Shown piece by piece: positions 1 to 64,000 of a stretch of DNA of 64,000 nucleotides. The notes beneath the pieces are model-generated. The model was given only the letters and a program-made list of their open reading frames with translations, ran no database searches and was not told the DNA's origin. A program made the position numbers and the translations under genes. Position 1 is the first letter of the stretch. Every line of letters begins with the position of its first letter. The stretch is taken from positions 2,542,001 to 2,606,000 of the forward strand of contig NZ_CP117812.1 of assembly GCF_028728065.1 (NCBI RefSeq), written 5' to 3'. This DNA comes from Lentisphaera profundi (lineage in GTDB: Bacteria > Verrucomicrobiota > Lentisphaeria > Lentisphaerales > Lentisphaeraceae).

Positions 1-1
1 T

Positions 2-1615
2 GTCTGCCTACCTAAAAAAGCGATTCAACCCAATACTGGTGAAGAGTTTGTTTTAATGTATATCGGCTCATCTCTCAAGGATAATAAAGGCGAGACTTAT
101 GCCTATCTTGCTTTTAGTATTAATCCTAGCCATGGCTTCAGTAGCATTATGGAAGTCACATCTCAAACTGGTGAATCTAGCGAAACCTATGCTATCAATA
201 ATGATGGATGGATGATTTCTCATAGTCGCTTTGATGCGGAATTAAGAGAACTTGAGATTTTGGATGAAAAAGCTAAATCCTCTGTATTAGAGGTCAAACT
301 TATCAATGAAGAAGGTCAAGCTTTGACCGTTTTTAAGGATGCCTTTTCCAACCCTGCCACTGCCTATCCCCAAGTCCAGGTGAATTCTGATGGATATCGC
401 GATTATCGCGATTCAGAAGTTGTGGGTTCTTGGACTTACCTTCCCCAATATAACTTTGCTATCACTAGTGAAATAGATAAAGAAGAAGCCTTTCGTTCAC
501 TCTTTATTATTCGTATTATTTTCGGTATCATTTTTGGCTTAGCCAGTCTGCTAGCTATTGGCCTTATTGCCTATGCTCTTTACAGTATCAAGCTCAAGAA
601 AAAAGTTCGTAGTGCTGCTTTAGATGCTGCTAGTGAGTTGGGACAATTTAAAATCATCGAAAAGATCGGTGAGGGTGCCATGGGTGTGGTCTATAAAGCG
701 AAGCATCAACTCATGCAGAGAGAGACTGCCATTAAAGTTCTCAAAAATGAAGTTTGCCGTGATGTTGACCTCATCCAATTCGAAAAAGAAGTCCGCATCA
801 CTTGTCGTTTAACACATCCAAATACTATCTGTATTTATGATTATGGTAAAACTCGTGAAGGTCTATTTTATTATGCCATGGAATATTTAGAAGGTTCGGA
901 CATCCAAGAAATCATAAGCAAAACAGGTCCTATTGCACCTGAACGTGTAGTACATTTTGTTAAACAAATATGTGCCTCTCTAAATGAAGCCCATCAAATG
1001 GGCTTAATTCACCGAGATATAAAAGCCCAGAACATCGTTGTTTGTAATCGCGGTGGAATCTTTGATAGCATTAAAGTTCTTGATTTTGGCCTTGTTCATG
1101 ATGCCAATGATGACAATGGCCATAAAGTATCTGGTACACCGCGCTACATGGCTCCAGAAGCAAGTAGTTCACGCAATGAATTACACGAGAGCGTCGACAC
1201 CTATGCCATCGGGATTTTAATATGTGTAATGCTTACGGGGCAATACCCTTTTGCTTGCGAAGAAAATGTCGAGGATATCCTCAAAGCTCATCGAGAAAAT
1301 GTACCTCTTACACCTTCTGAATTAGTGAAATTTGAAATCCCTAAAGAGCTCGATCCCATCGTCTTGTGGTGCCTAGAAAAAGACCCGAAAAATCGTCCCG
1401 CTAGTGTCGCAGCATTAGCCTCTAAATTAGATGAGCTAGACTTAAGTCCTTGGACACAAGATAAAGCTCAGAAGTGGTGGGCCTTCAATGGTGAATATTT
1501 CCTTTCAAATGATGGCTCGCAACGAAGTTCATCGAGCTCATTCGATCAAACTATTCAATTTGATCGCTTTGACAAAACTATTCAAACTGATTCCTTGTCA
1601 AGTCCTGGAAATTAG
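2..1615 (+). CDS. Cache-domain transmembrane Ser/Thr protein kinase (5' end outside window)
   Basis: The reading frame is open from base 2 with no stop, so the gene starts upstream; the first in-window ATG is at 56. Counting from that ATG, residues 1-145 look like the end of an extracytoplasmic Cache-type sensor, 149-177 form one membrane helix, and 197 onward is a Hanks-type kinase. Visible kinase motifs are the glycine loop GEGAMG (205-210), VAIK-type lysine K227, HRD with D321 and N326, DFG with D343, and a GTPRYMAPE activation segment. The protein probably senses an extracellular ligand and phosphorylates cytoplasmic targets. The Ser-rich tail runs to a TAG directly beside an IS3 end, so the last few residues may come from the insertion. 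Confidence 0.9.
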   Translation, partial: VCLPKKAIQPNTGEEFVLMYIGSSLKDNKGETYAYLAFSINPSHGFSSIMEVTSQTGESSETYAINNDGWMISHSRFDAELRELEILDEKAKSSVLEVKLINEEGQALTVFKDAFSNPATAYPQVQVNSDGYRDYRDSEVVGSWTYLPQYNFAITSEIDKEEAFRSLFIIRIIFGIIFGLASLLAIGLIAYALYSIKLKKKVRSAALDAASELGQFKIIEKIGEGAMGVVYKAKHQLMQRETAIKVLKNEVCRDVDLIQFEKEVRITCRLTHPNTICIYDYGKTREGLFYYAMEYLEGSDIQEIISKTGPIAPERVVHFVKQICASLNEAHQMGLIHRDIKAQNIVVCNRGGIFDSIKVLDFGLVHDANDDNGHKVSGTPRYMAPEASSSRNELHESVDTYAIGILICVMLTGQYPFACEENVEDILKAHRENVPLTPSELVKFEIPKELDPIVLWCLEKDPKNRPASVAALASKLDELDLSPWTQDKAQKWWAFNGEYFLSNDGSQRSSSSSFDQTIQFDRFDKTIQTDSLSSPGN

Positions 1616-1649
1616 TTGTCACTTTTGGTTTTTGTTATTAAATGATCTA

Positions 1650-2492
1650 CTAAGCACATTGCTGTTCATGAACAATACTCGGAAAGGCATAGCCTAAGGC
1701 CATGTGTGGCCGACAATTATTGTACAGATAAATAGCCTGCTTAATAGCTTTTTTAGCATCTTTTAAATTCTTAAATGTATTGCGAAGATGATATTCATAT
1801 TTGAGAATACCATTTACTCTTTCTGCCTTTGAATTTTCATAGCAATGATTTTCTTCAGTTATACTGACAAGTAGGTTTCGGTGCTGTAATATTTTGATAT
1901 AATCATGACAACAGTACTGAGAGCCTCGATCAGAGTGATGGATTGGATACTTACCTTTAGGAAGACTTTTTAGTGCACTGCGCAAAGCTTTCATACAGCC
2001 AATAGCTTCTAAGTTCTCTCCGACGTTATAAGCAATGATTTTTCTAGAGAATGCATCTGTGATCAAAGCTAGGTAAACAAAACTTTTATCTACTCTGACC
2101 TAGGTGATGTCACAGACCCAGGCCTGATTAGGCTCAGTTAAAACCTTATCTTTGATTAAGTTTTTATAGACCTTAAAGCGATGTCTCGAATCAGTTGTAC
2201 GACAGTACTTCTTTTTCTTTTTGATCAATAAACGATTCTCACGAGCTATATCAAATAACCTATCTCTACCGATTTTAATATCATTAGATTCAAAGTTAGA
2301 CTTGAGCAATTTCTGTAGCTTACGTACACCTAGCTCAGACTGGATGCAGCGTTTTTGCTTAATAAGATCTACTACCAATGCTTTATCTATAGATTTCTTA
2401 ATACTATGAGTTCGATCTTTATAGAAGTTTTGACGGCTCATTTTAACATGATGACAAAGTACACTTATGCAGAATTGTTGACCATTCATCAC
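1650..2492 (-). pseudogene. IS3-family transposase OrfB, interrupted by an in-frame amber codon
   Basis: This is the DDE integrase half of an IS3 transposase. Reading on the minus strand, the product has the usual HTH-like start (VKMSRQNFYK) and reaches the first catalytic Asp in WVCDIT. A TAG at 2102-2100 follows, and the same frame then continues with VRVDKSFVYLALITDAFSRKI, the later Asp region (HHSDRGSQY) and a Glu region (SKAERVNGILKYE). Related proteins have a Tyr after DIT, so one base change from TAT or TAC explains the stop. Both halves share one frame, so this is a nonsense mutation and not an indel. The transposase should be inactive unless the amber codon is suppressed. Confidence 0.88.
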
Positions 2493-2869
2493 TCTGACTC
2501 TCTGGATAGCTTCGCAGCGACTTTTTTTTTCATCGCTACTGGATCTGTTATTCCATTTTGATCACAAACGATATCAAAATAAGCTTTATGCATTACTTCG
2601 CTTACAGCCAATTCGGTCACTGTTTTTTCAAGTTCTTTGATCTTGCGTTTTAAGTCTTCGACTTCATTTCTATCGTTTTCACTTTCCACTCTAATCACCC
2701 TTGGTAATAGATCAGTTCGTCCATACTTCTTAACCCAATCCCTCACGGTGCTTGATCCCGCTATACCATAAGCCTTACTTGCCTCATGGGGGCTCGGAAA
2801 TTTCCCTTTTGATAGCTCAGAAACTACTTTTTGTTTAAATGACTCACTATATCTGATTGTGTCTTTCAT
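2489..2869 (-). CDS. IS3-family transposase OrfA (HTH protein)
   Basis: A 126-residue protein with an N-terminal helix-turn-helix (RYSESFKQKVVSEL..., then the YGIAGSSTVRDWVKKYG recognition region) and a leucine-zipper-like coiled coil at about 70-95 (VEDLKRKIKELEKTVTEL), as in IS3 OrfA proteins. It binds the IS ends and normally makes an OrfAB fusion with orfB. Its last codons contain a run of nine A followed by G (minus strand, about 2530-2521). The orfB frame lies at -1 relative to orfA and is open from this run to the orfB start, so programmed -1 frameshifting is likely. It also overlaps orfB by four bases (GTGA). Confidence 0.85.
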   Translation of the reverse strand: MKDTIRYSESFKQKVVSELSKGKFPSPHEASKAYGIAGSSTVRDWVKKYGRTDLLPRVIRVESENDRNEVEDLKRKIKELEKTVTELAVSEVMHKAYFDIVCDQNGITDPVAMKKKVAAKLSRESE

Positions 2870-2923
2870 TGTTTACTCCGTTATTGGAGTGACAACCTAT
2901 ATCAGGACAAGACACAAGACACT

Positions 2924-3203
2924 GATTCCTGATTCCTGATTCCTGATTCCTGATTCCTGATTCCTGATTCCTGATTCCTGATTCCTGATTCCTGATTCCT
3001 GATTCCTGATTCCTGATTCCTGATTCCTGATTCCTGATTCCTGATTCCTGATTCCTGATTCCTGATTCCTGATTCCTGATTCCTGATTCCTGATTCCTGA
3101 TTCCTGATTCCTGATTCCTGATTCCTGATTCCTGATTCCTGATTCCTGATTCCTGATTCCTGATTCCTGATTCCTGATTCCTGATTCCTGATTCCTGATT
3201 CCT
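2924..3203. repeat. About 40 tandem copies of a 7-bp unit (GATTCCT)
   Basis: The unit GATTCCT repeats head to tail without visible interruption for 280 bp between the IS3 element and trpB. Because 7 is not a multiple of 3, each strand reads as a 7-residue repeat in every frame, giving a spurious minus-strand open frame. It starts about 15 bp outside the proposed IS end and stops about 125 bp before the trpB start. Such arrays vary in copy number by slippage. I see no gene in 2910-3328 apart from this array. Confidence 0.97.
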
Positions 3204-3328
3204 AAGACCCATCAACCAACAACTTTTCCCATTTCTTGATTTCTATTGTGTTTAGCACATAGTGACGAAAACTTAAGTGAGTTTATATTGACTTACTTTT
3301 ATAAATCTTATTAACTCTAGGAAAGATA

Positions 3329-4576
3329 ATGAATCTCTTTGATTACAAAGACGGCCGCGAAGGTTACTTCGGCGAATATGGCGGCTGTTTCATCCCCGAA
3401 ATTCTACACTCCACGGTGACAGAACTTAAAGACTGTTTTAACGAAGCCAAAAATGATCCGAAATTTTGGCAGGAATTTGTTGAGCTCATGCACAACTACT
3501 CCGGACGCCCAACTCCGGTCACTTATCTCAAAAACCTTTCGGAACACCTCGGTGGAGCGCAGATTTACGTTAAGCGCGAAGATCTTAATCATACGGGCTC
3601 ACACAAAATTAATAACGTCATGGGCCAAGGCTTACTCTGTAAACGCTTAGGGAAGAAACGCATTATCGCCGAAACTGGCGCAGGTCAACATGGTTTCGCA
3701 ACTGCTACCATGGCAGCTCGTATGGGCTTTGACTGCAAAATTTATATGGGAGCGGTAGATGTCGCTCGCCAGCGTCCTAATGTCTTCTGGATGGAAAATC
3801 TAGGCGCAGAAGTAATTGCTGTTACAGATGGTCAAAAGACCCTCAAAGATGCCATCAATGAATGTATGCGTGACTGGGTTTCCAATATGGAAGATACTCA
3901 CTACGCTCTCGGTACTGCCTGTGGACCCCACCCTTTCCCTGAGATTGTTTCTTATTTCCAAAGTATTGTTGGCCAAGAAGCTCGTGAGCAATTACTCAGT
4001 CAAGGAGCTAAACTCCCGGATAAAATTTTCGCCTGTGTTGGCGGTGGATCAAATGCCATGGGCATCTTCCAAGGCTTCCTAAATGATGAAAATGTAGAAC
4101 TCATTGGCGTCGAAGCTGGTGGTCATGGACCTGGCATAGGTAAGCATGCCGCTCGTATTGCCTACACAGATGCTACCACAGGAATTGCTCAAGGTTACAA
4201 AACTAAATACCTTCAAAATTCTGATGGCAACATGCTAGATACTCACTCGGTTTCCGCCGGTTTAGATTATATAGGTATTTCTCCTATCTTGGCTCACCTC
4301 TCAGACATCGGTCGTGTACGCTTTGAAGCTGCTACTGATGTTGAAGTGACAGAAACACTAAAATTACTCATGACCATTGAAGGCCTCATTCCTGCTCTAG
4401 AAAGTACACATGCTTTCGTGACCGCAATAAAAGAAGCTAAACAAATGGATAAAGATCAAGTTGTCTTAGTGAACCAATCTGGTCGTGGCGACAAAGATAT
4501 TTTCACTGTGGCTGAAGCATTAAACGATACTAAATGGAAAGATTTCATTAAAGAAAGGGCTGCACTCTATGAGTAA
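3329..4576 (+). CDS. trpB: tryptophan synthase beta subunit
   Basis: TrpB condenses indole with serine to make tryptophan, using PLP, in a complex with TrpA. The 415-residue product has the expected length. HTGSHKINN carries the PLP lysine at K93, ETGAGQHG follows, and the GGGSNAMG phosphate-binding loop lies near residue 240. An AGGAAAG Shine-Dalgarno precedes the ATG by a suitable distance. The gene overlaps trpA by 8 bases, indicating translational coupling. No other trp genes are in the window, so the rest of the pathway must be elsewhere. I see no clear attenuator or leader peptide upstream. Confidence 0.97.
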   Translation: MNLFDYKDGREGYFGEYGGCFIPEILHSTVTELKDCFNEAKNDPKFWQEFVELMHNYSGRPTPVTYLKNLSEHLGGAQIYVKREDLNHTGSHKINNVMGQGLLCKRLGKKRIIAETGAGQHGFATATMAARMGFDCKIYMGAVDVARQRPNVFWMENLGAEVIAVTDGQKTLKDAINECMRDWVSNMEDTHYALGTACGPHPFPEIVSYFQSIVGQEAREQLLSQGAKLPDKIFACVGGGSNAMGIFQGFLNDENVELIGVEAGGHGPGIGKHAARIAYTDATTGIAQGYKTKYLQNSDGNMLDTHSVSAGLDYIGISPILAHLSDIGRVRFEAATDVEVTETLKLLMTIEGLIPALESTHAFVTAIKEAKQMDKDQVVLVNQSGRGDKDIFTVAEALNDTKWKDFIKERAALYE

Positions 4577-5339
4577 TCAACTCGAAACATTCTGTCGCGA
4601 AACCTCTCAAAAAAAAGAGCTTATGCTAATGACACACATTGTCTGTGGCTACCCTTCTTTTGAGGCTAATTGGCGTATGCTCGAACTTATGGATGAACAT
4701 GGTGCAGATATTGTAGAACTTCAATTCCCCTTCTCGGAACCTTCTGCGGATGGACCTCTTTTTGTCAAAGCTAATCAAGCTGCTGTAAAAGCTGGTGTTA
4801 CTGTCAAAGACTGTTTAGAATTCATGAAAAAAGCGAGTTCGCGCTTTAGTTTTAAAATTCTCATGATGGGCTATGTAAATACTGCTTGGAAAATGGGATA
4901 CGAAAAATTCACTGATGCTTTAGTTGAAGCAGGTGCCTGCGGCTTCATCCTCCCCGACCTTCCCGTTGAAGAATGTGCGGAAATCCACGCTATTGCCGAA
5001 ACAAAAGGTCTAGCCCCCATCATGCTCATGACTCCCACCACACCAACTGAGCGACTACATAAAATTGCGGCTTCCGCAACAGGCCTCATCTATGTAGTAG
5101 CCCGTAAAGGTGTCACGGGAACAAAAACTCAAATGTCTACAGATTTAGATGTATTCCTAGGCCGTTGTCGTGAAGCTACAGACCTGCCTCTCGCTGTAGG
5201 CTTTGGCGTTTCATCGAAAGAAGATACCGACTACCTTACTGGCAAAGCTGACATGGCCATTGTTGGCACCGCATCACTACGCGCTTGGGAAAATGGCGGT
5301 GAGCAAGAATTAGGAACTTTCCTCAAAAATCTTAAATGA
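4569..5339 (+). CDS. trpA: tryptophan synthase alpha subunit
   Basis: TrpA cleaves indole-3-glycerol phosphate to indole and glyceraldehyde 3-phosphate; indole is channelled to TrpB. The 256-residue TIM-barrel protein shows the catalytic pair in VELQFPFSEPSADGP: the Glu equivalent to E49 and the Asp of ADGP equivalent to D60. The GVTGTKTQ loop-6 region is also present. The ATG lies inside the end of trpB (8-base overlap), so the two are coupled. FPFSEPSADGP differs slightly from the common IPFSDPxADGP but keeps the key residues. Confidence 0.96.
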   Translation: MSNQLETFCRETSQKKELMLMTHIVCGYPSFEANWRMLELMDEHGADIVELQFPFSEPSADGPLFVKANQAAVKAGVTVKDCLEFMKKASSRFSFKILMMGYVNTAWKMGYEKFTDALVEAGACGFILPDLPVEECAEIHAIAETKGLAPIMLMTPTTPTERLHKIAASATGLIYVVARKGVTGTKTQMSTDLDVFLGRCREATDLPLAVGFGVSSKEDTDYLTGKADMAIVGTASLRAWENGGEQELGTFLKNLK

Positions 5340-5412
5340 TCTAGACACTTAAAAGAGTCGCACTATACTTATTTCACTTTTTATAGAAAAACAATTCAAC
5401 AAGGAGTCCAAC

Positions 5413-5517
5413 ATGGGCCAGCAATTACGTAAAAGAACTAAGCGCGCTGCACGCAAAAGATATGACAAGCGTCAGAGAGAAGCTGTTCGTGAAGCTATCG
5501 CTAAATCAAAAAAATAA
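5413..5517 (+). CDS. 34-residue highly basic protein
   Basis: An AAGGAG Shine-Dalgarno sits 8 bases before ATG 5413, and the frame ends TAA 5515-5517. A strong intrinsic terminator follows within 20 bases. The product is dominated by Lys and Arg (more than a third of residues), with a run beginning MGQQLRKRTKRAARKR and an Ala/Glu-containing helix-like second half. That composition fits a small ribosome- or nucleic-acid-binding protein. I do not recognise the family. The Shine-Dalgarno plus terminator is the main evidence that it is real. It may be transcribed from its own promoter or by read-through from trpBA. Confidence 0.7.
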   Translation: MGQQLRKRTKRAARKRYDKRQREAVREAIAKSKK

Positions 5518-5534
5518 TTTTTGATTTTTCGCCA

Positions 5535-5564
5535 AACCCGCATTTAACATGCGGGTTTTTTTTT
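5535..5564 (+). terminator. intrinsic terminator after the small basic gene
   Basis: A perfect 9-bp stem (AACCCGCAT / ATGCGGGTT) with a 5-base loop runs directly into nine T residues. Confidence 0.93.
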
Positions 5565-5619
5565 GCCTTATTGAAATAATAATCCGCTCTTCACCTATTC
5601 GATTTCACAGGAATTCACT

Positions 5620-6198
5620 ATGAAAAAACTTTTTCTTACTCTAATCATCGCATTAACTATTACTGCATGTAACTCTAGCCCCGTTAAAGTAAGTAGTGAC
5701 TACGATGAATTTGCTGATTTTAGACTGCTTCGTTCCTTCAAATGGTATGAACGCGAAAGTGCCCCTCCAGGTGTTGATGATCTGCTTGATCGTAGGATCA
5801 TTCGCGCCGTAGGCCGTGAATTAAAAGCTGATGGCTATCATGAGGCTCAAGAAGGTGAAGCCGTTCATTTCTTAGTCAATTATGTTGTTGTCGCTAGAGA
5901 AAAGCAGGAAATTCGTAGTGTAACTTCCTACTCAGGTTACTCACCCCATTATTATGGACGTCATTATTACCCTAGTCACCATGCCAGCTCAGTCGAACTC
6001 CGCAATTACCGCCAAGGTACTTTATTTATAGATATCCTCTCTGCCAAAACTAAAAAGTTAATCTGGCGAGGTGTAGGAACTCGACGTATCCCCAATAATG
6101 TTGATCGTTTGCGTCGTAATGAAATTGTTAACGAAACCGTAGAAGAAATAATGAAACACTTCCCACCAGATCCCAAAGACAAGCCCAAGCAAAAATAA
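5620..6198 (+). CDS. DUF4136-type lipoprotein
   Basis: A 192-residue exported protein whose signal peptide ends in a lipobox (ITAC), giving a lipid-modified Cys at residue 17. The rest fits the DUF4136 fold: an opening strand around DYDEFADFRLLRSFKWYE, a middle HFLVNYVVVA strand, and a late ILSAKTKKLIWRG strand. A His/Tyr-rich patch lies at about 108-123. The N-terminal Asn after the lipidated Cys gives no clear sorting information. The function of DUF4136 lipoproteins is not known. The gene is convergent with the radical SAM gene, 19 bases away, with no obvious terminator between. Confidence 0.8.
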   Translation: MKKLFLTLIIALTITACNSSPVKVSSDYDEFADFRLLRSFKWYERESAPPGVDDLLDRRIIRAVGRELKADGYHEAQEGEAVHFLVNYVVVAREKQEIRSVTSYSGYSPHYYGRHYYPSHHASSVELRNYRQGTLFIDILSAKTKKLIWRGVGTRRIPNNVDRLRRNEIVNETVEEIMKHFPPDPKDKPKQK

Positions 6199-6217
6199 GC
6201 GGTTCATACACTGTCCT

Positions 6218-7531
6218 TCACATGGATTGTGCTGATTTCCATAAACTATTAAAATTTGCACGTCTCTTATCAGTGAAGTCTTTTGAATAAAGCCTCTTGA
6301 CTAAATTTCTAAAGCCAAGTCTCAGCTCTTCACGCGTGAAGTTTTTCGGTTCAAACATCAGGTCAAATAAGGTGCACTTATCCCAAGCTTGATCCTCGTG
6401 TAAGCGTCCTTCTCTTTTCAAGCGACGATAAAGTTCAGTCCCAGGAAAGGGTGTAGGAAGTGTGACTTGTACATCGTAAACATTGCATTCATCGGAAAAA
6501 TTATACACCGCATCAAAGATGCTCTCATCATGAGAATCCATGCCAATAATGAAGCAGGCATTAACACGGATGCCTGCTTGCTGAATTCGCAAAACATTTT
6601 CTTGATAACTTGCTAGGCGCCGAGCTTTCCAGTTATTCTTTAATTCGACCCCCTCGAGGCCTGCTATTACAGGACTTTCTAGACCAATCAATAACTCTTT
6701 ACATCCTGAAGCTTTCAATAAACAAAGAAACTCTACGTCGTCTCCCACGGCAATATCTGCTTCCGTAAACCAACGAATTTTCCTCTTGGCAATTTCGGGG
6801 AGAAGGTTTTCCCAAAATTTCTTATTCACAAAACTATTATCATCTGCGAATTCAATAAAGGGCCGAGGCCAAAGCTCACAGATACGATCAATTTCGGCAA
6901 GAATTTTACTGGCGGGTTTTTGTTTGTATTTATCGGTGAGTATAATTGATCCCGCACAAAACTCACAGCTATGCGGGCAACCTCGACTCGTCTGTATAGT
7001 AATGCGATTATATTTTTGCACATCCAATAAATCATAGGCGGGCATGGGTGCATCGGATAGGTCAAACTCTCGGCCGGACGAATCATAAAATTCTTTGAGT
7101 TCATCATTTTGCGCATCTCGCAAAAGTTCTTCCCAATATACCTCACCTTCTCCCATGCATACCGAGTCACAATGAGCCTTCGCTTCATGGGGTCGCGAAG
7201 TCACATGTAAACCTCCCATAACGACTCTTAGTCCATGCTCCTGACATTCAGCTGCTAAAGCATAGGCTTCGAAAGCCTGTGCCGTAAAAGTAGAAATCAC
7301 CACCAAGTCAAAACTTTTAAAAGATAAGTCTCCAAGGACAAACTCCGGCACTTCAAAATATTCTTTTTCGTGTTCTGTAGGAGTCATTCCCGCCAGAGTT
7401 AACAGCCCCAGACTCGGCAAAGAAGCTATGACTTTACTGCGCTCTACAAAACCGGGAAGAGTCAAGCCTTCATTTAATAAGGCTTGATCCTGGACACGAA
7501 TTCCACTCATCGCAACAAACGCTATTTTCAT
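6218..7531 (-). CDS. B12-binding radical SAM protein
   Basis: The N-terminal part (about 1-160) resembles a cobalamin-binding Rossmann domain, and the core has a radical SAM cluster site in TSRGCPHSCEFC (CxxxCxxC). The C-terminal part resembles the extension of B12/radical SAM proteins that modify lipids, tetrapyrroles or peptides. The substrate cannot be told from sequence. I chose the ATG at 7531 because it overlaps the upstream stop as ATGA, the usual mark of coupled genes; an in-frame ATG at 7543 would add four residues. It is the last gene of a three-gene minus-strand cluster with two proteins I cannot identify, which may provide or carry its substrate. Confidence 0.85.
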   Translation of the reverse strand: MKIAFVAMSGIRVQDQALLNEGLTLPGFVERSKVIASLPSLGLLTLAGMTPTEHEKEYFEVPEFVLGDLSFKSFDLVVISTFTAQAFEAYALAAECQEHGLRVVMGGLHVTSRPHEAKAHCDSVCMGEGEVYWEELLRDAQNDELKEFYDSSGREFDLSDAPMPAYDLLDVQKYNRITIQTSRGCPHSCEFCAGSIILTDKYKQKPASKILAEIDRICELWPRPFIEFADDNSFVNKKFWENLLPEIAKRKIRWFTEADIAVGDDVEFLCLLKASGCKELLIGLESPVIAGLEGVELKNNWKARRLASYQENVLRIQQAGIRVNACFIIGMDSHDESIFDAVYNFSDECNVYDVQVTLPTPFPGTELYRRLKREGRLHEDQAWDKCTLFDLMFEPKNFTREELRLGFRNLVKRLYSKDFTDKRRANFNSLWKSAQSM

Positions 7532-8877
7532 GGAATGAGCCATGTTTTCATCAAGACTTTTACTTCATCATTTAATAAGCCGATTCTATCAAATTTCAGG
7601 AGTGATTCATGAAGTTCAATTTTATTTTTTGTAGTAAATGATTTCCCTTCAGTCATCTCTAAAGCATTCCGTACATATTCATTAAAGTCATAATGATGCT
7701 CTTTTAAAAACTCTAAATCACTCTTTAGAAACTGTTTTTTATTCAATACAACTTCCAAGCCCTCAAGCTCTACCCACGATTTCTTTAAATTTATCGCCAT
7801 CCATTGATAAACTATTTCTTTTAACCATGCGGGGTGCTCCTCTCTGAGTTCAGCAAATAAATAAAAACCTTCATCTCGTGTATAAGGAAAAATTAGTGGC
7901 TTCGTCTTATCAAAGTCATGCCTCTCCAAATCTTGAACAAAATTAAGGGCTTCTTGATATTGATCTGTTCGTACTAAAGTAATAAATTTATCATGATTCA
8001 TCAGTTTCTTCTGAAAAAAGGTGAGGCCTATAGCTGATAAAATTAATGCTATTAATACAAAAAACTTACTTACCCTACCCTGCTGATTGATAGGTGGCAT
8101 TTTTACTGAATTTCCTGGAGTTTTTTTGTAAGTAACAAATTGCCACAATGTAATAGGAAGCGAGATGAAAAAGCTCATTATTATTACCCCCATCGCATTT
8201 CCAGTAAATACTCTAAGCACTTCCTGTTCAGGACTTAAAGATGCTCCACTCATTACTCCTACAATTGAAATATATTTGAACATCAAAGATGGATAAGCGA
8301 CAACACAACATGCCGATATTAAAGGTCCATAAAAATTAATTCTTGTACAAACATGTAGGATTCGTCCAAATAAAAGCACACGCCATAGCGCTACTAATGT
8401 TAATAAACTCAAATTGATTTTTACTGCCGTCATCGAAGTACATACCTCTTCCACTGGGAACGCATATAGAAATGCTAAGGGTCCGGTCATCCAGAACAAA
8501 GAAAAAAAGGATCGTAATTCATTGTCCTGTAAATCTAACTTACATGTTCGTGTATTGATTCGAAACCAAGCCATGATCCATAATATCATTAGACTAGAGG
8601 CTACAATCGGGATCAAATAGATTAAAGGATTTTTTAGAATCAACTCTTGATCATATTCTCGCGCGATTCCCGCAAAACAGATAAAAATAAGCCCATACCA
8701 AATACTCGAACTATTTCTAGCTACCTGTAAAATGGCCTGTCGACTGCCGAACAAAAAAAGCAGTATCGTCTTAAAACTTAAGTTATTTATTTTTTCTAAT
8801 GGCCCTGGACCATCATCAGAAAGTGCTCTCTCTAGTTCTTGTGAATGACGTTTTTCTTCACTCACACCCTTAATCAT
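7528..8877 (-). CDS. multi-pass membrane protein of unknown function
   Basis: A 449-residue protein with roughly six hydrophobic segments in the first 300 residues: about 60-72, 85-105, 125-140, 155-172, 190-225 and 232-252, with a further one near 272-290. A soluble helical C-terminal domain of about 150 residues follows and would face one side of the membrane. I recognise no family motif. It ends with the ATGA overlap to the radical SAM gene and starts 10 bases after the preceding gene, so the three are probably co-transcribed. The N-terminus is charged and cytoplasmic-looking, with no signal peptide. Confidence 0.75.
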   Translation of the reverse strand: MIKGVSEEKRHSQELERALSDDGPGPLEKINNLSFKTILLFLFGSRQAILQVARNSSSIWYGLIFICFAGIAREYDQELILKNPLIYLIPIVASSLMILWIMAWFRINTRTCKLDLQDNELRSFFSLFWMTGPLAFLYAFPVEEVCTSMTAVKINLSLLTLVALWRVLLFGRILHVCTRINFYGPLISACCVVAYPSLMFKYISIVGVMSGASLSPEQEVLRVFTGNAMGVIIMSFFISLPITLWQFVTYKKTPGNSVKMPPINQQGRVSKFFVLIALILSAIGLTFFQKKLMNHDKFITLVRTDQYQEALNFVQDLERHDFDKTKPLIFPYTRDEGFYLFAELREEHPAWLKEIVYQWMAINLKKSWVELEGLEVVLNKKQFLKSDLEFLKEHHYDFNEYVRNALEMTEGKSFTTKNKIELHESLLKFDRIGLLNDEVKVLMKTWLIP

Positions 8878-8887
8878 AATTCTTCAT

Positions 8888-9427
8888 TTATACTCGGCTT
8901 AATTTATCTTTAATCTTTGTAAGACTCATCGACCTTTTGATACGCCTTTCAAGTATATGTATTTCATAGTCTAATTCATCTATCGCCTGATCGATGAGAC
9001 AAATTAATAAGTTAGCCACTTTGTCTATCTTGTTACTCTCGATAAAGTTACTATACGATTTATATGAATAATCATCTTGATTAGACATACTATAGACAAA
9101 AGAAACTCTCGCTGAATTACACTTCCATTTTGAATACTGTTTTAATTCTAAAAAGTCACAGGACTCATCCTTGAGTTGATTCATGGTAAGTTGCAGAATA
9201 TTTAATAGCTTAAGCTTCGACTTAATTGACTCATCAGGGGCCAAATGATAATTAATTAAAGCTTCACGTCCTAAATGCAAGAGCTCCGTCATATCTGTTA
9301 ATAAGAGATTCGAATAAGAGGAAAAACGTTCCCCAAGTTGTTCCCCTACCTTATAAGCTAGCTGCACTTTTTCACAGGCTTCTGAAAAATGTTCTTCTTT
9401 GAGTTCTTTAAGTTGTGGCAGGCTCAT
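8888..9427 (-). CDS. helical protein of unknown function
   Basis: I place the start at ATG 9427, giving 179 residues, because GGAGG lies 9 bases upstream on the minus strand. An in-frame ATG at 9490 would put 21 residues through a hairpin region with no Shine-Dalgarno. The product is soluble and rich in Leu, Lys and Glu, with predicted long helices throughout and no hydrophobic segment or recognisable motif. It is the first gene of the cluster with the membrane protein and radical SAM enzyme. An IS30 element lies just upstream and may have separated it from an earlier promoter. Confidence 0.65.
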   Translation of the reverse strand: MSLPQLKELKEEHFSEACEKVQLAYKVGEQLGERFSSYSNLLLTDMTELLHLGREALINYHLAPDESIKSKLKLLNILQLTMNQLKDESCDFLELKQYSKWKCNSARVSFVYSMSNQDDYSYKSYSNFIESNKIDKVANLLICLIDQAIDELDYEIHILERRIKRSMSLTKIKDKLSRV

Positions 9428-9463
9428 CCTTTTCCTCCATGATTCTATATTATAATCAAAAAA

Positions 9464-9491
9464 AATGTGGATAAATTTCTTTATCCACATT
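9464..9491 (-). terminator. 12-bp hairpin with T8 on the minus strand; contains two DnaA-box-like 9-mers
   Basis: AATGTGGATAAA and TTTATCCACATT form a perfect 12-bp stem with a 4-base loop. On the minus strand it runs into eight T residues, which fits an intrinsic terminator or attenuator just before the gene at 9427. The two arms each contain TTATCCACA, the consensus DnaA box, in opposite orientation (9466-9474 and 9481-9489). Confidence 0.7.
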
Positions 9492-9523
9492 CACTAAGAA
9501 TCATAACACCTGCATTCGTATAA

Positions 9524-10617
9524 TAAGTGCAACACTTCTGTTAATTGCTTATAGCATAAACATCTATTGAGAATAACAAGACTCAGATGTACTCTGCTAT
9601 AAGCGACCAAACCTAAAACAGAGGAGTCAGAAATGACATATGAACATCTGAGTCTTGAAGAAAGACACTACCTTGAAATTGAATTAAAGGCAGGCACATC
9701 GATCACTAAAATAGCAAAAAACTTAAATCGTAGTACAAGCACACTTTCACGAGAACTTAAACGTAATAAAGGTCTCCGTGGTTATCGAAACAAGCAAGCC
9801 AATGACTTTGCTCAAGAAAGACACAAAGTGAAACCAAAGGCTATTAAACTAACTGAAGAAGTTAAGGACTATATAGATGAGCATTTACTCAAGGATTGGA
9901 GCCCCGAACAAATTGTAGGTCGACTAAAAGATGACCAATCCATCTTACTTCATCATGAAACAGTTTATCAATATATTCTTAGAGATAAAGAATCAGGAGG
10001 TGAGCTATATAAGCTTCTACGTCATCAGAATAAAACTTATCGCAAACGTTATGGCAACCAGCATAGTCGTAATGGGATTCCCAATCGTGTGGATATAGAC
10101 GAACGACCTGAGGCAGCTAATAAGCGAGAGCGTGTAGGCGACTGGGAGATGGATACTATTATAGGAAAAGCTCATAAAGGAGCCATTGTAACTATGGATG
10201 ATCGAAAATCAAAACTGCGTCTAGCATTGCCTGTGTCTCATAAGAAAGCCACGCTTGTGAAAGATGCAATAATCTCTTTGCTAACACCGATCAAAGATTT
10301 GGTTCATACTCTTACATTTGATAATGGAAAAGAATTTACTCAGCATGAGACTATCTCCAAGGAATTGGAATGTAATAGTTATTTTGCTAAACCATATCAC
10401 TCATGGGAACGAGGCCAAAACGAGAATGCTAATGGATTGTTACGGCAATACTTTCCTAAGTCTATGGCGCTTGATGGTATCAGTGAAAATGAAGTCATTA
10501 TTGCGGTTGATAAACTTAATAGTAGACCTCGAAAATGTCTGAAATTTAAGACGCCATATGAAGTTTTTGAAAATTTAACTGGAATTAACTTAAGAAAATC
10601 AGTAGGTGTTGCACTTA
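9524..10617 (+). mobile_element. IS30-family insertion sequence
   Basis: Perfect 12-bp inverted repeats TAAGTGCAACAC (9524-9535) and its complement (10606-10617) bracket one full IS30 transposase gene. The right repeat lies inside the transposase 3' end, so the last three sense codons and stop fall at or beyond the repeat. The true ends may be a few bases further out. No clear target duplication was identified. The copy looks intact. Confidence 0.85.
9547..9657 (+). promoter_or_regulatory. leader inverted repeats enclosing the IS30 transposase start
   Basis: Two nested inverted repeats are visible: GCTTATAGCA (9547-9556) with TGCTATAAGC (9595-9604), and a 14-bp perfect pair CAAGACTCAGATGT (9577-9590) with its complement at 9644-9657. 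The second pair has the Shine-Dalgarno (GAGGAG) and ATG 9633 in its loop, and its 3' arm is the first codons of the gene. The two hairpins share the interval 9577-9604, so they may be mutually exclusive. In an mRNA reading in from outside, such folding could limit transposase translation. This role is inferred. Confidence 0.55.
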
Positions 10618-10625
10618 CTACTTGA
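9633..10625 (+). CDS. IS30-family transposase
   Basis: A 330-residue DDE transposase. The N-terminal HTH (LSLEERHYLEIELKAG... ITKIAKNLNRSTSTLSRELKRN) is typical of IS30. Catalytic residues are visible as Asp in GDWEMDTI, Asp in TFDNGKEF and Glu in WERGQNENANG. GAGGAG precedes the ATG by a normal distance. The frame is intact and of normal length, so the element may still move. The C-terminal VGVALTT is encoded across the right inverted repeat. Confidence 0.95.
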   Translation: MTYEHLSLEERHYLEIELKAGTSITKIAKNLNRSTSTLSRELKRNKGLRGYRNKQANDFAQERHKVKPKAIKLTEEVKDYIDEHLLKDWSPEQIVGRLKDDQSILLHHETVYQYILRDKESGGELYKLLRHQNKTYRKRYGNQHSRNGIPNRVDIDERPEAANKRERVGDWEMDTIIGKAHKGAIVTMDDRKSKLRLALPVSHKKATLVKDAIISLLTPIKDLVHTLTFDNGKEFTQHETISKELECNSYFAKPYHSWERGQNENANGLLRQYFPKSMALDGISENEVIIAVDKLNSRPRKCLKFKTPYEVFENLTGINLRKSVGVALTT

Positions 10626-10665
10626 ATTCAGGACAACTTAAATTACAAAGACCTTAATCAATAAT

Positions 10666-11526
<861 letters not shown>

Positions 11527-11695
11527 CTATCATAATTTAAAATTTTACAAATATATGAGCCATGACTACTTGTTCAACAGCAGAACACAACAATTGAGTT
11601 TATTGAACATATATAAGCTTTTACTTTATAAATCTTCACACTTCTTTAGGACTTAAAGTTATTTGTTCTTTAAAATGTAATTCTCTTGTAAAAAT

Positions 11696-11726
11696 GGACT
11701 CGCTATTTAGCACGAGTCCTTGCCTC
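11696..11726. terminator. GC-rich hairpin in the kdsA to 11796 interval
   Basis: GGACTCG (11696-11702) pairs with CGAGTCC (11713-11719) across a 10-base loop, followed on the plus strand by TTGCCTCTTTTT. No plus-strand gene precedes it, so it may end a small transcript or be a structured 5' leader element of the next gene. The rest of 11518-11795 shows nothing else I can support. Confidence 0.5.
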
Positions 11727-11795
11727 TTTTTAAAGTAAATATAATTTCATGAGGGCTAAAGGCCCTAAAATAATATATAAAATGGAGGAATACAC

Positions 11796-12266
11796 ATGGG
11801 GTTTTTCGATAAAATAAAATCGGCCGTTAATGTGGTAACTGGTGGTGCAGCAGAACTTAATGTTTCATTTGGAGAAGTTAAATTTGGTGAGCCTATTACA
11901 GTCTATGTTAGGGCTCTGGCTAAATCTGATCTCAAAATTGATAAAGTTTATCTCAAACTTCGGGGCGTCGAAGAAGTTATTGTAGATGACCATGACTACC
12001 AAGATAAAGATGGCGATGGTGATCGTGAAGAAACTCACGAAACCATTGAAAAGCGTCATGAAACCTATGAAATGGAGCAGGTGATTTCTGGGGTTCAAGA
12101 ACTTGAGAACGGACAGGAATACGAATGGACTACAGAGATCCAATTACCTGAACACCTTCAGGCCCCTTACCGTGGGCGCTACTGTACTCACAACTATAAA
12201 ATTTTTGTGGGACTGGATGCTTTTGGTAATGATCCCGATACTGCTTGGGTTAATATTCCCTTTTAA
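11796..12266 (+). CDS. arrestin-fold (Spo0M-like) protein, tentative
   Basis: A 156-residue cytosolic protein opening MGFFDKIKSAVNVV, followed by predicted beta strands. Features include a surface-type acidic stretch (DDHDYQDKDGDGDRE, about 65-80) and late strands such as RGRYCTHNYKIFVGLDAFG. The opening helix and strands of the type VSFGEVKFGEPITVYVRA resemble Spo0M and related arrestin-like proteins, which are usually longer (about 250 residues). The family call rests on pattern memory only. It has a GGAGG Shine-Dalgarno 10 bases before the ATG and its own terminator. Confidence 0.5.
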   Translation: MGFFDKIKSAVNVVTGGAAELNVSFGEVKFGEPITVYVRALAKSDLKIDKVYLKLRGVEEVIVDDHDYQDKDGDGDREETHETIEKRHETYEMEQVISGVQELENGQEYEWTTEIQLPEHLQAPYRGRYCTHNYKIFVGLDAFGNDPDTAWVNIPF

Positions 12267-12296
12267 ACTGTTTAAGAAGATGACCTAACTTTATCA

Positions 12297-12328
12297 AAAG
12301 AGCTCAGCTATATTGCTGGGTTCTTTTG
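12297..12328 (+). terminator. terminator-like hairpin after the arrestin-like gene
   Basis: AAGAGCTCAGC and GCTGGGTTCTT can pair with two weak positions around a six-base loop, followed by TTTTG. An AT-repeat (GATATATATATATCG) lies shortly downstream. Confidence 0.6.
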
Positions 12329-12491
12329 CTTATTAGAGGATTGATATATATATATCGGCCTCTCCTCGAACTTTAATAATTCGACCATTATATATCATAA
12401 CTTATCTATTGCTTTATGAGATAATTAAAAGATTTGTCACTTGTGTAAATTAACTTGACGTAGTTGTTTATAAACAAGTAGGAGATACACC

Positions 12492-13184
12492 GTGCACAAT
12501 AAAAAATACAACTTTTCACTTATTGAACTTTTAGTCGTTATTGCCATTATTGGAATATTAGCAAGTATTCTCTTACCTATCCTTGGAAAGAGTCGCGAAA
12601 GCGCCAAACGTAGCCTCTGTCTAAATAACCTCAGACAAATCGGCTATAAACTTCATATTTATACCGATGATAATGACATGTACTTCCCCTATGCCTCAGG
12701 CCCCAATAATTTAGTCCAATGGGATGATCTTATCAGTGATTATCTAACGCAGACACAAAGAGAAGACAGCCCTCTAGATCCTTCTACACAAGCAGCCAGC
12801 GCTGATCATATATTTCTATGCCCATCGGATACAACAAGCCCTAATGGAAACAATCTCCTTCGCAGCTATGCCATGAATTCCAGCACTAGCTGGGCCACTC
12901 AAAATTTAAGTAATTTTATTGGATTTTCTGGCTTACATGGACTTGCCGTACAAATAAATAATATCTCTAAGCCATCATCACTCATTGCAAATGGAGAAAG
13001 ATTTCAAAAAAATAATCTTCGTGGAGGTCACAATTATGCTGTTTTAGGTGACCTTGCGACGTCCTACGATACGGTCGGTTCTATCGGCGCTCATAAAGAT
13101 GATCTAAAATATACCTATGTTTTTGCTGATGGGCATACTGAGTATCTTTCTTACCTCAAAGCAAATGCCCTGCAAAATCAATAA
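12492..13184 (+). CDS. prepilin-like protein with N-terminal methylation/cleavage site
   Basis: The start is GTG 12492, chosen because GGAG lies 8 bases upstream and the leader is then short. [23 protein letters not shown] is the type IV pilin-like signal, with the conserved Glu at position 5 after the cleavage point and a hydrophobic helix. The C-terminal [11 protein letters not shown] block matches the H-X9-DG class of prepilin-like proteins that is abundant in Planctomycetes and Lentisphaerae, although the spacing here is 11. No secretion or pilus genes adjoin it. The gene directly precedes a sulfatase. Its role is unknown. Confidence 0.88.
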
Positions 13185-13281
13185 ACATTATTCTAGCTAT
13201 TCATAAAAAACTAACTGTTTTGTTAGATAGTCTAATTCAGTAACGTAGTGTTGCTTATAAGAAGAAAAAATCGGAATCTAT

Positions 13282-15714
13282 ATGAGATATTTAGCACTGC
13301 TTACACTTTTACTTACCACTCAGCTTTATGCTGAGAGACTTGACCAAACAAAACTCAATGTCGTTTTTATCACTTTAGATGACCTCAGTTATGAAAGCTT
13401 AGGCATCAATGGCTGCAAAGTTCCGGATATTTCACCAAATATGGATCGTATTGCCAATAGTGGTATGCGCTTCGAAGGTTTCCACGTTCAAGCCAGTAAC
13501 TGTATACCTTCACGCGCATTGATGATGACGGGTATGTATCAACAACATAATAAAATTTTCTCTTTGGGTAAAGCTGGTGCAGGCAACCAAATCATTCGCA
13601 ATACCCTACCCACAGTTTTCAACGACGCTGGCTATCACACAGGTATTATGGGTAAAAACTCCCACCACAACCCCTTTGACCCCTATACGGGTTTTGATGT
13701 AGAATACGACTCCTATGGCTCCACAAAATACCCCGCGAAAGTTTATGAAAAAACTAAACTTGCTATTGCGGACTCCTCTAAACTGAATAAACCACTTTTC
13801 TTTAATCTCAATATTTATGACCCCCACGTTGGTTGGTATGGCTGGTCTCGTACCGAAGGAACTGTAAAAGAAACAGAAAACCACCCAAGTCGTATTTACA
13901 CTCCCGATGAGATCCCCTACCCCTCATGGTTCCCTCCCCTTGCTGAAAAAGCAAAAACGGGTCCCAACAAGCGCAGTAAAAAAGATATCCACATCATGGA
14001 GGAAGTCACTGCCTATTACAATACCGTCAAACGTGCCGATGATTCGATTGGTCAAATGCTCCGTGCTTTTGATGAAGCAGGAATCACTCAGGACACCGTA
14101 TTCATCCTTATCTCGGATCACGGTGCTGAACTCCCTGGTGGAAAAACGACTCTTTATAATGAAGGCACTCATTCGCCGCTCTTCATTTCTTGGCCTGGTA
14201 TTACTAAGCCAGGTACCGTTCACAAGTCAGAACTTATTGGCTCTATCGACCTTTTGCCCACTTTCTGCGACATGCTCAATGAGCCTATCCCTGCGGATCT
14301 CGATGGTCGTAGTTTTCTCCCCATGATTTTGGGCCAAACTGAAAAAAATTGGCGACCCTTTGTCTATATCCAACAAAATGATCGCAATAAGGCTCGTGCC
14401 ATTCAAACAAAAGATGGCTATCTCTACATCGTCAATGCTTGGCATGGTGGCGAGACAAAATTCGGCTCTGTTTCTACTGGTACACTCACTTGGAATTTAT
14501 TTAAACTCGCACAACAAAGCCCGGAAAATGATCCTCTTGCTAGTGCTTGGATCAACAAACTTGAGTATCGTGTTCCTCATGAACTCTACGATATTAAAAA
14601 TGATCCATCTTGCTTTAAAAACTTAGTCCATGACCCTAGCTATAAAAATAAACTTCGCGAAATCCGCGAAACCATGATTCAAGAAGCCGAAATTAGCGGC
14701 GATCACATTGCGCTCGCCGCACTTCGTAATCCTGAGTCAGCCGAAGCTCGTGCTGAAACTGTGAACGCTATTGATGCCGACAAAGCTACGCGTATCTCCA
14801 ATCCTGACTATGCGCGTAGAGCTCATTATGATCCGTATGATGGTAGCTTAGTCCTCGATAATACTCTATTCGAAGGAGTTAGTGGCATCTGGAATGATTC
14901 CGCAAAAGGTCTCTCCCTTGAAACAAAAGGTGGTAGCAAAGAACTTGGACCTGGAGCACTTAAAGTCGACGGGAATAAATCCAATAGTATTCGCATTGAA
15001 ACATCTCGCTCTTTTAATGCTAGGCAATTTAATAATATCAAATTTGCCTTCACACTTAATACTCTCCAAGCACCCAAAGCTAAAAAATCCAAGGGCAAAA
15101 AAACTCAAACTCAGAAACTCGCTACACGCAAAGAAAAACGAGTAACGATCCCTAGCCCAAAAGGAAGTCTAAGTTTTGAATACAATAATGGCTCGGGATG
15201 GCAGTCATTAGAAAAAGCACCTTTAAGTAAATTTTTGAAAGAACAGAACTTAAGTTTTAAAAAACCAAAAAAGGGATTTAGTACCAAAACAAAGTTTGCA
15301 ATTAGTATCGACTTCACTTCTCCTGGAATCCTATATCTCGATGGCTTTCGCCTCGCTACTGATGTGGATTGGAAGTCTATTAAAACGCCGAATCAGCAAG
15401 TACTCAAAGCAGGAGAATCACTTGAATTGACTAGAGATTTAATTGACTTCAGCGAACTTGAAGTTAGCTATAATTTCTCTGCGGAAAAAGCTCAAGCTAA
15501 GTTTGTACTCGAATACTTTGATAAAGGAAAGTGGCTAGAGCTCAATTCCCATGATTATAAGTACGTACTCCAGGCAAACAAAAAATATGTGGCCTTCGCA
15601 AAAATCAAAGCAAAAAACATGCTCGGAAAAGAGCTGAAAGTTCGCTTCCGAAATCTCACTTCCGTCCCCGTGGAGATTAATGATCTACAAGTGCGGAAAC
15701 GATCTTCGATTTAG
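13282..15714 (+). CDS. exported sulfatase with long C-terminal extension
   Basis: A sulfate-ester hydrolase of the formylglycine type. A signal peptide covers residues 1-17 (MRYLALL... QLYA). The catalytic Cys C74 sits in NCIPSRALMMTG, the C-x-P-S-R motif that a separate enzyme converts to formylglycine. Metal-binding residues are visible as DD at 33-34 and SDHG near 277. Residues 1-500 cover the catalytic fold, which looks like heparan N-sulfatase or iduronate sulfatase relatives. About 300 further residues contain a Lys-rich linker (KAKKSKGKKTQTQK) and a beta-rich region of unknown function, perhaps for binding a polymer. The substrate cannot be assigned. Confidence 0.92.
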   Translation: MRYLALLTLLLTTQLYAERLDQTKLNVVFITLDDLSYESLGINGCKVPDISPNMDRIANSGMRFEGFHVQASNCIPSRALMMTGMYQQHNKIFSLGKAGAGNQIIRNTLPTVFNDAGYHTGIMGKNSHHNPFDPYTGFDVEYDSYGSTKYPAKVYEKTKLAIADSSKLNKPLFFNLNIYDPHVGWYGWSRTEGTVKETENHPSRIYTPDEIPYPSWFPPLAEKAKTGPNKRSKKDIHIMEEVTAYYNTVKRADDSIGQMLRAFDEAGITQDTVFILISDHGAELPGGKTTLYNEGTHSPLFISWPGITKPGTVHKSELIGSIDLLPTFCDMLNEPIPADLDGRSFLPMILGQTEKNWRPFVYIQQNDRNKARAIQTKDGYLYIVNAWHGGETKFGSVSTGTLTWNLFKLAQQSPENDPLASAWINKLEYRVPHELYDIKNDPSCFKNLVHDPSYKNKLREIRETMIQEAEISGDHIALAALRNPESAEARAETVNAIDADKATRISNPDYARRAHYDPYDGSLVLDNTLFEGVSGIWNDSAKGLSLETKGGSKELGPGALKVDGNKSNSIRIETSRSFNARQFNNIKFAFTLNTLQAPKAKKSKGKKTQTQKLATRKEKRVTIPSPKGSLSFEYNNGSGWQSLEKAPLSKFLKEQNLSFKKPKKGFSTKTKFAISIDFTSPGILYLDGFRLATDVDWKSIKTPNQQVLKAGESLELTRDLIDFSELEVSYNFSAEKAQAKFVLEYFDKGKWLELNSHDYKYVLQANKKYVAFAKIKAKNMLGKELKVRFRNLTSVPVEINDLQVRKRSSI

Positions 15715-15735
15715 ATCTTCATAAGTGACGTTTAA

Positions 15736-16422
15736 CTAAATATTCTGAAGTTGAACCTTTATTTCATTAGCTTTGCGCTCGCTATATCGATCGACAAGAA
15801 ATTCAGCATTGTCTCTGAGGATGTAAGTCATGCGCATTAACTCCTCCATTACATCCACTACTCTATCCCTGTAGGAAGAATCCTTCATGGTTCCATCTTC
15901 ATTGAATTGTTCGTAGGCTTTCGCAACGGACGATTGATTCGGGATGGTGAACATTCTCATCCATCGACCTAGCACCCGCATATTATTAAGAGTATTAAAA
16001 CTCTGGGATCCACCACTGACTTGCATCAATGCCAAAGTTTTTCCTTGTGTTGGTCGTACCGCACCCATCGTCAAAGGTATCCAATCAATTTGAGTCTTCA
16101 TTAGTCCTGACATATTTCCGTGCAATTCAGGAGATGACCAAACTTGCGCTTCTGACCATAGACTTAAATTTCTTAACTCTTGAACTTTTTCATGCTCAAG
16201 ATTATGCTCCGAATCAAAAACAGGAAGCCCTGTCGGATCAAACAATTTCACATCTGCCCCCATATGAGTCAAAATTTGAGCTGCTTCTTCCGCCAATAAT
16301 TTCGAATAAGAACGCTCGCGTAGTGAGCCATATAAAATGAGGATGCGTGGAGCATGCTTTACTTTGAGTGAAGTATTGATGAGATTAAACTTCTCTTGCT
16401 TTAAGTAATCTGAATGTACCAT
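15736..16422 (-). CDS. arsH: ArsH-type NADPH-dependent FMN reductase
   Basis: The 228-residue flavodoxin-fold protein has the FMN-binding loop [12 protein letters not shown], then [23 protein letters not shown], both characteristic of ArsH. ArsH reduces or oxidises organoarsenicals and other electron acceptors with NADPH and FMN. No arsR, arsC or arsB is next to it, so an arsenic role is not supported by context. The gene is convergent with the sulfatase, 21 bases apart. Confidence 0.88.
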
Positions 16423-16669
16423 GATTGTTATCCTTATCTTAAAACTCTTGTGTGTACTTTCTCTATCTAGTCAATAATTCTTCACTCATATCAAGTGCCA
16501 TTTATAAATCATCGTATCACTAGAGCATATTTTGATTAAAGACAAGATATAGTTTGGTAATTCGCCTTCAAGTTCATTACCTACAGAATTATTTTTATTT
16601 GAACATAATCTAAAACCCACAGGATTGCTTATAGCAATATATTCTCTTTCTCATTAGTTGAAAATAATA

Positions 16670-16701
16670 AAATCGACCGAGTACTCTGACTCTGTCGATT
16701 T
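16670..16701 (-). terminator. intrinsic terminator of the minus-strand DUF1592/DUF1552 operon
   Basis: AAATCGAC and GTCGATTT pair, with an inner GAGT/ACTC stem. On the minus strand the 3' arm continues into TATTATTTT. The remaining part of 16423-16726 holds only AT-rich sequence and a short palindrome TTGCTTATAGCAA. Confidence 0.75.
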
Positions 16702-16726
16702 ATTGTAAAGTAATGACTAGTAAAAA

Positions 16727-19700
16727 TTACAGGACGTAATGCTTCACAATTTCAGCATAGAGATCACCAACGCGATAGCCTTTTTCTTTAGTTGCTTCCA
16801 AAATAGCATCTAGTTTAGCTTCATCCTGTACACCAGGTTCCCGACTCGTCATATAACTAATTAGCTTTTTACTAAAAGCTCGAGCCATCAATGACTGAGA
16901 ATAAGACCCTAAGTAATCTTTTAACTTCGTAACATCTGTTACTTTTTGATCATTAATTTTTACTGGATCTGCTACGAAATGATTATTGTAACCACCAATC
17001 GAATCATATTTATCCATAAGGATTGCTAAAGAATCTAAACGCTTATGGCAAGAATTACATGCAGGATTTTGAGCGTGAACCTCGAGGCGCTCACGGAGCG
17101 TTCTTCCCGTTGAAGTATCTTCAAAGTCATTCACATCTACATCAGGAGGTGAAGGCAAGGGTGAGTCAAGAATATTTTCCGAAATCCATGCTGCTCGTTT
17201 AATCGGCAAAGGATCGACACCATTTCCTGTAGCGGTCAAGAAAGCACCCATACTCAGTATGCCTCCACGGTCTGCATTGCTAACATTCATCTTAATGAAC
17301 TGACCATCTTGAGACTGACCTTCAACGGCATCGACACCATAAAAATCGATAAGCTCTTTATCTAGGAAACTATAATCAGCTTTTACCAAGTCTACGATTG
17401 GTCGGTTCTCGCGGAACAAGTTGAGTAGGAAAAACTCCGCTTCTTGTTGTTGAAGTTCTTGTAAGTTATTTCGGTGATAATCCCGGAACTTCCCTTCATC
17501 AGGCAAATTATTACTAATTTCGCCCAGTTTCAGCCATTGATAAGTAAAGGCATTAGAAAAACGCCTAAAGTGATCATGTTGAATTAACCAATTACCCAAA
17601 CCTTTATAATCTTTCTTTTTGGCAGCTGTTTTATAGGTATTAATAAATTCTGCTGACGGCGGTGATTTATGGGTCATGTACGAAGTATAACGAATTTTTT
17701 CTTCTGCTGTTTTAGCTGCAGAATCCAAAATAAGGAATCGTGGTGACATAAAGAAAGTAATCATCGTATTGCGATAGGCATCTTCCATTTTCATTTTTTG
17801 TTTGCGTAAATCGCCAAACATATAAGTATAAATCACACTTAATTTCATGCCGTTAAAAGTATGAAGGAGCTTAAATTTCTCTCGCACTTCCATATCAATA
17901 ATTTTTTCTTTCTGCTGAAAAGACAAAGGATTCACATTTACATTAAAAGGACCCTCAATTTTTTGATCCCACATTTTAATATAGGGAAAATCATATTGTT
18001 TTCTATCCAAATAGGCCCGTGCTTCCTCTTGCTCTTTTTCACCAGCATCTTCACCATGCCTATGGTAAGCAAGCATACTCGCTAAACGATTACGCCCTAT
18101 TAAACTTTTCCAGTCTAGAGCAAAAGACACACCTGATCGACGCTTAATCTCAAACTCAATGCCATAATCTCCTTCCGAAGAAATTTCCATTGTCTCTAAA
18201 TATTTAAGTTTTGCAAAGGGATCTGCTGTCCCAGGCGGTTCTAAATAAAAACGTACGGGCATGGTCAAATTATCATTCTCTTCAAATAACTGCTCATAGT
18301 CAGACACAATGGCTTCACCATATTTTTCTTTGGTGATCTTACTCATGGACATATTTTCGCAACTAGCTTTAAAGGTCAGTTTATAAGTCCCAGGTGGCAA
18401 TGAACGTGCGGCCAACATTTTGTTAACGACCTGATTTTCATTCGCATCTAAATAACGATCTTGTTTGCTTTCTTTTTTCTCTGAAAGATCTTTGAAATCC
18501 AAAGAACAATACCATCTAGGATTATATTGCGGCCATCGCACATTAGTTTCATTTCCAAAAGTTCTAACCGCAAAAGGTGTACTCGGAAATTTAACTGATT
18601 GATTCAACGGATCTAATTGCGGACGAAGCCCGATGAAACTCTGTAACATATCGTAAAGTATGTTGTAATAGTTACTGATGTAATGAGGACTCAAAATTTT
18701 CCGCTGATGCGTGTAGAAACTCTTTTCAGAATAGGATTGGTGCATTGATACTACAGGATTGTACTGAGAATAGTCGATGTCAAAAAGGTCGCCCAAAGTA
18801 TTTTGGACCTCGTAAGGAGTCATAACTCGTGTCGTCACGCCTTCTTTCAAATCATCAAACATCATTTTTATCGATGCTAAAAGCAATTCCTGCTCTTCTT
18901 TTTCTAAGGGAATAGAATCCGGCTCATCCTCAACGGGAGGAGGCATTTCGCCTTTATTGATACTGCGGTATATTTTTGCCCAAGTTTTTGAGTTTGTAGA
19001 TTTGGAAGCCATTAAACGCGCAATATTAAAGTCTCCTTCCGCTTCTTTACCTTCAGCACCATGACAGCTTACACACTTAGTTTTCAAGACTTCATTAAAG
19101 CTATAATGTTTAAGTTCCCCAGTAAAAAAACCATCTTCTTCGGGCTGAAAAAAATTCTCCGGTTCTTCTGGTTCTTCTTTTTTAGGTGCCTCTACAACAA
19201 CTTTTGGCTTGGGTTTTGGCTTGGGTTTTGGCTTCTCTTTTTTGGGAACTATTTTTGGCTTATTTTTTTCTGCTAGTTCCGCTTGTTGTTGCTTGATAAA
19301 AGAGATCGCATCCTTAAAGAAGAAGCCTCCGACTGCGAGTACCAAAACCAGAATACAAAGACCTACAGGGAAAGGTTTTTTCTTTTTAGCTCGTGGCGCT
19401 TTTGTTGGAACCCTTAATTTTTTCTTTGATTTAGAGCGTAACTGAGTTTTTTTACTCTTCTGCTGTCCCACTCTTGCTTCTGGTTTTTTTCTTTGTGGAG
19501 TGGCTTTAATTGTGCGTTCTTGCTGACTTGCCTTGCTTTCATCTTGAATCGCTGAAGCTTTATTCGACGTCACAGTTTTGAGTTTGTCTTGAATCTTTCC
19601 GGATTCATTTTCTTTGGGCGATAGTTTTGGTAAATCGTCTAGTGAAGGCTCCATCCTTGATACTGGAATGATTATGGGACTAGAAGTCTCCGTGATCTGA

Positions 19701-19948
19701 TGCTGTGCTTGTTCAGCTTTAAATGCTCTCTCTAAAGCTCTTCCTTCATTTAAAATAGCCTCAACTTCAGCCATGGCTGCATTTAATAAAGCTTCCGTTT
19801 GGTCTTTCGCAATGAGTCCCTGGCCAATTTGTTCTTCTAGAACTTCAAAAGCTTGTAATTTTTCACGTAATTGCTGCTTGAGCTCGGGACTGAGCATAGG
19901 GATGGAATCTTGCCCTCCAGAAGAGGGTGTATCGTTATCATTTATCAT
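16727..19948 (-). CDS. membrane-anchored c-type haem protein with PSD/PSCyt (DUF1587/1592/1588/1585) domains
   Basis: A 1073-residue protein. Residues 15-80 form a helical region and 150-195 are Lys/Arg-rich. One membrane helix lies at 194-212, with positive charges before it, so the N-terminus is cytoplasmic. A Lys-Pro linker (KPKPKPKPK) follows, then a haem site CVSCH at 292-296 (planctomycete cytochrome). The middle holds the DUF1587/1592 regions. The end holds a DUF1588-type block with a second haem site in NPACNSCHKRLDSLA and a DUF1585-type tail. These proteins always keep company with DUF1552 partners and their biochemical role is unknown. It is 9 bases after its DUF1552 partner. Confidence 0.88.
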   Translation of the reverse strand: MINDNDTPSSGGQDSIPMLSPELKQQLREKLQAFEVLEEQIGQGLIAKDQTEALLNAAMAEVEAILNEGRALERAFKAEQAQHQITETSSPIIIPVSRMEPSLDDLPKLSPKENESGKIQDKLKTVTSNKASAIQDESKASQQERTIKATPQRKKPEARVGQQKSKKTQLRSKSKKKLRVPTKAPRAKKKKPFPVGLCILVLVLAVGGFFFKDAISFIKQQQAELAEKNKPKIVPKKEKPKPKPKPKPKVVVEAPKKEEPEEPENFFQPEEDGFFTGELKHYSFNEVLKTKCVSCHGAEGKEAEGDFNIARLMASKSTNSKTWAKIYRSINKGEMPPPVEDEPDSIPLEKEEQELLLASIKMMFDDLKEGVTTRVMTPYEVQNTLGDLFDIDYSQYNPVVSMHQSYSEKSFYTHQRKILSPHYISNYYNILYDMLQSFIGLRPQLDPLNQSVKFPSTPFAVRTFGNETNVRWPQYNPRWYCSLDFKDLSEKKESKQDRYLDANENQVVNKMLAARSLPPGTYKLTFKASCENMSMSKITKEKYGEAIVSDYEQLFEENDNLTMPVRFYLEPPGTADPFAKLKYLETMEISSEGDYGIEFEIKRRSGVSFALDWKSLIGRNRLASMLAYHRHGEDAGEKEQEEARAYLDRKQYDFPYIKMWDQKIEGPFNVNVNPLSFQQKEKIIDMEVREKFKLLHTFNGMKLSVIYTYMFGDLRKQKMKMEDAYRNTMITFFMSPRFLILDSAAKTAEEKIRYTSYMTHKSPPSAEFINTYKTAAKKKDYKGLGNWLIQHDHFRRFSNAFTYQWLKLGEISNNLPDEGKFRDYHRNNLQELQQQEAEFFLLNLFRENRPIVDLVKADYSFLDKELIDFYGVDAVEGQSQDGQFIKMNVSNADRGGILSMGAFLTATGNGVDPLPIKRAAWISENILDSPLPSPPDVDVNDFEDTSTGRTLRERLEVHAQNPACNSCHKRLDSLAILMDKYDSIGGYNNHFVADPVKINDQKVTDVTKLKDYLGSYSQSLMARAFSKKLISYMTSREPGVQDEAKLDAILEATKEKGYRVGDLYAEIVKHYVL

Positions 19949-19957
19949 TGGATTCGC

Positions 19958-21172
19958 TTAGGCCTTAAACAACTCAGGAATTACCTGCTTACTGTTACTA
20001 AAATTACTGTTACTAAAACCACTCTGTTTCAAGATACTAGAAAACATGTCTGAAGTTGAATAAATATGCTTTTTCCCATCTAAGCAGGCAATGGATTCTT
20101 TATGGGCGAAACCACCTCCAAACAGAAACGCTGGAGCTTTTTTATTCGTGTGTTTTCCTGCATATGCCATGCCACAGTGAAAGAGTACGATGGTATCATC
20201 ATATAAACCACCTTCTTTCAACTTGTGAAGAAAATTCTTCACGCCATTTAACACGCCTTGGTCAATGGTCTCCAATCCGTAAATTCGCTCAGGATATCCA
20301 CCGTGGTGAGTATTAGCGTGATGACCCAGTTCAACGCCTGCAAGACCCGCATTTAAACCTCGGCTCCCAAACTCTACTAAGGCAATCTTAGTTTGCTTCT
20401 TTTCTAATGCATCGTAAACCAAGTTAAAGTTATTATGGCAAGAAGGGATGGGTTGCTTTTCCTCATTTTCGCCAAAAGATTTTTTTAGGTAGGGCTTTTT
20501 AACTTTGAGCCATTTTTCTCGTTCATCTAAAACTCCTAGTTGGTAATCCAAGGATGCTCTCATGTCTTCTTCTTGAATATTCCCGCGCCAATAACGTCGC
20601 AAATTACGTGCTAAAGTCGACAAAATATCGCGCTCACGTTCAATCCTTGCCTTTTCACGCTTTTCATCTGTACGAGAAAATAAACTTTCGTATAAATTAT
20701 TGGCTCCACTAATCGCTGGCAAAGGTTGTTCAAATTTATTCCACGACATGCTTGAGCCACCATTGATTCTATGGTAAAGGAATTTATGTCGTGTTTCTTG
20801 AACTGATCCATCTGCTAAAACTTGGTCGAGGCTCGTCATTTTCTTATCGGGATAATGTTCTCTATCTTCATAAGGTATCGTGGTAAAAGTCGCGGGCTGA
20901 CATTCATGACTACCCGTCATGTTTTTTTCAGAAATCCCGTCAAAATAAGTCATTTGACCTTTAAATTCGGAGAAAATTTCTGTCATATACTTACATGAGG
21001 ACCCATTGTCTTGAAAATTCGGTGCATAAAGGCCCAAATCAAGACTTACGAGGACGACATTTTTCTTGAGATTAACTCTTGGCTCTATTCTCTTTGTCGC
21101 GGCAGAAAGGGTATTTGCTTGCAACATGGCTCCAGCTGCAGTGGCGGCTATAAACGATCGGCGGTTTATCAT
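19958..21172 (-). CDS. DUF1552 (HxxSHH) protein with twin-arginine-type signal
   Basis: A 404-residue exported protein. NRRSFIAATAAGAML at the start looks like a Tat signal, ending near LSAA. The domain-defining motif HxxSHH appears as HANTHH, with Thr for Ser, in VELGHHANTHHGGY. Other conserved-looking segments are GSSCKYMTEIFSEF, GSHECQPATF and DDTIVLFHCGM. The family is widespread in Planctomycetes and almost always sits with DUF1592 haem proteins. It resembles alkaline-phosphatase-fold proteins, but its activity is unknown. It heads the minus-strand operon and has a paralogue at 23191. Confidence 0.9.
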   Translation of the reverse strand: MINRRSFIAATAAGAMLQANTLSAATKRIEPRVNLKKNVVLVSLDLGLYAPNFQDNGSSCKYMTEIFSEFKGQMTYFDGISEKNMTGSHECQPATFTTIPYEDREHYPDKKMTSLDQVLADGSVQETRHKFLYHRINGGSSMSWNKFEQPLPAISGANNLYESLFSRTDEKREKARIERERDILSTLARNLRRYWRGNIQEEDMRASLDYQLGVLDEREKWLKVKKPYLKKSFGENEEKQPIPSCHNNFNLVYDALEKKQTKIALVEFGSRGLNAGLAGVELGHHANTHHGGYPERIYGLETIDQGVLNGVKNFLHKLKEGGLYDDTIVLFHCGMAYAGKHTNKKAPAFLFGGGFAHKESIACLDGKKHIYSTSDMFSSILKQSGFSNSNFSNSKQVIPELFKA

Positions 21173-21645
21173 TTCATTCTCCAGGTTCTTTATCTAAAAT
21201 AACGCATAAGGACTCAAAATATTATACCAACGCGGTCCTTTTAACTATATTTATAACAAGCTATATACATAGATCGCTACAAATTTGAGCAATTTATAAG
21301 CATGATTTTAATTTTTATGTACAAGTCTACTACAAAGCTATACGCTAGACTTAACACGAAATTACTTATCTTGTTACAAATCTTATGCTAAAATGACTTA
21401 AAAAAAAGTAAATGCCTCTAATTATAGAGTCGCCTTATCAAGATTTCCGATAGGCAGCTTGGAGAAATTATAGCTCTCATACAAGATGGATGCTCCTCTT
21501 ATCTAATGTCCTAAACTCTGACTGCATAAGTTCAGCCTTTAGATATAAATCATGAATAATCGTGGTTTATTAATTGATCCTGACACTTTTTGGATCTGGC
21601 GTGCGTATTACTCATTATGATGACAATTTATTATTGAGGTTTCCG
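21173..21645. other. divergent intergenic region without a supported gene
   Basis: About 470 bp separate the minus-strand DUF1552 gene from the plus-strand sulfatase. The sequence is AT-rich and must hold promoters for both directions, but I could not pick convincing -35/-10 pairs. A 22-codon frame from ATG 21552 overlaps the sulfatase start region and lacks support. Confidence 0.5.
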
Positions 21646-23037
21646 TTGCGCTATCTAGTTCTTCTCTTTCTTATTTCACTACTTTCCTATGGAGTGGAAA
21701 AGCCGAATTTTATTATTATCCTCGCAGATGATATGCCCTATAATGCACTTAGCTATACGGGGAGTCCGGAAGTAAGAACGCCCCATATAGACAGTCTCTT
21801 TGAACAAGGTTTAGCTTGTCCACAAGCCTATGTGACCCACGGTGTCTGTGCTCCTTCACGAGCTGGACTAATGACCGGGCGCTATCAGGCTCGCTTCGGC
21901 TATGAAACGCTGAGTGGATCTCCAAGTCATGCCGCGAAAGTTGATCATGGTGTGGATATCAATGAAATTACGATTGCCCAGCTTTTGAAGACTGCAGGCT
22001 ATACCTCTGCGGCCTTGGGTAAATGGCATCTGGGTATAAATAAAAAGTATCAGCCCTTGCAACGCGGCTTTGATCATCAGTTTGGTTTTGCCGGCGGTGG
22101 CGGGCCTTATTACGACCCAAAAACAAGATCTCATGGACTCATTCGCAATGGCCAGCCTGCCCCTTGGCCTGAAGGGGCTTACCAAACCGACCTCATGGCA
22201 CAAGAAGCTGAGGATTGGATGAAATCAGTAGCAGGCAAACCTTTTTTCCTCTACTTTGCGCCCTACGCAGTACATGCTCCCTTTGAAGCACCTCCTGAGC
22301 TAATTCCTGAAGGGAAGCACCCCATGGTAGGCATGATGAAGAGCTTGGATATGGCCGTTGGCCGTATTTTAAAAACGGTAGAGGAACTAGGTCAGCGTGA
22401 CAATACAATTATTGTTTTTTTAAGTGATAATGGAGGCGTACCAAAGGTTTTTGAACATGGTTTTACCAATGCACCTTTTAGGGGAGGCAAAGCCACTGTC
22501 TTAGATGGGGGAGTTCACGTACCTTTTACTTGCTATTGGCCAGGTAAAATTGAAGGAAATGAATATCTTGGAATTGTTTCGAGTCTTGACCTACTGCCCA
22601 CTTTTGCTGCCGCGGCAGGCATCAGCCTTCCTAATGACCGCGATTATGATGGTGTAAACTTACTGACACAGCTTCAGAGAAAACAAAAAGCGGATAAGAA
22701 GCGCACGCTTTACTGGCGGTGGCGTAATGGTCATGCCGTACGTGAGGGCAAGTGGAAGTTAGTATGGGAAATAAATTGGGGGGAATTTCATCATTTGCGA
22801 AATAAGCAAAACTTAAAGAATCCATCACCCACTTTACGTCCTAATCCCAATGATCGTTTTTCATCGCTGTATTTTAAGCCTCAGCTCTATAATCTAGAAA
22901 ATGACCCAAGTGAAAGTAAGGATTTATCCTCTCAATACCCTGAAATCATGGAGAGACTTAAAAAGAAACTCAAATCCTTTGACGCTATTGCCAAGCCCCT
23001 AAGTAAAGAAGAACTCGCAGCCTGGCCTCAGCCTTAG
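21646..23037 (+). CDS. exported sulfatase
   Basis: I place the start at TTG 21646 (463 residues), because GAGG lies 6 bases upstream and the product then opens with a clean signal peptide (MRYLVLLFLISLLSYG). A TTG at 21574 is in frame but gives a longer leader with no Shine-Dalgarno. The formylglycine Cys C68 is in CAPSRAGLMTG. Metal-ligand DD occurs at 28-29 and SDNGG later. The sequence resembles arylsulfatase A-type and N-acetylgalactosamine-sulfatase proteins. It stands between two mirror-image DUF1552/DUF1592 pairs and is probably co-transcribed with the plus-strand pair. Confidence 0.9.
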   Translation: MRYLVLLFLISLLSYGVEKPNFIIILADDMPYNALSYTGSPEVRTPHIDSLFEQGLACPQAYVTHGVCAPSRAGLMTGRYQARFGYETLSGSPSHAAKVDHGVDINEITIAQLLKTAGYTSAALGKWHLGINKKYQPLQRGFDHQFGFAGGGGPYYDPKTRSHGLIRNGQPAPWPEGAYQTDLMAQEAEDWMKSVAGKPFFLYFAPYAVHAPFEAPPELIPEGKHPMVGMMKSLDMAVGRILKTVEELGQRDNTIIVFLSDNGGVPKVFEHGFTNAPFRGGKATVLDGGVHVPFTCYWPGKIEGNEYLGIVSSLDLLPTFAAAAGISLPNDRDYDGVNLLTQLQRKQKADKKRTLYWRWRNGHAVREGKWKLVWEINWGEFHHLRNKQNLKNPSPTLRPNPNDRFSSLYFKPQLYNLENDPSESKDLSSQYPEIMERLKKKLKSFDAIAKPLSKEELAAWPQP

Positions 23038-23190
23038 ATTTACCTAAAAATGATAAAATATTGCGCCCGCATAATGGGCCATATTTTATACTTAACGATA
23101 GCTGACAAAGTTTTAGCCGAAAAACATTTTTAACTTGTCATATTTCCTACTTGCTGTGGCGTATTAGTATGAAAATGAGGAAGATATAAA

Positions 23191-24402
23191 ATGAAGAGAC
23201 GTGATCTTATTAAAATGGCCGCCCTGGCTCCGTTTATCCATTCGAACACTTTGCAGGCCAAAGTAAAAGATACGATTCGGGTAAAATTAAAAAAGAATAT
23301 TGTATTAGTTAATTTGGATCTCGGGCTGTATGCACCCCATTTTCGTGATGGCGGATCTTCCTGCAAATACATAACCGAAATTTTCTCCGAATTCAAAGAT
23401 CAGATGACTTATTTTGACGGTATTTCAGAGCCTGGAATGGGTGGTGGTCACGAATGTCAGCCAGCCAGTTTTACCGCTTTAAAATATGAAGATCGCGAAC
23501 ATCATCCCGATCGCGTGATGATGAGTTTGGATCAACGTCTTGCGGAAGGTTCGATCCAAGAATCGAGGCATAAATTCATTTACCATCGAGTCAATAATGG
23601 CTCGAGTATGAGTTGGAACAAATTTGAACAACCACTGCCCGCAGTACAGGGTGCCAATGCTTTGTATGAACAGCTATTTGCACGCACGGATAGCAAGACG
23701 GATAAAGCTAGAATCGAACGAGAGCGAGATATTCTTGCGGCTTTAGCAAGAAATTTTCGTCGTTACTGGACTGGAACAGTTCAAGAACAGGATATGAAGG
23801 CGTCTTTGGAACATCAAATAGCGATTTTATCCGAACGCGAAAAATGGTTAAAGGTGAAGAAGCCTTATATGAAAAAGACTTTTGGTGAAAATGACGAAAA
23901 AAATCCTCTCCCTTCCTGCTCAAATAATTATGAGCTAGTTTATCAAGCTTTGGAGAAACAGCAGACCAAAATTGCCTTTATGCAGTTTGGTGGTTCAGGC
24001 TTACAACGTGGGATGAATGGTATAGACTTAGGACATCACGGAAATACCCATCATGCGGGTTATGCTGAAAGAATCCGAGCATTAGAGCTGATTGATGGCA
24101 AAGTCCTTGGAGAGCTTAAAAGGTTTCTTCATCGATTGAAAGAAGGTAATCTCTACGACGACACCATTGTTTTATTTCACTGTGGTATGGGCGATGCAGG
24201 TGCCCATGACCCAAGACGAACCGCCTCATTTTTATTTGGAGGGGGCTTTCAGCATAAAGAATCAGTAGCCTGTCTAAGAGCTAAAAATGATCATATCTAT
24301 TCTACCTGTAATTTATTTTCAAGTGTCTTAAAACAGAGCGGATTTAATGATATTGCTTTCAATAGTAGTAAGACTGTAATTCCAGAACTTTTTAAAGCTT
24401 AG
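23191..24402 (+). CDS. DUF1552 (HxxSHH) protein, paralogue of the 19958 gene
   Basis: The 403-residue product matches the 404-residue protein at 19958-21172 over its whole length (for example GSSCKY-TEIFSEFK, RIERERDIL, REKWLKVKKPY, TVIPELFKA against QVIPELFKA). The signal is MKRRDLIKMAALAPF, again Tat-like. The HxxSHH motif reads HGNTHH. A GAGGAAG Shine-Dalgarno lies before the ATG. Its stop (TAG, 24400-24402) lies 10 bases before the ATG of the DUF1592 gene. Function unknown, as for its paralogue. The sulfatase upstream is 153 bases away. Confidence 0.9.
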   Translation: MKRRDLIKMAALAPFIHSNTLQAKVKDTIRVKLKKNIVLVNLDLGLYAPHFRDGGSSCKYITEIFSEFKDQMTYFDGISEPGMGGGHECQPASFTALKYEDREHHPDRVMMSLDQRLAEGSIQESRHKFIYHRVNNGSSMSWNKFEQPLPAVQGANALYEQLFARTDSKTDKARIERERDILAALARNFRRYWTGTVQEQDMKASLEHQIAILSEREKWLKVKKPYMKKTFGENDEKNPLPSCSNNYELVYQALEKQQTKIAFMQFGGSGLQRGMNGIDLGHHGNTHHAGYAERIRALELIDGKVLGELKRFLHRLKEGNLYDDTIVLFHCGMGDAGAHDPRRTASFLFGGGFQHKESVACLRAKNDHIYSTCNLFSSVLKQSGFNDIAFNSSKTVIPELFKA

Positions 24403-24412
24403 GGTGCTGAAT

Positions 24413-27400
24413 ATGAGTGAAGAAAAGCAAGAAAATGATGCCATTCCAATGATGAGCCCCGAACTCAAAGAAGAATTACGTCAGAAGATCGCCGACTTAG
24501 AAAAACTTGAGTTGGCCATTACTGCAGGAGAAATTCAAACGGAAAATACCGAAGCTTTATTAAATGAAGCCATGAAGGCAATTGAAGACTTATTGGAGAG
24601 AGCACGGAAAGAAGAAGAAGCATATCTCTTAGCTCATGAAACTGATGATTTAAAAGAGCTCACAGTATTAAAATCTACTCCAAGTGCGGCTGTGAAGCAA
24701 TTCTCTACCGAACAAGTGAATATTGCTGAAAATGAAACTAATTCTTTGGATAAAATTGATGGAAATTTGAAAAGTGAACGCCTTGCTAAAGATAATTCAT
24801 CTAACTCTAAACCCGCCAAGCCTTCACCAACTAAACGGCGCAAAATGACTTCAAAGAAAAAACTTAGCGTTCCCACAAAACGTCCAAGAGCAAAAAAGAA
24901 AAAATCATTGCCTATGGGCATGATCAGTTTAGTTTTAATCCTTGGAGCAGGTGCTTATTTTTATCAGGATATTATGGGCTATGTAAAAAAACAGCAAGCT
25001 GAACTGGCTGAAAAAAACAAGCCAAAAATAGTTTTAAAAAAAGAGATACGCAAATCTAAACCAAAACCGCAAAAAGTCGCTCCCGTCATTGTAGAACCGA
25101 AAGAAGAACTAACTGAGCCAGAGAATTTTTTTCAACCAGACGAAGAACTTCTTTTTACAGGTGAACTCAAACACTTTAGTTTCAATCAAGTCTTGAGAGA
25201 TAAATGTGTGACTTGTCATGGCGCTGAAGGCAAAGAAGCGGAAGGAGACTTTAATATCGCCCGTTTAATGACTTCAAAATCATTAAATCAAAAGTCATGG
25301 GCCAAAATTTATCGCAGTATTGATAAGAAAGAAATGCCTCCACCTATTGAAGACGAACCTGATTCAATTCCTTTAGAAAAGGAAGAACAAGGTCTACTGC
25401 TAGCTTCGATTAAAGTCATGTTTGAAGATTTAAAAGAGGGTGTGACAACTCGTGTTTTAACACCTTATGAAATCCAAAATACTTTAGGCGATCTCTTTGA
25501 TATAGATCATAGTATGTACAATCCCTTCAAGGCTTTGCGCCAAGCTTATTCAGGAGCCAATTTTTATAGCCATCAGCGCAAGGTACTGAGTCCCCATTAT
25601 GTCAGTCAATATTACAATATTTTGTATGATGTCTTACAGAGTTTTATTGGCTTGCGTCCTCAAGTTGATAAGATGGATACTGTAACAAGTCTTCCTGGTT
25701 CTGTCTATGCCGCAAAGGCATTCAAGGGGGAAACTCATTTGCGCTGGCCACAAAAAAATCCTAAGCTTTTTACCGGCTTTGATATTAAAGATATCACGGA
25801 ACGTAAACAAACAAAACAGGAGCGCTATTTAGATGGCAATGAGAATGCTCTGGTTAATGAAATATTGGCAAAGCGCACCTTGCCTCCTGGCACTTATAAG
25901 TTGACCTTTAAAGCCAATACAGAGAATATGTCAATGACAAATATAACTGAATATAAGTATGGTCCTGAAGTTGTCCGTTTATATGAAGATTTTTTTGATC
26001 GCAATCAAAACCTTAGCCTGCCAGTACATTTTCACCTCGAGCCGCCCGATTATGCCGACCCTTTTGCCAAAGTCAAATTTTTGGACACTATGGATATCTC
26101 TTCTGAAGGTGAATATGGTATTGAGTTTACCATTAATCGTCGTACCGCTCTCGCCTGTAACATGACATATAAGATGCCAAGTCAGCAGCAGCTTGCTAAT
26201 TTGATCTCCTATCATAAGCATGGAGATAAGCACGAGAATAAAACAGTGCAGATTGAAATGGCCAACTTGGGTAAAAAAGCGTATGATTTCCCTATGGTAA
26301 AAATGTGGGATTTCAAAATTGAAGGCCCTTATAATGTGAAGCTCAATCCGCTATCTTTTGAGCAGGACACGAAAGTCAATGATATGGAAGTTCGAGAAAA
26401 GTTTAAGTATTTACATACTTTTAATGGCATGAAGTTAAGTGTGATTTATACCTATATCTTTAGCGGCTTTCGCAAAGAAAAAATGAAATATGAAGACGCA
26501 TATCGCAATGCAATGATTATGTTTTTTATGTCTCCCAAATTTTTAATCTTGAATAGTGAAGCCAAAACTTTTGATGACAAAGCTCGTTACTTATCTTATG
26601 CGACACAAAAATCTGCTCCCACAGATGAACTTATTCAAGAATATAAAAAAGTTCTCAAAAGTGGTGATACTAAATATTTAGGCACATGGTTGATTAAGCA
26701 TGATAGGTTCACACGTTTTATTGAAGCTTTTACCTATCAATGGCTTAAGCTTGGAGAGATCGAAAATAACATGCCGGATCAAGGTAAATACAGGGAGTAT
26801 TACAAGCAAGATTTAGGTCCTATGCAGCAACAAGAAATTGAACTTTTCATGACCCACATGTTTAAAGAAAATCTTCCCATTTCCGACTTGGTGAGTTCCG
26901 AATATTCTTTTTTAAATGAGACCCTTGCGAATTTTTATGGAACGAATAACCGTGATAGCTCTTTAGCAAGTAATGACTTCCACAAAGTAAAAGTTACTGA
27001 TGTCAACCGCGGTGGAATCTTTAATATGGGCGCCTTTTTGACGGCGACAAGCAATGGCGTCGATCCCCTGCCCCTTAGGCGTGCTGCTTGGATTTCTGAA
27101 AATCTACTTGATTCACCTTTGCCCTCTCCTCCAGATGTCGATGTTAATGACTTCGAAAATAAAGTGAGCGGACGGACCCTCAGTGAACGCTTGGCTGTCC
27201 ATGCGGAAAATCCCGCCTGTCATTCCTGTCACAAACGCTTGGATTCTCTTGCCATCTTAATGGATCAATATGATTCGATTGGAGGCTATAATTCAGACTT
27301 TACCGCCGAGCCAGTTAAAATTAATGATCAAAAAATCCGGGGTCTTGATGACTTAAAAACTTATATGGGCAACTATTCCAAGCCCATGGCGAGAGCTTTT

Positions 27401-27547
27401 ACGAAGAAATTAATTAGCTTTATGCTCGGTCGCGAGCCCGGCGTTCAAGATGAAGCTAAGTTAGACGCTATTTTACTTGAAACCCAAGCCGATAATTATC
27501 GCATCGGCGATCTCTATGCCGCCCTTATTAAACAGTATTTCTTATAA
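24413..27547 (+). CDS. membrane-anchored c-type haem protein with PSD/PSCyt domains, paralogue of the 16727 gene
   Basis: The start is ATG 24413 (1044 residues), with AGGG 8 bases upstream; a GTG at 24404 is also in frame. The domain order copies the 16727 protein. It has an N-terminal helical region with MMSPELKEELRQK, a Lys/Arg stretch, a membrane helix near 165-185, the haem site CVTCH at 265-269, DUF1587/1592 regions, a second haem site in NPACHSCHKRLDSLA, and a DUF1585 tail. High similarity extends along most of the protein but differs around the linker. As with the other copy, electron transfer in the periplasm is likely and the substrate is unknown. Confidence 0.88.
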   Translation: MSEEKQENDAIPMMSPELKEELRQKIADLEKLELAITAGEIQTENTEALLNEAMKAIEDLLERARKEEEAYLLAHETDDLKELTVLKSTPSAAVKQFSTEQVNIAENETNSLDKIDGNLKSERLAKDNSSNSKPAKPSPTKRRKMTSKKKLSVPTKRPRAKKKKSLPMGMISLVLILGAGAYFYQDIMGYVKKQQAELAEKNKPKIVLKKEIRKSKPKPQKVAPVIVEPKEELTEPENFFQPDEELLFTGELKHFSFNQVLRDKCVTCHGAEGKEAEGDFNIARLMTSKSLNQKSWAKIYRSIDKKEMPPPIEDEPDSIPLEKEEQGLLLASIKVMFEDLKEGVTTRVLTPYEIQNTLGDLFDIDHSMYNPFKALRQAYSGANFYSHQRKVLSPHYVSQYYNILYDVLQSFIGLRPQVDKMDTVTSLPGSVYAAKAFKGETHLRWPQKNPKLFTGFDIKDITERKQTKQERYLDGNENALVNEILAKRTLPPGTYKLTFKANTENMSMTNITEYKYGPEVVRLYEDFFDRNQNLSLPVHFHLEPPDYADPFAKVKFLDTMDISSEGEYGIEFTINRRTALACNMTYKMPSQQQLANLISYHKHGDKHENKTVQIEMANLGKKAYDFPMVKMWDFKIEGPYNVKLNPLSFEQDTKVNDMEVREKFKYLHTFNGMKLSVIYTYIFSGFRKEKMKYEDAYRNAMIMFFMSPKFLILNSEAKTFDDKARYLSYATQKSAPTDELIQEYKKVLKSGDTKYLGTWLIKHDRFTRFIEAFTYQWLKLGEIENNMPDQGKYREYYKQDLGPMQQQEIELFMTHMFKENLPISDLVSSEYSFLNETLANFYGTNNRDSSLASNDFHKVKVTDVNRGGIFNMGAFLTATSNGVDPLPLRRAAWISENLLDSPLPSPPDVDVNDFENKVSGRTLSERLAVHAENPACHSCHKRLDSLAILMDQYDSIGGYNSDFTAEPVKINDQKIRGLDDLKTYMGNYSKPMARAFTKKLISFMLGREPGVQDEAKLDAILLETQADNYRIGDLYAALIKQYFL

Positions 27548-27549
27548 TT

Positions 27550-27610
27550 GCGGAGTCCGCTATGACTTCGGAAATAAATTAGAGTGAGAATGCCGAGCAT
27601 CTGCTCGGCA
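27550..27610 (+). terminator. two successive GC-rich hairpins after the DUF1592 gene
   Basis: GCGGAGTCCGC (27550-27560) is a short palindrome, and TGCCGAGCA-TC-TGCTCGGCA (27591-27610) is a perfect 9-bp stem. No long T tract follows, so rho-independent function is uncertain. They lie between convergent genes. Confidence 0.45.
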
Positions 27611-27695
27611 CCTCTTCCACTAAGTCAGCTTATCTTTTTCTGCTTAGCTTACTTGTCTTTCAATTTACATCCCGAATGAATCTCTGCTCGGCTAT

Positions 27696-29884
27696 TTATT
27701 CGAGTAGGCTATCAAAGTTTAGTTCTTCCACATAGAACCATCCTACGGTAGGAATTGAGCTAAAACCGATAAGACGAGTTTGACCATCCTGTTCAAGTTT
27801 TATCTGTCCGGATTTTTGTGAAATAATGGAGTTTATCAAGTGTGGATAAGGAAATTCTTTAAACTGGATCTCCTCCTGCGTTTTCTCTGCTTCGGCTAAA
27901 TTAGACATCTCTTTTAAATTACTCAAAATCACCTTTCCTTCCTTATTCATGAGGTAGCGATTTTTGATGATGCCAGTGCGTTTATCTGCAGCTGCGTCCA
28001 TAATTGTATTGTAGGCATAGTCAAAAGTAATATCTATTGCTGATACCCCTAAAAACTTATCCTCTTTGGAGTACAAGGGTTGCACTGCCGAGACCACTAA
28101 ACCCTGACCAAAAAGGTCAATATAAGGAGAACTCCAAAACAGCTTTTGATGAGTCAAGGAATGCTTAAACCAAAAGCGTGATCTCACATCATAAGCTTCG
28201 CTAAGTTTGCCCATCCCTGGATAATTCACTAATAAGCCATTGGCTAAACCTGAATAGACCCAACGAATGGCAAAGCCTTTATTTAGAGCCAACTCCTCAA
28301 GCTCTTCAACAGTCGTATCTTCCTTAAGGTTGGCACCGCTTTCCGCCATGTACGCTAAGGTATCATCAATAATCGGTGATAGTGCCAAAAGCTCTTTGCG
28401 AGTATCCTTAAGCTCTAAACCAGGTGCCAATTTATAATTTCCCGACTTCACACTAACTTCGTGACCATAAAGTGCAGAAGGCACGAGGCCCACAATATTA
28501 TCTTTTTTATTTTTATAGTCCTTATAATCATAAAATCGCAGGGTCTGATTTTTTTGTCTCGGCGACTCAAGCAGATATTTTACTTTGTCTCCGTAGCGCT
28601 GCAATACATTCGATAACTTAGAAAAGTGCCCATCTATATGTCCTGCACGTTGCTCCAAAGCACTCTGAAAGTTAATGAGTGTTAACTCCCTCTGTTGCGC
28701 TAACTGAATGGATTTCTTTTGCTGAACTAAAGAGCTTATCGTGATCGCAGCAAAAATAAGTAGTAGGCTGAGAACTGATAACGCCGTTGCCATTTTATGC
28801 TTGTAGAGCGAACGGACGACGGCACGTGAGAAATTATCTTTATAAGCGACTGTTTCTCGATCCTGTAGGAAATTGTTAATATCATCAGCTAGCAGCGCAA
28901 CATTTTCATAACGATTTTCCGGGTCATGAGCCATGGCTTTGGCAATAATAGCTCTTAGCGCTGTAGGGATTTTGATCTCACTACGCAGATGCCTCAAAGG
29001 ATTTAACTGTGCTCTAATTGTCTTCTCTAAGAGCTCTTTTTCATTTGAACCGTCTATGTGTGCACTCAGAGTCACTAACTGAAATAAGATTGCTCCCATC
29101 GCGTATTGATCCGAAGCAAACTGCACTTGTCCAGTCAAAATATATTCCGGTGCAATAAAACCTGGTGTTCCAGAAACTGAACCTTTACTTTTAGCCTCTT
29201 TAGCTACAGTCTTTTCTTGCTTTTCTGTGACAATTTTAGCAATACCCCAATCCATCAGGTACACTTCATTAAAGGAACCCACCATAATATTCTCGGGTTT
29301 TAGATCCCGGTGAATCACTCGCTTATCATGTGCGTAGGAAATGGCTTCACATATCTTGATGAAATAGGAAAGGCGCTCACTCAAGGATTTTTGCTCGAAA
29401 TCTAAAAGCGCTTTACCTTTTAACTTTTTACATTCCAAAAGATGATCATCAATGATTTCCTGCAAAGTCATGCCCTGAACAAGTTTCATTGCCATGTGGA
29501 CATAAGAATTCTGTTCACGAATAATTCCGTACATCGGAATTATTGAGGGATGATCCAACTGCGCCGTAATTCGCGCTTCTAAAATAAAATTACGATTGCA
29601 GGATTATCAAGAAAATCTTTTTTGAGTGATTTTAACGCTACATAACGATGGAGCTTTTTGTCTTTGGCAGTTTTAATCTCTCCCTGACCGCCCTCACTGA
29701 ATTTCTCAATCTCTCCAAATAAGGACTCGAGTTCGTCATAGAAATCCAAGCCACCATCATCATGTTTATCCAAGTATTCCGTATTCGAAACTATCGTATT
29801 GAATCGGCTATTAAAATTCGAACTGATTTTCTCTCGAGCCTCATCATTAAACTCCTCATCGGCAACAATTGTCTTCTGTATCAT
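27696..29884 (-). pseudogene. Ser/Thr protein kinase with C-terminal Cache domain, disrupted by a frameshift
   Basis: Two adjacent minus-strand frames are one gene. The first (29884-29579) holds a regulatory N-terminus and the kinase N-lobe (glycine loop FSEGGQGEIKTA, VALK lysine) and stops at TAG 29581-29579. The second resumes at ILEARITAQLDHPSI in the -1 frame with HRDLKPEN (D85 from Met 29558), MDWG in place of DFG (D103), GTPGFIAPE, a membrane helix near 248-270, and an extracytoplasmic Cache domain ending YVEELNFDSLLE. One missing base in an AATTTTATTTT tract (about 29582-29592) explains it. This could be a real mutation, a read error or a slippage site. Confidence 0.85.
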
Positions 29885-30117
29885 AACACACCCATCTCAC
29901 TCAAAATATATATGCCTCTAATTTACACAGTCATAGCGCTATAGCCTAGTCAGTCACCAAAAATCTGTTTCTGATTATAAGCAATCATCTAGTCCTAGAT
30001 AACTTTTTTAAGAAATCCTGCTCAAAGCTAGACTTTTAAGCATAAAAAAATCACCTGATAGTACGCTTAGCCAAGTACCGCACTGAGTAATATCAGCGTG
30101 GAAATTTGGCAAAGAAC

Positions 30118-30170
30118 GAGGCAATGACCTTTATTGAAGTTTCACACAAACAAAAAAAGGAAATTGCCTC
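30118..30170 (+). promoter_or_regulatory. inverted repeat around the ribosome-binding site of the IS110 transposase
   Basis: GAGGCAAT (30118-30125) pairs with ATTGCCTC (30163-30170), which ends on the base before ATG 30171. The A-rich stretch with AAGG lies in the loop. The hairpin could control translation or form part of a structured noncoding RNA. Confidence 0.5.
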
Positions 30171-31268
30171 ATGGAAATGTATAACTCAAAAACGAAATAT
30201 CATTGTGGAATTGACCTTCACAAGTCATCTGCTCATATTTGTGTCATGGACAAGGAAGGAAATATAATGCTGCATAAAAACATCCGAGATAATAATTTTG
30301 TCTATATGAAGAAGGTCTTGGCGCCTTATGTCGATGACCTCACTATTGCTTGTGAGAGCACTTATAATTGGTACCCTCTTGCAGATTTTTGTCGTTCAGA
30401 GAATATTGAATTCACTCTTGGTCATGCGCTCTATATGAAATCTATTCACGGAGGAAAAGCTAAAAACGATAAAATTGATAGCAAAAAAATCACTGATTTA
30501 TTACGCACGAATTTATTGCCTCACGCCTATGCTTGCCCAGCAGAATACCGCTCTCATAGAGACCTCTTACGAAGGCGTATAAAGTTAGTGCAGTCCAAGT
30601 CTGGAATATCAGTCTACATGAATATTTTTGAGCAACAAAACGAGCTAAAAGAAAGTACTTTATACATGAGGTCAAAACCAGATAAACTAGAAAGTCTAGT
30701 AGAACATCAGGACTTTTCTGGGATAGGTGGCATCGCGATGGAACGGAACTATCAGCTCAACACAAATCTATTGATGGCTTATACAAAAGAGTTGATCGCA
30801 GTGGATAAAGATCTCAAAGAATTCACTTTAAATAGTGCCTACAATGAAGAATTTGAAATAGTAAAGTCAATGCCTGGAGTAGGCGATACCCTTGGTATGG
30901 TCATTATCTATGAAACTCACGACATCAAAAGGTTTAAAAGCCCAGGTAAGTATTCAAGTTATTGTCGAGTGATTAAATGTAAAAAAGAAAGTGCGGGTAA
31001 AAGTTATGGTTATAGTGGAGCAAAAATAGGTAATCCATTTTTAAAATGGGCCTATAGTCAGGCTGCCGTACTATCAAAAAGAAACCCTTTGATGAAAGCT
31101 TTTTCAAATGACCTAATAAGGCAACACGGCGAACGTAAAGCTAGAGCTATTTACACTCATAAGATTTGTCGATCAATTTATTTCATGCTCCAGAGAAAAC
31201 AAAAATTTGATCCCATTGATTTTTTTGGAAGACAAAAATATGAACGTTTACAAAGACTAAATAATTAA
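30171..31268 (+). CDS. IS110-family transposase
   Basis: A 365-residue recombinase with an N-terminal DEDD RuvC-like domain and C-terminal Tnp20 domain. Visible catalytic residues are Asp in GIDLHK, Glu in CESTYNW, and Asp residues in KNDKIDSKK. The Tnp20 part begins about IVKSMPGVGDTLG, followed by FKSPGKYSSYCRV and a conserved-type Ser region near KKESAGKSYGYSGAK. In IS110-family elements the enzyme is guided by a noncoding bridge RNA. The frame is intact. It could also start at the second ATG (30177). Confidence 0.93.
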   Translation: MEMYNSKTKYHCGIDLHKSSAHICVMDKEGNIMLHKNIRDNNFVYMKKVLAPYVDDLTIACESTYNWYPLADFCRSENIEFTLGHALYMKSIHGGKAKNDKIDSKKITDLLRTNLLPHAYACPAEYRSHRDLLRRRIKLVQSKSGISVYMNIFEQQNELKESTLYMRSKPDKLESLVEHQDFSGIGGIAMERNYQLNTNLLMAYTKELIAVDKDLKEFTLNSAYNEEFEIVKSMPGVGDTLGMVIIYETHDIKRFKSPGKYSSYCRVIKCKKESAGKSYGYSGAKIGNPFLKWAYSQAAVLSKRNPLMKAFSNDLIRQHGERKARAIYTHKICRSIYFMLQRKQKFDPIDFFGRQKYERLQRLNN

Positions 31269-31335
31269 AAAATCTGGAATCTTTTGCAGTGAAGCCGTCA
31301 ATGGGGACTTGGACTTTGAGCCTCTATCACCTGAT

Positions 31336-31723
31336 TAGATCGCTGTAAAAGGTTTCTTTAAATCAAAAGAAGTTTAGATGATGACTCACCCCTTACTGAG
31401 CCCGATATGTACTGGACGATTCCACATGATAGAATTGAGCCTTGATTTACACCTGAATAGGACAGCGAGGGATTGACCGCAAGTAGTTTCTAAGGCGTCG
31501 GTTAGCAGCTAAAAAGAAAAGCTGAATAGATCGACAGGGCTCCTTTAAAGCCTTTGACCTTATATGGATGTCTGGAGGGACTTCACATTAAGTGAAAGAC
31601 CCGTACCCGAAAAGAAGAAACAAAGATGAGCTGAACTAAACATTTTTAAGCACAAGTCGTTTTGAAAATCAAAAAAACGGATACAAAGATTTATTGTCTA
31701 CTTGACAAATTTGGCTAAATGGA
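31336..31723. other. 388 bp without a supported gene, downstream of the IS110 element
   Basis: No open frame of note and no clear RNA signature. A short frame reading SLDDDSPLTEPDMYWTIPHDR starts at about 31374 on the plus strand and is flanked by stops, so it may be a fragment of a decayed coding sequence. The 3' end shares AAATTTGGC (about 31707) with the IS110 left flank (about 30111), which may be chance. Confidence 0.4.
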
Positions 31724-32030
31724 TGTCACCTTTATCCCGTGGGCTTTTCATCGCCTCCCAGGGTGGGCACACCCTGCAGGGAAGGGGACGGAGTCCCAAG
31801 GCTGCAAGCAAAACATAAAGGGCGCTGGAAACCGCCTAACTCCAGCGGGGAGGTGCTGCCACACAGGCGAAAAAATCTCCTGTCACCTTGATCCCGTGGG
31901 CTTTTCATCGTCTCCCAGGGTGGGCACACCCTGCAGGGACGGGGTCCCAAGGCTGTAAACAAAACATAAAGAGTGCAGGAATCCTGCATCACTCCAGCGG
32001 AGATTAAAAATCTCCTGACCCCTATTATCT
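31724..32030. repeat. two tandem copies of a ~157-bp GC-rich repeat
   Basis: Copy one (31724-31880) and copy two (31881 to about 32030) both begin TGTCACCTT, share CCCGTGGGCTTTTCATCG and a CAGGGTG-GGCA-CACCCTG hairpin, and both end near AAAATCTCC. The middle segments differ. The repeat is much richer in G and C than its surroundings. Copy one ends with a 13-base segment (31857-31869) whose complement occurs twice at 63379 and 63555, so this belongs to a dispersed family. Open frames across it look spurious because they run on both strands through repeats. Confidence 0.9.
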
Positions 32031-32157
32031 CCGCTGTGCCGCCTTAGTTCAACTAAGCTAAAAGAGGAAAAGTATATCCGTTTTGAGTCGACCCTACTTT
32101 TTCTGTAAATCATTGATTGGATTGGGGTAACATCCCCTTTTTTACTTTCTGGGAACG

Positions 32158-32355
32158 TTGACCTCTATTCAGAATATGGATGATATTAATATTCATGGTT
32201 TTGTCGACATTATTCGTTCTATTCAAAATAGAACCGGCAAACAAATTTTTATATCAACTCATGATGAAAGAGTTTGCCGTTTTATGAAGAAGAAGTTTCG
32301 TAAGAACCTTCAATTTTTTGAATTCTCTGAATATGGAAAGTTTGAAAAAGCTTAA
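32158..32355 (+). pseudogene. C-terminal fragment of an SMC/RecF-like ATPase
   Basis: The 65-residue frame reads IQNMDDINIHGFVDIIRSI... and then KQIFISTHDERVCRFMKKKF. That combination is the Walker-B-proximal region followed by the conserved His loop (STHD) of ABC-type ATPases of the SMC/RecF group. The N-terminal several hundred residues, including the Walker A and coiled-coil parts, are missing. The fragment begins directly at a junction with repeat-like DNA (TGACCTCTATTC, shared with 63650), so it probably lost its 5' part by insertion or deletion there. Confidence 0.65.
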
Positions 32356-32379
32356 GCACATAAGGGATCTTAAGGGACA

Positions 32380-32406
32380 TGCCTTTTTGGAGGGCTGATT
32401 TTTTAA
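32380..32406 (+). terminator. hairpin and T tract after the ATPase fragment
   Basis: TGCCTTTTTGGAGGGCT folds into a short stem and is followed by GATTTTTT. It resembles the hairpin after the 32547 sulfatase. Confidence 0.5.
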
Positions 32407-32546
32407 ATCTCACGCGTAAATATAGTTACTATGACGATGAAAATAAATAGTAATATTTAATATAGTATTTTTAGTATTACACTTAAACTTTTATGTTATC
32501 ATCAACTTATAATCTAATAAGTCCAACAACACAAAAAGGTTTAAAG

Positions 32547-34109
32547 ATGGCGATTATTAAGTATGTACTACTAGTATTGATTTGTATTCGTGTGAGTGCA
32601 GAAGAGCTTAATGTGAAGCACTCAGAAAGGGTGGAGTCCCCTAATATAATTTTATTCCTTGTCGATGATATGGGTTGGCAAGACAGCTCGGTCCCGTTTT
32701 ATTCAGAGAGAACAGCTTTTAATGATTTCTACAAAACACCCAATATGGAGAAATTAGCTTCCCAGGGCATGAAGTTTATGAATTCCTATGCCCATGCAAT
32801 TTGTTCTCCTAGCAGAACCTCTATTTTAACAGGACAAAATCCTGCCCGACATCATGTGACCAACTGGACTTTCTATGCAAATAGGGATCAATCGAGTCGA
32901 ACAAAAAATATAAGCTCTCCTATAAAGTGGCGTATGGAGGGACTGCAACCTGGCTATACGATGACTCTGCCTGAAGCCTTGAAAACCCAGGATTATAAGA
33001 CCATTCACGTAGGAAAATTTCATCTGGGAGCGGCAAAAACTGCAGGAGCTACTCCCGAGGGGCTGGGCTTTGATGTAAATATCGCTGGGCACCACGCTGG
33101 AGCACCGCGTAGTTTTTGCGGCTTAAATAATTATTCATCGGCGTATAGAGGCCAGGGAAATAGATGGCAGGTTCCAGGTTTAAAAAAGTATCACGGCAAA
33201 GATATTCATTTAACAGATGCTTTGACAACGGAAGCAAATCAAGCCATTGAGACGGCCGTGAAAGAAGGGAAGAAATTCTTTTTACATATGTCTCATTATA
33301 CCGTGCACGTCCCTCTTGAAAAGCATAGTCCTTATTACGAAGAATACCTCAAGGCAGGAGTGAATGAAGCCGAAGCTAAGTATGCTTCCATGGTTCAAGG
33401 TATGGATGCTAGCTTAGGTAGTATTTTAAAAAAACTCGAAGAACTCAAGGTCGCGGAAAAGACCATTATTATTTTTGCTTCAGATAATGGTGGCTTGAGC
33501 TATGGCGTGCGCGGGAAGACTCCTATGGGGACGGGAAAGAACACGCATAACTGGCCTCTAAAAGCGGGGAAAGGTTCCGCTTATGAAGGTGGCACTCGAA
33601 CTCCACTAATAGTGAGTTGGGCTAGCTTAGCTCAAAATAAGCTTCAAGAAAAAATCGCGATAAAACCCGCAAGCCAATGTCATCATATGGTGATATCGGA
33701 AGATTATTATACGACGATATGTGCTTTAGCTGGTGTGAAATGTCTAGATAAAAGTACCCTTGATGGAGTGGATCTGACTCCGCTGATTACAGGAAGTAAG
33801 GAAGACGTACACTCGGACTTAGTTTTCCATATTCCTCATATGTGGGGGCCTCGTGGGCCGGGTTATGAGCCACATTCGGCAATTCGTATGGGTGATTGGA
33901 AGGCCATTTATTTTTATGAGGGGCGTAATTGGGAATTATATAATTTAAAAAATGATATCTCAGAAAAACAAGATCTCTCAAAATCCAATCCTGAGAAGCT
34001 GATCACTTTATCTAATGTCTTGAAACGCAAACTCAAACAAATGGATGCGCAATTTCCTATCGATAAAAGAGAGTCCAAGTCAATTGAGCCACTCTGGCCA
34101 ATGCAATAA
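32547..34109 (+). CDS. exported sulfatase
   Basis: The start is ATG 32547 (520 residues), because the product then opens with a signal peptide (MAIIKYVLLVLICIRVSA) and AAAAAGG lies 7 bases upstream; an upstream in-frame ATG at 32493 has no Shine-Dalgarno and a hydrophilic leader. The formylglycine Cys C86 is in CSPSRTSILTG, DD at 40-41 and SDNGG later supply metal ligands. The sequence looks like N-acetylgalactosamine-type or choline-sulfatase-like secreted sulfatases. It is followed by a hairpin and 470 bp of apparently noncoding DNA. Confidence 0.9.
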   Translation: MAIIKYVLLVLICIRVSAEELNVKHSERVESPNIILFLVDDMGWQDSSVPFYSERTAFNDFYKTPNMEKLASQGMKFMNSYAHAICSPSRTSILTGQNPARHHVTNWTFYANRDQSSRTKNISSPIKWRMEGLQPGYTMTLPEALKTQDYKTIHVGKFHLGAAKTAGATPEGLGFDVNIAGHHAGAPRSFCGLNNYSSAYRGQGNRWQVPGLKKYHGKDIHLTDALTTEANQAIETAVKEGKKFFLHMSHYTVHVPLEKHSPYYEEYLKAGVNEAEAKYASMVQGMDASLGSILKKLEELKVAEKTIIIFASDNGGLSYGVRGKTPMGTGKNTHNWPLKAGKGSAYEGGTRTPLIVSWASLAQNKLQEKIAIKPASQCHHMVISEDYYTTICALAGVKCLDKSTLDGVDLTPLITGSKEDVHSDLVFHIPHMWGPRGPGYEPHSAIRMGDWKAIYFYEGRNWELYNLKNDISEKQDLSKSNPEKLITLSNVLKRKLKQMDAQFPIDKRESKSIEPLWPMQ

Positions 34110-34110
34110 A

Positions 34111-34137
34111 GGCCGCTCTTCTTGGAGAGCTGATTCA
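34111..34137 (+). terminator. hairpin after the 32547 sulfatase
   Basis: GCTCT-TCTTG-GAGAGC forms a short stem after AATAAAGGCC. A similar AATAAAGGTCCGCCCTTCTTGAAGG follows the 34582 gene at 35291-35315. No long T tract. Confidence 0.4.
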
Positions 34138-34496
34138 AAAAATCCTCCACCCGAGACTCTTTTTCAGGGTGGTAAGATCAATGTAAATAAGCACTTGTTG
34201 TTTAGCTGCCGATGCTATAACTCTCATTACGTGCAATCAAAAACTAATCACTTTGGATAATTTGAACTTTGTCGTTGATCTTCCCAGAATTATCTAATAA
34301 GTGCTATTTAAGCTAAATTTTAGTTTTTGTAACAGCCACATAAATCATCTGTCTAATATGCTTTATGGTCGGAGTTCAATTTTCATTAATTAATCCCTTA
34401 TGGATCAATTAGTGGAATAGAAATACTGGTATCCCACCTATAAATGAAAATAGTTTGCCCGCGGTTTTTCCGTGTATGACTATCAAAAATAAAGGA

Positions 34497-34540
34497 CCAG
34501 CGCCTAATTTCATCCGCTGGGAGCCGCAATCCTCTGCGGC
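34497..34540 (+). other. tandem hairpins upstream of the 34582 gene
   Basis: CCAGCG/CGCTGG (34497-34520) is followed by GCCGCA/TGCGGC (34523-34540). They lie about 40 bases before the start of the next gene, so they may be a structured leader or a terminator for upstream transcription. The rest of 34138-34581 shows no supported feature. Confidence 0.4.
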
Positions 34541-34581
34541 CTTAATACACAAATTATAAAATTTTATAGAAGGGTTTAAGT

Positions 34582-35286
34582 ATGCATAAGTCTAGATTAT
34601 CATCACTCATAGGAAGCACTTTACTTATATTTTCATCTTATTTTGTTCTGCAAGCAGCCGACAAACAGCTGAGCTCATCAGCTACTCACTTAAAGCCACT
34701 GCTATTGAAAATGGGCCCATCTATAATTTCTGAGACTTTTGACAAGGATTCGACAAGAGTGCAATCATGGGCAAAATATGGTACTCAATGGCAGGTGATA
34801 GATGGTGCCTTTGTCGGCAGTCCTGCTTCGCTTGATTATCAAAAAGCGCACCCAGGGAAACACTCTGGCACGACCCCCCGTCTACAGGCAAAAATCCCTC
34901 TCTGTAAAGACGGTCTTATTATAAAATTTGATTTTAAATCTGAGAAGAAGATTGGACGCGCTGCCTTTTGGCTAGGTCATCACCATTTTAAGTTGCTCAT
35001 TTCGGATAATCAACCATCCTTGCAATACACTAAAGATAAGAAAAATATAATCACAACTGCGTTAAAACCAATCAACGGTCCGATGAAAGAAAATCAATGG
35101 TACAGTGTTATAATGGAAACTCATGGTACTCACAGAGTTGTTCAGATTAGCGGCTTTGAGCCCTTGATTGTTGAAGCATTTGCTCTTGTTAAGACATCAC
35201 CAGTGCGTATGAGTGGCTCAAAAGGAGAGCAATTTCAATTCGATAATTTTCACTTTATTGAAGGTGCTGGTTTACTCAAACCTTGA
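34582..35286 (+). CDS. secreted beta-sandwich protein of unknown function
   Basis: A 234-residue protein with a signal peptide ending about LQAADK. The mature part has alternating strands and a DUF1080-like (3-keto-glycoside hydrolase, LamG-type) look: TFDKDSTRVQSWAKYGTQWQVIDGAF, LIIKFDFKSEKKIGRAAFWLG, and a final FQFDNFHFIEG. Related proteins in Planctomycetes often accompany sulfatases and DUF1592 systems. The assignment is by appearance; catalytic residues cannot be named. GAAGGG precedes the ATG. It follows the third sulfatase by 470 bp. Confidence 0.6.
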   Translation: MHKSRLSSLIGSTLLIFSSYFVLQAADKQLSSSATHLKPLLLKMGPSIISETFDKDSTRVQSWAKYGTQWQVIDGAFVGSPASLDYQKAHPGKHSGTTPRLQAKIPLCKDGLIIKFDFKSEKKIGRAAFWLGHHHFKLLISDNQPSLQYTKDKKNIITTALKPINGPMKENQWYSVIMETHGTHRVVQISGFEPLIVEAFALVKTSPVRMSGSKGEQFQFDNFHFIEGAGLLKP

Positions 35287-35385
35287 AGAAAATAAAGGTC
35301 CGCCCTTCTTGAAGGTCAAGAAATTCAAATTCTTGTAGGCTAAGTTAGACCCTATAAGTTAGCGAATATACGAGGGAGGAGTTAT

Positions 35386-35697
35386 ATGAGATTTAAACCA
35401 TTTTTTGTTAAACGCCATAGAGCCGCACTATCTTTTCCAAAACATGGAAAACGACAGCCACGTAAGAAGCGACTAATATTCAAACTGGGGAAGCTGAAAG
35501 CTAAGCGACTTAAATCCTTAGATAGCTCAATGAAAAAGAAGTTCTCCGCTCTGATTATTATATGCACCCTTGTGAGTCTTATTTTTCCACCTGCGTTTTA
35601 TCTATGTTCCCTAAGCTTAGGTATTTGCTTTATTGCGGCCTGTGGCAAAGCTCTCTTCTACAAAAATGAAAAGCAATATACCGTCACCAAACGATGA
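35386..35697 (+). CDS. small basic membrane protein, unknown
   Basis: A GGGAGGAG Shine-Dalgarno is 8 bases before ATG 35386. The 103-residue product has about 50 N-terminal residues very rich in Lys and Arg, then a hydrophobic segment (about 54-88, one or two helices), then a short polar tail. I recognise no family. It is followed by a strong hairpin that ends it before the convergent hpf gene. Confidence 0.6.
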   Translation: MRFKPFFVKRHRAALSFPKHGKRQPRKKRLIFKLGKLKAKRLKSLDSSMKKKFSALIIICTLVSLIFPPAFYLCSLSLGICFIAACGKALFYKNEKQYTVTKR

Positions 35698-35740
35698 ACA
35701 TGATCACGGAATTTTGATATCGTTTAAATCATGCCATAAA

Positions 35741-35767
35741 AAAGGCGATCCAAATTGGATCGCCTTT
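35741..35767. terminator. bidirectional terminator between 35386 gene and hpf
   Basis: AAAGGCGATCC and GGATCGCCTTT pair perfectly across AAATT, with A-rich sequence before and T-rich sequence after on both strands. It serves converging genes. Confidence 0.9.
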
Positions 35768-35788
35768 AGTTTTATAATTTAAGCAGTT

Positions 35789-36148
35789 TTAGTATTCGTC
35801 GATATTTTCGAGGACCTCTTCTTCGTGACGTCGTTCAATATCACCTAAATGTTCACCTTTATGGTTGTGGTGAAAAGTCTCGAGCTTTTTCTCGAGCTGT
35901 CGGTCGAGACGATCAACTGCATCGGCAATTGACTTATACATATCGTCGGTTTCGGCATGAGCATCAATATTGATTTTGTTGCCATGCAGAACTATTTCAA
36001 CTTTATATTTGCCGTGTCCATGCGAAAGAACGACTTCTGCTTTATTGAGCTTTGGATAGCTGACGCGCATATTGGAGAGATGGCTCTCTACGCTGTCTTT
36101 TAGTGCCTCTGTGAGTTGGAGGTTTTTTCCTGATACGATAATATCCAT
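35789..36148 (-). CDS. hpf: ribosome hibernation promoting factor
   Basis: The 119-residue protein has the HPF/RaiA fold pattern: MDIIVSGKNLQLTEALKDSVESHLSNM, AEVVLSHGHGKYKVEIVLHG, then MYKSIADAVDRLDRQLEKKLE. It binds inactive ribosomes in stationary phase or starvation and helps form dimers or protects 70S ribosomes. The C-terminal dimerisation domain of the long form is absent, so it is the short HPF type. GAGGAAA precedes the ATG on the minus strand. Confidence 0.9.
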   Translation of the reverse strand: MDIIVSGKNLQLTEALKDSVESHLSNMRVSYPKLNKAEVVLSHGHGKYKVEIVLHGNKINIDAHAETDDMYKSIADAVDRLDRQLEKKLETFHHNHKGEHLGDIERRHEEEVLENIDEY

Positions 36149-36362
36149 TCTATGTTTCCTCTTCTTTGGAGTTTACGTTTGGGAAGCTTTTTCCTACTGG
36201 ATGTCATTTCCCATAATTAAAGAACTACTAAAGAAACTTAAAAGCAAGGATTTCTTTAACAATAATCTAAGAAAAAACGGCTCTTTAAATTTAGAAAAAG
36301 CGGTCTATTATGGGGCATCTTTTTGAAAGTGCGCTACTTACAACAAAATCTGGGAAAATCAC

Positions 36363-36581
36363 ATGAATGTTATAAAAATAAAAATTCTCTCTTATATCAA
36401 AAATATGAGGAAAATTATTTTTGCCTGTCCCTTATGTAGTGAAAACAATTCTCTCGTTCATGAAGACTTAATTAGCTCAGAAACTTTGATCGATTTTCGC
36501 TGCCCCAATTGCGCCCGTAGTTTTCGTGGGGACTTTTCCTCCTTACAAGAACTCGAAAAACATATTCATGGTAAGCGATGA
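36363..36581 (+). CDS. small zinc-ribbon protein
   Basis: A 72-residue protein with two CxxC pairs (CPLC and CPNC, 21 residues apart), which should bind one zinc ion. The ending overlaps the next gene as ATGA, so the two are translationally coupled. The N-terminus may instead be Met 15 (MRKIIFACPLC), since the first 14 residues look unstructured and neither start has a clear Shine-Dalgarno. Function unknown; probably nucleic-acid or protein binding. Confidence 0.65.
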   Translation: MNVIKIKILSYIKNMRKIIFACPLCSENNSLVHEDLISSETLIDFRCPNCARSFRGDFSSLQELEKHIHGKR

Positions 36582-37375
36582 AGTCAACACTTTGGATTTT
36601 AGTCATTGTGGTGGTGACTCTTTTAGGAACTGGCGCTTGGCTGCTCTGGGAAAATGATCAACTCAAGCAAAATAAGGTGCACTTACAGTCCGAAATCAAA
36701 CAACTCTTAGATCAGCAATCTGGTTTAGAAGCCCACCTTGATACAAAGGAACAAGAGAAATCAGCGCTCAATAGCGCACTCCAGCAGGAAAAAACATATC
36801 AAGAAGAGCTCCTTGCTCAGCATCAGCTACAACTCGATGAATTCAAACAAAGTGTCGAAGACGAAAAAGAAGAGACTTCTACTCTACATAGCAAACTTGT
36901 CGAAGAATTACAAAACGAAATCACTAATCGTGAAATCAAACTCCAAGAACTCAATGGTCGCATTAGCTTGAGTATGGAAAATAAAATTCTTTTCCCCTCG
37001 GGAACTGCCAACTTAGGCGATCGCGGTGCGGAAGTCCTCAATAAAATTAGTGATGCCCTAAGCGAGACAGAAGATCACATCATTCGCGTCGAGGGCCATA
37101 CCGATAATATTCCATTATCAGGTAAAGGACTTTATAAAAATAACTGGGAGCTTTCCGCGGCCAGAGCCTTATCTGTTGTCAAAGAATTACTCAAAACAAA
37201 AAAACTAAATGAACAAGACCTTGAAGCTGTTGCCATGGGTGAATTCCACCCCGTGGCAGAGAACTCTAACAAAGAAGGTCGTGCGCAAAACCGACGAATT
37301 GAAATTTACTTGAGTCCTAAAGTCGAGAAGGAATCATTGAAAGAATCAATACAAGACGAATTAATTATTGATTAG
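36578..37375 (+). CDS. membrane-anchored coiled-coil protein with OmpA/MotB domain
   Basis: A 265-residue protein with an N-terminal membrane helix (about 4-24), a long coiled coil (about 25-130), and a C-terminal OmpA-like peptidoglycan-binding domain. The OmpA motif is visible as RVEGHTDNIPL..., NWELSAARALSVV and NRRIEIYL. It probably anchors to the inner membrane and touches peptidoglycan, as in MotB or similar proteins, but no MotA is next to it. It starts in ATGA overlap with the zinc-ribbon gene. Confidence 0.85.
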   Translation: MKSTLWILVIVVVTLLGTGAWLLWENDQLKQNKVHLQSEIKQLLDQQSGLEAHLDTKEQEKSALNSALQQEKTYQEELLAQHQLQLDEFKQSVEDEKEETSTLHSKLVEELQNEITNREIKLQELNGRISLSMENKILFPSGTANLGDRGAEVLNKISDALSETEDHIIRVEGHTDNIPLSGKGLYKNNWELSAARALSVVKELLKTKKLNEQDLEAVAMGEFHPVAENSNKEGRAQNRRIEIYLSPKVEKESLKESIQDELIID

Positions 37376-37435
37376 TCCTGTAACTCTCTTACTAATATAT
37401 TAAAGGCAGCGAAAAATAATGGAGCCTAAAAAATC

Positions 37436-40400
37436 ATGACACCTCAAACACGCCGATTAATGCCTGTCGCATTAGCCAACTTCTTCGGCACCTTAAATGA
37501 TAATGCTTTTAAAAACGTGGCTTACCTCGCCATGGCAGCCTCGATTACTGATAGTAGTAAAGAGCTTGTACTCAATGCGAGAGTTTCTATTGTTTTTACC
37601 ATCCCTTTTATTATTTTCTCTGTCATTGCGGGTTGGGCCGGAGATAAATTTAGTCGTGATAAAGTCATGCGCTTTGCAAAGGCTTGTGAGTTTCCCATTA
37701 TGCTAGTCGGAGCCATCGCCATTATGGCCTATGACTCTAAGGCACCTAACCCGATTTTAGGAGGCTTGCTCTATTCCTGTGTATTTTTAATGGCACTGCA
37801 ATCAACGTTTTTTGTTCCGGCACGTGCGAGTATTATGCCTCAACTTTTCAATGAGCAAGAAATCAAAGATGCTAATGGCAAACTCGAATTACTGAATTTT
37901 GCTGGGATTATTTTAGGTACCGCTTTAGCTATTCTTTGTGTTGCCATAAAAGAAGTGACTTTTATCCTTCCTATTTTTGCCATTGCAGGATGGCTTTTTA
38001 TCCGTAAAACGGAGAAGGTACCAGCAGCTAATCCCGACCTCCCCTTTTCCCTTAATCCTATAAAAGAACTAGCTGGTCCCATGAAAACTCTTTTCGGTAA
38101 TAAAGGCTTATTAGCTTCGACTGTTGCTGAAACTATCTTTTATAGTATTGGTCTCGTCCTCGTTTTTTCTATTTTTAACCTCGGAAAATACGAACTGCAC
38201 CTAGATGATACCGGCCGCTCATTATTACTCTTGCCACTCACCTTCGGCATCGGCTTAGGTTGCTTTATTGCTGGTCGAGTTAATCACACCACTATGAATC
38301 GCGGACTTTGTGTTCCAGGGCTTATGGGCATGACTTTTTCTTTATGTCAGTTGATATCCTGTTCCAGTCCCGTTATGGCTGGTGTATGGATTTTATTTGC
38401 TGGCTTCTTTGGTGGACTTTTTATCCTCCCCGTAAAAGTTTATTTACAGGAAGAAACTCCACAGAATGAACGTGTCCGTATTATGGCGGCTGAAAACATC
38501 ATCGTTTTTATTGGTATGCTTTTAACCACTTGGATCACTTTTGAATTTGGGAAGCGCAGTGACAATATAACAACCTACATGGTGATTTGGTCTTGTGCTT
38601 CTATCTTGGCATTAACGAGTATTGCCGCTGCATGCGTTCTTTCCAACAATTTTCTTCGTCTCATTGTACTGGGCCCCATACGCCTCCACTACCGCATAAA
38701 GGTTCGCGGCTTAGAGAACGTCCCTCATGAAGGTCCTTTGCTCTTACTCCCCAATCACTCAACCTGGATTGATGGTTTTTTAATCTCTGCCGCGGTACCT
38801 CGAAATATTGTGTTCATGATCGATTCCGTCTATTACAATAAACCTTTACTCAAACCTTTTTTCGAAATGTTTGACTTTTTACCGGTGAATGCCGGGCGCA
38901 AATCGGTCCTCCAATCTCTAGAAGCAGGTAAGCAAGCTTTGGCAGATGGCAAAGCGCTCTGTCTTTTCCCCGAAGGCGTACTCACACGCTCAGGTTTCAT
39001 GAATGAATTTAAAAGTGGCTTCCAGCGCGTCTTAAAAGGTAATGATCAGGCAACTGTACTACCCGTCTATATGGGGGGAACTTGGGGTAGTACCTTCAGT
39101 TTACGTGGTGGTGAAAGAATAAGTTTCAGTAATACGACAGGCCCTTTGCCTCCGAAAATCAGTGTGCATGTAGGTGAAGCCGTCGCTCATGACCTCCCAG
39201 CCCTAGACCTCTGGGAAAAAGTTAAAGAACTCGAATTCATCGATCATAAAATTCGGGCCGATGAAAATGTCCCTGGTCCGGTGAAATTTTTACATTATGC
39301 AAAACTCAAACCCTTTGGATCAATCTTCATTGATCCAGAGAAAGGCCCGATAAAGAATTTGCCTTTGCTCATTAAAATTTTAGCGCTTTCCGCAAAAATA
39401 AAAAAAATCCAAGGCAAAAAAGAGTACACTTCTATTCTTTTACCCAATACGGTTGCGGCCGTAAGCTCAGCCTTGGCCGCTTACTATCAAGAATCCATTC
39501 CCGTTTTCTTAAACTCCACCGTTTCAAAAGATGGTTTAGCACATGCTTTAAAAACGACAGATTGTCAGCATGTAATTACCTCGAAGTTAGCCATTAAAAA
39601 GATGAATATTGACTTGCCCGAGAGCTGCACGCCTATTTATTTAGAGGATATTGCCAAGAGCATAGGAAAAATTGATGTTCTAAAAGCGCTGCTTAGTATT
39701 GCTCGTCCTTCTCACTGGATCTGTAAAGCTAAAATTGATGATACCGCAACTATCTTATTCTCTAGTGGTTCAACAGGTACACCAAAAGGAGTGGAGCTAA
39801 CTCACCTCAACGTAAGCTCTAACCTTGATTCCTTAGGCACTGTCTGTGATTTAAATGATAAAGATATTGTTTTAGGACACATGCCTTTATTCCATGCCTT
39901 CGGCTTTCTCTCGGCATTTTACCTTCCTATTAGTCATGGAACTCCTACTGTGATGCAAGCCAATCCATTAGACGCCAAAGCCGTGAGTCATAATATGGGT
40001 AAATATAATTGTACCCTCTTATTTGCTACTCCTAGCTTTTTAGCTAACTATACCCGCCGTTGTAAAGAAGAAGATTTTAATAAATTACGTCTCGTTCTTG
40101 TAGGAGCAGAAAAACTCAATTCCAATACAGCTCAAGAGTTTTTCGATAAGTTTGGCATCTTGCCCACAGAAGCTTATGGCGCAACTGAACTCGCACCGGG
40201 AATAAGCTTTAATGCTCCCGTTAAAATATGGGAATTAGGAAAAAAGAATTTACGCGAAAATTCGGTGGGACGTCCCTTGCCAGGCATTCAAGTTAAAACC
40301 GTTAATCCTGATACCTTAGAAGATTTATCCAATGGAGTCGCCGGACTGCTCTTAGTTAGGAGTCCCAGTACCATGCGTGGTTACTTGAAAGATCCTGACC

Positions 40401-40825
40401 GTACTAAAGCGGTATTGAAAAATGGATGGTATATAACTGGGGATATTGCCTCTATCAATCGCGATGGTTCCATACAACTTCAAGGACGTTTATCCCGTTT
40501 CAGTAAAATCGCAGGCGAAATGGTTCCTCATGGAGCCGTGGAGGAAGCCTTGTACCAAGAGACCGGCACTGACTCGTCACAACTTGCCGTAATGGGTGTC
40601 CCTGATGAAGCTCGGGGTGAAAAACTTGTTGTTTTGTTCACAGCACTCCCTAAAGAAATTAATGACCTTATTGATACCCTACGCAATAATGGTCTTCCCA
40701 ATTTATGGATCCCAAAGCCACAAAATTTCATTAAAATCGAAGAAATCCCACTTTTGGGCTCTGGAAAAATAGATCTCAAAGCGCTTAAAGACTTGGCAAT
40801 CAAAATGGTAGGAGGAATTGATTAA
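37436..40825 (+). CDS. aas: MFS transporter / glycerophospholipid acyltransferase / acyl-ACP synthetase fusion
   Basis: A 1129-residue fusion. Residues 1-405 are an LplT-like MFS transporter with about 12 helices that moves lysophospholipids inward. Residues 420-600 are a PlsC-type acyltransferase with the HX4D motif (H441-D446, NHSTWID) and FPEG. Residues 630-1129 are an AMP-forming acyl-CoA/ACP synthetase with SSGSTGTPKG (about 775-784) and GWYITGD. The protein should import lysophospholipid, activate a fatty acid and reacylate it. In E. coli LplT and Aas are separate; this fused form is known in other bacteria. No partner gene is adjacent. Confidence 0.9.
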   Translation: MTPQTRRLMPVALANFFGTLNDNAFKNVAYLAMAASITDSSKELVLNARVSIVFTIPFIIFSVIAGWAGDKFSRDKVMRFAKACEFPIMLVGAIAIMAYDSKAPNPILGGLLYSCVFLMALQSTFFVPARASIMPQLFNEQEIKDANGKLELLNFAGIILGTALAILCVAIKEVTFILPIFAIAGWLFIRKTEKVPAANPDLPFSLNPIKELAGPMKTLFGNKGLLASTVAETIFYSIGLVLVFSIFNLGKYELHLDDTGRSLLLLPLTFGIGLGCFIAGRVNHTTMNRGLCVPGLMGMTFSLCQLISCSSPVMAGVWILFAGFFGGLFILPVKVYLQEETPQNERVRIMAAENIIVFIGMLLTTWITFEFGKRSDNITTYMVIWSCASILALTSIAAACVLSNNFLRLIVLGPIRLHYRIKVRGLENVPHEGPLLLLPNHSTWIDGFLISAAVPRNIVFMIDSVYYNKPLLKPFFEMFDFLPVNAGRKSVLQSLEAGKQALADGKALCLFPEGVLTRSGFMNEFKSGFQRVLKGNDQATVLPVYMGGTWGSTFSLRGGERISFSNTTGPLPPKISVHVGEAVAHDLPALDLWEKVKELEFIDHKIRADENVPGPVKFLHYAKLKPFGSIFIDPEKGPIKNLPLLIKILALSAKIKKIQGKKEYTSILLPNTVAAVSSALAAYYQESIPVFLNSTVSKDGLAHALKTTDCQHVITSKLAIKKMNIDLPESCTPIYLEDIAKSIGKIDVLKALLSIARPSHWICKAKIDDTATILFSSGSTGTPKGVELTHLNVSSNLDSLGTVCDLNDKDIVLGHMPLFHAFGFLSAFYLPISHGTPTVMQANPLDAKAVSHNMGKYNCTLLFATPSFLANYTRRCKEEDFNKLRLVLVGAEKLNSNTAQEFFDKFGILPTEAYGATELAPGISFNAPVKIWELGKKNLRENSVGRPLPGIQVKTVNPDTLEDLSNGVAGLLLVRSPSTMRGYLKDPDRTKAVLKNGWYITGDIASINRDGSIQLQGRLSRFSKIAGEMVPHGAVEEALYQETGTDSSQLAVMGVPDEARGEKLVVLFTALPKEINDLIDTLRNNGLPNLWIPKPQNFIKIEEIPLLGSGKIDLKALKDLAIKMVGGID

Positions 40826-40991
40826 TAAAAAATGCTCAAAAAACTTTTACTTTGAAAAATCATTTAGTCAGTTTGATGAAATCGCGATGTTGCATTAGAT
40901 TCAGCACTCGTTTAACTGGACCCTATGGTTTTTATTGTTCAAACCCGCTTAAACTAGACACTTTTAATTATAATGTAACAAGGAAAATAAA

Positions 40992-41129
40992 ATGAAAAGA
41001 ACTTATCAGCCTTCAAAATTGAAGAGAAAGAGAATGTGCGGTTTCCGCGCTCGTATGGCAACAAAAAGTGGTCGCAAGCTTATTGCTAGAAGAAGATCTA
41101 AAGGTCGTGCTAAGCTTACACAAGCCTAA
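40992..41129 (+). CDS. rpmH: 50S ribosomal protein L34
   Basis: The 45-residue product reads [22 protein letters not shown] then a [16 protein letters not shown] tail, the L34 signature. AGGAAA precedes the ATG. It is too short for a standard ORF cut-off but unmistakable. It heads the conserved rpmH-rnpA-yidD-yidC-jag operon that usually lies near the replication origin. A TATAAT-like -10 is at 40969-40974, without a confident -35. Confidence 0.96.
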
Positions 41130-41145
41130 TACGACATCCTGAAAG

Positions 41146-41541
41146 GTGACTGAACCCTCTCAAGATTCTCAAAAAAAATGCTTAGAAACGCTCAGTTCTG
41201 ATCTAGGTTTTCCAAAATCGCATCGGCTCGTAAAAGGACATGAATTTCGCTATATGCGAGAAAATGCGGAAAGTATACGCGGGAAGTCCATCGTTTTATG
41301 TTATGCGCCAGCGCCGGATAAGCAAAGAAGACTCGGAATTGTCGTTAGTAAAAAGTTTCACAAGCACGCAGTAAAGCGAAACCGAGCAAAAAGAATCATT
41401 CGAGAGGCCTACCGTCACCTACAGGATAAACTACCGAATCACTGGTTTGTTATTATCTCCCGAGCACATTTATCGGGTAAGAGCTCAATAGAGGTACAGG
41501 AAGAGCTCTTAATACTGATCGATAAATGTAAATTAGTTTGA
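41146..41541 (+). CDS. rnpA: ribonuclease P protein component
   Basis: RnpA supports the RNA catalyst that trims the 5' ends of pre-tRNAs. The 131-residue basic protein contains the RNP signature RNRAKRIIREAYR and the FxxxR region (GHEFRYMREN). The start GTG 41146 overlaps a GAAAGG sequence; the first 25 residues are not typical and a shorter form is possible. It ends in a four-base overlap with yidD (TTGA). Confidence 0.92.
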   Translation: MTEPSQDSQKKCLETLSSDLGFPKSHRLVKGHEFRYMRENAESIRGKSIVLCYAPAPDKQRRLGIVVSKKFHKHAVKRNRAKRIIREAYRHLQDKLPNHWFVIISRAHLSGKSSIEVQEELLILIDKCKLV

Positions 41542-41795
41542 AAAAAAAAAGTTTGGCTGCGCACGTCGCAATACTTCTTGTGACGTTTTACAAAAAATGC
41601 CTTTCTCCACTTTTTCCAGCAACGTGTAGATTCGAACCCACTTGTTCAATGTATTCAAGTCAGGCCTTAAGCACTCATGGTTTTTTACGCGGCTTATGGT
41701 TGACAACAAAACGAATTTTAAAATGTCACCCTTTTTATAGGGGCTCGAGCTGTGATCCAGTTCCAGGGAAGGATGTGACAAATAAAGAGAAATAA
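41538..41795 (+). CDS. yidD: membrane protein insertion efficiency factor YidD
   Basis: An 85-residue protein with the YidD core FYKKCLSPLFPATCRFEPTCS, then YSSQALSTHG and RILKCHPF. It is thought to help YidC-dependent insertion, at the inner face of the membrane. The start is TTG 41538, overlapping the rnpA stop, which fits coupling; no ATG start is available. Six bases separate it from yidC. Confidence 0.9.
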   Translation: MKKKSLAAHVAILLVTFYKKCLSPLFPATCRFEPTCSMYSSQALSTHGFLRGLWLTTKRILKCHPFYRGSSCDPVPGKDVTNKEK

Positions 41796-41800
41796 CTCTT

Positions 41801-43648
41801 ATGGATAAGAAAGGAATAGCCTGGCTAGTCGCCTTAGGCCTTTCGCTTTTCCTCATTCTCAATACCGAGAACGAGGAAATCAACAAAAATATTTTTGGCG
41901 TTGAAGCCCAAGCTAAAGTAGTTCAAGAAGAAAGTGTAGATAGCCCTGTAGGTGAAGATCAAGTATCGACACCTCAAGATGAGCCATCAAAACTCAGCGA
42001 AACAACAATAGTAGTTCCTCAAGGGGAAGTATTAAAAGCTACTGCTCAAACAACAGTTGCTGAAATCCAAACAGACCTTCCGCTTCACACCCTGACAGTA
42101 GGTGAGAATTTCTCCCTTAATATTCGTCCAGGGCAAGGTTTGAAAAATGCACAACTCAATGAGTACTACACCACCAGCGACAAGACTGAAAAAGTAAATA
42201 TTGGTGACAGCAATACGCCGAGTTTTAACTTTGCAGGTATTGCTGAAAAATGGCAGCTTATCACTGTTCGCATCAAAGAAAAAACTGCCAATGCGCTCAT
42301 AACGGAAAGTGACTATACTTATGAAGGTCAAACTTTTGCCGTTCAGAGTTCATGGAAACTTGAAGAGGATTATCATTTCGCTTTAAGTCATAAGCTCATT
42401 AATACTTCAGATAAAAGCTTAAATATTAGTGGCTTGTATCTTAACTGTGGTTATATCCAACCCATTCAAATGGGCAAGCACGGCTTTTTCACTCAGCAAG
42501 CGATTGGTAATGATCAAGCGGTTGATACAATTCTAAAAGTCGATCGCAAACTTGAGACCCACCTTAAGCAAAACATCCAAGATGACATTAAAGATAGTAT
42601 TGAAGATGCTGCAGAAGAAGGTCGCGTCCTTAAAGATCCCTACTCTGTTTATATTCCCGAAGATGCCGATAGCTATGATTGGGTAGCAGTAAAGAATCAA
42701 TATTTTGCTTTTATCGCAGATATTAGTGACTCTTTTGCTTCCGTAAGAACTAAGACCAAAGAAATCCTCTCTCCTACTATTAATAAAGATGGCAGTCAAG
42801 ATAAATATGACCTCATCTTTGCAGAAGGACAAATAGCCGATTTTGAATTAGCTCCAGGCGCATCAAAAGATATCTCACTCGATATCTTTGCGGGACCACA
42901 AGAAATTCACATTTTAGAAAAGCTCGGCAATGATAAAAAAGGTATCATGCAGCTCAACATGTTCATGAACATGAAAGTATCATGGTTAGGCTTTTTATCT
43001 GAAATGATCCTCAAGGCACTTTTCTTTTTCAACGGCTATGTAAATAGCTTTGGTTTGTCAATTATCCTCCTTACGATTTCAGTTAAATTACTCTTTTGGC
43101 GTTTAACTAATAAGAGTAATAAGTCCATGAAAAAAATGGCTATTCTCGGACCAAGAATTAAAGAAATCCGTGAAGAACTTAAAGATAACCCTCAAGTGAT
43201 GAATCAAAAAGTAATGGCTCTTTATCGCGAAGAAGGCGTCAATCCTGCTGGCGGTTGCCTCCCCATGCTTTTACAAATGCCTATTTTTATCTCTCTCTTT
43301 AATGCGCTGCGAAGCGCCATTGAATTACGCCACGTAGAATTCCTATGGATTACGGACTTATCTCAGCCCGACACCTTAGGTTTTATTCCTGGCGTCCCTA
43401 TTAGACCCCTAGTAATTGCGTGGGCTCTATTAATGCTTGTTCAGCAGAGAATGACTCCTTCCTCTGCGGACGAAACCCAGAAAAAAGTCATGATGTTCAT
43501 GCCTGTTATGATGCTGTTCTTCTGCTACGGCATGCCTGCTGGATTGACACTCTATTGGTGCTTCCAGTCGCTCATGACACTTATTCAATACAAACTCAAC
43601 AACCGGACTACAGTCGGCACTCCAGCTCCAGCTACTGCCGCTAAATGA
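41801..43648 (+). CDS. yidC: membrane protein insertase YidC
   Basis: YidC inserts and folds inner-membrane proteins, alone or with Sec. The 615-residue form is the Gram-negative type: an N-terminal membrane helix (about 6-20), a long periplasmic domain (about 60-360) with beta structure, and a C-terminal 60-kDa inner-membrane domain (about 385-600) with conserved LFFFNGYVNSFGLSI, EEGVNPAGGCLPMLLQMP, and a last pair of helices. It follows yidD by six bases and precedes jag by 13 in the operon. Confidence 0.96.
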   Translation: MDKKGIAWLVALGLSLFLILNTENEEINKNIFGVEAQAKVVQEESVDSPVGEDQVSTPQDEPSKLSETTIVVPQGEVLKATAQTTVAEIQTDLPLHTLTVGENFSLNIRPGQGLKNAQLNEYYTTSDKTEKVNIGDSNTPSFNFAGIAEKWQLITVRIKEKTANALITESDYTYEGQTFAVQSSWKLEEDYHFALSHKLINTSDKSLNISGLYLNCGYIQPIQMGKHGFFTQQAIGNDQAVDTILKVDRKLETHLKQNIQDDIKDSIEDAAEEGRVLKDPYSVYIPEDADSYDWVAVKNQYFAFIADISDSFASVRTKTKEILSPTINKDGSQDKYDLIFAEGQIADFELAPGASKDISLDIFAGPQEIHILEKLGNDKKGIMQLNMFMNMKVSWLGFLSEMILKALFFFNGYVNSFGLSIILLTISVKLLFWRLTNKSNKSMKKMAILGPRIKEIREELKDNPQVMNQKVMALYREEGVNPAGGCLPMLLQMPIFISLFNALRSAIELRHVEFLWITDLSQPDTLGFIPGVPIRPLVIAWALLMLVQQRMTPSSADETQKKVMMFMPVMMLFFCYGMPAGLTLYWCFQSLMTLIQYKLNNRTTVGTPAPATAAK

Positions 43649-43660
43649 TTAGGAGAAATC

Positions 43661-44518
43661 ATGGAAACTAAGACACAAGAATGCGAAAAATCGAAACGTA
43701 TATTTAAAACTATTATTACCTTACTCGGCCAAAAAGCCGAAGTTGATCACCGTTATACTGGAAAAAACATTATCCTAAATGTAACATCCGAAGACCCAGG
43801 CCGTCTTATCGGTCGCAGAGGTATTGCACTCAATAGCATTACGCACCTTATGAACCTCGTTCTTAAACGCGAAGATGGCGAACATCCACACGTTGTCATT
43901 GATGTGAAAGGTATCGGCGAAGAAGATAGAGGCGAACGCGAACCTCGCAAAGAAAAACGCCCTAATAAGCGTAACAACAACAATCGTCGTAATAATAAAA
44001 ACGCTGACGGTAATGACAGTGATCAAGAAGGCGCTCCTGTTAAAACTGAAGACAAAGCTCCTGTTAAAACTGAAGACAAAGCTCCTGTTAAAACTGAAGA
44101 CAAAGCTCCTGTTAAAACTGAAGACAAAGCTCCTGTTAAAACTGAAGACAAAGCTCCTGTTAAAACTGAAGACAAAGCTCCTGTTAAAACTGAAGACAAA
44201 GCTCCTGTTAAAACTGAAGACAAAGCTCCTGTTAAAACTGAAGACAAAGCTCCTGTTAAAACTGAAGACAAAGCTCCTGTTAAAGCTGAAGCAAAAGCTC
44301 CTGTTAAAGAGAAACTCTCGCGCTTAGAACTTGAGTGCCGTAACTCTTCACGTGAAGTGAAAAAATGGGGTGAGGATACTTACTTACCACCAATGAATGA
44401 AGGTGATTGCTTTAAAGTTCTCGATCACTTCAAAGCTGACAAAGAAATTACTGCTGCCATTGATGAAAGCAGAACTTCTGGTGATAAGAAACGCGTTAAG
44501 TTGTCTATTAAAAAATAA
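43661..44518 (+). CDS. jag: Jag/KhpB-type KH-R3H RNA-binding protein with expanded Lys/Glu repeat
   Basis: A 285-residue protein. Residues 10-75 form a KH domain with the GxxG loop as GRRG (RLIGRRGIALNSI). A basic Asn/Arg linker (about 85-115) follows, then a tandem octapeptide repeat (APVKTEDK, about 125-205), ten exact copies and two degenerate ones. The C-terminus resembles R3H, but the R-x3-H signature reads K-V-L-D-H, so Arg is replaced by Lys. The N-terminal Jag_N domain is absent. Jag proteins bind RNA and act with YidC and cell-wall control. It is the last gene of the operon. Confidence 0.88.
   Translation: METKTQECEKSKRIFKTIITLLGQKAEVDHRYTGKNIILNVTSEDPGRLIGRRGIALNSITHLMNLVLKREDGEHPHVVIDVKGIGEEDRGEREPRKEKRPNKRNNNNRRNNKNADGNDSDQEGAPVKTEDKAPVKTEDKAPVKTEDKAPVKTEDKAPVKTEDKAPVKTEDKAPVKTEDKAPVKTEDKAPVKTEDKAPVKTEDKAPVKAEAKAPVKEKLSRLELECRNSSREVKKWGEDTYLPPMNEGDCFKVLDHFKADKEITAAIDESRTSGDKKRVKLSIKK
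44033..44296 (+). repeat. in-frame 24-bp tandem repeat within jag
   Basis: Ten identical copies of a 24-base unit starting GCTCCTGTTAAAACTGAAG cover 44033-44272, and one degenerate copy covers 44273-44296. The unit is a multiple of three, so changes in copy number keep the frame. Confidence 0.97.
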
Positions 44519-44541
44519 TAGCCTTCAAAAAATTTGATTTT

Positions 44542-44568
44542 AGCCCCTCAATTGAGGGGCTTTTTTTA
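44542..44568 (+). terminator. terminator of the rpmH-jag operon
   Basis: AGCCCCTCAA and TTGAGGGGCT form a perfect 10-bp palindrome, followed by T7 on the plus strand. Confidence 0.93.
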
Positions 44569-44572
44569 TGCC

Positions 44573-47500
44573 TTAAGGGCTATAACCATGCTTGCTTAAA
44601 TCTTCTATTACACCGGTAAACTGGCGAGTAAACTGGCTCAGGGCTTTAGGGAAATCATCTAGTTTATCAGCTTTAATATACTCTTCTAGAACCTGACAAC
44701 TAAAGGCTAAATCTTTGGCACCAATGACTGCGGATATCCCTTTTAAGGTATGAATTAAGCGAGAGAGATCATCATACATCTCTTTTTGATACAGCTCATT
44801 AACGACAGTTAATAAATCGCTGTATTCAGTAATGAATTCATGTAATAACTTATCGTATAGTTTTTCACTATCATTGGTATAATGAATCCCCTCTGCGATA
44901 TTAATTTTCTTGAAATCAAATTTCTGTATAAAGCTTTTATGTTCGTCTAAATCTTCATTAGTTTTATTCTTAATAACTTTTTCTTTGGGCAGCCACTTAA
45001 CTAATGTTGAGAGCAAATCTTCCGTATAAAAAGGCTTAACTAAACGATCATTCATACCTTCGTGCAAGTACTCATAGCCCTGATCAACAAAGGCATTTGC
45101 GGTCACCGCAACAATAGGGGTCTCTTTATTTAGCCCATCCTTTCGAATCACTTTTGTGGCAGCTAAGCCATCCATAATTGGCATTTGTATATCCATCAAG
45201 ATAATATCGTATATTTTTATTTTACACAGCTCTACTGCTTCACGGCCATTGACAGCACTGTCTGTATGAATATCAAAATTCTTCAACATTTCTAAAGCCA
45301 CAAAACGGTTCATTTTATTATCATCAACTAGTAATAAATTAATATTTTTGAACTTAACATTCGTCGTCTGATTAACATGGGAGACAATATTGGTTTTAAC
45401 CCTCCGTTGATCGAGTAAAGTTTTGATTGAAGAATACAAAATTTTAGGGTATATCGGCTTAAATAATATATCATAGTTTTCACTTGCAGACTGATGAATC
45501 GTTTCCTGAGGGTGTGCGGTATAGATGATGCCTTGTTTAAAACTATCTCTAAAGTTACCATAGCAAGCATACGGACAAATCATTATTTCATACTTACTAA
45601 ACTTTTTCGATACAGCTAAAAAATCTTCGGCTGAATTAAAGCTATCTACTTTCATGTAAGCCGCCTCTAAGCTACTCGTTATGGATTTCCTGAGAGGGAG
45701 AGATGGCTCTATTAAAACCACTTTTTGCTCGATCATTTTTCCGAACTCTTGCTTTTTATGACGATCCTCTAAAGGAATTTCAAAAATGGCTGTAAAATAA
45801 AATATACTCCCCTTTGACGGCGCACTTTCTAACCAAATTTCGCCTCCCATATATTTCACTATTTTTTTAGAAATCGATAAGCCTAAACCAGTGCCACCAT
45901 ATTTACGGGTCGTGGATGAATCTGCTTGGGAAAAAGGCTGAAATAGCCTTCCTTGCTGAGTAGAACTTAGTCCAATTCCCGTGTCCTCTACTGTGAATTT
46001 CAAGCAAATTGAATCGTCTTTTAATTCACTTTCTTCAACGGATAAAATCACATGACCCTGGCGAGTATATTTAAGGGCATTGCCCAAAAGGTTTAATAGC
46101 ACTTGCTCAAGTCTTAAAGGATCCCCTATTAACTTATACGATAGTGGTCCTGGAAAAATAAGATCCACCTTGCGATTGGTCATTCGCCCTCTCAAGGTCC
46201 CTCCTATTTTTTCCAAAACTTCACTTAGCTTAAAGAGGCTTTTTTCCATTGTCATTTTCCCCGCTTCAATTTTGGAGAAATCTAAAATGTCATTGAGAAT
46301 CGTTAGTAAATTTTCACTCGATTGTTTAATTTTATAAAGATACTCTTCGTGCCTCTCTCCAGATTTATCTTTGAGGCCTAATTGAGTCAAGCCAATAATC
46401 GCATTCATGGGCGTTCGTATTTCATGACTCATATTAGCCAAAAATTCTGATTTTGCTTTATTGGCCATTTCTGCATCTTCTTTAAGTCCCTGAGCCTGCT
46501 GGTAAGCTACTGATAACTTTTTATTAAGCGAAGAAAGACGCCGTGCCCATACAGCAACGAGTAATAAGAGGCCAATACTTATAAAGAACATCTTCCACAT
46601 GTAATCATAATCTATAGCTTTAGCGACATATAAATTAATCCATCGATCATTGATAGCTTTATGTTCACTATCGCTAATTTTACTTATTACTTTATTTAAA
46701 ACACTCACTAATTCAGGGTAATCATGATGACCACCGATGGCTAAATCACATCGAAAAGGCGCTTCTCCAGATATTTTTAAATCGCTGAATTTCTCATCTT
46801 TCAGAACGCGTGAAAGTTCGGCTAAGTTACCGACAAAAGCAAAGGCCTGTCCCTGTTGAACTTTTTTTAGTGCACTAAAAACATCATCTGTTAAGACAAA
46901 CTCTAAATCGCTATGTTTATAGCGCAGAACTTCATGTGCAGGTCGACTTTCTACGACGACGATCTTTTTTCCTTTCAATTGCTCTAAACTACTTATTAGA
47001 GTGGTTTGTTTATTCGTTACAATAACGAAAGGGAAAGATAAATAAGGCTTTGTGAAACTAAGGTATTGCTGTTGCTGAGGTGTTTTAACGACTGTGTCGA
47101 GAGCATGTAATTTATCGTCTTTTAAATGAGCGACTGTTTCAGTCCATGAGTCATACTCCACAAACTTAAAGTACAGTCCTGATTTTTTTGAAATTAGCTC
47201 TAGATAATCACTCGATAAACCTTTAAATACTTGACCATTTTCTTCAAATTCATGCCATTGTTTATCTATGCCAATGAGAATTTCTGGAGTGTTTGCAATC
47301 CATTTTTTTTCTTTTTCTGTAAATTCATTCCCCTGAGATTTCTTATTATTAAAAAGCCACTGTTGCCTCAATGAAGCAATATCTTCCTGAGTGATAGTAT
47401 TCATTGCTTTCTGTAATATATCTCTAAGAATCCCCCAGTCCTGACGAATCGCCAAATAATGTACTTCTGAAGCTGTAGCTATAAAATCGAGTTGGCCAGT

Positions 47501-48133
47501 GACTTTTACATTCTTAATCCCATAGGCATGGATCAAATAATCGATTGTATCAGTTCCTTCCATAAAGGCATCTGCTTGGCCGGACTCCACTGCTCGTAGG
47601 CCATCTTCGGCGGTTTTCACCATCATATACTTGATATCTGGGAAATTTTTTCGAACCGGTTTAACGGTCACATACGACTCCACCATGGCCAGGGTTTTTC
47701 CCTTCATATCCCCTAGTACTTTTATTGTCATTTCATTTTTATGTACAGCCAAAGTGTTTTCTGTTTCGAGATATGCCTGAGTATAATGAAGATATTTAGC
47801 GCGTTCAGAATTATAACTAATAGGATGAATAATATCGATATCTTTGTTGCGAGCCATTTCCAAAAGTCGCTTCCAAGAGTAACCATTAATAAATTGAAGC
47901 TCCACGCCCAACTTCTCAGCTAATAACTTTATATAAGCCACGCTATAACCCTGGGCTTTCCCGTTGATATTAAAATCATACGGCGCCCAATCCATTTCAT
48001 TACTCACACGTAAAACTGGATGATTCTTTAACCAAGATTTTTCCTTAGTATTCAAGCCCAAATCGGCCTGCCCCACTAGGGATAAACTTACGCAACATAA
48101 TAACAATAACTTACACAACATGCTTTCTCTCAT
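44573..48133 (-). CDS. hybrid sensor histidine kinase with two periplasmic solute-binding domains (BvgS-like)
   Basis: A 1186-residue sensor. Residues 1-22 are a signal peptide. Two SBP_bac_3 domains lie at about 35-265 and 283-505 and sense periplasmic ligands. One membrane helix is near 512-532. HisKA carries H570 ([11 protein letters not shown]). HATPase shows NALKYT, DTGIG and GGTGLGL. A first receiver-like region (about 805-905) lacks the phosphorylated Asp pattern and looks degenerate. A second receiver has D981 (LMDIQMP). A C-terminal Hpt domain has H1128 (LIHTLKG). The order allows a His-Asp-His relay. No output response regulator is adjacent, so the target is unknown. Confidence 0.93.
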
Positions 48134-48383
48134 TTCAAAATATTACTCAATATATCCATTCTACTAAAGATAATATTGTACAGGCTCTTAGATATAAAGG
48201 CAATAAATAAGGTTTTATCAGCGGAACTTGCTAGTAGAAAATGGCTTTTTAATTATACAATGTCGCCTCGCAGATGTGAATCCTTCCACAAAGGGGGCTT
48301 ATTTACAATAATCTACTTGTTTGTAAAACCGCTAGACAAAACTTAAATTCAAATACTTTCATTAAACAGCATAAGCGATCCTC

Positions 48384-50270
48384 ATGGCCTCAGTACAACT
48401 ACAAGAAATTATCGATTTTTTTGAGCAAGCTCCTATTTTTTATGGAATCACTAAAAGTGACCTAAATAAAATTTCTCAACAGGCTCAAATTGTTTATTTC
48501 CCAAAAAGCACCCGGATTTTTCAACAAGCATCCAGTCCTGTCGATGGCGTTTATTTTATCATGCAAGGGGGCTTTGAACTCAGTTATGAAAGTAACGAAC
48601 AAATGGAGCACGATATTCTTGCTCATCACGAAGTCTATGGCGCTATGAGCATTCTTCGAAATGAAGGTATTTCACTCAGAAATGTAGAGGCTAAAGAAGA
48701 TACCTTTGCCTACTTTATAACGAAAAGTAAATTTCAATCCATTGTTGATAAGCACCCACAAATCGAGCAATATTTCTTCAACCCTTTAAACGAAGAAAGT
48801 TTTTCTCGCTCTTGCTCACAAATGCAAAATCGGGGCAATCGAAACCAAGAAGGCTTTATGCAGGTCAGTATGAAAGCGGCATGTAAAAAACCTTTAAGCT
48901 TCTGCCAAGCAAAGCAAAGCCTTATTGAAATCGCTAAAATTATGTCCGACGCTAATTTCGGCTTTTGTATGGTTCAAGAAAATGATCAGCTCATAGGCGT
49001 CATTAGTGATAGTGATATCCGCCGCTCTTTAGCCAAGAACCAGGCGCCCTCTTCTACCCTTGCTGAAAATATTATGACTACGGAAGTGAAAACCATACAA
49101 GATGATCTTAGTGTACTCGAGGCGCTATTAAAAATGGAACGACATGGCATCTCTCATCTTCCCGGTATCGCTGCCGATGGTCGTGTGAGCTCCGTCTTGT
49201 CTGCCCTCGACCTTCCACAAGTACAACGGGGTTCTCCTCTTGATTTTATTTACAAAATTCGCCAATGCCAAACGATCAGCGAAATAAGAGAAATTAAAAA
49301 TAACTTAGCTCAAGTCAGCAACGATTTATTATTGCAAGGCTATTCGCCTCTCAATACAGTTCAATACATATCAAGAGTGAATGATGCTATTTTAAAATGT
49401 ACTATTAAGGAAACATTAAAAGCAACGGGCCCCGCACCCGTGGATTTTGATTTCCTCGTTTTAGGGAGCGAAGGGCGCTTAGAGCAAACTCTTTCTGGCG
49501 ATCAAGACAATGCTATTATTTATCAAAATTCTAATGACCCCGACATCCATTCTTGGTTTAAAAACTTTGCTAGCTTAGTCTGTAGTCATCTGGATAGTGC
49601 TGGTTATATCTACTGTACAGGCCGTATAATGGCTGAAAATGATGAGTGGTGTCAAGACTTAAATCAATGGCAAGATTACTTCACTCAATGGGTGGATAAG
49701 CCCTATGATAAAAACCTTTTAAATACTCAAATATTTTTTGATTTTAGACATGTCTACGGCAAAGGTTCTCTCTCGCAAAAATTACGCCAGCACCTTTTAA
49801 TTGATCTCTGTCCAAAAGCTAATAAGTTTTTTTCTGCTTTAAGCCATCAGTATTTAAATCAATCCCCCCCTCTCGGTTTCTTTAATCACTTTATTGTTTC
49901 TAAAAGTGGTGAGCATAAAAATTCTCTCGACATTAAAAATGTCATGAATTTTATTGTCGAATTTTCCCGAATTCTAGCACTCGAAGCTGCGATTGATGCC
50001 ACCTCAACTTCGCGACGCTTAGAAGAAATTAAGCGGAAAAATATCATTAGTGACGATGAAAATAAAAACCTCCAGCGAGCCTGGAACTTATGCCTCTATC
50101 ATCGCTTACATCATCAAATTCAACTTCTTGATCAAGGCCTTGAAAGTCATAATTTCATTAATCCCAAGGAGCTCAATACACTTGATAGAGAAATGCTAAA
50201 AGCTGCATTTAAGCTCATTCCAGATCTACAACTAAAAATTAAACTGCGTTTTAATTCAGGTTTAAACTAA
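48384..50270 (+). CDS. cNMP-binding/CBS/DUF294 nucleotidyltransferase-like signalling protein
   Basis: A 628-residue cytosolic protein. Residues 15-130 look like a cyclic-nucleotide-binding domain (FPKSTRIFQ..., GVYFIMQGGFELSYE). Residues 170-290 form two CBS motifs (IAKIMSDANFGFCMV, ENIMTTEVKTIQDDLSVLEAL). Residues 330-620 match DUF294 and its substrate-binding partner, with LGSEGRLEQTLSGDQDNAIIY as the nucleotidyltransferase-like core. It resembles uridylyltransferase-related regulators. The exonuclease gene overlaps its stop by one base, a pairing that occurs in other bacteria. Substrate and signal are unknown. Confidence 0.88.
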   Translation: MASVQLQEIIDFFEQAPIFYGITKSDLNKISQQAQIVYFPKSTRIFQQASSPVDGVYFIMQGGFELSYESNEQMEHDILAHHEVYGAMSILRNEGISLRNVEAKEDTFAYFITKSKFQSIVDKHPQIEQYFFNPLNEESFSRSCSQMQNRGNRNQEGFMQVSMKAACKKPLSFCQAKQSLIEIAKIMSDANFGFCMVQENDQLIGVISDSDIRRSLAKNQAPSSTLAENIMTTEVKTIQDDLSVLEALLKMERHGISHLPGIAADGRVSSVLSALDLPQVQRGSPLDFIYKIRQCQTISEIREIKNNLAQVSNDLLLQGYSPLNTVQYISRVNDAILKCTIKETLKATGPAPVDFDFLVLGSEGRLEQTLSGDQDNAIIYQNSNDPDIHSWFKNFASLVCSHLDSAGYIYCTGRIMAENDEWCQDLNQWQDYFTQWVDKPYDKNLLNTQIFFDFRHVYGKGSLSQKLRQHLLIDLCPKANKFFSALSHQYLNQSPPLGFFNHFIVSKSGEHKNSLDIKNVMNFIVEFSRILALEAAIDATSTSRRLEEIKRKNIISDDENKNLQRAWNLCLYHRLHHQIQLLDQGLESHNFINPKELNTLDREMLKAAFKLIPDLQLKIKLRFNSGLN

Positions 50271-50911
50271 TGAGTTTTTTAAGTAAAATTTTCCCTCCAA
50301 ACCTACAAAAATCATTCCCTGGAGAGATCCTAGATCATAATGCCGCTAAATTAGATTATGTGGTCATCGATTGTGAAATGACGGGATTAAACCCTAAAAA
50401 AGATCATTTACTTTCTGTCGCTGCGGTGAAAATTTCTAATTCAACTATCTTGCTTAATGATAGTTTCTATAAAGTCATCTACCAAGAACCGCAAACGCTG
50501 CGTAATGAAACCATTCTAATTCACCGCCTTAACCATGAGCAAATTTCCACTGGCGAAGATCAAGTTACGGTTTTGGATGAACTCGCTTCATTTTGTGAAG
50601 GCGCTATTCCCGTCGGTCATTTTTTTAATATTGATCTCTCTTTTCTTAGTCCTCTTATGGACTCCCCTTTTTCTTTCCCCCATTTAGATACTCGCAATTT
50701 GGCTCATTATCTTTTATCGAAAGAGTGTCCCCATAGTGACCCATCTTCTAACTTGCAGCTCACTAAGCTTTGTGAACTTTATGCTATCCCCTACTTTGAA
50801 GCCCACAATGCACTTGGCGATGCAACGGCAACGGCTTGTCTATTTCTCAAACTTCTTGGCGAGCTTCGCAAACATCAACATGTCTCTTTAGAGTCCATAC
50901 TTTCCCTATAA
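50270..50911 (+). CDS. DnaQ-like 3'-5' exonuclease (DEDDh family)
   Basis: A 213-residue protein with ExoI (VVIDCEMTGLNP; Asp and Glu), ExoII (GHFFNIDLSFL; Asp) and ExoIII (HNALGDATAT; His and Asp) motifs of the DEDDh family. It should remove nucleotides from 3' ends of DNA or RNA. It starts within the stop of the DUF294 gene (TAATG), so they are co-translated and probably act together. Replicative proofreading is unlikely, as the protein lacks a polymerase partner nearby. Confidence 0.88.
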   Translation: MSFLSKIFPPNLQKSFPGEILDHNAAKLDYVVIDCEMTGLNPKKDHLLSVAAVKISNSTILLNDSFYKVIYQEPQTLRNETILIHRLNHEQISTGEDQVTVLDELASFCEGAIPVGHFFNIDLSFLSPLMDSPFSFPHLDTRNLAHYLLSKECPHSDPSSNLQLTKLCELYAIPYFEAHNALGDATATACLFLKLLGELRKHQHVSLESILSL

Positions 50912-50977
50912 AACATTTAAGGATTTTTGCTTTTTATTTTTCAAGTCTTTATAGTGTCTTAACAATCAGTAGGCTTT

Positions 50978-51265
50978 ATGAAACTAAAAGATCCATATAC
51001 TTATCATCGTAAGAAACGTCAAGTCACCATGATTGAGCAAAAGTTAGTCTCCAATGCTCACTCTTATGGTTGGTCTAAAATTAAAACGACTCGTGCTCTT
51101 AAAGAAGGTTTATTAAAAGTCCGAATTCGCTTTAAATCTTCTCAGCAAGTTGATGTTTACCGCTTAGTTTATTCGCCTCATTTTGACGAGTCTAAACTAC
51201 GAGTTTTTGATCCCATTTCTTTTGATGAAAATTATTCTTATCGCTTTATTCATAGCGATCAATAA
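50978..51265 (+). CDS. small basic protein, unknown
   Basis: A 95-residue cytosolic protein with a basic N-terminus (YHRKKRQVTMIEQKL) and predicted beta strands after it (LLKVRIRFKSS, VDVYRLVYSP). I recognise no family. A terminator follows. It has no overlap with the exonuclease gene (66 bases away). A start with no strong Shine-Dalgarno (AGTAGGCTTT) leaves some doubt. Confidence 0.55.
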   Translation: MKLKDPYTYHRKKRQVTMIEQKLVSNAHSYGWSKIKTTRALKEGLLKVRIRFKSSQQVDVYRLVYSPHFDESKLRVFDPISFDENYSYRFIHSDQ

Positions 51266-51303
51266 TTATTGACTTACAGCATTTAGTAATTTCATCATTA
51301 CAT

Positions 51304-51341
51304 AAAAAAGATCCCCAAGTAAAAACTAGGGGATCTTTTTT
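51304..51341. terminator. bidirectional terminator
   Basis: AAAAAAGATCCCC and GGGGATCTTTTTT pair perfectly over 13 bp with a 12-base loop. It separates the plus-strand gene from the minus-strand par genes. Confidence 0.93.
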
Positions 51342-51410
51342 GTATTTAAATAATTACGATTAGTCTTAACGAGGACTACTTGCTTCTCCTACCGATCGAA
51401 TGAAAATTAC

Positions 51411-51785
51411 TTATTCACCACGTTTAACAGCTTCCACGTACCTTCCTAAAGAACTATCTCGACCATTTTTATTATAATCTTCTAAAAGTCTCTCCATGGC
51501 AAATTCCACCAGATGTGACTTTTTAATCTTAGTCTTATACTTGTAAGGCATCGTTCTTCTTATTTCATCATAGGTGTTCTCAAGTTCTTCTAACACTGCT
51601 GACGATAAATAAAATGTGACGCGCTCTTTGCTAAGTTCATTTTTATTCGCTTCACTTTTTGCACTCAAGTTAACAATGTTTTCTAACTCATTTTTGGAAC
51701 TGCTTAAATTAGAGAGCACTTTATCTACTTCTTCTTCACTTCTCACTCCTGCTAAGGAGAGAGGCTTTCTTTTTGAGCCGGCCAT
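51411..51785 (-). CDS. small partner of ParA (probable centromere-binding protein)
   Basis: A 124-residue protein directly after parA (the stop of parA and this ATG are adjacent). It has a disordered Lys/Ser/Glu-rich first half and a helical second half with ERVTFYLSSAVLEELENTYDEIRR, which could form a ribbon-helix-helix dimer: one strand (VTFYL) then two helices. Small RHH proteins of this kind bind repeats and activate small ParA ATPases in type Ib plasmid partition. The RHH assignment is from pattern and position, not from a domain match. Confidence 0.65.
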   Translation of the reverse strand: MAGSKRKPLSLAGVRSEEEVDKVLSNLSSSKNELENIVNLSAKSEANKNELSKERVTFYLSSAVLEELENTYDEIRRTMPYKYKTKIKKSHLVEFAMERLLEDYNKNGRDSSLGRYVEAVKRGE

Positions 51786-52430
51786 TTATACCACCTTTCT
51801 TAAATTTAACCATCTTTCATTAATCTCTTCGTGAAGCGCCTGCAGTTCATCCTTCGCTTTTTTATCATGCCATTCCAAGACACTTAAACCCTGAGTCATG
51901 GTATCTGCATATGCCACCCTACTCCCAAGCTTGGTCTCCATCATCTCTAATGGATATTCTCTTAAAACCAATTCAGTCTCTTGAGAAATTAAGGTACGGC
52001 TATTAAACTTGTTGACCAAGAACGCTGCCTTAATGGAAGGATTAATTGCTTGTGCTTCTTCTATTTTACTCACCATCTTACTGCTCGCCCAAATGTCAAG
52101 AGGTGAAGGTCCCACTGGCAATAAAATTAAATCACTTAAGGCGATGCTAACCGCTGCTAAAATATCCACACTTGGTGAACCATCTATAATTACCGTATCG
52201 TACTCTTCTGCAAACTTTAAGGCTTGTTTGCGCAGCACGACGGCATTGGGTAGACTTATAAGCCTTATATCCTCTTTTTCTCTTTGCCCATGCCAGGCTA
52301 AAGCAGATCCTTGGGGATCTGTATCTATAATGAGCACCTTTTGCCCTGCTTCGTGTAAGCTACAAGCCAAATTTACTGCGATGGTGGTTTTGCCGACACC
52401 ACCTTTGATGTTTAATACCGATATAATCAT
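51786..52430 (-). CDS. parA: ParA/MinD-family partition ATPase (small, type Ib-like)
   Basis: A 214-residue P-loop ATPase with the deviant Walker A KGGVGKTTIAVNLA (K10-T16), Walker A' DTDPQGSALAW, and Walker B VIIDGSPS. It lacks an N-terminal HTH, so it is the small ParA form that works with an RHH partner to move plasmids or other replicons over the nucleoid. GGAGAT precedes the ATG. A cluster of A-rich direct repeats is 360 bp upstream, on the same side as the promoter. Confidence 0.9.
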   Translation of the reverse strand: MIISVLNIKGGVGKTTIAVNLACSLHEAGQKVLIIDTDPQGSALAWHGQREKEDIRLISLPNAVVLRKQALKFAEEYDTVIIDGSPSVDILAAVSIALSDLILLPVGPSPLDIWASSKMVSKIEEAQAINPSIKAAFLVNKFNSRTLISQETELVLREYPLEMMETKLGSRVAYADTMTQGLSVLEWHDKKAKDELQALHEEINERWLNLRKVV

Positions 52431-52790
52431 TTTTATCTCCTTTGTTATAATACAGCTAAGCTAATCCCTCTTTTCTTGCTAGACAAGATTCTATTATAAC
52501 TTTCTTCCGATTTTCTCAATCTTGCATTAATTACCAATTATCATATAAATTATTATAACAAAAGATAAATATGATATTTTAAATAAAGCAGTACTTACAT
52601 AAGTAAGTAATTAAATACTCTTTAAATATAACTTTTTACTGATTTTCATCATGCAATAAAGTATAACTGATTACGGAATCTAGATCTAATTAAGCTGGGG
52701 AAGTCATGCTCTGGAGGGTAAACAGTAGGGAGAAGGGGCCAAAGGAGGTCAAAAAACACTCTATCTAAAGGGGAATAGGCTATATATCCA

Positions 52791-53110
52791 GAAAAAGTTA
52801 TATTAGATAAGAATAAATGGAGTGACTCGCTAATCCGAAAAAAGTTATCATCTACTTTTAAAGGATTTTGAGGTCAAAAAAGAACCTTAACTACTAGGAA
52901 GTCAGAAAAAAGTTATAGTAAACAAATGCTGGATAGTCGTAAATACCTAGTAATAAACCACCTATAGAAACCGTCATCCATAAACCATTGGTTAATAAGA
53001 ACTTAGTAGAAATGGGAAAAAGTTATATTTAAGACGATATTATTAGAAAAAAGTTATACTAAGTCAAAAAAAAGTTATACTTTAAGGAAATAATCAGATA
53101 AACGTTATAA
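52791..53110. repeat. cluster of GAAAAAAGTTATA direct repeats beside parA
   Basis: Six clear copies lie in the same orientation: 52791-52802, 52837-52848, 52905-52917, 53016-53027, 53046-53058 and 53065-53079, plus a diverged copy at 53098-53110. Two copies of GAGGTCAAAAAA (52745-52756, 52870-52881) also occur. Between parA and the next gene (52431-53208) I find no open frame. The cluster looks like iterons or a partition centromere. The stretch 52697-52738 also has four runs of G. Confidence 0.8.
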
Positions 53111-53208
53111 TTCAAAAAATAAAACCTTAAGTATCAACAGTTTACGACCCCCTAAAAAGGCTATAATAAAGATAGCTATAAAAATAAAAGTAAAAGCAGG
53201 CTGCTATT

Positions 53209-54168
53209 ATGATTAAATATATTATTTGTTTTGCTTTGAGTATCACCTTTATGATACTCGCAGAAGAGAAAAGTACTAAACTTCAATATCAAGAAATAAC
53301 TGTTCCTACAAAAAAATACGCTGTGATGAATGGCAAGAAAATAGAACTTAAGCCCAATCCATTAGTGAAGCGGTATTCATTAGGACAGTCAAATTATGCG
53401 GAACTCGCAGAATTAATTAATGCCTCATTGAGTGAAGAGGGTAAGGCTACCTACATAAGTCGTATGAATTCAATTTTAGTTATAGATCAGATCGAAGCTC
53501 ATAATAGAGTGATTCAAATATTAAACGAAACTCAGGAAGAAGCCTATAATATTCATATAGAGATAAATTATAAAAATACTAAAAGTTTATCAAAGAAAGG
53601 AATCATTATCAATACCGGCCCCATAATCATCAAGGACGGAAAAATTAAATCTCCTAATGGTGTCCGCATTGATGGTGGCGTGCATAAAAGTAGTTCAGAT
53701 CATTCAGAGAAAATAACTCTAACCACCATGAGTGGATATCCGGCAAAACTATGGGCTGTTGAAACGGCACATTACACAGATACCTTAAGTCAATACGTAT
53801 GGTTAGATCATAGGACAAGAAAGCCTGTTCAAATAAATGAATACATAACAAGGTCTACGACTATTGGAACCGAGCTTTATATAAAGCCAAAATACAGAGG
53901 AAACGGCATCATAGAGGTGGAACTCGTTCCCATGCTAAAATTCAAAAAACCAGGTGGTGGCTATGATAAGTTTGAAGTACAGCAGATCAATACAAAAGTA
54001 ACGGCTTATCAAGGAAGACCTATAAATCTAGGTGGAGTAAGTCAAACAACAAATAAATTCTTTAGTAGTTTGTTTAATCCGACTGGAGTGGTTAAAGGTG
54101 ACGGAACAAATTATTTAGATTTCACACTAACAGCGTGGGCTAAAAAAGTAGGGCCACCAACAAGGTAA
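53209..54168 (+). CDS. exported secretin-like protein
   Basis: A 319-residue protein with a signal peptide (about 1-18). Residues 60-110 resemble the N-domain of type II/III secretins (NYAELAELINASLSEEG... NSILVIDQIEAHNRVIQILNETQ). Residues 120-300 contain secretin-like beta segments, with late VTAYQGRPINLGGVSQT. It is about half the length of a full secretin and lacks the long N0-N3 part. No other secretion genes are nearby. It may be a degenerate or dedicated outer-membrane component. It sits between the par repeats and cls. Confidence 0.6.
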   Translation: MIKYIICFALSITFMILAEEKSTKLQYQEITVPTKKYAVMNGKKIELKPNPLVKRYSLGQSNYAELAELINASLSEEGKATYISRMNSILVIDQIEAHNRVIQILNETQEEAYNIHIEINYKNTKSLSKKGIIINTGPIIIKDGKIKSPNGVRIDGGVHKSSSDHSEKITLTTMSGYPAKLWAVETAHYTDTLSQYVWLDHRTRKPVQINEYITRSTTIGTELYIKPKYRGNGIIEVELVPMLKFKKPGGGYDKFEVQQINTKVTAYQGRPINLGGVSQTTNKFFSSLFNPTGVVKGDGTNYLDFTLTAWAKKVGPPTR

Positions 54169-54181
54169 TTAAAAATAAAAA

Positions 54182-55585
54182 ATGTTAGCATACATAGATC
54201 ACATAATAGTAGTTTTAATCACCTATACCTTAGGAATAATTTTAGCTGTTGAGGTTTTATACAAAGGGAGAACGAGTCAAGGAAAGACGGCATGGATACT
54301 AAGCCTATTATTAATGCCAATATTTACGATCCCCATTTATTTGATTTTTGGCTCAAGGAAATTTCATGGTTATGTGACCGCTCACAAAGAAGGCCGAGAA
54401 CCATTAGATAAACTTTGGCAACGAGCCCATGAAACGATGAGCCCCCATAAGGTCGTAATTAATGAATTATGTCTTTATGAAAAAATTTCTAATTCAATGT
54501 TTACCAAAGGGAATAAAATTGAATTAATAAAAACGGGAAAAGAGAAATACGAGAAATTATTTAAAGATATTGATGCCGCCAAAAAAAGTGTCTTTATAGA
54601 ATATTATATTATCCGCAATGATAAAATAGGGAAAAAACTCAAGGACAGTTTAATAGCAAAAGCAAAAGAGGGTTTAGAAGTAACATTAATTTGTGATTAT
54701 CTTGGTTCCCTAAGTATAAAAAAGAAGTATATGCAAGAACTTAGTTCAGCAGGAGTTAAAGCTTATTTTTTTCGAACTACAAAGTTTGGCCGAAGAGGGC
54801 AGATCAATTTCCGTAATCATCGAAAATTAGTAATTATAGATGATATAATTGCCTACACAGGTGGCATGAATATTGCGGAAGATTATGCGAAAGAAACCTG
54901 GCATGATGCCCACATGCGCATCATGGGCCCCATGGTCTGTGAACTTCAATTCACTTACTTATTGGATTATAAATGGGCTAAACCCAAAGATCAGAAACTC
55001 CCCGAAGTCGATTTTTCTAAAAATATATCTTACGCAGATGGTATGGAAGCCTTAGCGCTTGCTTCTGGTCCTGCTGATGATAAAGAAACTTGCCTACTCT
55101 ACTATTTAAACCTGATTAGTGGGGCCAAGAAAAGTTTAGATCTAGTGAGTCCCTTCTTTGCACCAGATGTAGCTATTATTGCGGCCTTAATTTCAGCACA
55201 ACTAAGGGGAGTTAAAGTACGCTTAATCATTCCACTGAAATCAGATAATCATTTTTTTGTCGATTTATCTGCACATGAATATGCGAGATCTTTAGCTCGG
55301 AAAGGCATAGGCGTTTATCTATTTAATGAAGGCATGATTCACAAGAAGTTACTTATTGTCGATGATAATTTAGTAAGCTTAGGTACCGCTAATTTAGATA
55401 ATCGTTCATTTCGAATAAACTTTGAATTGAGTATTTTAATAAAATCTCCAGCATTCACTAAGGAGATTATCAGTGTCTTTAAGGATGATTTATTAAAAAG
55501 TAAAAAAATCACTGGCTATGAAGATATGCCTTCCTGGAAAAAGTTTTTGGCAAAATGCAGTCAGTTATTTGCACCCTTGCAGTAA
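54182..55585 (+). CDS. cls: cardiolipin synthase (phospholipase D family)
   Basis: The 467-residue protein has two N-terminal membrane helices (about 7-24 and 38-56) and two HKD motifs: NHRKLVIIDD near residue 215 and HKKLLIVDD near 385, each followed by GGMN or GTANLDNRS. It joins phosphatidyl groups to make cardiolipin in the inner membrane. It starts 13 bases after the secretin-like gene, so the two may be co-transcribed. I see no reason to suspect loss of function. Confidence 0.92.
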   Translation: MLAYIDHIIVVLITYTLGIILAVEVLYKGRTSQGKTAWILSLLLMPIFTIPIYLIFGSRKFHGYVTAHKEGREPLDKLWQRAHETMSPHKVVINELCLYEKISNSMFTKGNKIELIKTGKEKYEKLFKDIDAAKKSVFIEYYIIRNDKIGKKLKDSLIAKAKEGLEVTLICDYLGSLSIKKKYMQELSSAGVKAYFFRTTKFGRRGQINFRNHRKLVIIDDIIAYTGGMNIAEDYAKETWHDAHMRIMGPMVCELQFTYLLDYKWAKPKDQKLPEVDFSKNISYADGMEALALASGPADDKETCLLYYLNLISGAKKSLDLVSPFFAPDVAIIAALISAQLRGVKVRLIIPLKSDNHFFVDLSAHEYARSLARKGIGVYLFNEGMIHKKLLIVDDNLVSLGTANLDNRSFRINFELSILIKSPAFTKEIISVFKDDLLKSKKITGYEDMPSWKKFLAKCSQLFAPLQ

Positions 55586-55855
55586 TTAATACTTTATGAT
55601 ATTATTGACTTAATGATTGTGGTATTCAGCTCTAAGCTACCTAGAACACTAAGATGAAATCCCATAATTAGTAAGGCTTAGAGCAGTGCAAAAGATGTAC
55701 CTATCAATCAAGAAAGTGTACGCTCAGCTTAAAATCCTATTAATTTTTGCCTTTAAATAGAAGACTAGATCAAGTTGAGAAAGACTCGAGGTCAAAAATG
55801 CTTCATTAGTGTTGTACTATTATTAATCATGAATAAATCAAAAGAGGTTTCTAAG

Positions 55856-57691
55856 ATGTTATCTAAGTTTTTCCTTTCAGGCAGTTTATTATTAACGGCC
55901 CTACATTCACCTTCGCTAGATGCCGCGGCTAAAATGCTAAGTTCCACGAATGAAACCACAAAAAGTGATGTCGTTTCAGCCGCTAAAAATAAATCAGATG
56001 CGAGTTCTTTTTGGGGAGTTTCTTATTTAGTTGATACGATTGGAGCCAAAGATCAAGACCCGGTATCCACTGCTGTGGCGCTCAAAGGACTTTCTTCCTA
56101 TATCAAATCCACAGATAATTTTTATAATGCAGCTTTTCTTTTACACCTCAAAGAAAATTCCGATTTAAATTCTGCTTTAGCGACAAGTAAAGATCCCAAT
56201 TTGCAGGCTTTAGCAGCAGCAACAATGGCAATGAAAGGGGCGATTGCTTACCAAGAAAGTTTAATCGAAAGAAACAATTTAAATATAAGTGAGAATGTCG
56301 AGGATGTTCCCGAAATAAAAAAAGGGAAGGGGAAGAAAGGCAAAAAAGGGAAGGGGAAGAAAGGCAAAAAAGGAGCTGGAAGTGAAACTCAAAAATCATC
56401 AGTGTCTTTGGATCGCGATCTCTTAGAAACTTTTCTGCAAAGCAAAAATAAAAAAGCGCAATATTTAGCGATTCTCGCAGCTGCCTATGCTAAAGATTCT
56501 TCAGTCAGTAGCACTGTAGATGATTTAGTGTTGAAATCATTAGAATCCCAATCAGCTCGAATCTTCTACAAAGCAAGAGTAGCAGGAAGTTTGAATCCCA
56601 AGGAGCTTATGACTCTGGTGCAAGTGGCGATCAAAAAACGTCCGCCAGCAGTAAGCAATGTCGTGAGTTTTTCTTTAGACATACCAGCTATGGCTTTGAT
56701 TGTTCAAGCTATTGCAGAAGTAGCCGACGAGAGCTCAGTCAATATTCTACATAGCGCGCTTAATGTTCCTGACCTAAGAGTGCAAGTGGAAGCCGCACGG
56801 GCGATCGCTAAATTAAAATCACCTAAAAGTCTTGCCGTGGTGAATAAAAAAATTCCAAGTGCCGCTTGGCCAGTTCTCATTGAGCTGTGTGATTATGCTG
56901 CTAAAGCGCCATCAGAAAAACTTCTCCCTGCCTTAATTCAGCGTTTAGCAAAAGAAAAAGGCCGGATGAGAATCAATTTGAATTACGCGCTCAGTATTAT
57001 TGCTGGAGATCAGCATGCAAGCACCGCAAAGGAATGGTTAGCGTGGTATAAATCAAATAAATCTTTCAAAGTAGATTCCTCAGCATCGGCAGCGTTTCGT
57101 GATATGTATATGGTTCAAGTCATGAATGCGGGGCCTAATGGTTACTTCTATAGCCTCGCAATCTATAGTGATAGCTTTTGTTATGTTGTGGATACATCGG
57201 CATCAATGAAAGGCCCTAGAATCGCATCTTTGGATGAAAACATGGCGATGTCAGTTGAGCAGCTCTTAAATAAATCGAAGTATAATATTGTCGATTTCGG
57301 TGGAGATGTCGAAGTGATGGAAGCCAAGGCGTTGACGGCAGATTTAAGAAAAGGCACTGCGCGAGTGAAGTCCTGGAACATGAGCCTGGGGACACGTAGT
57401 TTTTGTGCCATTCGTCAAAGTTTATTATTTCCGGACGTGGATTCAATTTACTTTCTTTCAGATGGAGCTCCTGCACGTGATAGCGTAAAAAATTGGCAGG
57501 GAATTACTGAGGGAGTGATGATGTTAACTCGCTATAAGCAAATTGCTGTTCATTGCATTGACTTTGATCCTAAAGCGGGCAATCAAGCTTATATGATTAA
57601 TTTGGCCAAGTATAACGAAGGGCGCCACGAATCAATTGAGGTAGGTCCAGCAGCACCTGGTGAGGGCAAGAAGAAAAAGAAAAAGAAATAA
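55856..57691 (+). CDS. exported protein with HEAT-like repeats and a von Willebrand factor A domain
   Basis: The start is ATG 55856 (611 residues), because AGAGG lies 8 bases upstream and the signal peptide (LSKFFLSGSLLLTALHSPSLDA) is then at the N-terminus; an in-frame start at 55775 adds 27 residues. The first 400 residues are helical, HEAT-like. A Lys/Gly low-complexity stretch lies near 155-175. The C-terminal VWA domain has a MIDAS motif (VVDTSASM; DxSxS) and SDGAP. The tail is all Lys. VWA domains bind metals and mediate protein contacts. Function unknown. Confidence 0.78.
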   Translation: MLSKFFLSGSLLLTALHSPSLDAAAKMLSSTNETTKSDVVSAAKNKSDASSFWGVSYLVDTIGAKDQDPVSTAVALKGLSSYIKSTDNFYNAAFLLHLKENSDLNSALATSKDPNLQALAAATMAMKGAIAYQESLIERNNLNISENVEDVPEIKKGKGKKGKKGKGKKGKKGAGSETQKSSVSLDRDLLETFLQSKNKKAQYLAILAAAYAKDSSVSSTVDDLVLKSLESQSARIFYKARVAGSLNPKELMTLVQVAIKKRPPAVSNVVSFSLDIPAMALIVQAIAEVADESSVNILHSALNVPDLRVQVEAARAIAKLKSPKSLAVVNKKIPSAAWPVLIELCDYAAKAPSEKLLPALIQRLAKEKGRMRINLNYALSIIAGDQHASTAKEWLAWYKSNKSFKVDSSASAAFRDMYMVQVMNAGPNGYFYSLAIYSDSFCYVVDTSASMKGPRIASLDENMAMSVEQLLNKSKYNIVDFGGDVEVMEAKALTADLRKGTARVKSWNMSLGTRSFCAIRQSLLFPDVDSIYFLSDGAPARDSVKNWQGITEGVMMLTRYKQIAVHCIDFDPKAGNQAYMINLAKYNEGRHESIEVGPAAPGEGKKKKKKK

Positions 57692-57698
57692 TTTTAAT

Positions 57699-57724
57699 AA
57701 AAGGGAGTCTATGGACTCCTTTTT
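57699..57724 (+). terminator. intrinsic terminator after the VWA gene
   Basis: AAAAGGGAGTC and GACTCCTTTT pair with one bulged G across a four-base loop, with TTTTATTT after. Confidence 0.85.
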
Positions 57725-57837
57725 ATTTGTTTTCAGTCATAAACAAAACTTATTGTTATGATAGAATTAATAAATTTTACTATTATTCAGTCTTAGGGCA
57801 TAGTTAGTCATCTTCAAAAATAAAAAGGAAAAGTAAG

Positions 57838-58572
57838 ATGTTCGAAAATAAAGAAAAGCAAAATGTACCCACTGTTAGTTTCCGTACTCGTGTGAATAAT
57901 AATTGGGAAGATTTGACAACAGACGAAATCTTCAAAGGCAAGACCGTGATTGTCTTCGCACTTCCTGGGGCTTTCACACCGACCTGCTCATCTGCTCACT
58001 TGCCTCGCTATAACCAACTAGCACCAGTTTTCAAGGAAAATGGAGTCGATGATATTTACTGCCTATCAGTTAATGATACCTTTGTAATGAATGCTTGGGG
58101 CGCTGATCAAGATTCAGAAAACATAAAATTCCTACCTGATGGCAATGGTGAATTCTCTCAAGGTATGGGACTTCTCGTTGATAAAAAGGATCTCGGCTTT
58201 GGCAAACGCTCTTGGAGATACTCGATGCTCGTCAAAGACGGTGTCATTGAAAAAATGTTCATAGAAGAAGATAAGCCAGGTGATCCTTTCGAAGTGAGTG
58301 ATGCGGATACTATACTCAACTATATCAATCCAAATGCCGAGCTTCCTAAGCTAGTGAGTATCATTTCGAAGCCGGGCTGTAGTCATTGCCAGCGAGCTCG
58401 TGAAGTACTAGAGCAAAAAGGCATGCCTTATGAAGAAATTAAACTAGGGCAGGGCGGTATGAGCCTAACGACCTTAAAGGCAGTGAGCGGCAAAACAACA
58501 ACACCTCAAGTGTTCATTAATGGTGAACTGATTGGCGGTGCCGATGAACTCATTAAATACATAAATCAATAA
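57838..58572 (+). CDS. peroxiredoxin-glutaredoxin hybrid (Prx5/Grx)
   Basis: A 244-residue fusion. Residues 1-165 are a Prx5-type peroxiredoxin with peroxidatic Cys in PGAFTPTCSSAHLP. Residues 170-244 are glutaredoxin with CSHC in KPGCSHCQRA and the TTPQVFINGELIGG glutathione site. It reduces hydrogen peroxide and organic peroxides with glutathione, as in Haemophilus and other bacteria. A disulfide reductase and OxyR follow in the same direction. AAAAGGAAAAG precedes the ATG. A partial terminator separates it from the next gene. Confidence 0.93.
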   Translation: MFENKEKQNVPTVSFRTRVNNNWEDLTTDEIFKGKTVIVFALPGAFTPTCSSAHLPRYNQLAPVFKENGVDDIYCLSVNDTFVMNAWGADQDSENIKFLPDGNGEFSQGMGLLVDKKDLGFGKRSWRYSMLVKDGVIEKMFIEEDKPGDPFEVSDADTILNYINPNAELPKLVSIISKPGCSHCQRAREVLEQKGMPYEEIKLGQGGMSLTTLKAVSGKTTTPQVFINGELIGGADELIKYINQ

Positions 58573-58590
58573 TTAATAAATTAAGTAAAG

Positions 58591-58612
58591 CCCTCCTTTA
58601 GGGAGGGTTTTT
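58591..58612 (+). terminator. hairpin with T6 between the Prx-Grx gene and the reductase
   Basis: CCCTCC and GGAGGG pair across TTTAG, followed by TTTTTT. It ends six bases before the Shine-Dalgarno of the next gene, so expression of the downstream genes may rely on read-through or a separate promoter. Confidence 0.8.
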
Positions 58613-58627
58613 TAAGTGGAGAGAAAA

Positions 58628-60007
58628 ATGAAAGACTATGATGTGCTGGTAATTGGAGCAGGGACAGCGGGACTTAATGCCTATCGCCAGGCAAAAGCTC
58701 AAGGAAAAACTGCGGCCTTAATTGATGGTGGTCCCTTGGGAACAACTTGTGCACGCGTGGGTTGTATGCCGAGCAAGTTGCTGATTTCTGCGGCTAACGC
58801 AAATCACGCAGTGAAAAAAGCACGTATGTTTGGCATTGAAACAGCAGATCCCGTCGTCAATGATGAAGCAGTTCTAAAACGCGTTCGTTTTGAACGTGAT
58901 CGCTTTGTAGGTTTTGTGATGGAAGGAATAGATAATATCCCTGAAGAACATCTCATTCGTGAATATGCCGAGTTTATAGACGACCATACAGTGCAATTAT
59001 CTGGCGGAAGAAAATTAAGCGCAAAAACTTTTGTTTTGGCCGTAGGCTCACGTCCACGTCATGTCCCTATACTTGATGGAGCTGAAGACTTGGTCTTAAG
59101 TAGCGATCACATTTTTGAAATCGAAAAAATTCCTGAGCGTGTAGCGGTTTTTGGACCAGGTGTGATTGGTCTAGAGCTTGGTCAAGCACTAAGCCGTTTG
59201 GGCGCAGATGTTCGTCTCTTTGGGCGCAGTGGTTCAATTGGAGGAATTAGAGACCCAGAAATTCGCGATTATGCGACAAAAGCTTTTGCCGAAGAGTTTT
59301 ATACCGATACCAAAGCCACGATTCATTCCGTACGTAAAGAAGGCGGCAAGGCGATTATCAATTACGACCATAAAGAAAAAGGCCGCATAGAAGAAAGCTT
59401 TGACTTTATTTTGACCGCCTCAGGACGAGTGAGCAATACCGATCGATTAAAGCTAGAAAATACCAGCATTGTCCTAAGTCATCGAAAAGTTCCAGCCTAT
59501 AGCAATAGCACCATGCAGTGCGGAGATAGCCACTTTTTCATTGCGGGCGATGCCAATGATGAAATCCCACTTCTTCATGAGGCTTCTGACGAAGGTAAAA
59601 TTGCCGGTAAAAATGCTGCAACTTTCCCAAAAGTTGATCCCGGTCACCGCAGGACACAATTAGGCATTGTATTCTCTGATCCCGAAATTGCCTCGATTGG
59701 ACAAAGCTATGAATCTTTTGATGAATTGGTGATCGGTCGTGTAAGTTTTGAAGGTCAGGGACGTTCACGAGTCATGGGCAAGAATAAAGGGCTCATGCAC
59801 CTTTATGCAGAAAAGGGCGATCGACGTTTGCGAGGAGCGCAAATTTTCGGCCCATCCGCAGAGCATTTAGGACACTTAATTGCTTGGACTGTTCAGCAAG
59901 GTCTTACTGTTGATCAAATTCTTGAAATGCCTTTTTACCATCCTGTAATAGAAGAGGGCTTGAGAACCGCATTACAAGATCTGCAAAAAGAACTCGATCA
60001 GGTTTAA
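58628..60007 (+). CDS. FAD/NAD(P)-dependent disulfide oxidoreductase (dihydrolipoamide-dehydrogenase-like)
   Basis: The start is ATG 58628 (459 residues), with GGAG 7 bases upstream; a GTG at 58616 is also in frame. It has the FAD loop VIGAGTAGLNAY, the redox disulfide GTTCARVGCMPSK, the NAD(P) loop FGPGVIGLELG and a final FAD/His-Glu region (FYHPVIEEGLR). Related proteins include dihydrolipoyl dehydrogenases and glutathione or mercuric reductase relatives. With Prx-Grx and OxyR around it, a role in recycling the peroxide system is plausible. No lipoyl enzyme genes are adjacent. Confidence 0.9.
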   Translation: MKDYDVLVIGAGTAGLNAYRQAKAQGKTAALIDGGPLGTTCARVGCMPSKLLISAANANHAVKKARMFGIETADPVVNDEAVLKRVRFERDRFVGFVMEGIDNIPEEHLIREYAEFIDDHTVQLSGGRKLSAKTFVLAVGSRPRHVPILDGAEDLVLSSDHIFEIEKIPERVAVFGPGVIGLELGQALSRLGADVRLFGRSGSIGGIRDPEIRDYATKAFAEEFYTDTKATIHSVRKEGGKAIINYDHKEKGRIEESFDFILTASGRVSNTDRLKLENTSIVLSHRKVPAYSNSTMQCGDSHFFIAGDANDEIPLLHEASDEGKIAGKNAATFPKVDPGHRRTQLGIVFSDPEIASIGQSYESFDELVIGRVSFEGQGRSRVMGKNKGLMHLYAEKGDRRLRGAQIFGPSAEHLGHLIAWTVQQGLTVDQILEMPFYHPVIEEGLRTALQDLQKELDQV

Positions 60008-60016
60008 GGGTATTGA

Positions 60017-60898
60017 GTGACTCTTAAAGATCTAGAGTACTTTGCGATCCTCGCAAAATTGCGTCACTTCGGCCGTGCTGCATTAGAGGCCGGAGTGAGT
60101 CAGCCAGCTCTTTCAATTCAGATTAAAAAACTGGAAGCGGAGCTAGGACTTTGCTTATTTGAGCGCTCAAATAAGCAGGTCGTTTTGAGTCCTGAGGGCG
60201 CTCACTTACTCCAACGAGCGGAAAACATAATTCAGCAAGTGAGTGATTTTCGAACTTGCGCTAAATCCTTTAAAGACCCCTATCAAGGCCATTTAATTTT
60301 GGGAGCTTTTCCGACTTTGGCTCCCTATCTCTTTCCCCAAATTTTGGATGAGCTTCATCAATCTTATCCGGAAATGAAGTTTTTCATCAAAGAGGAAAAA
60401 ACTGAACAGCTCTTAGAAATGCTCAAACAGGGAAAAGTGGATGCGGCATTTATTGCCTTACCCCATGAAGATAAACTCTTAGAATCTGAATTTATTTTTT
60501 CGGAAGATTTTCTTTTTGCGGTGCCCGCAAATTATCCAGAAAGGTTCCCCTCTCATTTGTCAGTAGCAGATTTAAAAGGGCGAGAATTGATGCTCCTGGA
60601 TGAAGGGCACTGCTTTCGTGATCAGGCACTCGAGTTTTGTACTGTGAATCAACTTCAGGAAAGATTTGATTTTCGTGCCAGTAGCCTCGAAACCTTGAGA
60701 CAAATGGTGGCGGCAGGCTTGGGGCTTACTTTGCTTCCTCAATGTGCCAAAAATGAGAGCGATAAAATTCGATATATAGATTTTGAAGACCCCGCACCCC
60801 AAAGGTCTATTGCACTTTTCTGGCGTAAATCTTCAGCCAAAGCGGAGATTTTTCGTGAAATTGCCGATGACTTAAAGCGTGTATTAACACATGCCTGA
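60017..60898 (+). CDS. oxyR: OxyR-type LysR-family peroxide sensor
   Basis: A LysR regulator of 293 residues. The N-terminal HTH covers about 1-60 (LEYFAILAKLRHFGRAALEAGVSQPALS). The redox pair is at C199 and C208, in DEGHCFRDQALEFC, matching E. coli OxyR numbering and motif. The ASSLETLRQMVAAGLGLTLLP block also matches. It should sense hydrogen peroxide through a disulfide and activate defence genes. The GTG start is 9 bases after the reductase stop, so it is probably in one operon and may regulate itself and the Prx-Grx gene. Confidence 0.95.
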   Translation: MTLKDLEYFAILAKLRHFGRAALEAGVSQPALSIQIKKLEAELGLCLFERSNKQVVLSPEGAHLLQRAENIIQQVSDFRTCAKSFKDPYQGHLILGAFPTLAPYLFPQILDELHQSYPEMKFFIKEEKTEQLLEMLKQGKVDAAFIALPHEDKLLESEFIFSEDFLFAVPANYPERFPSHLSVADLKGRELMLLDEGHCFRDQALEFCTVNQLQERFDFRASSLETLRQMVAAGLGLTLLPQCAKNESDKIRYIDFEDPAPQRSIALFWRKSSAKAEIFREIADDLKRVLTHA

Positions 60899-61049
60899 AT
60901 TATTAACTCAATAAATTTGGATTCATAAGAAGTTCTATTTATATTTTGATATGGCGTAAAAAATATAAAGCAGTAGTCAAGTCCTTTATATCTGCGGTTA
61001 TAACTTTTATATAAACGTGTTCACGGACATAAAAAAAGGATGTATTCTT

Positions 61050-61781
61050 ATGAATAAAAAATTTACTTTAATAGAGCTCTTAGTGGTGGTTGCGATTCTT
61101 GGTATATTGGCCTCACTACTTTTACCTACACTGGGACAAGCCCGCAAATCAGCGAAAGCGACAAGCTGTCAAAGTTCTATCAAGCAGGTCGGCAGTGCCA
61201 TTGCAATGTTTCAAGGTGATAATGATGGGGTCATGGTCTATAATTATTCCGCAGCTGCTGTATACCAATCTAATTGGGCTAAAGGAGTCGATAGTTATCT
61301 TGGTGGCGACGCAAGCCCAGATACGGCAAATGGCGGCGCTTTTTGGAATACTGCATCCCCCACTCTATATGACTGTCCTTCCACTGCGATAGATGCAGAA
61401 AAAAATTGTTTCGCGATTGATTATGGAATTGTATCGACAGGATCAAATAAGTCATTTCTCGGGTATAAAGTTAGCGAAGTGAATAATAGTTCATCGGCTA
61501 TTCTACTTGCAGACACTTGGAAGGAAGAGGCAACGGCATTAATTGGTAGATCCGGTATGAGAGGGGACAATGAGGCAAAATATAATACGGTAACAGGATT
61601 AACTCATGATGGCGGCTTTAAGCACAACAAAACTCGGACAAACTATGCTTTTGTTGATGGTCATTCAGAAATGATAAGATGGCTTCCTCGATCTATTTTT
61701 ATGGATAGATACACTCAGGATATTGATAGATTAGGCGCTCTTTCCACAGACTTACGCACACACCCAGACTACAGGCCATAA
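61050..61781 (+). CDS. prepilin-like protein with N-terminal methylation/cleavage site
   Basis: The start is ATG 61050 (243 residues), with AGGATG upstream; a GTG at 61017 is in frame but gives a long polar leader. [26 protein letters not shown] is the prepilin signal, with Glu at +5 and a hydrophobic helix. The C-terminal [13 protein letters not shown] block is the H-X9-DG type, with [13 protein letters not shown] giving spacing 10. It is similar in plan to the 12492 gene, but not near identical. The Trp/Tyr-rich middle is unknown. It stands alone, with a terminator. Confidence 0.88.
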
Positions 61782-61814
61782 GCATTCCTGAAGATAAATT
61801 TTTGAATTCTCCTG

Positions 61815-61840
61815 GCCCTTCTTTTTAGAGGGGCTTTTTT
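61815..61840 (+). terminator. terminator after the prepilin-like gene
   Basis: GCCCTTC and GAGGGGC pair with one G-T wobble across a six-base loop, followed by T6. Confidence 0.82.
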
Positions 61841-61917
61841 GTTTTCTCAAACGCGCTATTTTATTTGAAGAGAAAGCTAGCGTGATAAATATTATTTAGG
61901 TGGGAGGAGCTCAGCAA

Positions 61918-63351
61918 ATGGATGAAAAAAATAAAAGCTACATGAATGGAAAAGAGTTTTTAATTCCACTCGCTTGGCTAATAAGTGCCTGTTTAAGTTT
62001 CCATCTATCCCACTTAGGATTAACGGCATTTTTCCCCCTGTTTTTCTTAAGTTTGTGGCAAATAACTAAAATTAAATCTATACCAATAGCTTTTATCAAT
62101 GGCATTATTTTAGGTTTTGGTATTTATACTTATCACCTCCAGTTTTTTATTTCCATCTTCAATCATTTTGCCTATAATCTCTTTTGTGTGCTCGCCTTTT
62201 GGTTAGCCCTTTTTCTAGCGATCTCGGTTTGGCTTCGTCGGGTGTACTCGAGTAAAACAATTGCCTGGCTGATTCCAGTACTGTATTTTTCACTCGAATT
62301 TATTCGTTGTGAATTGTACCCACTCAAATTTTCTTGGGTGATCCCAGGGCTTAGTTTTTCCGAATCTAGTTATTATTCAGGCCTGGGAATTTGGGGAGTT
62401 TACGGGATTTCCTTTTTTTGCTTTTTATTGATCACTTTTGGAGAGAACTGGATTGAGAAAAAGAAGCTCAAAATCATAGCCTTTGTGAGTCTTTGCCTGC
62501 TCTGCCAAATCAGTTCACTTATGAGTACATCAGCAGAAACAGAGGGAGAAGGGCCACACATTACGGGCATTCAATGGGAAATGGGATCTCATAAAGACAT
62601 TCTCGATTCTCTCGATCAAGCTTTAGAAACGTATCCTGATACAAAGCTTTTTTTCTTGAGTGAATATAGTTTTGATGAAGGCATACCTCAGCTTATTAAG
62701 GATTGGTGCCAAGTCAATCAACGTTACCTACTCGCAGGGACAACGGAGACAATCAAAGAAAGTGCAGTTATCAATAAAGACGTAAAAAGTATTGGTGGCA
62801 AAAAGAAAAAGCGGGCATATTTCAATATGGCAATGATTGTTGATCCTCGTGGAGAAATTATTTTCAAGCAAGCAAAAGTGATGCCAATTCAATTTTTCAA
62901 TGATGGGGAACCAGCAAAGAGTCAGCAATTATGGGATTCCCCTTGGGGAAAAATTGGCATCGGCATTTGTTACGACTTGAGCTATAGCAAAATAATGGAT
63001 GAACTTGTTCGTCAGGGCGCTCAAGCTTTATTAATCCCTACAATGGATGTGGAGCATTGGGGAGAGCAACAACATAAGCTGCATGGTCGTATAGCTCCCA
63101 CCCGTGCAGGGGAATATGGTATCCCCGTTTATCGCGTTTGTAGTTCGGGGATATCACAGTTTGTTGATGCTCAAGGTCACATTCAAGCTCAAGGATCCTT
63201 TATCGGTCAAGGAGATACCTTCTCGGCAAAACTAGTCATGGCAGAGCAGGGGACGCGTCCCCTCGATCGTTTTCTGATTTATCCTGCTTTGATCATTAGT
63301 TTTTTAGCATTCCTTTTCTCATTTTTTAAGGCCTTCAAAAAAATACGATGA
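61918..63351 (+). CDS. lnt: apolipoprotein N-acyltransferase
   Basis: The start is ATG 61918 (477 residues), with GGAGGAG 9 bases upstream; an earlier in-frame GTG (61900) overlaps that Shine-Dalgarno. The N-terminal 200 residues form about six to eight membrane helices. The C-terminal nitrilase-type domain has the Glu-Lys-Cys triad: LSEYSFD (E), QAKVMPI (K) and GIGICYDLSY (C). Lnt adds the third acyl chain to lipoproteins. The length and triad fit, although identity to well-known Lnt proteins cannot be judged here. It follows the prepilin-like gene by 136 bp. Confidence 0.88.
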   Translation: MDEKNKSYMNGKEFLIPLAWLISACLSFHLSHLGLTAFFPLFFLSLWQITKIKSIPIAFINGIILGFGIYTYHLQFFISIFNHFAYNLFCVLAFWLALFLAISVWLRRVYSSKTIAWLIPVLYFSLEFIRCELYPLKFSWVIPGLSFSESSYYSGLGIWGVYGISFFCFLLITFGENWIEKKKLKIIAFVSLCLLCQISSLMSTSAETEGEGPHITGIQWEMGSHKDILDSLDQALETYPDTKLFFLSEYSFDEGIPQLIKDWCQVNQRYLLAGTTETIKESAVINKDVKSIGGKKKKRAYFNMAMIVDPRGEIIFKQAKVMPIQFFNDGEPAKSQQLWDSPWGKIGIGICYDLSYSKIMDELVRQGAQALLIPTMDVEHWGEQQHKLHGRIAPTRAGEYGIPVYRVCSSGISQFVDAQGHIQAQGSFIGQGDTFSAKLVMAEQGTRPLDRFLIYPALIISFLAFLFSFFKAFKKIR

Positions 63352-63378
63352 ACCATGACAAGGGGAATTGTCCCTAAT

Positions 63379-63672
63379 CGCCTGTGTGGCAACACCCTCC
63401 GCTGGCCGAAGAGCGGCGCTCCTTGGTGTGCGAAGCACCGTGCCCTCTATTCTGGTCAAGTGTATATCTTTTTTCCCGCCCACGACGGCAAATGGCCTGG
63501 GACCGCCAAGCACCTGCTTGGCACTGGCTCCAAAATTGATGTGGTTTTTTTACCCGCCTGTGTGGCAATACCCTCCGGTGGCCGAGGAGCCCTCGGGGCC
63601 CTACTAAAAAATTTAGCAGAACGCTTGAAGTTCCTCTCGTATGCATCGCATCATGACCTCTATTCTGGGTGA
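63379..63672. repeat. two diverged copies of a GC-rich dispersed repeat
   Basis: CGCCTGTGTGGCA starts each copy (63379-63391 and 63555-63567), followed by CACCCTCCGCTGG or its relative ACCCTCCGGTGG. Both copies end with CCTCTATTCTGG (near 63443 and 63658). The first 25 bases or so match the complement of 31833-31869 in the other repeat zone. The frames that cross it are probably not genes. This fills 63352-63755, the interval between lnt and the globin. Confidence 0.85.
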
Positions 63673-63755
63673 TCATGAAAACTTTCACTCGATTTTAAAT
63701 TTACTTGCCTTTCCAAGTGATTGGTTTACTTTGCAAAAAAATTAAGGTAAGAAAT

Positions 63756-64000
63756 ATGAATGGCCCTCCACAAGTTGATCCCCCGAATCCGGAAATTTAT
63801 ACCCTCATGGGTGAAGAAAATATCTTTAAACTTCTTCATGATGTCTATGATGAATTTGCGGTATCGTCAATTAAAGAGATGTTTCCAACTGATCCAGAAG
63901 GCTTGCAGGAAGCGGCAGATAAATCAGCCTGTTTTTTTGTAGGACTTTGTGGTGGGCCACCACTCTATCATCAGCGCTATGGCAATCCGATGCTGCGTCG
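63756..64000 (+). CDS. truncated haemoglobin, 3' end outside window
   Basis: ATG 63756, with AAGG 9 bases upstream, opens a frame that runs off the window end after 81 complete codons. The product starts MNGPPQVDPPNPEIYTLMGEE and has a globin-like helix pattern: FKLLHDVYDEFAVSSIKEMF, AADKSACFFVGLCGGPPLYHQRYGNPMLRR. The GGPPLYxxRYGxPMLR segment matches group II/III truncated globins. It probably binds haem and oxygen or nitric oxide. The haem-ligand His and downstream part are outside the window. Confidence 0.85.
   Translation, partial: MNGPPQVDPPNPEIYTLMGEENIFKLLHDVYDEFAVSSIKEMFPTDPEGLQEAADKSACFFVGLCGGPPLYHQRYGNPMLR

Follow-up and report, generated by a model that had tools for sequence, protein, structure and literature searches.

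Haem proteins of the DUF1592 type can carry interchangeable cytoplasmic domains, an unusual feature and the part of the locus described here that is worth following. The mirror-image arrangement of two DUF1552–DUF1592 gene pairs at this locus is an ordinary paralogous array that has undergone local rearrangement. Some PVC-group genomes contain dozens of such pairs; to our knowledge, none has a known function or enzyme activity, and literature searches returned no functional study of either family.

Gene content of the locus

The two pairs, A and B, lie in a 64,000-nucleotide stretch of Lentisphaera profundi DNA (the window), which belongs to a 5.46-Mb genome of two contigs in the genus Lentisphaera. 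The original prediction, made from the sequence alone, had placed five genes here, and all five open reading frames are found in that order and at those positions (Table 1). Within each pair the genes are adjacent on the same strand, separated by 9 bp (A) and 1 bp (B), and the two pairs are divergently oriented on either side of a sulfatase gene. No promoter-like matches above chance were found in the divergent intergenic region.

Table 1. Features of the locus (window positions) and of haem protein A (residues)
Feature	Position	Strand	Basis or remark
DUF1592-type dihaem protein A, 1073 aa	16727..19948	-	ORF, Pfam, model
Cytoplasmic N-terminal helical module of A, coding part	19724..19948	-	dN/dS, model
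DUF1552 (HXXSHH) protein A (HxxA), 404 aa, RR (Tat-type) signal	19958..21172	-	ORF, Pfam, model
Divergent intergenic region, HxxA to sulfatase	21173..21645	.	
S1 sulfatase, CAPSR site	~21646-23037	+	ORF, Pfam; judged incidental to the pairs
DUF1552 (HXXSHH) protein B (HxxB), 403 aa	23191..24402	+	ORF, Pfam
DUF1592-type dihaem protein B, architecture as A, likely start ATG 24413	24404..27547	+	ORF, Pfam
A: cytoplasmic helical hairpin	residues ~20-84		
A: free linker, then basic stretch	between hairpin and signal anchor		
A: signal-anchor helix	residues ~193-211		
A: Pro/Lys linker	between signal anchor and PSCyt1		
A: PSCyt1 putative haem site CVSCH	residues 292-296		
A: CBM-like beta sandwich	residues ~450-668		model
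A: PSD4, PSCyt3, PSD2, in this order	after the sandwich		
A: PSCyt3 second putative haem site CNSCH	residues 964-968		

Origin of the mirrored layout

As predicted, the paralogues are alike along their whole length, with identities far above chance in whole-length alignments (60% between the haem proteins and 68% between the DUF1552 proteins). The further proposal that they were duplicated by inversion is not supported by the syntenic place in two sister genomes, where it is marked by a sulfatase gene (window 13282-15714) and an FMN reductase gene (15736-16422). The array there contains three DUF1552–DUF1592 pairs in Lentisphaera marina (G001) and four in G002; all pairs of both arrays share one orientation, and no sulfatase lies between the pairs in either sister.

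Maximum-likelihood trees group window A with the A proteins of the sisters (support 100/100 for the haem proteins and 94/93 for the DUF1552 proteins) and window B with their B proteins (95/96 and 100/98), and the main groups agree between the haem-protein and DUF1552 trees. The window paralogues thus match their sister orthologues better than each other, the outcome that had been named as evidence against a locus-level unit, and the divergence of A from B predates the species and indeed the genus. Together with the single orientation of the sister arrays, this grouping indicates that the mirrored layout is secondary and particular to the species of the window. From these sequence comparisons, the window pairs appear to descend from a tandem array as ancient paralogues, with the remaining pairs apparently lost or moved, and with B brought into the opposite direction by a local rearrangement. 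An IS110-type transposase gene at 30171-31268 is a possible agent.

The intervening sulfatase

The gene between the pairs encodes an S1 sulfatase by both profile (186.9 bits in Pfam) and the CAPSR site in its translation. Its closest relatives, 44-45% identical, lie elsewhere in its own and the sister genomes, and the nearest solved structures in sequence are carrageenan sulfatases (E 6e-75). Similar neighbourhoods are on record, since PSCyt genes of unknown function, some with CBM domains, lie near sulfatases in freshwater Verrucomicrobia (PMC5615132). The similarity to carrageenan sulfatases and these neighbourhoods favour the original view of the locus as a unit for using sulfated polysaccharides, duplicated by inversion, in which the sulfatase is a working part. 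So does a comparison of 195 genomes of the phylum, in which those with DUF1592 have a median of 51.5 sulfatase candidates and those without have 7 (Mann-Whitney P 4e-6), a comparison that uses first-look candidates as a proxy and ignores genome size and kinship.

However, the sulfatase is missing from the sister arrays, and none occurs between two pairs in the other neighbourhoods of the window subfamily (loci L056-L073). With 150 of 251 candidates scored, the sulfatase matches in this genome number at least 151, and a sulfatase within 5 kb of a DUF1592 gene is found in 8 of 24 cases against 4.6 expected from circular shifts (P=0.08), which is near chance. A terminator-like hairpin, itself a single match not above chance, separates the sulfatase from HxxB across a gap of 153 bp. 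Moreover, DUF1592 matches are absent from seven genomes that are rich in sulfatases (95-168 candidates). We therefore reject a locus-level association on the strength of the other neighbourhoods, distant relatives and chance proximity. Since the paralogues also match other copies better than each other, the supposed unit is a coincidence; that reading is largely refuted and we consider it highly improbable, and the sulfatase between the pairs looks like a local accident. At the genome level, a tie of DUF1592 to sulfatase-rich lifestyles retains weak support.

DUF1552 proteins are predicted to have a sulfatase-type fold

Both DUF1552 proteins match the HXXSHH profile (PF07586) at 82.8 and 80.3 bits, against a cut-off of 30. 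They share with the family at large this profile, the three-histidine HxxxHH motif, an RR signal and an adjoining DUF1592 gene, but the window subfamily is divergent and low-scoring (80-84 bits, compared with 148-290 for 20 other members in the genome). The histidines H285, H289 and H290 are invariant in 20 homologues. The HxxTHH variant noted in the original prediction is indeed present in both proteins, although it is not special to them: among these homologues the position of the Ser is occupied by T, S, G or another residue, with T also in some further members in the genome, so the Ser is not a defining feature. The RR pair is invariant in the subfamily and present in all 22 N-termini of DUF1552 proteins that were recovered from the genome's other loci, every full-length case seen is of the RR type, and the genome encodes TatC.

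The structure model of DUF1552 protein A (pLDDT 86.9, pTM 0.87) adopts a predicted alkaline-phosphatase/sulfatase-superfamily fold. Its best Foldseek matches in the PDB are lipoteichoic acid synthases (LtaS), carrageenan and choline sulfatases, and YejM, and the best of these (E 1.6e-6, prob 1.00) has a TM of about 0.41, which is a moderate overlap; DUF1552 profiles searched against PDB sequences gave nothing significant. The DUF1552 protein lacks the CxPSR signature of S1 sulfatases, and a stretch resembling the sulfatase metal motif 'SDNG' reads 'HCGM' by eye. Invariant or nearly invariant residues are Asp45 (about 90%), His89, His285, His289, His290, Asp304 and His341. Among the conserved residues of 20 aligned DUF1552 proteins there is no clear Ser, Thr or Cys nucleophile and no conserved formylglycine motif of the form C/S-x-P/A-x-R. 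By its place in the sequence order, His89 may occupy the position of the nucleophile.

Architecture of the haem proteins

The domains PSD4 (DUF1592), PSCyt3 (DUF1588) and PSD2 (DUF1585) score well above their Pfam cut-offs in A and B. PSCyt1, with a cut-off of 22, is just above it in A (26.2) and just below it in B (21.5), giving four of four domains over the cut-off in A and three of four in B. The N-terminal anatomy is as originally described: in both haem proteins a Lys-rich N-terminus precedes a single hydrophobic stretch, and two CxxCH sites are present. Both sites are invariant in 21 homologues, and these motifs suggest that A and B could be loaded with covalent c-type haem. The haem-protein model (pLDDT 70.6) includes a central beta sandwich. 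A fold search with the whole protein returned only weak CBM-like matches to it (E 0.007 and up, above E 0.001), among them a hyaluronan-binding module and modules of CBM4/16/22/29. PDB sequence searches with DUF1592 profiles gave nothing significant. Taken together, the export signals, CxxCH sites and folds support the earlier description of the pairs as exported redox-type proteins.

The domain order PSCyt1/PSD4/PSCyt3/PSD2, one CxxCH site each in PSCyt1 and PSCyt3 and the pairing with DUF1552 are all shared with the Planctomycete-specific cytochromes (PF07635, PF07631, PF07627, PF07624; PMC5615132). In contrast to these, the window proteins have a signal anchor and a cytoplasmic module in place of an ordinary signal peptide and a CBM-like sandwich in mid-protein, and PSD3 and PSD5 go undetected by Pfam. 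Cbp2D of Cellvibrio japonicus, a DUF1587-bearing cytochrome protein with a haem domain capable of reducing LPMOs (PMC8981238), may be regarded as a functional analogue only.

Swappable cytoplasmic N-terminal modules

The genome encodes 24 DUF1592 proteins, and in half of these a long N-terminal part with one main hydrophobic stretch precedes the first haem site. Three of these 12 (A, B and the protein of a pair at C2:1493750-1498025) have the helical hairpin, which occurs nowhere else in this genome. Two have FHA N-termini (56 and 61 bits, cut-off 20.7), and the other seven have Cys-rich, zinc-ribbon-like N-termini recognized mainly by Cys pattern, with Pfam scores below cut-off. In homologues of the window subfamily from a related genus (G004, G005), the same haem body is preceded either by no more than a short Lys-rich tail or by a zinc-ribbon-like motif and then a kinase-like domain (E 5.6e-6 against PDB kinases; E 0.003 with Pfam alone), although the catalytic Asp is not visible by eye in two of the three kinase-like N-termini. 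No cytoplasmic module was seen in other families of the phylum, where the approximately 45 DUF1592 proteins inspected have signal peptides only, a sample that is small and includes high-GC genomes with uncertain ORF starts. Long N-terminal ORF extensions in the high-GC relatives L146, L148 and L149 were judged to be start-site artefacts and not modules.

The hairpin of the window proteins is modelled as two helices (21-42 and 48-84, pLDDT about 80-86). Between sisters its dN/dS is 0.08-0.15, compared with 0.03-0.05 for the body and a much freer linker following it, which indicates a coding sequence that purifying selection maintains. The N-termini of A and B contain no domain that Pfam scores above cut-off, FHA and Ser/Thr kinase domains included; their module is a private helical hairpin. 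A weak match of B's N-terminus to MapZ (E 0.006, well under the cut-off) was rejected as low complexity. The cytoplasmic N-terminus that had been singled out as unusual is thus borne out as a modular, selected feature.

It could be argued that these N-terminal parts are plain anchors that only tether and space an enzyme at the inner membrane, with modules that are either neutral or serve just to position the protein in the cell. The other half of the 24 paralogues manage with an ordinary signal peptide and no module, and some close homologues (L065-L067) have only a short Lys-rich tail, as such a role would allow. Nevertheless, purifying selection on the hairpin and the several distinct recognizable domains that occupy the same place argue against this explanation, which we regard as unlikely.

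Another possibility is that the proteins are signal transducers, in which the periplasmic haem and DUF1552 parts sense redox state or a glycan and the cytoplasmic module reports to a Ser/Thr kinase network. FHA and kinase-like modules do come from the phospho-signalling toolkit, they vary on a conserved haem body, and the genome has about 105 kinase-domain matches. Relatives of the window proteins resemble single-pass membrane FHA/kinase signalling proteins in having a cytoplasmic domain (FHA, zinc-ribbon or kinase-like), one membrane helix and a periplasmic domain. They differ in having a dihaem DUF1592 protein on the periplasmic side, and the window members have the private hairpin instead. 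That hairpin matches no Pfam signalling domain, a long unconserved linker separates it from the membrane and, evolving freely, speaks against a rigid signal path, and kinase genes are not enriched beside the pairs (P 0.22 within 5 kb and 0.24 within 8 kb; P 0.02 only at 12 kb). We consider such signal transduction unlikely. Equally unlikely is its broader form, that the Lentisphaeraceae turned a periplasmic dihaem family into single-pass receptors, with haem- and carbohydrate-binding DUF1592 outside and swappable FHA, pseudokinase, zinc-ribbon or hairpin modules inside feeding periplasmic redox or glycan state into Ser/Thr phospho-signalling.

By eye, kinase genes and sigma-factor-sized genes seemed to recur as neighbours of the pairs (in the window and at L058, L060, L065 and L066). 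A conserved partnership with them was rejected, with kinase proximity at chance within 5 and 8 kb, and the neighbourhoods of the pairs yielded no conserved gene for a cytoplasmic partner.

A proposed role for the pairs

We tentatively favour, at somewhat less than an even chance, a membrane-tethered periplasmic redox complex that acts on carbohydrate and has a cytoplasmic regulatory or docking module, the mirror arrangement and the sulfatase being accidental. Each pair would form one such complex. The DUF1552 protein would be exported folded through Tat and contribute an alkaline-phosphatase/sulfatase-type fold with a His-rich site, and the DUF1592 protein, tethered to the inner membrane by its N-terminal helix, would provide a carbohydrate-binding-like domain together with two sites for c-type haem. 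The most likely activity of such a complex would be the oxidation or some other modification of a periplasmic sugar or oligosaccharide, and the haems would pass the electrons on. The cytoplasmic module that many of these haem proteins have in Lentisphaeraceae may dock to, or be regulated by, a cytoplasmic partner.

These results offer two handles on the function of the pairs: the predicted sulfatase/phosphatase-superfamily fold of DUF1552, and the presence of known binding domains on the cytoplasmic side of the haem proteins. The FHA and kinase-like domains in particular are handles for finding partners. Should the cytoplasmic modules prove to signal, these proteins would represent a novel class of membrane receptor based on haem; should the modules do no more than regulate or position the enzyme, they would still indicate where it works and with what.

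Gain and loss of DUF1552–DUF1592 pairs

One zinc-ribbon-type DUF1592–DUF1552 pair is present as near-identical tandem copies (neighbourhood L077), the product of a recent duplication within the same genome. The L. profundi genome itself retains a truncated DUF1552 remnant of the window subfamily, and one of its relatives has a DUF1592 gene that has decayed, so such arrays lose members as well.

Adjoining the rearranged side of the window locus is an IS110 family transposase gene, whose NCBIfam score of 133.5 bits falls slightly below the cut-off of 140. The window also carries a direct repeat (95% identity over 64 nt and 86% over 49 nt). The Ser/Thr kinase gene at 27696-29884 is probably a pseudogene, because a frameshift near 29560-29580 breaks its reading frame into an N-terminal piece (29579-29884) and a remainder (27696-29558).

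Features of the window and of compared genomic neighbourhoods (L-handles)
Feature	Location	Strand
Zinc-ribbon-type DUF1592–DUF1552 pair, tandem copies	L077 2623-6977, 8985-13339	
Truncated DUF1552	L092 3847-4350	+
Decayed DUF1592	L073 7915-9170	+
IS110 transposase	window 30171-31268	+
Direct repeat, two copies (~110 bp in all, spacing ~150 bp)	window 31724-31984	
Ser/Thr kinase, Cache-like sensor region	window 27696-29884	-
Zinc-ribbon-like motif, degenerate protein kinase, DUF1592 dihaem body	L068 7437-10982	-
Same	L071 7010-10474	+
Same	L072 6641-10144	+
N-terminal FHA domain, membrane helix, DUF1592 dihaem protein	L088 4858-7803, 9380-12352	both -

Kinase-like and FHA-bearing dihaem proteins

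In the three kinase-like fusions, one membrane helix joins the zinc-ribbon-like/degenerate kinase part to the dihaem body. The two FHA-type proteins are neighbours, and they are the best candidates for tracing a putative phospho-dependent partner.
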